This document shows positions 1 to 24,188 of a DNA stretch of 24,188 bases, one piece after another; position 1 is the stretch's first letter, and every line of letters begins with the position of its first letter. The notes under the pieces were generated by a model. That model was not told the origin of the DNA. It saw nothing but the letters and a program-made list of their open reading frames with translations, and searched no databases. Origin of the DNA: a virus; IMG/VR virus record IMGVR_UViG_3300024259_000152, positions 1-24,188 of that record; one strand, written 5' to 3'. A program made the translations under genes and the position numbers.

Positions 1-51
1 AAGCGCGGTGCCAGGTGCATTCGGTGCGGCCTGCTCCACCAAGATTTCTAA
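1..51 (+). CDS. C-terminal end of a cassette ORF (partial)
   Basis: Frame 1 is open from the window edge and ends at TAA (49-51). The last 16 residues contain a CIRCG zinc-knuckle-like motif. The stop codon lies inside the TCTAAC motif that opens the following attC-like site, which is the usual arrangement for integron cassette genes. The protein cannot be identified from this fragment; the CxxC suggests a small zinc-binding C-terminus like that of the gene at 1366-1617. Confidence 0.5.
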   Translation, partial: KRGARCIRCGLLHQDF

Positions 52-130
52 CCAGACGTTCGACTTGACGCCTGGAAGTATGGAATTTCAACAACTTAAT
101 GGTGGAGGCGCAAGTCAACTCCACGTTAGC
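47..130 (+). other. attC-like cassette recombination site 1
   Basis: The site starts with TCTAAC (R''-like) and ends with GTTAGC (R'-like, 125-130). Inside, GACTTGACGCC (62-72) pairs with GGCGCAAGTC (107-116) with one extrahelical base, which is typical of attC sites. It separates the stop of the upstream ORF from the ribosome binding site of the gene at 148. The site is nearly identical to the one at 1273-1357. Confidence 0.75.
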
Positions 131-147
131 AACAAAGGAGATGACTC

Positions 148-516
148 ATGGAAGCAGAATCTATTAAATTAGTCCTTACCTATCTTGACAAAATCGCCGC
201 CAAAATTGGCACCACCGCTGAGCAGGTTTGGCCCTGGCTGATACGTCAGCAATATGTTGAGGCCATTTACCCGCTTGTTATCTTCGCAGTCTTCTGCGCG
301 GTATTGATTCCCGTTTTGATGTTTGTGGTGCGACATTGGCGCCCAGATTCGGGCTATTCAATATGTAGCTCAGACCATGAAGTCGTGTGGGGTTTTTCAT
401 GCATTGCATTGGCGATAGGCGCTTGTATTTCGCTCGCTGTTTTTTTGGGCGAGTTCGGAGATTTATTCAACCCCGAATACCAGGCGTTTATGCGGCTGCT
501 GTCCCTGGGAAAATAG
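148..516 (+). CDS. Small two-TM membrane protein, cassette gene
   Basis: A 122-residue protein of unknown function. The first 40 residues form an amphipathic, partly charged segment. Two hydrophobic stretches follow, at about residues 42-62 (AIYPLVIFAVFCAVLIPVLM) and 82-101 (FSCIALAIGACISLAVFLGE), so it should sit in the inner membrane. AAAGGAG lies 7-8 bases before the ATG. The gene starts 18 bases after the GTTAGC core of one attC-like site and ends just before the next. I do not recognise an enzymatic motif; small membrane proteins like this are common cargo of phages and integron cassettes. Confidence 0.85.
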   Translation: MEAESIKLVLTYLDKIAAKIGTTAEQVWPWLIRQQYVEAIYPLVIFAVFCAVLIPVLMFVVRHWRPDSGYSICSSDHEVVWGFSCIALAIGACISLAVFLGEFGDLFNPEYQAFMRLLSLGK

Positions 517-518
517 TT

Positions 519-600
519 GTTAACAATTCATTGGTGCTGAGCGGAAATATTCCGGGGTTATAGGAACTTCGGGACGCACCAGCACAATTCTACGTTATGA
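519..600 (+). other. attC-like cassette recombination site 2
   Basis: GTTAAC (519-524) opens the site and CGTTATGA (593-600) closes it. ATTGGTGCTGAGCG (530-543) pairs with CGCACCAGCACAAT (575-588) with single unpaired bases. The sequence is unrelated to site 1 apart from the core triplets, as expected for attC sites from different sources. The closing core GTTATG departs from the ideal GTTRRRY. Confidence 0.7.
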
Positions 601-607
601 GGATACC

Positions 608-1006
608 ATGACCAAACCAAAGGTTGTCGTTTTTTGTGGATCGTCTAAATTTGTAGACATTATGGCCGTCGCTGAATGGCTTGTCGAACGTGACGAGCTT
701 GCCATCACGATGGGGTTGAATTTGTTACCGTCTTGGTATCCAGATTGTCCCCCTGATCACCTGGCAGAGCATGAGGGGTGCGCCAAGGAAATGGATGAAT
801 TGCACCTACGTAAAATTGATTTGGCCGACGAGATTTTTGTTGTCGATTGGGATAATTACATAGGCGATAGCACTCGCGCTGAAATTGAGTACGCTGAAAA
901 AAACGGAAAGCAGGTTAGGTATTTCACAACGGATTTTATCGGTCAGCAAGTTTGTAAACTCATAACAATGCGCTACACAGGAGCGGAACCACTGGCGGAA
1001 AATTAA
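608..1006 (+). CDS. Nucleoside 2-deoxyribosyltransferase-like protein
   Basis: A 132-residue protein with a nucleoside deoxyribosyltransferase (NDT)/DUF4406-like Rossmann fold pattern. A beta strand leads into a glycine-rich turn (VVVFCGSSKF, residues 6-15). There is a central Asp-rich strand (DEIFVVDWDNYIGDS) and then TRAEIEYAEKNGKQV, where Glu92 lies at the place of the NDT nucleophile. In this superfamily the enzymes cleave or exchange N-glycosidic bonds of deoxynucleosides; whether this member is active cannot be told. GAGGATACC precedes the ATG. The gene fills one cassette between attC-like sites 2 and 3, and its TAA stop is part of ATTAAC of site 3. A role in nucleotide modification or salvage during infection is speculation. 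Confidence 0.8.
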   Translation: MTKPKVVVFCGSSKFVDIMAVAEWLVERDELAITMGLNLLPSWYPDCPPDHLAEHEGCAKEMDELHLRKIDLADEIFVVDWDNYIGDSTRAEIEYAEKNGKQVRYFTTDFIGQQVCKLITMRYTGAEPLAEN

Positions 1007-1047
1007 CACAAAATTTGGGTGGCCGCCCTGTGAGCTACCCGTTAGCC
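1002..1047 (+). other. attC-like cassette recombination site 3 (short)
   Basis: ATTAACA (1002-1008) contains the stop codon of the preceding gene, and GTTAGCC (1041-1047) closes the site. GGGTGGC pairs with GCTACCC around a 10-base loop, with one G-T wobble. At about 46 bp it is in the short class of attC sites. Confidence 0.6.
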
Positions 1048-1058
1048 GAGTATACATA

Positions 1059-1277
1059 ATGAGCATATCAACTACACTTATTGAAAAAATGGCAGACTAT
1101 GAGGCAAGCACCGGCATCAAGCCAGGTGCTATATATCTGGGAGAGCATGAAATGGCCCTTTTAAAAAAATGGGTTTATGTGACATTTGACCGCACCTTTC
1201 ACGTATCAGATGGCCCAGAATTTCATGGTGTAAAAGTCTTTAAAGTCTATGCTGACAGGCATGTTGGTATCGGCTAA
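1059..1277 (+). CDS. Hypothetical cassette protein, 72 aa
   Basis: A short soluble protein with the pattern IYLGEHEMALL near residues 25-35 and FHGVKVFKVYADRHVGIG at the C-terminus. This combination recurs in small phage proteins of unknown role, but I cannot name the family. ATG at 1059 has no clear Shine-Dalgarno (only CCGAG further upstream), as is frequent in cassettes. The stop TAA is embedded in GGCTAAC, the first core of attC-like site 4. Confidence 0.7.
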   Translation: MSISTTLIEKMADYEASTGIKPGAIYLGEHEMALLKKWVYVTFDRTFHVSDGPEFHGVKVFKVYADRHVGIG

Positions 1278-1357
1278 CCAGACGTTCGACTTGACGCCTG
1301 GAAGTATGGAATTTCAACAACTTATTGGTGGAGGCGCAAGTCAACTCCGCGTTGGGT
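1273..1357 (+). other. attC-like cassette recombination site 4 (near-copy of site 1)
   Basis: GCTAAC (1273-1278) opens and GTTGGGT (1351-1357) closes the site, the latter a perfect GTTRRRY. From the opening AACC to the closing CGTT it differs from site 1 at only two bases (T for A in the loop, G for A next to the closing core). The arms GACTTGACGCC and GGCGCAAGTC are the same. The repeat joins two unrelated cassettes, which is what shared attC families look like in an array. Confidence 0.75.
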
Positions 1358-1365
1358 ACTTAATT

Positions 1366-1617
1366 ATGCCAGATAAAGAATACTATTACTTTAGTACGTG
1401 GTTCGCCAAGGAACAAGGTCGGTTTCATTGCGGCCAGTTTAGCGATGAACAAATCGCTTTTTCCGCCTTCGTTGAGGGGGTACGTTTTAACAAAGAGCGT
1501 ACCCAACAATACAATCCAACCGACCAGCTACAACCCGGCGTTTCATGTGGGCATCCTGGCTGTTTGCACCACGTGAAACATCCGTGTGAAAAGTGCGGTA
1601 GAACCGCTGGCCGCTGA
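1366..1617 (+). CDS. Small zinc-ribbon-like cassette protein, 83 aa
   Basis: The reading frame extends upstream to 1249, but that part reads through attC-like site 4. The first ATG after the GTTGGGT core, at 1366, is the likely start (MPDKEYYYFS). No strong Shine-Dalgarno is present. The N-terminal two thirds is aromatic-rich (EYYYFSTWF, GRFHCGQF). The C-terminus has CGHPGCLHHVKHPCEKCGR, giving a C-x4-C followed by C-x2-C pattern suited to binding one zinc ion. Function unknown. The TGA stop is directly followed by TTTTAACGTTGG, a collapsed cassette boundary. Confidence 0.65.
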   Translation: MPDKEYYYFSTWFAKEQGRFHCGQFSDEQIAFSAFVEGVRFNKERTQQYNPTDQLQPGVSCGHPGCLHHVKHPCEKCGRTAGR

Positions 1618-1631
1618 TTTTAACGTTGGAG
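1618..1631 (+). other. Collapsed cassette boundary (AAC/GTT fused core)
   Basis: TTTTAACGTTGGAG lies directly after the TGA of one gene and 7 bases before the ATG of the next. It reads as an opening core (GATTTTAAC) joined directly to a closing core (GTTGGAG), without the hairpin arms of an attC site. The same GATTTTAAC opens the complete site near 4830. Confidence 0.5.
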
Positions 1632-1638
1632 GCTCAGA

Positions 1639-1854
1639 ATGGACTTAATTGAAGCATACTTTGATGCATGGTGGGAAGAAAAACGCGCAACTTTTGCCGA
1701 GCTTTCAACGATAGAGATAGCTCTTTTGGCCATGCGGGCTGGTATCGATTTTGGGGTGGCCCCATACCGTCAACGCCTCCAACAAGACGCTGCCCTTGAT
1801 GTCGCAAAGTCCAGCGGTTCGCCAAGTTCCGGGGCTAAAGAAGGTAATCAATAA
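1639..1854 (+). CDS. Hypothetical cassette protein, 71 aa
   Basis: A 71-residue, mostly helical-looking protein starting MDLIEAYFDAWWEEKRA. The acidic, aromatic N-terminal helix is followed by a short hydrophobic stretch (TIEIALLAMRAGIDFGV) and a polar Ser/Gly-rich tail. GGAGG lies 6 bases before the ATG, right within the collapsed boundary. No known domain is recognised. It ends with TAA immediately before TTTAAC of attC-like site 5. Confidence 0.65.
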   Translation: MDLIEAYFDAWWEEKRATFAELSTIEIALLAMRAGIDFGVAPYRQRLQQDAALDVAKSSGSPSSGAKEGNQ

Positions 1855-1894
1855 TTTAACGTGTGGAGCAGCACAAGAGAGCTTCACGTTACAC
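1855..1894 (+). other. attC-like cassette recombination site 5 (short)
   Basis: TTTAAC (1855-1860) and GTTACAC (1888-1894) are the outer cores. AACGTGTGGAGC (1858-1869) pairs with GCTTCACGTT (1881-1890), with two extra bases and a wobble. At about 40 bp it is the shortest site with arms in this window. Confidence 0.6.
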
Positions 1895-1911
1895 AGCAAG
1901 GGAGTAAATCA

Positions 1912-2193
1912 ATGAAAAAGATCCTTGCAAGTATTATGATTGTCGTTTTTTTATCCCTCGCCGCCGGATGTGGCGACACTAAAACCATAAAGGGTGTTGA
2001 ATATGACACCTATGGATTATTTAACAAAGACGATAATCGCAACCCAGACGTAAAGTACCGTCTCGTTATCGGAAATATTATTTGGAGCGTTATCCTGGTT
2101 GAAACCATCATTGCCCCAATATACTTTCTGGGCTTTTCATTGTACGAGCCGGTCGGGGTCAAAGATAGTTCCGAACCAAAGGGTGCTGTGTAA
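1912..2193 (+). CDS. Small lipoprotein, cassette gene
   Basis: A 93-residue protein beginning MKKILASIMIVVFLSLAAGC, a signal peptide with a lipobox (LAAGC) that places Cys20 as the lipidated residue. The mature part has the VEYDTYGLFNKDDNRNPDV segment and a second hydrophobic segment at about residues 52-78 (IIWSVILVETIIAPIYFLGF), so it is likely a lipid-anchored protein that also spans or dips into the membrane. The frame opens at 1861, but GGGAG before the ATG at 1912 and the signal peptide fix the start. Proteins of this pattern occur in phages and accessory regions with no assigned role; a surface or exclusion role for the lysogen is conceivable but unproven. The TAA stop is part of GTGTAAC of site 6. 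Confidence 0.8.
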   Translation: MKKILASIMIVVFLSLAAGCGDTKTIKGVEYDTYGLFNKDDNRNPDVKYRLVIGNIIWSVILVETIIAPIYFLGFSLYEPVGVKDSSEPKGAV

Positions 2194-2294
2194 CAATGCG
2201 CTCGTGACCGACCGCAGTTCCTAAGCGGTTTGATATGGGGATGTCAATATTAACCGGTCGCTGCAATTCGCGGCGGCACAGCTTTTCGTTCTAC
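2188..2294 (+). other. attC-like cassette recombination site 6 (long)
   Basis: GTGTAAC (2188-2194) opens the site and CGTTCTAC (2287-2294) closes it. GCTCGTGACCGACCGC near 2200-2215 pairs imperfectly with GCGGCGGCACAGC near 2270-2282. An internal hairpin ACCGC/GCGGT is at 2211-2229. At about 107 bp it resembles the long attC class. The closing core departs from GTTRRRY, so confidence is lower. Confidence 0.5.
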
Positions 2295-2312
2295 ACCTTC
2301 GAGGAATTAACA

Positions 2313-2513
2313 ATGTCTGAAACAGATGAGTTTGGTTACCATGAGGTTTTGCACACCGCATCGATTTTTGTTGATATGTGGGTAGATCATATCTGTTCTC
2401 ATGGTGCCGTCAAAGAATCCAAGGCCCTGAAACCTGCCGCCATCAAGATCGCCAAGGCAATGGGTGATTTTTATCAGATTGCCGGTGGCGCTATTGAGCA
2501 GAAATTCCACTGA
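2313..2513 (+). CDS. Hypothetical cassette protein, 66 aa
   Basis: The frame is open from 2235, but the upstream part lies in attC-like site 6. ATG at 2313 with GAGGAATTAAC in front is the likely start (MSETDEFGYHEVLHTASIFV). The protein looks like a small helical bundle, with HTASIFVDMWVDHI, then a Lys-rich middle, then KIAKAMGDFYQIAG. No catalytic motif is seen and I do not recognise the family. The TGA stop is followed directly by TTTTTACGTTGAGAGG, the second collapsed boundary. Confidence 0.7.
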   Translation: MSETDEFGYHEVLHTASIFVDMWVDHICSHGAVKESKALKPAAIKIAKAMGDFYQIAGGAIEQKFH

Positions 2514-2527
2514 TTTTTACGTTGAGA
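2514..2527 (+). other. Collapsed cassette boundary, second copy
   Basis: TTTTTACGTTGAGA follows the TGA stop directly and overlaps the ribosome binding site of the next gene. It is a near match to the boundary at 1618-1631 (TGATTTTWACGTTGRRRGG in both), again with no hairpin arms. Confidence 0.45.
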
Positions 2528-2536
2528 GGATTGGTC

Positions 2537-2797
2537 GTGAATGAAATTGTCGGAGCAAAAATCGGGTCAATCATCACAAATAACACAGCGATGATTGCCG
2601 CCGCAGTCAAGGGCAATACTATTTCGGAGTTTATAGACCGAGACCGTATGCAATTTATGTCTTCGCTCGATCTCGGGCAACGGTGGGACAATATGGCAAA
2701 CTCAAAAACATTATTCCTGATGGATGAAAATGGAAAAATACACCCACCCAACAACGCCATAAAACCGACCGGGGATAAACCGGGGGCTGGCGTTTAA
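2537..2797 (+). CDS. Hypothetical cassette protein, 86 aa
   Basis: I prefer the GTG at 2537 (MNEIVGAKIGSIITNNTAMI), because GAGAGG lies about 8 bases upstream. The TTG at 2522 is inside the boundary core. The N-terminal half is Ile/Ala-rich and could be a membrane-associated or helical segment. The C-terminus is polar and ends in a Gly/Pro-rich tail. No family is recognised. The TAA stop is followed by TTTAAAC of attC-like site 7. Confidence 0.65.
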   Translation: MNEIVGAKIGSIITNNTAMIAAAVKGNTISEFIDRDRMQFMSSLDLGQRWDNMANSKTLFLMDENGKIHPPNNAIKPTGDKPGAGV

Positions 2798-2846
2798 TTT
2801 AAACAGTGCAGCGTCCTACCGTCGGTGGGTTATGGCCACGTTGCAT
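2798..2846 (+). other. attC-like cassette recombination site 7 (short)
   Basis: TTTAAAC (2798-2804) and GTTGCAT (2840-2846) are the outer cores. GTG (2806-2808) faces CAC (2837-2839), and an inner hairpin CCTACC/GGTGGG closes on a 3-base loop with one wobble. At about 49 bp it is short and divergent. It is the last such site before the integrase gene. Confidence 0.5.
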
Positions 2847-2915
2847 ATGACTGTAATAAAATTAAATCAGGAGTTGGTGGCAATAAGAAAGCCGCACTTA
2901 GCCTTTAGAGGATAA
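2847..2915 (+). CDS. Possible 22-codon leader ORF of the integrase
   Basis: ATG at 2847 opens a 22-residue frame (MTVIKLNQELVAIRKPHLAF...) that ends at TAA 2913-2915, four bases before the integrase TTG and overlapping its AGAGGA binding site. No Shine-Dalgarno precedes it. It could couple translation of int or be chance. Confidence 0.2.
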   Translation: MTVIKLNQELVAIRKPHLAFRG

Positions 2916-2918
2916 AAT

Positions 2919-4100
2919 TTGACAGCACAGCCCGCCATAAGATATAGCGCCTCCCAAGGGGGTGCTGTCGTGAATAAGGGATCTTACTGGCGAATGCCAG
3001 ACGGGCGCTATGTGGTGGGCTACTATTGGCAGGGGAAACAGTGGAAGATCACGCGGTATAATGGCGAACCGATTTGGCATGAATCAATTGCGGTTAAGTG
3101 CCGGTCAGCTTTGCAGGCCAGGGAAGAACAGCACAAAAAGGGCCTTTGTCAATTCCGCATCGAAGAATTTACCGGCAATGGCTGGACGGATGTTCTTGAA
3201 TATTATGAACAATGGATGCAGGAAGTCATTGAACCGAAGCGGAGACCGGCCACAATCAAGGGGTATTGGTCATATTACCGGACTTGGATCAAGCCTTTTT
3301 TTAATCAAAACCCCGTCCGACTCCATGAAATCCAGCTTGACACCCTAACCAAACTTCTGAACTTCATCACCCTCTCCGGGAAGGGCAAATATAATGTTAT
3401 GAACGCCCTTCATTCCATGATGGATTACGCATGGCGGTCAAGGCGGATTCCTGAAATGCCGCCATTCCCTAAGAAGGAAGACTACAACATAGTAATCCCG
3501 ACAATCAAATGGCTATCGGGAGAACGCCAGATGGCCGTTATCAACGCCATACCGGAAATCCATAGGCCCATATTTCTTTGGCTTAAATATCATTACAGGC
3601 GACCGTCTGAGGCGTGTGCGCTTATGTGGGAGGATTACGATGCCATCAATGGAGTCTTTGTTATTAGACGAGCTGTGTCAGCTCGGAAAATTATCAAATC
3701 AACTAAAACAGGCGTTGAACACGTCACCCCGTGTCACCCAGAATACCGGTCTTTTATTAATGGAAATGTCGGAAAAGTTGGCTCTCATATCTTCACAAAC
3801 CCTGCGGCACGTCGTTCGTCAAAACGATATACTGGTGAAAGCCTTAACCGGATTTGGCGTAAAGCCTGCCGACTTATGGGCGAATCAATTGACCTTTACA
3901 GCGGCCTCAAGCATTCCCAATGCAGCCAAGACATCAACGAAAGGGGCTTGACGATATACGATGTGCAGGCTTTAACCGACCACGCAAGGCTTGAATCGGT
4001 GCGCCGGTATGCCAAGGTTTCGGTGGCTCGGAAATTGGAGTTGATGAGTAGGACTACTAAGAAACTACCAAGCCTGAAAATTGTAGGGGATAATGATTAA
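2919..4100 (+). CDS. int: Phage-type tyrosine integrase
   Basis: A 393-residue site-specific recombinase. Residues 20-80 form an arm-DNA-binding-like domain (GSYWRMPDGRYVVGYYWQGK). Residues 85-175 form the SAM-like core-binding domain. The catalytic domain has Arg228 (RRPSEACAL), a likely catalytic Lys263, His355 and the nucleophile Tyr364 (DHARLESVRRYAKV). Box II is unusual: the expected HxxR reads SGLK (328-331) before His332. Start TTG has AGAGGA upstream; GTG at 2970 is an alternative matching the usual family N-terminus. It lacks the extra helix motif of integron IntI proteins as far as I can see, so it should mediate phage integration at the adjacent attP, not cassette exchange. Its 3' end contains two arm-like repeats. 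Confidence 0.9.
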   Translation: MTAQPAIRYSASQGGAVVNKGSYWRMPDGRYVVGYYWQGKQWKITRYNGEPIWHESIAVKCRSALQAREEQHKKGLCQFRIEEFTGNGWTDVLEYYEQWMQEVIEPKRRPATIKGYWSYYRTWIKPFFNQNPVRLHEIQLDTLTKLLNFITLSGKGKYNVMNALHSMMDYAWRSRRIPEMPPFPKKEDYNIVIPTIKWLSGERQMAVINAIPEIHRPIFLWLKYHYRRPSEACALMWEDYDAINGVFVIRRAVSARKIIKSTKTGVEHVTPCHPEYRSFINGNVGKVGSHIFTNPAARRSSKRYTGESLNRIWRKACRLMGESIDLYSGLKHSQCSQDINERGLTIYDVQALTDHARLESVRRYAKVSVARKLELMSRTTKKLPSLKIVGDND

Positions 4101-4246
4101 TATATTCAACAGCTTAAAACGCCCTGCTTGGTTTCGATTCCCATGCACTTCCGCCATTTTCCCCTTTTATTTCGGCACCTTATCTATATTCTCAACCCCA
4201 AAAAACTACCATAAAACTACTAAGTTTTTAATCGGTTTGGTAGTAT
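4053..4246 (+). other. attP region with arm-type repeats on both sides of the core
   Basis: ACTACTAAG (4053-4061) and AACTACCAAG (4063-4072) lie in the last codons of int. AACTACCAT (4204-4212), AACTACTAAG (4215-4224) and the inverted TTGGTAGTAT (4237-4246) lie to the right. They flank the tRNA-like core at 4133-4156. Integrase arm sites on both sides fit an intact phage attachment site; a prophage junction would keep only one arm. AT-rich sequence between arms and core could hold bend-protein sites. Whether Int binds these repeats is inferred from layout only. Confidence 0.65.
4133..4156 (+). other. Attachment core resembling the 3' end of tRNA-Sec
   Basis: TTCGATT is a canonical T-loop, followed by CCCAT (T-stem 3' strand), GCACTTCC, G and CCA. 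Between the T-stem and the terminal CCA there are 8 acceptor bases plus the discriminator, where ordinary tRNAs have 7. Bacterial tRNA-Sec has 8, and E. coli selC also ends in CTTCCGCCA. The 5' part of the tRNA is absent and the base before TTCGATT no longer pairs, so this is a core copy, not a tRNA gene. Confidence 0.6.
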
Positions 4247-4287
4247 CATTCTCAGGCGGATTGGGTCAAGCGTTGATGGGGGAGCAC

Positions 4288-4302
4288 AGCGTTCGGGACG
4301 CT
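4288..4302 (+). other. Small hairpin between attP and the next gene
   Basis: AGCGT and ACGCT are perfect inverted repeats around a TCGGG loop. A competing pairing uses AAGCGT at 4268-4273 with ACGCTT at 4298-4303. No T-run follows. The rest of 4157-4329 holds attP arms and AT-rich sequence, with no convincing gene. Confidence 0.35.
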
Positions 4303-4329
4303 TATGTACGAATTTGAAAGGGGCCAATA

Positions 4330-4524
4330 ATGACAAGAGATAAAACCAAGGTGGGTGATACCGTCTGCGTGAATTTCAATAACGTGCAACATACGCTATC
4401 TTCAGCGGCAACGGTACTGCATGTACCCTGTAATACGGGCGATAGTTGGCAATTTAGGGACATAGGGGCTTGGACTATTCACTATGTTTCTGAGGGGTGT
4501 ACTGTTACCAAGATTGGGGAATAA
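4330..4524 (+). CDS. Hypothetical cassette/moron protein, 64 aa
   Basis: A compact 64-residue protein (KVGDTVCVNFNNVQHTLSSA, then GDSWQFRD, then IHYVSEGCTVTK). The pattern suggests a small all-beta barrel, and the VGDTV...YVSEGCTVTK signature recurs in accessory genes of phages, but no function is known to me. GAAAGGGGCC precedes the ATG. It is the first gene right of attP, in the same orientation as int, and ends in the opening core of attC-like site 8. Confidence 0.75.
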   Translation: MTRDKTKVGDTVCVNFNNVQHTLSSAATVLHVPCNTGDSWQFRDIGAWTIHYVSEGCTVTKIGE

Positions 4525-4571
4525 AACTGAGTTTGGTTCGCCAAACTTTCCATCTACTGACACTGTTATGT
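4519..4571 (+). other. attC-like site 8 with a strong hairpin
   Basis: The TAA stop and AAAAC (4523-4527) open the site and GTTATGT (4565-4571) closes it. AGTTTGG (4530-4536) pairs perfectly with CCAAACT (4541-4547) over a TTCG loop. The hairpin sits off-centre, and TTTCC follows it, so a weak terminator is an alternative reading. Confidence 0.45.
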
Positions 4572-4585
4572 TTGAGGTGAAAATA

Positions 4586-4804
4586 ATGTTGCAAGAGACA
4601 TCAGAAGATTTCGAAGAATGCGAGGCTATAATGAGATCAATTTTGACCGAACAAGAAAAGGCGGCACTAACCCAGCGTCCTATATGGTCGCTTGGTCCAC
4701 CTCAAAGAGAAAGTTATTTGTTTCCCGCGACTTACGCTCGCGGTATGAAAGATTATGCAAAAAGAGTGATTAAACATAACAAATCACTGGACGCGGAGCG
4801 GTAA
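4586..4804 (+). CDS. Hypothetical cassette/moron protein, 72 aa
   Basis: ATG at 4586 is preceded by GAGGTGAAAATA and gives MLQETSEDFEECEAIMRSIL. An upstream in-frame ATG at 4568 lies inside the GTTATG core and has no binding site. The product is a charged, probably helical protein, acidic in its first third and basic towards the end (YAKRVIKHNKSLDAER). No domain is recognised. It is the last plus-strand gene before the convergent phage late genes. Confidence 0.65.
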   Translation: MLQETSEDFEECEAIMRSILTEQEKAALTQRPIWSLGPPQRESYLFPATYARGMKDYAKRVIKHNKSLDAER

Positions 4805-4826
4805 TATACCGGGGTTTCCGTGAAGT

Positions 4827-4877
4827 TGATTTTAACTCGGGTAGGGTAACGCCGCCCGGTCAGTTCAAACGTTATCG
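4827..4877 (+). other. attC-like cassette recombination site 9
   Basis: GATTTTAAC (4828-4836) opens and GTTATCG (4871-4877) closes the site. AACTCGGGTAGGG pairs with CCGCCCGGTCAGTT with two unpaired bases. It marks the right end of the cassette-like region, 36 bases before the 3' end of the minus-strand late genes. A separate CGGTA/TACCG hairpin lies at the end of the preceding gene (4799-4811). Confidence 0.55.
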
Positions 4878-4891
4878 CGCCAAAAACAGGC

Positions 4892-4906
4892 TTAACAACG
4901 TGTTAA
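4892..4906. repeat. Inverted repeat between convergent genes
   Basis: TTAACA and TGTTAA are perfect inverted repeats around ACG, between the last cassette site and the end of the late operon. It lacks a T-run, so it is at best a weak terminator. It also resembles an isolated AAC/GTT core. Confidence 0.3.
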
Positions 4907-4912
4907 TAACAA

Positions 4913-5350
4913 CTATGCAGCATCAAACCGCGCATTAGCCTTTTTAAAAGCCCCACCACCACCAAAGGCTACGGCATTAAAATAAGTCATGGCCCGGTAG
5001 CATCTGGCCACGGCAACGGCCTTGTGGCGCCAGCCCTGCGGTCCGGCCTTGTAATGGTTGAAAATAATGATCGTGCAATTCACCATTAGCGACACATCAG
5101 CCTTAAACTTATCCTGCCACGTTTGCCCCTGGCCATACGCTACATCGTGCAGAAAGCAGGCAGGCGTCATCGATAGGCCATAGAACGTATCCGGCACCAA
5201 CTTATCACCAGCTTTCCCTGGCCCACACCCGCCGCCCTTTTCGGACAGCTCAACATCGGTCATGCCCCAAAAGCGGTCGGGAACGAACAAGCCCAGGGTG
5301 CGGAGCTCATGTTTTAAATCTTTTAGTTTTTCAATCGGGAATTTTGACAT
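4913..5350 (-). CDS. Phospholipase A2-like phage protein
   Basis: A 145-residue protein with a likely phospholipase A2-type active site. There is a CGPG loop at residues 42-45 (calcium-loop-like Gly-rich turn), then TPACFLHDVAYG (63-73) with the His68-Asp69 dyad and Tyr72 of the HDxxY motif, and Asp85 in KFKAD as a candidate second catalytic Asp. PLA2 enzymes hydrolyse the sn-2 ester of phospholipids. There is no signal peptide; a basic tail with YFNAVAFGGGGAFKK ends the protein. ATG overlaps the upstream stop (TAATG). As the last late gene next to the DUF5675 gene and a membrane protein, it may act in lysis or membrane disruption. That role is inference; the family is otherwise annotated as hypothetical in prophages. 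Confidence 0.65.
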   Translation of the reverse strand: MSKFPIEKLKDLKHELRTLGLFVPDRFWGMTDVELSEKGGGCGPGKAGDKLVPDTFYGLSMTPACFLHDVAYGQGQTWQDKFKADVSLMVNCTIIIFNHYKAGPQGWRHKAVAVARCYRAMTYFNAVAFGGGGAFKKANARFDAA

Positions 5351-5748
5351 TAGTATACCTCGCTTATCGTTAAATGAAATTCCCGGCCCATATCTTTCAT
5401 GAACGATTTGAACGTGTCGCCGCTGTTGAGTATGGCCCGGTCATTGCCGAGCTTGCCCCAGTTCCGGCCAAGCAGAATACAGCCTTTTGTGTGGTCGTCA
5501 ATATTTCCGGCATGAAAAAGAATGCAGGATCGGCCCGGTACGTTTAAAACCGTGAACGTAATTCCATATTTAGGGGATTGAATTCGATTGCACAGGTATT
5601 GCTGGGCAGGAATGCTTGATATGTTCGAGGCGTTTTCTTCGTCCCGTGGTTCCAGGGTACAGCAAAAGACCTGTTTATCTATCTTTATAATGCCGAAAGT
5701 ACCATGTTCGTAATTTTCTTCCAGCCGTATCAGTTCGACTATTTTCAC
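5350..5748 (-). CDS. DUF5675 family protein, probable lysis-module gene
   Basis: A protein of about 132 residues with the DUF5675 hallmark CILFHAGNIDDHTKGCILLG, followed by GRNWG and the conserved C-terminal stretch. His, Asp and Cys in this motif resemble the arrangement of L,D-transpeptidase-like cell wall enzymes, but the activity of DUF5675 has not to my knowledge been shown. I prefer GTG at 5748 (MKIVELIRLEENYEHGTFGI) with GGAAGG upstream; TTG at 5754 sits too close to that site. Its 5' end overlaps a small zinc-finger gene in another frame, and its stop overlaps the PLA2-like start. Context suggests a late role at the cell wall. Confidence 0.75.
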   Translation of the reverse strand: MKIVELIRLEENYEHGTFGIIKIDKQVFCCTLEPRDEENASNISSIPAQQYLCNRIQSPKYGITFTVLNVPGRSCILFHAGNIDDHTKGCILLGRNWGKLGNDRAILNSGDTFKSFMKDMGREFHLTISEVY

Positions 5749-5854
5749 TTGCAACTACCTTCCGCGCCCTATCCTCACACTCAGGACATAGACACGTGTA
5801 ATTTTCCTTGATATAGATGACATACGTTTGTTTGTGGCACCTATCGCACACCAC
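5675..5854 (-). CDS. Small zinc-finger protein, Com-like (59 aa)
   Basis: GTG at 5854 starts 4 bases after the previous stop and gives MVCDRCHKQTYVIYIKENYT followed by CLCPECEDRARK. The C-x2-C ... C-x-C-x2-C pattern is a zinc knuckle, of the general kind seen in the Mu Com translational regulator and other small phage zinc fingers. It overlaps the start of the DUF5675 gene by about 74 bases in a different frame. The conserved Cys pairs make it likely to be real. No strong binding site is visible, so it may be translated by coupling. The Com comparison is based on size and motif only. Confidence 0.55.
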   Translation of the reverse strand: MVCDRCHKQTYVIYIKENYTCLCPECEDRARKVVASENSRTDTAGRKLRTWYFRHYKDR

Positions 5855-5858
5855 AATA

Positions 5859-6122
5859 TTATTCTTTTCGGATTTCTTTCAGGATAACCATTTGTAACGC
5901 GCGAATGTTTTTAAGTGTTGAACCTATCGCGCTGACATCTTCCCGCGTTTTTGCGATAGCGACATGGTTTTCCTTAACTTCTGAGTACCCAAAACTGCAA
6001 AGCGCAATTATGATTACGACGATTGTCCCGGCTATACCCAGCAAGACAGACTTGTGTATTTTCTTGTTTATTTTAGCTATCAGATTTTCCCGGCAATTCG
6101 TTTCACAGTGTTTTTCACTCAT
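5859..6122 (-). CDS. Small single-TM protein, possible lysis/holin-type
   Basis: Start chosen at 6122 (MSEKHCETNC) because AAGGGGGCC lies just upstream; an in-frame ATG at 6146 has no binding site. The 87-residue product has a polar N-terminus with two Cys, a basic segment (INKKIHKS), one transmembrane stretch at about residues 29-50 (VLLGIAGTIVVIIIALCSFG), then a charged, coiled-coil-like C-terminus ending in KEIRKE. Size, topology and position before the DUF5675 and PLA2-like genes suit a holin or spanin-like membrane partner, but no family signature proves it. Confidence 0.65.
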   Translation of the reverse strand: MSEKHCETNCRENLIAKINKKIHKSVLLGIAGTIVVIIIALCSFGYSEVKENHVAIAKTREDVSAIGSTLKNIRALQMVILKEIRKE

Positions 6123-6174
6123 ACCGGCCCCCTTGACATTTCCCATCGATTCTGACTATTCCCCGTTCAGCCAT
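6115..6174 (-). CDS. Tiny 19-codon ORF with strong RBS, upstream of the TM protein
   Basis: ATG at 6174 follows GGAGGTTTAAGC, one of the best Shine-Dalgarno sequences in the window. It encodes MAERGIVRIDGKCQGGRYE and stops at TGA 6115-6117. The stop overlaps the start of the TM protein (TATGAGTGA), so its translation could control that gene, as with other lysis leader peptides. The product itself is not recognised. Confidence 0.35.
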   Translation of the reverse strand: MAERGIVRIDGKCQGGRYE

Positions 6175-6207
6175 GCTTAAACCTCCAATCAGGTTCGGGT
6201 TTGGTCA

Positions 6208-6239
6208 GGTTGCCGGGGGCCTCAACACTCCCGGCAACC
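6208..6239. terminator. Strong hairpin between tail and lysis genes
   Basis: GGTTGCCGGG (6208-6217) and CCCGGCAACC (6230-6239) form a perfect 10-bp stem. On the minus strand no T-run follows, so it may stabilise or attenuate the late mRNA instead of ending it. On the plus strand GGTTTT follows a few bases later, which could stop antisense transcription. Confidence 0.4.
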
Positions 6240-6247
6240 GCTCGGTT

Positions 6248-6322
6248 TTAACTTTGGCCTTCCCAACTTATACGGAGCCACGCGGCGAGGTTTATAACCC
6301 ACTTCTGCTCGGGTAGACTCAT
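6248..6322 (-). CDS. Tiny 24-codon ORF coupled to the upstream gene
   Basis: ATG at 6322 overlaps the TGA of the preceding gene (ATGA) and encodes MSLPEQKWVINLAAWLRISW plus EGQS. The middle is Trp-rich and amphipathic. The overlap suggests translational coupling, but there is no separate binding site and it may be chance. Confidence 0.25.
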   Translation of the reverse strand: MSLPEQKWVINLAAWLRISWEGQS

Positions 6323-6663
6323 TTTTTCGGATATTTCTTTTTAATTTTCATCCGCTTTTTCTGCAAATCTTCCGCAGCCTCCGGCCTGTTCTCAACAACC
6401 AACTCCCATAACGCCACGCCTATTTCTTCGATTGATGGATACTCGTCCCGCCGTAAATCAGCATAGGTCGGCGCCAACAGTCTCACAGCTGCTTCCTGGC
6501 GTTTTTCTTCAGCCGCGTAATCAAACGGCAAAACTTCTGCCCCATTTTTCTGATTCTCTATAAAATCAAGATAATCAGGATTTGCGCCTGTTGCTGGGAT
6601 TAAAGCTAAATCAGATTGCCGCTGAATAAAACCGTCCCGCATAATTCTATATGATTGCATCAT
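6319..6663 (-). CDS. Tail-fibre-associated protein, 114 aa
   Basis: The N-terminus (SYRIMRDGFIQRQSDLALIP, then NPDYLDFIENQKNG) and the later segment RRDEYPSIEEIGVALWELV match the layout of small proteins found directly after phage tail fibre genes. There an N-terminal beta unit is followed by a conserved R..YPsi..q..alW helix. Such proteins are often called tail fibre assembly or accessory proteins. The C-terminus is very basic (KKRMKIKKKYPKK). Start ATGATG with GGAGAT upstream, just after the tail fibre stop. Role inferred from pattern and position. Confidence 0.6.
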   Translation of the reverse strand: MMQSYRIMRDGFIQRQSDLALIPATGANPDYLDFIENQKNGAEVLPFDYAAEEKRQEAAVRLLAPTYADLRRDEYPSIEEIGVALWELVVENRPEAAEDLQKKRMKIKKKYPKK

Positions 6664-6669
6664 TATCTC

Positions 6670-8079
6670 CTATGCTGACATATACACAATAAAACCGTGG
6701 ATTTCTTTGGTCCCCGAGGCCGTGTATGACGCTGCTCCACCAGTAACGTTATGATAACAGGTTACGACATTGCTATTTTTACCAACAGATATAAGGCCAA
6801 CAATGCTGGTGCCACCGTTATCTTTAGAGCGTCCGTAGCTATAGACATGCCCGACATTGGCTTCTGCATTAGGCAGCGTAAATGTTGTTGATGTACTATT
6901 GCTTGTGCCTTCGATATTAAATATGCAGTAAACGAGCTTGCCAATTGCTGCATAAGAAATTACATTGATTGTTCGAGAAGACCAGCCAACGATTGTTGAG
7001 GTTCCTGAATAATCACTTAATGATAAACCGACACTGTCCCATTCTGGGGCTGTAGCTCCAGCGTTCATACGTAGTTGTTGTAAGGCTGTGCCCTTGGCAA
7101 GGCGGGCCAGAGTGTTTGCTGCCGAAGCATAAACAATATCGCCTTGAGCGGTTAAAAGCGCCTTTGGTTGTAACTGCATCTCATCATAAACCGCGTTTTG
7201 GCTTGGGGCTACTCCTGTCTCTCCATTCCATCCGGCCCCATACGCAGTATTTGAAACTGATTCACCCGCAAGCGCCGTCCCATCAGCCCTGGTATAGTTA
7301 ACACACTGGACCGTATTTGCCCCGGTACTGTAAAATTCGCCCACATCCCCAGCTGCAGTCGTGATGTTGGCTTCTCCCGGCAGGTCAAGGTTTGTGGCAT
7401 GGTGGGTCATTGTCAGAGCACCATCAAACTGCAAAAAAAAGTGCCGGTTCGCAGCTACGGTCATTGCCGCAAATCCGGTTGTACCTGTTACGTCAAAATA
7501 ATCACCATCGGTACCAACGACCAAAGGGCTGGCTGATGCAATGTCACCACCCTTAGCCATGTTTAGGGTCACACCTGACAGGGTGTCGGCCCCGCCTTCC
7601 CATGCCCCAAGCCAAATGCCGTCCCCGGTAAATGCCACGGCCCCATCGCCAGAAAATATTTGGTAGGCCCCGGCTTGAATTGATCCCTGTATGGTCAAGG
7701 TCTTTCCAGACGCCACCGAGTATTCAACGCCATACGGTATCTGAAGGTGGATGGTAGACCCAAGGGTTTTGTCGGCGCTGATTGTATAGGTGCCGGCGAT
7801 TGGTTCCATTACAACATCGGTATAGGTCTTTGAGATATGACTCGTCTTTGAAAGGGTGATGTCAAAACCTTGAAAGCTCCCATAATCAAAGTCGTCTGTA
7901 TAAAACGTGAAAGACCCATCGGTTGAAGATGATGTAACCGAGTTGACCGCCGTTGTGCCGGCAACGGTTGTATAGATATTCGCGGCGGTTTCTGTGCCGG
8001 TAAGGAAAACAGATATCGTTCCGTCTTGGACGATGTTGCCGCTGCCGTCCCTGTATGCTCCTTGGAAAATTCGTCTCAT
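6670..8079 (-). CDS. Tail fibre / receptor-binding protein
   Basis: A 469-residue beta-rich structural protein. The N-terminal 100 residues (RRIFQGAYRDGSGNIVQDGT) look like a virion-attachment domain in which a Ser/Thr-rich segment is followed by FTFYTDDFDYG. Typical fibre motifs follow: an AVYDEMQ segment preceded by GVAPSQN, and GDIVYASAANTLARLAKGTA followed by APEWD, which are recurring shaft units in phage fibres. The C-terminal 110 residues are Gly/Ser/Thr-rich, probably the receptor-binding tip. No endosialidase or lyase motif is seen, so it is more likely a fibre than an enzymatic spike. It follows the ejection proteins in the late operon; GGGAAAAG lies upstream of the ATG. Confidence 0.8.
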   Translation of the reverse strand: MRRIFQGAYRDGSGNIVQDGTISVFLTGTETAANIYTTVAGTTAVNSVTSSSTDGSFTFYTDDFDYGSFQGFDITLSKTSHISKTYTDVVMEPIAGTYTISADKTLGSTIHLQIPYGVEYSVASGKTLTIQGSIQAGAYQIFSGDGAVAFTGDGIWLGAWEGGADTLSGVTLNMAKGGDIASASPLVVGTDGDYFDVTGTTGFAAMTVAANRHFFLQFDGALTMTHHATNLDLPGEANITTAAGDVGEFYSTGANTVQCVNYTRADGTALAGESVSNTAYGAGWNGETGVAPSQNAVYDEMQLQPKALLTAQGDIVYASAANTLARLAKGTALQQLRMNAGATAPEWDSVGLSLSDYSGTSTIVGWSSRTINVISYAAIGKLVYCIFNIEGTSNSTSTTFTLPNAEANVGHVYSYGRSKDNGGTSIVGLISVGKNSNVVTCYHNVTGGAASYTASGTKEIHGFIVYMSA

Positions 8080-8117
8080 TCGTCTTTTCCCTTTATTTCT
8101 TCTTTATTGCCTGCTTT

Positions 8118-10715
8118 TCATAGTTCCCGATCTTCTGTTATCTCCGTCTCTATATCGTCAATAACACGCTTGCCAGCTCCAGCAAACCAAAGATTCATAG
8201 CATTGTTTAACTGAACCAAGTTGGCCTTTCTTACATCTGGTTTGTCTAAAGGAAGCAACAGCGCCTTTAAGAGTTTTGGGTCATCTGAAAGCATTGCGTC
8301 AATTATGAGCTGTTTTGCTCGGTCTACGTTTAAGTGGCTTGCGAAAGCCCTGAACCGTTCTGAAAATATACCCGGTGTTTGGACTGTTCCGCCGCCCGTT
8401 AACCCTGCGACAAATCTTCCAATCTGGGCACCACCTACTCTACTGACAAGATTTAAAGCACTTGATGCTGCGTCTTTCATTTTTATCTCTACATTCCCGC
8501 GGCTTTTTTCAAGCATTTCTATTTTTGACAATTCTGTACCGGCCTTTCTAATCCTTGCTATTTGTTCTGGCGTAAAAACTTCTTTTAGTACTCTGTTTTC
8601 CCTTTTCACAAGGCCCAATAGCGTCCTGCCGGAAAGAACCCTTTCGCCGACCTCGTTAAACCCCCCTATGTGCGCCCTATCAAGCAGGTTTTCTATAAAC
8701 CCGGCCCTTAACCCGCCAATCGCCCTGCCTGTCTTGTCTTTTGATGCCTTTAAAACCATGTCTTTAGTCAGCCTAATTGAACTTGTGGCAGCTTTTATTT
8801 CTTTCCCCAAATCAAGGGCATTAAGAAATTTAGCGGTCAATCCTATGTTTTTGTCCATTAAGTTGGTTTTTCTTTTTGTCATTTCAAGCGTTGTTTTCTC
8901 TGCTATACCCTGTGCCGAAGACGCATCAGCAAGTTGTTTTTGCAAAGCTGGGAATTGGTCTAAAATCGCTTCATTGTTTCCAATCCACCGCTCAGCCTGT
9001 GATAGGTTTATTTTGCCTGTAGTTTGGTTTACTGAATAATCCGCGAAACTTCGCGCTATATACCGCTCGGCGGCCTTTCTTGACTCAGGCGATACGAGTA
9101 CCTTATCAATATCAACCGCACCCCTTTGGGCCTGTCTGCCAATACTAATATCAAGCGTAAGTGATGGATCAATAGAGGGCGCCCCTGACTTGTCAGACCC
9201 AAGAATTTTGCCAACGACACCAGACTCAAAGCGTTGTTTGAAATGTTTTGTTGCTGCAATAGCCGCCTGTAAGTCAGCAGCTTGTGGAGATGACGCTACA
9301 CCAGCAGAAACACCAATATCATCAAGAACAGCGTCGGCCATAGTTTCGGCAATTCTCGACTTGTTCCACTGTCCGTCTTTTCTGGCAATCCTGGCAGTTT
9401 CAAGCAACTTAGATCGCAACCCCTGCATTTCCCTCAGTACCGTTCCGTCAAGTTTTTTCTTGTTTATTATGGGATTGCCTTTAAGTGGTATTGGTATATC
9501 CACCTTTTCAGCCTTGGACAAATTCGATAACAATTCAGCATATGTTTTTCTTGTATTCTCGACACCAATAGGGTGATTTTTGTCTACTTTAGACCATATA
9601 TCAGCAACAGCCTTACGCTCCGCTCGCCTTGCGTTATCAAGCTCATTTCTAACGATAACCGATTCAAGCCCCTTGCGTTTTGCTACCGGAATGGCATCCA
9701 TCTTTGCCTTGGCCTTAGAAGTAGCATCGAGAATTCTGTTGTCCATTTTTAGCTGAAGCGAACCAACCCTTTTGCGTGTTATTTCTCCGAGCAATTCAGG
9801 AGATCCGTACCCAAGCTTCCTAAGATTATTTTCAATCGCTAAAATTGACTTGCTAATTTTTTCTATTGATTTTTTTTGCGCCATTGGATCTTGCTCAATG
9901 AGAGACTTGTACAACTCGACAAGTTTCTTTTCACCGGAAACTACAGCAGGGGGTAAATCGCCAACCGCTTCTTTAGAGATAGTCCCTACCGTTGCTTCTG
10001 CGTCTGGAACCAGCTCCTTTGCAAACTTTCCGGCCCTAAACACAGACCCCTTCTTTGAGAAAGGCACTGATAGTTTTTGTAATATATGCTTTCCGCCCCT
10101 TATCGCTATCATTGTGGGTGTGTTTATAAGTAGCGAAGGCGACGTTCCTCCGATAACCCCACCGGCAATCTCGGCAGTTGTTCGCAACGCGGGACTTTCT
10201 TGGAAAGATTCTTCGCCAACCGCCCGACCCAACCCGGCTCCAACGCCGCCTGTGGCCTCGCTTACTATTGCGGTTGCCGGATTTCTGGCCATAGATTTAA
10301 TTATCGTAGAAGATATTTGTGATATAAGACCCTTACCCTTCGCAAGCATTTTCATGCCAACACCGCCTGGAACCAACAGCCCTGCAACCTCACCCACACC
10401 CTGAGCGGCGAAGTCTGCTGCTGTTTCGGGATTTTCTTTGTCTCCGGCTGGTGGCGCGCCAATTTTCCCAAAACCCTTCCCAATGCTTTTCCTACCTAAA
10501 AAGGGTTCGTCGATATCAACGCCAGGTATAAGGTTTAGACCTGATGTTATAAGATCAACAGGGGCACCCAGCGTTCCAGCTATTGCCTTGTTGGCAAACC
10601 GCATAGGGTTGTTCCCGCCGTCATCTTCAACCCTTTTGAATTCATCAAATGGGTTTACATCTGGAACAGCGCCTACATCGTCAACCCTCTTGAACTCGTC
10701 AAATGGGTTTCTCAT
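8118..10715 (-). CDS. Large internal (ejection-type) virion protein, 865 aa
   Basis: The largest of three consecutive genes in the place of the P22 ejection proteins (gp7, gp20, gp16). The N-terminus carries a short tandem duplication, NPFDEFKRVDDVG and NPFDEFKRVEDDG. Gly/Ala-rich, mildly hydrophobic segments follow (residues 40-190, e.g. GEVAGLLVPGGVGMKML), and then about 600 residues of charged, helical sequence. Low-complexity Gly/Ala stretches that can insert in membranes plus long helices are usual in ejected proteins that form the DNA channel across the envelope. ATG overlaps the previous stop (TAATG). Identity to a named P22 protein cannot be shown by eye. Confidence 0.65.
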   Translation of the reverse strand: MRNPFDEFKRVDDVGAVPDVNPFDEFKRVEDDGGNNPMRFANKAIAGTLGAPVDLITSGLNLIPGVDIDEPFLGRKSIGKGFGKIGAPPAGDKENPETAADFAAQGVGEVAGLLVPGGVGMKMLAKGKGLISQISSTIIKSMARNPATAIVSEATGGVGAGLGRAVGEESFQESPALRTTAEIAGGVIGGTSPSLLINTPTMIAIRGGKHILQKLSVPFSKKGSVFRAGKFAKELVPDAEATVGTISKEAVGDLPPAVVSGEKKLVELYKSLIEQDPMAQKKSIEKISKSILAIENNLRKLGYGSPELLGEITRKRVGSLQLKMDNRILDATSKAKAKMDAIPVAKRKGLESVIVRNELDNARRAERKAVADIWSKVDKNHPIGVENTRKTYAELLSNLSKAEKVDIPIPLKGNPIINKKKLDGTVLREMQGLRSKLLETARIARKDGQWNKSRIAETMADAVLDDIGVSAGVASSPQAADLQAAIAATKHFKQRFESGVVGKILGSDKSGAPSIDPSLTLDISIGRQAQRGAVDIDKVLVSPESRKAAERYIARSFADYSVNQTTGKINLSQAERWIGNNEAILDQFPALQKQLADASSAQGIAEKTTLEMTKRKTNLMDKNIGLTAKFLNALDLGKEIKAATSSIRLTKDMVLKASKDKTGRAIGGLRAGFIENLLDRAHIGGFNEVGERVLSGRTLLGLVKRENRVLKEVFTPEQIARIRKAGTELSKIEMLEKSRGNVEIKMKDAASSALNLVSRVGGAQIGRFVAGLTGGGTVQTPGIFSERFRAFASHLNVDRAKQLIIDAMLSDDPKLLKALLLPLDKPDVRKANLVQLNNAMNLWFAGAGKRVIDDIETEITEDREL

Positions 10716-12214
10716 TATCTCACCCTCGGTGTTCCATATGCATCAATAAATTTAGTCCCAGGTTCTAGCTTCCTTGCTTCTTCTACTGTATTCATAGTAG
10801 GTGGCGCACCAAGAATTTTAAGGAAATTTCTAATGTCATTTGCAGACCTACGGGCAGCCTTACGCGTTTCTGCTGGCAGGCTTGTGTCATTTGAAGCCCA
10901 ATCCTCATTTTTCAACCTAATTTGAAGTTGCTCATCTATGGCAAGCGCCCGCTGTTTGAACAATGCGGGGTTGTCAAATACGGATGAACCCAAACTTATC
11001 TCTTTCTTGATTCGGTTTATTTCACCAACCGGAAATCTTGGATTTATTGATAACGCCCGAATTAGCTCATTTGTTGCGGTTGCCACAAACTGTCTGGCCC
11101 TAGCTGTCTTTTTGGCTATTGGGCCACCCACCATTCCTGAAACAACCGAACCGGCTTGTCGTGCAGCAGATATAGGCCCCGTTGCTAATCCAGCCAGCCC
11201 GTATATGGTTGTGATAGGTTTATTTACGCCAGAACCTTCGCCAATAACGACCTCCTGTTTTAGTTTGGTTTCTTCGCCACTTATTAGGTCAACTAAAAAC
11301 CTTTCGTTTGTAACAGGACTTTGGATAACCTTTTTTGTATTGAGGATCAACCCAGTAGCGTCCTGTTCTGAAAGGCCTGGATTCACTTTAAGCAAACGCG
11401 CTATTTTCTTTTGAAATACCGGGTCTTCACCCTCACCTGCGCCTCCGCCGCCGATTTGAACAAGCGACTTGTTACCACCCTCGTCAGAAACAATCTGATA
11501 CGCGGCACCATTTAAAGAAAGAATATCTTCTTTTGGGTTCATAAGCGATGAAGAACTAAGGCTCCTGTTATATTCCGCTATATCGTCATTAGAGGCACCA
11601 GGGTTGTTCTGTAAATACGCCCCTATTGCTGTTGTGGGGGTTTTTGCCCCCATAAGCTTTTTTACAAAATTATCTGCGGCTGTGCGCTCTGTTACAAGTA
11701 CGTTCCTACGGGCCTGAAGTTGTTCAAGCTTCTTTGATTCGATCATGCCGGAATTTATCTCTTGGTCAATTGCCGCGATTTCTTCCTGTGCGCCCCTGGC
11801 CCTGAGTGTGCTAAACTCAATATTAAAACCAGTATCACCCAAAATTTTTCCCCAAACCTCTCTGGCGTGGTTTGTCTGGATAGTCGGCAGTCCGCTTGCC
11901 GGACCATTTTGGATGTAAGGCCCCGCGTATTTCATTAAAAGCTCTTGCTCTGCGGGACGGCTTAAACCCATCTTTGTTAGCATTTCACCAACAGGAATAA
12001 GCTGCGTTTCTTTTTCTTTTTGCGCGATGGTGAGTTCCGCAACCCTGCTTTGCAGCCCTGCGGATTCTTCCGCTATATCAAGACGCTTTTGCTGTATGGC
12101 AAGACCTGCTGCATCACTGTCCACCTTCCGTTTGTGCTCAAGCAACCCAAGCCCTGTTGCTGCCATATTCCCGGTAGCCCTTTCGGCCCCCTGCCAAAAT
12201 CCGTAATTAGGCAT
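10715..12214 (-). CDS. Internal (ejection-type) virion protein, 499 aa
   Basis: A 499-residue protein with an N-terminal Gly/Ala segment (NYGFWQGAERATGNMAATGL), a helical heptad-like region to about residue 200 (QKRLDIAEESAGLQSRVAEL), and a Gly-rich middle (VQIGGGGAGEGEDP). A second hydrophobic Gly/Ala stretch near residues 340-370 contains YGLAGLATGPISAARQAGSV. It overlaps its upstream neighbour by 8 bases and its downstream neighbour by 1, so it is co-translated with the other two ejection-type genes. The assignment rests on position and composition, not on a motif. Confidence 0.6.
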   Translation of the reverse strand: MPNYGFWQGAERATGNMAATGLGLLEHKRKVDSDAAGLAIQQKRLDIAEESAGLQSRVAELTIAQKEKETQLIPVGEMLTKMGLSRPAEQELLMKYAGPYIQNGPASGLPTIQTNHAREVWGKILGDTGFNIEFSTLRARGAQEEIAAIDQEINSGMIESKKLEQLQARRNVLVTERTAADNFVKKLMGAKTPTTAIGAYLQNNPGASNDDIAEYNRSLSSSSLMNPKEDILSLNGAAYQIVSDEGGNKSLVQIGGGGAGEGEDPVFQKKIARLLKVNPGLSEQDATGLILNTKKVIQSPVTNERFLVDLISGEETKLKQEVVIGEGSGVNKPITTIYGLAGLATGPISAARQAGSVVSGMVGGPIAKKTARARQFVATATNELIRALSINPRFPVGEINRIKKEISLGSSVFDNPALFKQRALAIDEQLQIRLKNEDWASNDTSLPAETRKAARRSANDIRNFLKILGAPPTMNTVEEARKLEPGTKFIDAYGTPRVR

Positions 12215-13475
12215 GTGTTACCTCCACTTTTCGGCTTATTGACCGGCCAAGAAAATTACAAACCGGGATGCCTATTTTCATCAACACCGCACCCAAAATA
12301 TTTTCATTCCCGGCCATGTGGTTTGCCCAAGCCATGCCAAAGGGCTTTATCGCCCAAGTAAACAGCTTGCTTCTTTTCATCAGGTTCGCGGCTGGGATAC
12401 CCCAAAGGTGATAACCCGCCATGGTTTCCGGTTCTACTGCTACGCCAAAAGCTTTGTCAGCTTCAAAAATATCATCAGGCATGATGCCTTGCCGGTAAAG
12501 TTCCGTACAAATCACAGTCCCAACGGCATCCGATATAACCCTTTCTGCTGGGGCTAAAGGGTTCAGCACATCAAGAACTGTGTTGACGATTGGCACGTCA
12601 CCGACAACCTCTTTCACCCAATATTGTGTCGCATTTAATGGCCTGTCGAGGGATTCCCCAACCTTGTGTTGTATCGTTCCTTCTTCAGTATTGTTCATAA
12701 TTGCCCCACCAGCGAGCTTGGCCGCTGCATAATAAGGAACGACCTTAGCAGCCACGGCTGCCGTCCCTCCAACAATCCCTGATGTAGTTGGTGCGGCTGC
12801 GGTTGCACCTGCGCCACCTATACCACCATAACCAGACGCAGCGGCCCCCGCGGCCGAGCCTGTTGCAGACGCGGCGGAAGTAGCACCAAGGCCCGCCGCT
12901 GTTGAAGTCGTGGCAGCCCCAGAAGAAAACAGCCCGCCTATTTTTGTGCCCATACTACCGAAAAACGGTTGCCCTGAATTCGCAACCTGCAAAGCCCTTA
13001 TGGTCCCAGCCGTTGACAATAAATTCCCAGCCGTCCCAACCATCCCTGAAATTTGCGCCTGTTCTGCCGCATCCGCGCGTTCGGCGCGATCTTTAGCATC
13101 TGTGGATGTTTTATAATCAAGGTTTTGGGCAAACTGACTTTTGGTGGTGGCAAGGTTTTGGGCAAACTGGGATTCGTTGGCAGCAAGAGACTTGTCAAGC
13201 TGGGCTTCTTTGGCAGCAAGAGACTTGTCAAACTGGGATTCGTTGACAGAAAGAGACTTGTCAAACTGGGCTTCTTTGGCAGCAAGAGACTTGTCAAACT
13301 GGGATTCGTTGACAGAAAGAGACTTGTCAAACTGGGCTGCCTGTAACGCCCGCGCCTCTCGTCCTGGTGCTGCCGCGTATTCCCGCTGAAGACGTTCAAT
13401 CTCTAAAAGCAGTGCCGGGTCAACGGAATACCGACGCCCAAGCGCCTTTCTTGTTTTATAAGATGTGTACGCCAT
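12207..13475 (-). CDS. Internal virion protein with 11-residue repeats, 422 aa
   Basis: The first 47 residues are basic and helical. Residues 48-124 are seven consecutive 11-residue repeats of the form QFDKSLSVNES / QFDKSLAAKEA, degrading to QFAQNLATTKS at the end. Repeats of 11 fit a right-handed coiled coil or a long amphipathic helix. The middle (about 140-260) is Gly/Ala-rich (GLGATSAASATGSAAGAAAS), and the C-terminal 150 residues are compact with PFGMAWANHMAG. This fits the first ejection protein of a P22-like trio. GGAGGCTAT precedes the ATG. Confidence 0.65.
   Translation of the reverse strand: MAYTSYKTRKALGRRYSVDPALLLEIERLQREYAAAPGREARALQAAQFDKSLSVNESQFDKSLAAKEAQFDKSLSVNESQFDKSLAAKEAQLDKSLAANESQFAQNLATTKSQFAQNLDYKTSTDAKDRAERADAAEQAQISGMVGTAGNLLSTAGTIRALQVANSGQPFFGSMGTKIGGLFSSGAATTSTAAGLGATSAASATGSAAGAAASGYGGIGGAGATAAAPTTSGIVGGTAAVAAKVVPYYAAAKLAGGAIMNNTEEGTIQHKVGESLDRPLNATQYWVKEVVGDVPIVNTVLDVLNPLAPAERVISDAVGTVICTELYRQGIMPDDIFEADKAFGVAVEPETMAGYHLWGIPAANLMKRSKLFTWAIKPFGMAWANHMAGNENILGAVLMKIGIPVCNFLGRSISRKVEVTHA
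13104..13334 (-). repeat. 33-bp tandem repeat tract within the ejection-protein gene
   Basis: Seven 33-bp units encode the 11-residue repeats. The first four alternate in pairs, making a 66-bp unit present twice with almost no change, which points to recent duplication. The last three have diverged. Frame is kept throughout. Confidence 0.85.
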
Positions 13476-13483
13476 ATAGCCTC

Positions 13484-16297
13484 CTAATCCTTATGCGTTG
13501 CGTGATACTTTGCTATCATCATCAGCGGTTCAAAGCCGGTTGTTTCGTCGTCTGTAACCATCGTGAGCTTGAAACTATGAAACGGATTCCCGTCAAGCTG
13601 CTCGTCAAATTCAGGGATAGCCGCGCCGTGGCCGCTATTGGCCGGCGACATGGTTTTCGCTGTGCCGGAAGTTGATGTATCAGAATAATGGGTGAGTGTT
13701 ATTTCGTTTGCCGTTGTGGTTTTGGCGGTCGTTATCAACCGAACCCCGTCAAGCCTGGTCCCAAACTCAAGGGCATCTAACGCAATTTCCCCAAAGTGGA
13801 CGGTATGGGTTATGTCGGTTCCGTCAAAGGTGGTGCCGTTCTCAAGGCGTTCCATATAGCCGGTATCAATAAAGCCGTAAGAATATGGATTGCCGTCTGT
13901 GTCTCTAACCTCAACCCCACATTGCAAATATGTCCCCCGGTCGATTTCAAACCACTTGTTTCTTGGGATGTCATAAACAAGCTCTTTATTCAGCGCCGTC
14001 GCGCCGGTCCCAGAGGCAAACCACCAATGGTATCTTTGTCTTAAATGGTCTATGGTTCCGACTGAATCACCAACCATAGACGCCTTGATGCTCCTTGAGT
14101 CTCTTGGGTCAAAGTATTCCTTAATATCGCCATGGATGGGAATTGGAGAGCGGCCATCAGACATATAGATACCGTTGGCACCCTGCCAGATAGCTAAAGA
14201 TCGTGTTGATGGAGTGTCTCCGGAATTGGAAAACAGGCTTATGGTCTTTAGCGTAAGAGGGGCCGGGCAACCGATACCAGAGGCGACAAGAAATATATTA
14301 TTTGCCCATTCGTCAATATCTTGGCCGACAACCATCCAAGACTCTGTGTCTTTAAACATCAAGATTACTGAATACAGGGCAGATCCAAACTGACTAAAAA
14401 GCTCCGTCCCGCAAGTCAATTCCCCTTCTTCGCCAAAATAGATATCAACGGAGTCCACCCCGTTGTAAACCTGAGGCATGTACTTTCCCGAACAAATAGC
14501 CTTGTTTTTAGCGCCAGACATGTCACAACAAAGCAACGTGCGACCCTGTGCAAAAACCGGGAATTTGAAGTGACTGACTGTTTCTGGTGCGGATATCCCA
14601 CCAATATAATCAATCCTGACGGATGCGTCTAATGCCTCGTCAAATTTAACCCTGTAATAATAGAGACTTGCGCTATTCGCGTATTGCTTTTTTTGTTCGC
14701 TTGCCAAGTCTGTGTTGTTCCATGACAATACCCCGGTTTTTGTGAAAGACGTTCCTGTGGTCGTGGTGCCGTCCGAGACATTACCGACCGATACATAACT
14801 TGAACCGCCCCAATAATCCACCGAAGCCAACCCTGCATCCACCCCACCCGTCAATGTGCCCGAACCATCAACGGCCATATTTGTTGAATTTTCTGTAAAA
14901 ACAATAGCGTTTCCGGCTGTCCCGGTGGTAACAGCCGTTATATCAACCGTATCCCCGGCCCCATCCGCCGCTGTGACAGTGCTTAAATCCGCAGTGACAG
15001 CGGTGACTATGTTCGTCACGGCATCTGCTGCGCTCGCACCTATGGTGACCTCCCCGGCTACAGAACGAGAAGCCTTCCATGTGAATGTCTGGTCGTCGAT
15101 TACAAAGGTTTCATCCGCAACCGCGATCCCGGACATTGTTATAACGCCGGTGGCTGCGACGGCAACGGCATGGCTGTTTTCATATCCCGGCACAATCGCC
15201 ACATATAGACCCGTCTGTTTTTCAATAAACCCGATTTCTAAATATTGCGTTGTAGCGGCCAGAGAGCTTATATCAGCGTATGTTGAGGCGGTTGTAGGGT
15301 CGTAATCCTCTCTAAACACATTAATGCTTTTGTCAGATTGTGAGGACGTATAGACATAAAATCTTGCTATGTCCCGATAGATGCCGTCCCAAATGTCAAT
15401 AATATTTTGAAATGGTAAGTCCAGCGTAATATGCGAAATACCCGCCGACCCATCATCTATGGTAAATTCATACCAATAGAGATAATACCCCTCTAAATAT
15501 TTGGTTTTGGTTGTGGCCACAGTTGTCGGCCAAGTGATTGATCCCGTTTGTGCGAAAGTTTTCCCAGAGGCCCGCGTACCGTCCGCGTCGGCCGTTATCG
15601 TCGTCCATACACCTGCTGTGGATTCTTTTATGGTCAGCGTGTTCGCGGTTGTATTTGCCGATGATACGGTAAATGTCGCCCCCTTTGCCGGGCGGGTTGA
15701 CCCAATCAAAAATGTTTTGTACGATCCCCCACAAGTCATAACATTCGCTGCGTCAGACTTGGTGTTGTTCATTTGATCGGTATAATCTTTCGGACTTGTT
15801 GCGACCGAAATTGCGGCTGCAAGCGCCACAGTGGTTTGTATTACAGCCCCGACCTTCGTTTCATTCCCGCCCCAGATACAAGTATCAACACCATTTGCAT
15901 AAAGCACCTGGCCATCCGGCGCGATTGAAAAACGCCCTGTCCCAGCTCCCGACGAATCGGTATAAAGGGCTGTCGCTGAAAAGTTCCCGGCTGAAGGAAT
16001 TGCCGCGGTGTTTTCCAAAACCTGCGAGGCGGTCAACCCGGTATTATATGCCTGGGCCAGAACGTGGCTTTCAGCGGGTTGCTTTTTGTCAAAATGAAAG
16101 GCATTGCGGGCCTTTAAATAAGTGGCGTTCATAACGGAAGAATTGATTTTCGTCATGCCGGCCACGCCCTTTAGGTGGGTATCTGTGTACTCAAGGTTTT
16201 TAAGATCCCTGTAATTTTCACCAATGGCGGTGGCGTTTGACGTTATCAACCTCCCTGAGAAAGGAATGTTCTTTGATTTCGTGCGTTTATCTGTCAT
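13484..16297 (-). CDS. gp10-like DNA stabilisation (tail hub) protein, enlarged
   Basis: A 937-residue protein in the position of P22 gp10, which closes the portal after packaging and joins the tail. The N-terminus (NIPFSGRLITSNATAIGENY) and the C-terminal third (MVVGQDIDEWANN, QGANGIYMSDGRSPIPIHGD) fit that family, but P22 gp10 is about half as long. The extra part holds two related beta domains (about residues 200-295 and 490-570, both with DGT...G..F..TG...W...YY) and between them a TTGTAGNAIVFTENS module (about 380-488) common in phage tail proteins. ATG overlaps the gp4-like stop (ATGA). Confidence 0.75.
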   Translation of the reverse strand: MTDKRTKSKNIPFSGRLITSNATAIGENYRDLKNLEYTDTHLKGVAGMTKINSSVMNATYLKARNAFHFDKKQPAESHVLAQAYNTGLTASQVLENTAAIPSAGNFSATALYTDSSGAGTGRFSIAPDGQVLYANGVDTCIWGGNETKVGAVIQTTVALAAAISVATSPKDYTDQMNNTKSDAANVMTCGGSYKTFLIGSTRPAKGATFTVSSANTTANTLTIKESTAGVWTTITADADGTRASGKTFAQTGSITWPTTVATTKTKYLEGYYLYWYEFTIDDGSAGISHITLDLPFQNIIDIWDGIYRDIARFYVYTSSQSDKSINVFREDYDPTTASTYADISSLAATTQYLEIGFIEKQTGLYVAIVPGYENSHAVAVAATGVITMSGIAVADETFVIDDQTFTWKASRSVAGEVTIGASAADAVTNIVTAVTADLSTVTAADGAGDTVDITAVTTGTAGNAIVFTENSTNMAVDGSGTLTGGVDAGLASVDYWGGSSYVSVGNVSDGTTTTGTSFTKTGVLSWNNTDLASEQKKQYANSASLYYYRVKFDEALDASVRIDYIGGISAPETVSHFKFPVFAQGRTLLCCDMSGAKNKAICSGKYMPQVYNGVDSVDIYFGEEGELTCGTELFSQFGSALYSVILMFKDTESWMVVGQDIDEWANNIFLVASGIGCPAPLTLKTISLFSNSGDTPSTRSLAIWQGANGIYMSDGRSPIPIHGDIKEYFDPRDSRSIKASMVGDSVGTIDHLRQRYHWWFASGTGATALNKELVYDIPRNKWFEIDRGTYLQCGVEVRDTDGNPYSYGFIDTGYMERLENGTTFDGTDITHTVHFGEIALDALEFGTRLDGVRLITTAKTTTANEITLTHYSDTSTSGTAKTMSPANSGHGAAIPEFDEQLDGNPFHSFKLTMVTDDETTGFEPLMMIAKYHATHKD

Positions 16298-17019
16298 CCA
16301 AGCACCGAATATTGATCCAATTCCGAAGATGATGTATTAGCCGGTTGAAGCCGTGACTTCCCTACCATCGGAACATCTGTTTCAATCGGCTTCGGCAAGC
16401 GGGTCGCTGCATTTGAGTGTCCGATTTCTTCTTTAAGTTCCTGCGCCCGCATTATGACCGATGGCCGAACAGTCCTATCCCAATCCTCACCGAGAGCAAT
16501 GGCCAGGTTATAAACCAACAGGTCGTTATCTTCGGGCGGCAAGGTTACTGTCGTTGATGTAGCCGCAAAAACCGTGATAGGTTTCCAAGACTCAAAATAG
16601 AAAGTGTATGCGTAATCCGGGCTGCGGTTGAAAATTATCCTGGCGTTGGTCTTTTCAGGAATAAAATAAAACCCTGTAGGCTGGCCGGACGTGGCCTTGT
16701 TTATAACATCCCCAAGCCCCCTGGAAGAAAGCAACCTGCACCTGTTATCATAGCTGTCTGAGTCTCTTAGGTACGCCGTATCCTCAATCCTTATAGGGCG
16801 TACAGTTACAAAATTTCCCGCTGGTCCGATGGTATATTCGGACGTGCCAACAATAAGAGTGGCGCTTTCGCGGGCAACAGCCGGTTGTAAAAACTCAATG
16901 CCCAAAGAACCAAGCATATTGTTTAGTGATATCAAGGCGCTGGCTGTCTGGGCGGTTGTGATGGTGTTAACCGACACCTTTTTTGCGGCTGCTGTTATTA
17001 TCTCGCCTGCTGTCGTCAC
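16294..17019 (-). CDS. gp4-like head-tail adaptor
   Basis: A 241-residue protein matching the P22 tail accessory factor gp4 family by length, place and pattern. It has an N-terminal helical start (TTAGEIITAAAKKVSVNTIT), then SALISLNNMLGSLGIE, then GTSEYTIGPAG and a C-terminal helical DWDRTVRPSVIMRAQELKEE. In P22, gp4 binds under the portal as the first tail protein. GTG start with GGGGGGAA upstream overlaps the preceding stop by 4 bases (GTGA). The unstructured Ser-rich C-terminus (NTSSSELDQYSVLG) is as in relatives. Confidence 0.8.
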   Translation of the reverse strand: MTTAGEIITAAAKKVSVNTITTAQTASALISLNNMLGSLGIEFLQPAVARESATLIVGTSEYTIGPAGNFVTVRPIRIEDTAYLRDSDSYDNRCRLLSSRGLGDVINKATSGQPTGFYFIPEKTNARIIFNRSPDYAYTFYFESWKPITVFAATSTTVTLPPEDNDLLVYNLAIALGEDWDRTVRPSVIMRAQELKEEIGHSNAATRLPKPIETDVPMVGKSRLQPANTSSSELDQYSVLG

Positions 17020-17792
17020 GATTCCCCCCAGTTATATTTTGTTGTCTCATGCTCACCGAATAGGTTTTTAAGGTCGCTTGAAAGAGCCACACAACCCCAA
17101 TTATCATGCTCGAGCATCGCCTTTAAAAGACCGCCCGACTTGTTTATTAGAAACCCACCGAAAGCCTTTATCACCTGGGCCATGCGCTCACATTGAACAA
17201 AATGGCCAGGGTGTGTCAGGTAGTCCCTGCCCCCGGCCCTAACAACGATAAGGTTTTTGCCATTGCCAAGCCCCTCGGCATCATAGGCATGGAGCTTTTT
17301 GACAAAAGAGCCGTCACACCCGAAATAGTGGACTTCCCGATACCCCATTTTCGCAAAAAGTAGCGGGGTAAATGTTATGAGCGTTGGGCCACCTGTAATG
17401 CCGCCCGGCGAGTCAAAAGAAACCGGCCACGTTCTGACATCATCTTGATTGAAAAGCTTAAACTGATTTTTATGAACCCTTGTGGCCAAAAGCGCACCTG
17501 TAACCAGCGGCCCCGGCTTGAAAGGTTCTTGGGCGCAATCGCACATGAGCAAGCGTAATCCAATCCCGTTGTCAGATAAATATGTCGCGGCCCCGTTGAC
17601 ACCGTAAATATCTCCGGGGAATTTCTTCAAATCGTCAAAATGTTCGTCAAGTGATGGCCCGCCCCCCACAACCGCACAAATGCCACGGCCAGACTTGAAA
17701 GCAACCGGGCGGTACTTCTTTGACCATTTGCAGTTTGCATCGATTTCTTCCTGGGTGTAACCGCAAATGGAATTTACCTTAAGTTCAAACAT
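17016..17792 (-). CDS. MptE-like / DUF115-type Rossmann protein
   Basis: A 258-residue protein with VVGGGPSLDE (residues 41-50), the glycine loop of the DUF115 / 6-hydroxymethylpterin diphosphokinase MptE-like group. GITGGPTLITF and YFGCDGSF follow, both typical of that fold. Relatives include archaeal MptE and bacterial proteins linked to flagellin glycosylation, so a diphosphokinase or glycosyl-transfer activity is possible but unproven here. It lies between the coat/fibre genes and the gp4-like adaptor and overlaps the latter by 4 bases, so it is made with the head proteins. Phage genomes carry such genes without known role. Confidence 0.7.
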   Translation of the reverse strand: MFELKVNSICGYTQEEIDANCKWSKKYRPVAFKSGRGICAVVGGGPSLDEHFDDLKKFPGDIYGVNGAATYLSDNGIGLRLLMCDCAQEPFKPGPLVTGALLATRVHKNQFKLFNQDDVRTWPVSFDSPGGITGGPTLITFTPLLFAKMGYREVHYFGCDGSFVKKLHAYDAEGLGNGKNLIVVRAGGRDYLTHPGHFVQCERMAQVIKAFGGFLINKSGGLLKAMLEHDNWGCVALSSDLKNLFGEHETTKYNWGES

Positions 17793-17834
17793 TCATGTCC
17801 TTGGAGAGGGGATTTCTCCCCCCTCCTGTTTGGG

Positions 17835-18038
17835 TTAAGCACACAGACCAAGCGACACCAGACATGCCTTGATAGCGGCAATGTCAATCACGTTGTCCGC
17901 AGCCGAAGCAGAGCTGGCCAGCAAAGTTATGGTGGGCTTGACAATCGGGGCCGTCAGTCCAAAAAACCCGATTTTGTCACCAGACCGGCCAAAATTCACA
18001 CCGTCGTCGTTTCCATTACCTAAGTATTCAACCGCCAT
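17835..18038 (-). CDS. Small head-fibre/decoration-like protein, 67 aa
   Basis: The sequence DKIGFFGLTAPIVKPTITLL is the recurring KIGFFG.tP...P motif of short phage proteins that sit after the coat gene and are often called head fibre proteins. A Ser/Ala-rich middle and a C-terminal short helix (IDIAAIKACLVSLGL) follow, which could trimerise. GGAGG stands before the ATG, overlapping the end of the coat gene region. A decoration role on the capsid is likely but not proven. Confidence 0.65.
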   Translation of the reverse strand: MAVEYLGNGNDDGVNFGRSGDKIGFFGLTAPIVKPTITLLASSASAADNVIDIAAIKACLVSLGLCA

Positions 18039-18050
18039 TTTCTTGCCTCC

Positions 18051-19271
18051 TTATGAACAGATTCTTGCCGCCCACAAACCGCGCAGCAATTTTTGACCGA
18101 AAAGAACGTCAATACGACATGGGAACTTGTCATTCACAATGTCGAAGTCCCGGACCACCCGCAAAGAAACCCCATCGATTACCTTCCTTGCCGCGAAGTC
18201 AACGCCCTGCGGCATTTCCAGATCGGCAAAGACAGCGGCAAAAGCATCCCGGTGGTAAGCCATCGAGTTGACATATGCTGTTGAGGCCGTTCCAGAACTT
18301 CCAGCCAGGTCAACAACCGTTGCGGCGGTCGCGTCGGTCCAATCGGCGCTGTAAACGTTCTGTCTCGGACCGGACTTGTAAATGGTCGGGGTAACGGCGA
18401 GCGTGTCAGTAGTATCGCAAGTGATCGCCGTAGTTATGGTGAACTGCTGTAAATGGGCATACGGAACCTTTGTTTCCTGGTTAACCGCATACACACCGGC
18501 AACGGTTAAAACGTCGCCCTTGGTAAACGTTTCGGTGTTGGTGTGGGCAGTGTCCAAGGTGGTGTCCCCATTTGCCACTGCGCTTAAATCACACGTCCCG
18601 GCTGTGGTTCTGGTGCCGGTGGTGTGGGTTGGGGTCATTTCGGATTCGTGCATGGTAAAGCCACCAATCCGGCCCAACATACCTTCAGAATACTGTTGTT
18701 GAATTTCGCTTGCCGGGTGAAACAAGGCCTTTCCATCAGTGATAATGGCGTTTGCGGCCAATGAATCCACCAGCATGTGCCGGTCACTACGAGGCGCTAA
18801 ACCCTTGCTCAAAAGAGATCGCGCAGCCAGAACATCAGCCAGAACCGGCTTGGTCCCAAAGGTGGTGTTTTCAAAGTTCCACACCCTCGGATAAAGATCA
18901 GCAATCATGGTAGCTTCCACATCAGCGGCAAGCCTGGTCATGGCCGGTTCAAGTATCCTGTCGGCAAAGTCATCCATGGAAAGGGTCAGTTCCGCGGAAC
19001 TGAAATTGATGTCGACGCCTTTCTGGGTGGCCAGAACAAGCTGGGTAGTGGTTTCGGTAACGTCCTGGGTGTCCATGACGGCCCCGGTACGTACAGAGAA
19101 CTCATTCGGCTCTCTGATCTCCAAATACCCGCCGTTTTTCCCTCCGGTTTTGGCAAAGCGTGAATCATATTGCCGGTTAATTGTTTTCAGAAATGTTGCT
19201 TTGTTGTGCAAGATTGACAACGCCTTACGGGTAATGTCACCAGCCGTAAGCGTCTTTATAGTATTAGCCAT
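18051..19271 (-). CDS. Major capsid (coat) protein, P22 gp5-like
   Basis: A 406-residue protein with the P22 coat layout. There is an N-terminal helix (TLTAGDITRKALSILHNKAT), the RQYDSRFAKTGGKNGGYLEI segment, GVDINFSSAELTLSMDDF, and RSDRHMLVDSLAANAIITDG. Then comes an inserted Thr/Val-rich domain (about 205-300) with KGDVLTVAGVYAVNQETKV, matching the I-domain of P22 gp5. The C-terminus (GQKLLRGLWAARICS) closes it. P22 gp5 is 430 residues, so the length fits. AAGGAGG precedes the ATG and overlaps the scaffold stop, which suits high co-expression. Confidence 0.9.
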   Translation of the reverse strand: MANTIKTLTAGDITRKALSILHNKATFLKTINRQYDSRFAKTGGKNGGYLEIREPNEFSVRTGAVMDTQDVTETTTQLVLATQKGVDINFSSAELTLSMDDFADRILEPAMTRLAADVEATMIADLYPRVWNFENTTFGTKPVLADVLAARSLLSKGLAPRSDRHMLVDSLAANAIITDGKALFHPASEIQQQYSEGMLGRIGGFTMHESEMTPTHTTGTRTTAGTCDLSAVANGDTTLDTAHTNTETFTKGDVLTVAGVYAVNQETKVPYAHLQQFTITTAITCDTTDTLAVTPTIYKSGPRQNVYSADWTDATAATVVDLAGSSGTASTAYVNSMAYHRDAFAAVFADLEMPQGVDFAARKVIDGVSLRVVRDFDIVNDKFPCRIDVLFGQKLLRGLWAARICS

Positions 19272-19274
19272 TGG

Positions 19275-20066
19275 TTAGCCTCCTTCGACTTTTTTCTTTA
19301 TTTTTTCCAATTGACGAGCTTTTTCCATTTTGTACCAATCGTCGTCCGACATTTTTGACTCATCAACGGTCCCGGCACCCCCTCCAATTCCAAGCGGTCT
19401 TATCGGGTCCGGTGCGGTTGGAGCCTTTTTAGTGTTTTTGGCAATTGTTACTTTCGTTTCGAGTCTGCCCATTTCGATTAGCTGTGCCTCCGGTGGTAAA
19501 TCACGGATACGCGCCGCCTCTGTTGCGTTTTCAGGCAACCCAAGGTGGTAAGCCAGCTCGGGGCCAATGTCGCTGTGCAAAACGGCAATCCGCATACTCG
19601 GGCTAAAGACAGGGTTCTCAACCACTTCATCGAAGTCCTCATGCTCTGCCTTAAAAGCATCTGCCCGTTCCATGAAGGAACCAAGCAGGGCATCTTGTTT
19701 CTGCTGCCTGGTTGAGGCCTCGGTCTTTGCGGCTTGAACATTGTCTCGCCAATCAAAAAGTGCGTCCTCATATTCTGTGTTTGTTTCAAAGTCATCGACG
19801 TTGGGCCGTGACGGAAGCTCCGGCACAACCGGTTCCGGTGGTGGTTCTGGCTTGCTCTCAGGCCGCGCATTATCAAGCTTGCGCTGTAAATACTGAGTGC
19901 GCCTTTCCATTTTCTCCAACTTCGCGGCTAAATCGCCTACCGTTGGTTCCACTGGTGCCGCGACTTCTTCAGACACATCTTGGTGTTCTTCTTCTCCCGG
20001 TGCGTCAATCGGGGGTACTGCGGCTTCTTCCTCTCCCTCTACGGGGGCTGATACTTCTTCACTCAT
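19275..20066 (-). CDS. Scaffolding protein, P22 gp8-like
   Basis: ATG at 20066 with AGAAGGAAAAACC upstream gives MSEEVSAPVEGEEEAAVPPI; the frame is open further upstream, but that part crosses a terminator. The 263-residue product is acidic at the N-terminus, has a coiled-coil (LAAKLEKMERRTQYLQRKLD), a Pro/Glu-rich linker, and ends in a basic helix (EKARQLEKIKKKVEGG). That C-terminal basic helix is the coat-binding element in P22-type scaffolds. Position between portal and coat genes supports the call. Confidence 0.85.
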   Translation of the reverse strand: MSEEVSAPVEGEEEAAVPPIDAPGEEEHQDVSEEVAAPVEPTVGDLAAKLEKMERRTQYLQRKLDNARPESKPEPPPEPVVPELPSRPNVDDFETNTEYEDALFDWRDNVQAAKTEASTRQQKQDALLGSFMERADAFKAEHEDFDEVVENPVFSPSMRIAVLHSDIGPELAYHLGLPENATEAARIRDLPPEAQLIEMGRLETKVTIAKNTKKAPTAPDPIRPLGIGGGAGTVDESKMSDDDWYKMEKARQLEKIKKKVEGG

Positions 20067-20079
20067 GGTTTTTCCTTCT

Positions 20080-20091
20080 CGGCTTAAGCCG
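20080..20091. promoter_or_regulatory. Perfect 12-bp palindrome before the scaffold gene
   Basis: CGGCTTAAGCCG is fully self-complementary and lies between the terminator and the scaffold ribosome binding site. It could be an operator or a small mRNA hairpin near the start codon. No clear sigma-70 promoter is seen next to it. Confidence 0.3.
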
Positions 20092-20100
20092 GTTAGCTTG

Positions 20101-20148
20101 GGTAATAAAAAAGGCGAACCAACCGGGTTTTTCCGGTCAATTCGCCTT
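20101..20148 (-). terminator. Rho-independent terminator inside the head operon
   Basis: Read on the minus strand, AAGGCGAA (20148-20141) pairs with TTCGCCTT (20118-20111), with an inner ACCGG/CCGGT stem, and is followed by TTTTATTACC. This is a strong terminator shape placed after the portal and a tiny gene and before scaffold and coat. It would lower or separate transcription unless antiterminated. Confidence 0.75.
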
Positions 20149-20191
20149 GGTTTTTCCAATAACGAAACGTTAAGTTGTCAAAGAGCTATTT

Positions 20192-20323
20192 TTATTCAGA
20201 CAATTTTATGGTTTCCCCGCGCTTCACATATACAATCTTGCCAGCCTCTTTTTTTATGATGATTTCCCCATAGGCCAGGCTTTCAATCAAAGCGATAATC
20301 TCTTTTTTCTCGGCTTCCGTCAC
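20192..20323 (-). CDS. Small DUF2292-like protein, 43 aa
   Basis: GTG at 20323 overlaps the portal stop (GTGA) and encodes MTEAEKKEIIALIESLAYGE then IIIKKEAGKIVYVKRGETIK and LSE. The pattern of an N-terminal helix, a Y-G-x-I-x-I strand and a K-I-V-Y-V-K strand with basic residues matches the small DUF2292 family, whose function is unknown. The gene is below most length cut-offs but is clean, coupled to the portal gene and followed by a terminator. It is probably a real late or head-region gene. Confidence 0.65.
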   Translation of the reverse strand: MTEAEKKEIIALIESLAYGEIIIKKEAGKIVYVKRGETIKLSE

Positions 20324-22047
20324 CGCGGCCCCTGTTGTTGGGCTTGGGCTTGCGCTTGGTCTACCCTTTTGGTGATTTCATCCGCGATTTCTTTGCTTCC
20401 GGGTGAATCACTGTATTTAAATAATAGTGGCGCTATAATCGCCGCTACATCCGGTCCGGCGTATTGCATGGCCCTTTCCATGGTGGAAACCATTTCCTGC
20501 CGCTGTGAGCTAAATGACGCGCCAGGAGATGATATTAAATCGTATCTGCCAATTGAAAGATCGTTATGGATACCCTTGACGCTGGGAACGTTCACGTCCG
20601 CTACCTGGTGCTGCCCATCTTCGCCCATAATCACAAGTGCACGTTCGGTTTCGTAGATCTTCGGTATCAGGTCAACAATCTGCCGGCCACCATAGACCAT
20701 GGCCCGCGTCCGGTTGTTGACATAGAGGTACGTTCCCTTGTCTGATTGGTTAATTCTGGCATCGATAGCAACCCGGCTGCGCTCATTAGACGCCTCGCCC
20801 TTGGATGACTCATATTGCCCCAAATGATCTTCGATATCGTAAGCCATGGACTGCATCATGCCCAAAATAGCGGTCGGCACCTGAGCTTGTGGTTCTCTGG
20901 AAGGTTTCTGCATACCAGGGATAGCTTTGTATCTTACAAACGGGGCCGGCCGTAGGTGCGCGGACTCCCATTCTTTCTCAAAACCTTTAATCTGGCGGTG
21001 GTCCACCATAAACGGGTTTTTCGGGGCCGCGGCGACAGCCTCGGTAGCTGCCGACGCCCAATAATTGTACATTTCCTGAGGACCCTTGCCGCCCCTGGCG
21101 AGAGAAATGAAATACCGCTTGCCCTCCACCACAACCTCATCACCGAACATCGGCACCACAGGGATGTATTTTCCCGGCCAAACATTTTCATCAAGAATTT
21201 CGCCGCCGCTCAGCTTGTACCATTTAACAATGTGGCTTTCCTCCATCCGATCCCTGATAACCTCATCTCCGGTAAGCTCAAAATATGCCCTGGCGGTGTT
21301 GTCGTGTTCCAAGGGGATAATCAAACCGGTTTTCGTAAGACCTATCTTTTTCTGAAAAGTTTCTTTTTTAAAGTATTCGCAAACCCTCACCTTGTCGCCC
21401 TGCATCCAATCCCCAAAAAGTGTGGCTGTGGACGAACTGTCAAAATCAGAAACGGTAGCTTTGGGATAAAGCGATTTGAACCTGTCCTTTTTTAGAAGAT
21501 CTTCATAAAAACAGTGTTCGGCATCCTCAAGGTTAAAATCAACGGCATACGGGTCAAAATGAACCGACTGAGGATTGATAATGCGCTTGATTCTTATTTC
21601 CTGATCGAAAGACCCCTCAATAAATTGTGTGATAATCCTAAAAAACCCCACCGAAGACGATAGTGCATGGTTGTATGCGGTATCGTAGGCGATATCAGCC
21701 GCCGAAAGATACTCGATTTCCCTGAAAATCCCATCATAAAGCTTGGCCACGCCGGGATCTGCAACGCTGTCCACCGGGATCACAGACATTCTTGGGCGAT
21801 TCATTAAACCATCGCCCCGGATACGCCTTAAAACCTTTTGAAGCTTGTTCGACGTTATCATGGGCCGGTTTTTACGCAGCTTTTTTGCTGATTCCGACCA
21901 TTGCCCGCCGTCCACGTCATAGACGAACCGCAAATCGTCGGTGGCTTCATCATAAACATGCTGCCAGCCTTCAACAGATTCGCGGTATCTGTCTTTTACG
22001 TCACGAATAAAGGCGTCGCCTTCTTCTTTTTTGCTTTTTTTCGCCAT
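20320..22047 (-). CDS. Portal protein, P22 gp1-like
   Basis: A 575-residue protein with the P22 portal family pattern. It has a basic N-terminus (KKSKKEEGDAFIRDVKDRYR), DLRFVYDVDGGQWSESAKK, KNRPMITSNKLQKVLRRIRG, then IINPQSVHFDPYAVDFNLED and a long helical C-terminal part ending Gln/Ala-rich (QAQAQQQGPR). P22 gp1 is 725 residues, so the barrel extension is likely shorter here. It forms the dodecameric ring through which DNA is packaged. It begins directly after the terminase stop (TAA ATG). Confidence 0.85.
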   Translation of the reverse strand: MAKKSKKEEGDAFIRDVKDRYRESVEGWQHVYDEATDDLRFVYDVDGGQWSESAKKLRKNRPMITSNKLQKVLRRIRGDGLMNRPRMSVIPVDSVADPGVAKLYDGIFREIEYLSAADIAYDTAYNHALSSSVGFFRIITQFIEGSFDQEIRIKRIINPQSVHFDPYAVDFNLEDAEHCFYEDLLKKDRFKSLYPKATVSDFDSSSTATLFGDWMQGDKVRVCEYFKKETFQKKIGLTKTGLIIPLEHDNTARAYFELTGDEVIRDRMEESHIVKWYKLSGGEILDENVWPGKYIPVVPMFGDEVVVEGKRYFISLARGGKGPQEMYNYWASAATEAVAAAPKNPFMVDHRQIKGFEKEWESAHLRPAPFVRYKAIPGMQKPSREPQAQVPTAILGMMQSMAYDIEDHLGQYESSKGEASNERSRVAIDARINQSDKGTYLYVNNRTRAMVYGGRQIVDLIPKIYETERALVIMGEDGQHQVADVNVPSVKGIHNDLSIGRYDLISSPGASFSSQRQEMVSTMERAMQYAGPDVAAIIAPLLFKYSDSPGSKEIADEITKRVDQAQAQAQQQGPR

Positions 22048-23673
22048 TTAATGCCCCATCCAGCTACCAGCCGCAGCTTGAGCCTCTTGTCGATACGGCG
22101 TTATCACATGGTCCTCAAATTTCGTGCCAGTGAGCGTGAACCGATACCAATTTTCCATGAAATGATCGGAACCTTTTTTGTCCGGCTTGCCATTGTCGTC
22201 AAAAACCCACCGCTTCGCCTCGTATCTATGCCGCTCGCAGTCTTCAAAGATAAAAACAGTCGGCCGGCCACTCGGACCAACCAACCGATCTTCGATATTT
22301 TTTATGCCGCTGTCCTTGTCCTTGGACGCCACGTGCAACATTATATCAACATCGTCAAGGCGATCATATAAAATAGAGAAGGTGTCCCTGAGGTTGGACC
22401 CAAGGGCGTTTTTCATGTACTGCGTATCGCCCTTTGAAAGCGGATCGATATAAACGTCCTGAATATCCCAGCCCTTTGTGCGGATTTTCTTGATAATATC
22501 GTCCGCGATTCCATCCGCCGAAAGGTTTTCCCACGTTTCAGCCACGCAAAAGTGAACGTCATGCGGATCTACCGCCCAATAAGACACCGCCTGCGGGGTA
22601 GAAAGATGAAAATCTATCATCGGCACCACCGGCCAGTTGGCCGGAACCTCAAAAGGCTCTATGACATGCACAACTTCATCAAAACCTTTTAAAACGCGGC
22701 CCACAAGGGACTTAAACTGCCCAAAAACACGGCTCGGTACATCAGAAGGATCAATGTCCTTGATGAATTTAAGGATTTTAAGCTTGACCAACCATTCAAC
22801 CCGTTGATCGGTGCAGACTTCTTCAAGATATTTCTCCGCTGCCCGGCCCTTGTCTTCAGCGTATTTCCCCAAAAGCTTGTTTTTATAAAGAAGCTTGTCG
22901 AAATAGGTGTCGATCTGAGCTTCAGTTAACCCCATTTCCCTCAAAACTGTAATGTCGCTGTTATAAAGGTCAGGGTTGTCGGTAATTTTAAGGTCAAGAA
23001 CCAAACCAATATCGCGCCGCCCAGCTAAAACAACATCATCAAGAACCCAAGCCTCTTTGATCGGCGTCATGGTCATCAAGGTCTTGCCCTGATCCAACAT
23101 CAACCCACGGCTCATAGCCTCATGCTTAGATTTCGGCGGGGGCTCATCTTCAATCAATCCCTGAATCCGAAAAGATTCAAACAAATCATCTTTCTGGTTG
23201 TAGACCATGATCTTAACAACGCTTTTATTCATCCAGGTCCACTCGTATTCAACGCCTTGCTCATTCTTTTTAGTCTTATACCAACCGGTAGGCCACCAAA
23301 AATGCATTTCCGGTGCCACCGTCTGGCCTATATGGGTTTTCCAATCCTCCCCGGTAAAAATCAAATTTACAGGAGGTTTAATCCCCAAAGACGAAGCATG
23401 ATAAAAATGCTTCTCGCCATTCGTTTCACCACCCAAAACCGCCATTGGGTGATCTTGCCCAACCGGGTTCCAAGGCTCATAACCCAAAGCCCATGAACCC
23501 AAAATACAAACAGCCGCAGCTGTTTTCCCAATCTTATTGCTGGAAATGTTCGCCACGGTAGTAAACTTGTGCATAGTATCCAAAAGCCGCTGCTGCCAGG
23601 GGTAAGGCTCCCAAAAGAAAATAGCATTCGCCTTTCCAAACGCCTCAACCCTGTCTTGGGCAGTCTCACCCAT
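22048..23673 (-). CDS. terL: Terminase large subunit
   Basis: ATG at 23673 (MGETAQDRVEAFGKANAIFF) is chosen over 23736 because GAAGG lies upstream and it overlaps the previous gene by 8 bases. The 541-residue product has an adenine-side motif (WEPYPWQQRLLD), a Walker A-like SNKIGKTA (45-52), Walker B LIEDEPPP (173-180), a TMTPIKE coupling motif and a C-terminal RNase H-like nuclease with MIDFHLSTPQAVSYWAVDP. It pumps and cuts phage DNA at the portal. No typical small terminase is recognised; it may lie upstream of the window. Confidence 0.9.
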   Translation of the reverse strand: MGETAQDRVEAFGKANAIFFWEPYPWQQRLLDTMHKFTTVANISSNKIGKTAAAVCILGSWALGYEPWNPVGQDHPMAVLGGETNGEKHFYHASSLGIKPPVNLIFTGEDWKTHIGQTVAPEMHFWWPTGWYKTKKNEQGVEYEWTWMNKSVVKIMVYNQKDDLFESFRIQGLIEDEPPPKSKHEAMSRGLMLDQGKTLMTMTPIKEAWVLDDVVLAGRRDIGLVLDLKITDNPDLYNSDITVLREMGLTEAQIDTYFDKLLYKNKLLGKYAEDKGRAAEKYLEEVCTDQRVEWLVKLKILKFIKDIDPSDVPSRVFGQFKSLVGRVLKGFDEVVHVIEPFEVPANWPVVPMIDFHLSTPQAVSYWAVDPHDVHFCVAETWENLSADGIADDIIKKIRTKGWDIQDVYIDPLSKGDTQYMKNALGSNLRDTFSILYDRLDDVDIMLHVASKDKDSGIKNIEDRLVGPSGRPTVFIFEDCERHRYEAKRWVFDDNGKPDKKGSDHFMENWYRFTLTGTKFEDHVITPYRQEAQAAAGSWMGH

Positions 23674-23920
23674 TCTTGTTCTTTTCCTTCGTACAGGTCC
23701 AACAAAGACCGCTGCTATATCTGGTCGTGCGGCCACAATCCTCGGTAATACAGGGCCTATGCCCCTTTTTCATTTTCGCGGGGCTTTTACGCCGCTTAGG
23801 TTTCAAGATATATGCCCGGACCTCACGCAAGGTAGCCTCAAACGCAATAACACCCTTACAAAGCTCCTCATGACCCTGTTCAAGATCCAACACTCTTTCC
23901 GATAATGACTTATCTCCCAC
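23666..23920 (-). CDS. Small zinc-binding protein before terL, 84 aa
   Basis: GTG at 23920 with GGAGAAG upstream starts MGDKSLSERVLDLEQGHEEL, a short coiled-coil-like helix. A very basic segment (KPKRRKSPAKMKKG) and a zinc site CITEDCGRTTRYSSGLCWTC (C-x4-C, C-x2-C) follow. A DNA- or RNA-binding role is likely from the basic zinc domain. Its location before terL would fit a packaging accessory protein, but it does not look like a standard small terminase. Confidence 0.65.
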   Translation of the reverse strand: MGDKSLSERVLDLEQGHEELCKGVIAFEATLREVRAYILKPKRRKSPAKMKKGHRPCITEDCGRTTRYSSGLCWTCTKEKNKNG

Positions 23921-24045
23921 TATGCTTCTCCCGGCAAAATCTCGTAATAATCATAACCGCCTTCGCTACGCACTCGGACAACTTGCTCTATTCGGGAAGG
24001 GCAGGCCCTTTTATGTCTCTGAAATTTTGGGGGGGAAGTGTACAT
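23920..24045 (-). CDS. Possible short protein, 41 aa
   Basis: ATG at 24045 (MYTSPPKFQRHKRACPSRIE) lies two bases after the TGA of an upstream frame and has GGGGGTG before it. The product ends with GGYDYYEILPGEA. Its stop overlaps the next GTG by one base (TAGTG), as expected for an operon. The frame stays open to the window edge, so a longer protein reading from outside is the alternative. Confidence 0.4.
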   Translation of the reverse strand: MYTSPPKFQRHKRACPSRIEQVVRVRSEGGYDYYEILPGEA

Positions 24046-24046
24046 A

Positions 24047-24188
24047 TCACACCCCCGCCAGGCGATTGGCCCATGCCCCCCCCCTTGGAATAAACGCCGT
24101 ATGCTTTGCCTTGCTGCCACCGGTGGTGCCCCTGGAATCCCCATAACAGGCCACAAATCCGCCCGCCCTAACGGTGGATGACCCCTGC
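24047..24188 (-). CDS. C-terminal end of an upstream gene (partial)
   Basis: One minus-strand frame is open from the edge and ends at TGA 24047-24049, one base before the ATG at 24045. The end reads VACYGDSRGTTGGSK and RGGAWANRLAGV. Nothing is recognised. A competing open frame covers the same bases, so this is only the more operon-like of two readings. Confidence 0.3.
   Translation of the reverse strand, partial: QGSSTVRAGGFVACYGDSRGTTGGSKAKHTAFIPRGGAWANRLAGV

Follow-up and report, generated by a model that had tools for sequence, protein, structure and literature searches.

The first 5 kb of a viral contig from IMG/VR combine attC-like sites, a tyrosine recombinase gene and a short block of tRNA sequence, which raises the questions of where in a bacterial chromosome this phage integrates, in which host, and whether the cassettes beside the integrase gene belong to the phage genome. 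We took the whole linear virus record IMGVR_UViG_3300024259_000152 (24,188 bases) as the window of analysis. A 99.97% identical contig, L137, runs 176 bases past the right end of the window (24188) and does not overlap its left end. The window very probably contains the complete attP of a temperate P22-like phage of Desulfobacterota that targets the tRNA-Sec gene (selC), with lambda-type integrase sites, in its joined form and with the cassettes inside the phage genome.

The identity block of the attP, TTCGATTCCCATGCACTTCCGCCA (4133–4156, plus strand), is an exact tRNA-Sec 3' end, CCA included. No complete tRNA was called in the window by ARAGORN, and positions 4133–4156 represent the 3' end alone. 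The 8-base acceptor strand noted in a preliminary description of this DNA can be read directly in the block: its 8-base GCACTTCC pairs with GGAAGTGC, found at the 5' end of genuine tRNA-Sec genes. An Rfam scan of the window returned only a chance snoRNA match (4563–4640). A scan of two collections for the exact 24-mer matched 21 other viral contigs and at least 115 genome contigs. Among the matches listed, ARAGORN called a tRNA at 105 of 137 exact core occurrences, and all 105 were tRNA-Sec, in agreement with the proposed target selC. A better match in another tRNA gene, which the preliminary description had named as evidence against selC, was looked for and did not arise among the matches listed, where no tRNA other than tRNA-Sec was called by ARAGORN at the exact core. 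The core occurrences without a tRNA call were mostly without a tRNA body, resembling attP or displaced attR, and a few were clipped by contig ends. In L027 (1132 and 4214), another exact core lies 3 kb downstream of a tRNA-Sec gene and may mark a small integrated element.

The integrase gene int (2970–4100, plus strand) has a probable GTG start at 2970, in a reading frame open from a TTG at 2919. Its product was recognized by the Pfam Phage_integrase profile (PF00589, E=2.9e-10, above the cut-off) and by a PHROG integrase family (E=3.3e-28), and the relatives aligned with it were 38–58% identical. With a XerA alignment as guide, R227/R228, K263 and Y364 were invariant in the family, and the catalytic domain contains the Arg I, Lys, His III-type and Tyr nucleophile residues of tyrosine recombinases. 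At the Arg II position, 12 of the 13 members of the family have Lys (K331) and only L178 has Arg; the His of the His-x-x-Arg motif was not aligned in the family. The second Arg of this motif is absent or replaced in some tyrosine recombinases and is not strictly defining. Because the departure is common to the whole family, membership rests on the other features, and because the Lys stands at a catalytic position, activity of the integrase is not assured. An AlphaFold2 model of the integrase (pLDDT 85.8, pTM 0.54) has three N-terminal strands and a helix ahead of the core-binding and catalytic domains. The model aligns with full-length lambda Int (1z1b) from its residue 4 onward (Z 17.4, rmsd 8.9 over 306 residues, 12% identity) and also matches Tn1549 Int, and the N-terminal part is predicted to be an arm-binding domain.

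A homologue of the integrase was present in 17 of the 21 other viral contigs bearing the core. A single-protein search of viral contigs with the integrase gave no match; the search among core-bearing contigs did yield homologues. An alignment-based search made without the core recovered 13 integrase loci, 11 of which have the core or a variant of it (TTCGATTCCCATGCGCCTCCGCCA in L186); at the other two, the contig ends at the int stop codon. The family is not confined to selC, as L234 adjoins a tRNA-Pro. At L233 (G192:C28, 12379–13798), the layout is the reverse of that in the window, with an intact tRNA-Sec followed downstream by a convergently oriented integrase of the family. Strong matches (E below 1e-130) were rare in Desulfobacterota, occurring in 2 of 395 drawn genomes and 2 of 16 chosen genomes. 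An integrated copy of the window phage with attL and attR at selC was not found; attR-like ends of related integrases were present in L230, a Desulfobacteraceae contig whose integrase is 52% identical, and in L231.

The search of host genomes for selC with the exact core, proposed as a check, was productive: among the matches listed, the titled genome records bearing the core were nearly all Desulfobacterota (Desulfobacterales, Desulfobulbaceae, Syntrophales and others), together with a few Planctomycetota. The preliminary description had mentioned selC as an integration hot spot in enterobacteria. This comparison does not apply, as both the core and the family of the integrase indicate Desulfobacterota; it concerns the same gene in another clade. 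Enterobacterial selC was accordingly rejected as the target, the exact core recovering Desulfobacterota and Planctomycetota. A planctomycete host is less likely, since the integrase was found in none of 12 core-bearing genomes, including seven Planctomycetota, in what was a small test. Judged from the sequence, the host is probably a Desulfobacterota bacterium and the virus a phage of sulfate-reducing bacteria.

Identity with tRNA-Sec starts at the T-loop, and the match is lost within 4–5 bases to the left of it. The predicted 7-bp strand-exchange overlap, TTCGATT (4133–4139), is the T-loop of tRNA-Sec and was placed by half-site symmetry: it is followed by the right core half-site CCCATGCAC (4140–4148) and preceded by the left core half-site CTGCTTGGT (4124–4132), an imperfect inverted copy of the right one, all three given on the plus strand. 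In 18 att sites, the half-site register gave a mean of 6.8 matches out of 12, compared with 1.9–4.3 at shifted positions. The attP-side consensus left of the core in these sites, TGC-TGGG, mirrors CCCATGCAC, whereas host tRNA-Sec genes have GGTGGG, preceded by variable bases, at the left half-site position. This difference suggests two 9-bp half-sites around the 7-bp overlap TTCGATT, and from the left half-site we infer that strand exchange takes place in the T-loop. Crossover in the T region is a known subsite for integration into tRNA genes (PMC4383910). Two selC phages with an unrelated integrase, L018 and L021, have a longer tRNA-Sec block that starts from the anticodon loop, indicating that two selC subsites are in use.

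Arm repeats flank the core on both sides and are distinct from the core half-sites, as in lambda-type attPs. The P-arm pair, ACTACTAAG and ACTACCAAG spaced 11 bp apart (4053–4072, plus strand), lies within the 3' end of int, which ends at 4100. The P'-arm pair consists of the degenerate copy ACTACCATA (4205–4213) and ACTACTAAG, again 11 bp apart (4205–4224, plus strand). The ACTACYAAG-like repeats reported earlier on both flanks of the core, two of them inside the int coding region, are thus present as these two pairs. A fifth arm-like copy, ACTACCAAA (4236–4244, minus strand), is inverted with one mismatch and may be due to chance. The motif ACTACYAAG has exactly three occurrences in the 24-kb window (4053, 4064, and 4216; 0.22 expected; three copies reached in 0 of 100 shuffles) and its paired 20-mer form has two, both at the attP (0.00 expected), counts that are post hoc as the motif was read off the sequence first. 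In a motif-free test, the left/right similarity was reached by 1.05% of shuffles, and similarity plus 11-bp periodicity on both sides by none of 2000.

Most relatives also had arm repeats flanking the core on both sides, mostly with 11-bp spacing, and the position range of the P arms (−80 to −50) was the same. The arm sequence itself is private, being alike within one phage and different between phages, with a mean left/right similarity of 13.9 within phages versus 8.0 between phages. The window's own left/right score of 11.2 is modest and was reached by 7 of 210 between-phage comparisons. The score has limits, as the attR of L230 reaches 13.2 without visible matching arms, probably through low-complexity A/T sequence, and L230 was excluded from the argument from arm agreement.

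Several mutually similar attC-like sites are present in the first 2.9 kb of the window, and one more lies to the right of the attP. They were defined by mutual homology; the stem score alone is unspecific and overlaps chance, and the number of sites is provisional. All on the plus strand, the sites left of int are located at 47–130 (98% identical over 80 nt to 1274–1353), 518–600, 961–1046, 1273–1356, 1778–1893, and 2189–2293, with probable sites at 1502–1630 (its start like 2746–2783, its end like 2507–2524) and at 2747–2846, directly upstream of int. The site to the right of the attP, repeat D4 (4775–4876, plus strand), is homologous to 518–600 over 40 aligned columns at about 82%, with a local alignment score of 49 against a null maximum of 27 in 300 shuffles; its stem score by itself was not significant. 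The first cassette ORF (148–516), between two attC-like sites, matches a moron membrane protein family (phrog_1486, E=6.5e-12). No integron integrase was recognized in the contig, and attC clusters without one are known in phages (Qi et al. 2023, PMC9892861); a cluster of this type (CALIN) would comprise two or more attC sites.

Two small ORFs follow the attP on the plus strand, at 4330–4524 and 4586–4804, the second stopping within the attC-like site 4775–4876. The remainder of the window is a phage late region on the minus strand (4913–24156) that ends beside the attP and encodes a DUF5675 protein (5350–5754; PF18925, E=5.6e-27), a P22-like coat protein (18051–19271) and a P22-like portal protein (20320–22047), these two with matches to PF16510 (E=2.4e-145) and PF11651 (E=6e-24), and, by a weak match, the large terminase (22048–23736; phrog_10250, E=0.0017). 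The order of int, attP and late genes pointing back toward it is shared with L020 and L018, which have int, core, small ORFs and convergent late genes, and the late genes of L009 likewise converge on the core. In L018 and L021, a DUF5675 homologue occupies the equivalent position. Relatives of the terminase were found neither in the named phages searched nor in the 395 Desulfobacterota genomes. The 18 records that encode a related terminase all lack a PF00589 integrase, and a temperate life is thus not evident for the structural relatives.

The preliminary description had taken the contig as the circular or virion form, with the cassettes inside the phage. As an inference this is supported by the attC-like site on the right, by the gene order across the attP, and by a uniform G+C content (0.46–0.47 over 1–12 kb of the window). 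The candidate attC-like sites on both flanks of the attP imply that the cassettes would travel inside the phage, a view strengthened by the site at 4775–4876.

A tandem junction at selC, in which int and the cassettes come from a left element and the late genes from a right element, would produce a similar arrangement. Such arrays exist: contig C55 of the deltaproteobacterial genome bin-9048 (G055) carries three tRNA-Sec-type cores (1409 and 19268 in L231, 4420 in L232) and two different integrases, and the lack of a tyrosine integrase in the structural relatives of the window's right side also fits this explanation. However, the arms across the inter-element junction of C55 are mismatched (score 5.8), while the two ends of the right-hand element agree with each other (13.2). 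In the window, the two flanks of the core have the same arm motif and spacing, attC-like sites of a single type lie to the left and right, and G+C is even, which makes a tandem junction improbable. Given the mismatch at the C55 junction, the matched arms of the window argue that both sides of its core belong to one element in joined, non-integrated form. The earlier reading of an attP with arms on both sides is thus sustained by relatives with an equivalent architecture and by this tandem-junction control.

A chimeric assembly, in which int and cassettes from a selC island were wrongly joined to the late region of a phage, was also considered, as the join at about 4.2–12.8 kb, which connects the int/attP half with the late genes, is present in this contig alone; two near-identical contigs span just 12.8–24.2 kb. 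The gene order at the join is nevertheless normal for such phages, the DUF5675 gene is equally distant in another selC phage, and the composition is even without an obvious break, so that a chimera is very unlikely. That the core is the attR of an integrated prophage, with host DNA to the right of 4157, has been largely refuted and has next to no probability: left arms and core alone would look alike, as they do at L230, but on the right come matching arms and, beyond them, the late genes of a phage in a convergent operon that includes a P22-like coat and portal.

Under the preferred reading, of a complete attP in a joined phage genome, the tyrosine integrase would bind the 9-bp half-sites CTGCTTGGT and CCCATGCAC around TTCGATT, and its predicted N-terminal domain would bind the paired ACTACYAAG arms, spaced by one helical turn, on either flank, forming an intasome of the lambda type. 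The host tRNA-Sec gene would be split by strand exchange in its T-loop and restored by the phage's 24 bp through CCA. In the resulting prophage, the restored tRNA would adjoin the late-gene side, with int at the opposite end. The contig would represent the joined, non-integrated form, whose integron-type cassettes flank the attP and would travel in the phage.

The arrangement resembles lambda attP in having two putative core half-sites around a 7-bp overlap, separate arms on both flanks and a predicted arm-binding domain. It differs in that the arms are paired at 11 bp with private sequence and the P-arm pair lies inside int, and the integrase differs from lambda Int in its 12% identity and in the Lys at the Arg II position. 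In the comparison with lambda, neither Xis nor an IHF site was identified at the window attP. The enterobacterial selC elements phiR73 and LEE-type islands target the same tRNA gene; we take them to differ from the window phage in host clade and in the tRNA-Sec acceptor sequence, and no enterobacterial relative of the window was seen. In Islander-type integration into tRNA genes, the target gene is restored by a 3' tDNA fragment, and arrays in tandem have been described (PMC4383910). The 3' tDNA block of the window would act likewise, whereas its target is selC of Desulfobacterota, and the window's phage set was not found in the named collections. Like the phage attC clusters of Qi et al. 2023 (PMC9892861), the window has attC-like sites and small ORFs without a recognized integron integrase; unlike them, its putative attC sites flank the attP of a temperate phage on both sides. 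Phage attPs that use tRNA genes are already known, and so are phages with attC clusters; the combination in this phage is unusual.

These results connect an otherwise unplaced, cassette-carrying phage contig with a probable host phylum and with a precise site in the chromosome. They also describe a group of integrases with a single common target, selC of Desulfobacterota, and arm sequences that are private to almost every phage. Such private arms may be a means for tandem prophages at the same site to avoid cross-talk. It is conceivable, though most unlikely, that the int-attP module between the attC-like sites 2747–2846 and 4775–4876 moves as an oversized integron cassette; if it did, phages would be able to exchange attachment specificity via integrons. 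Should the cassettes really be part of the phage, temperate phages infecting sulfate reducers could ferry integron cassettes from cell to cell and leave them at selC.
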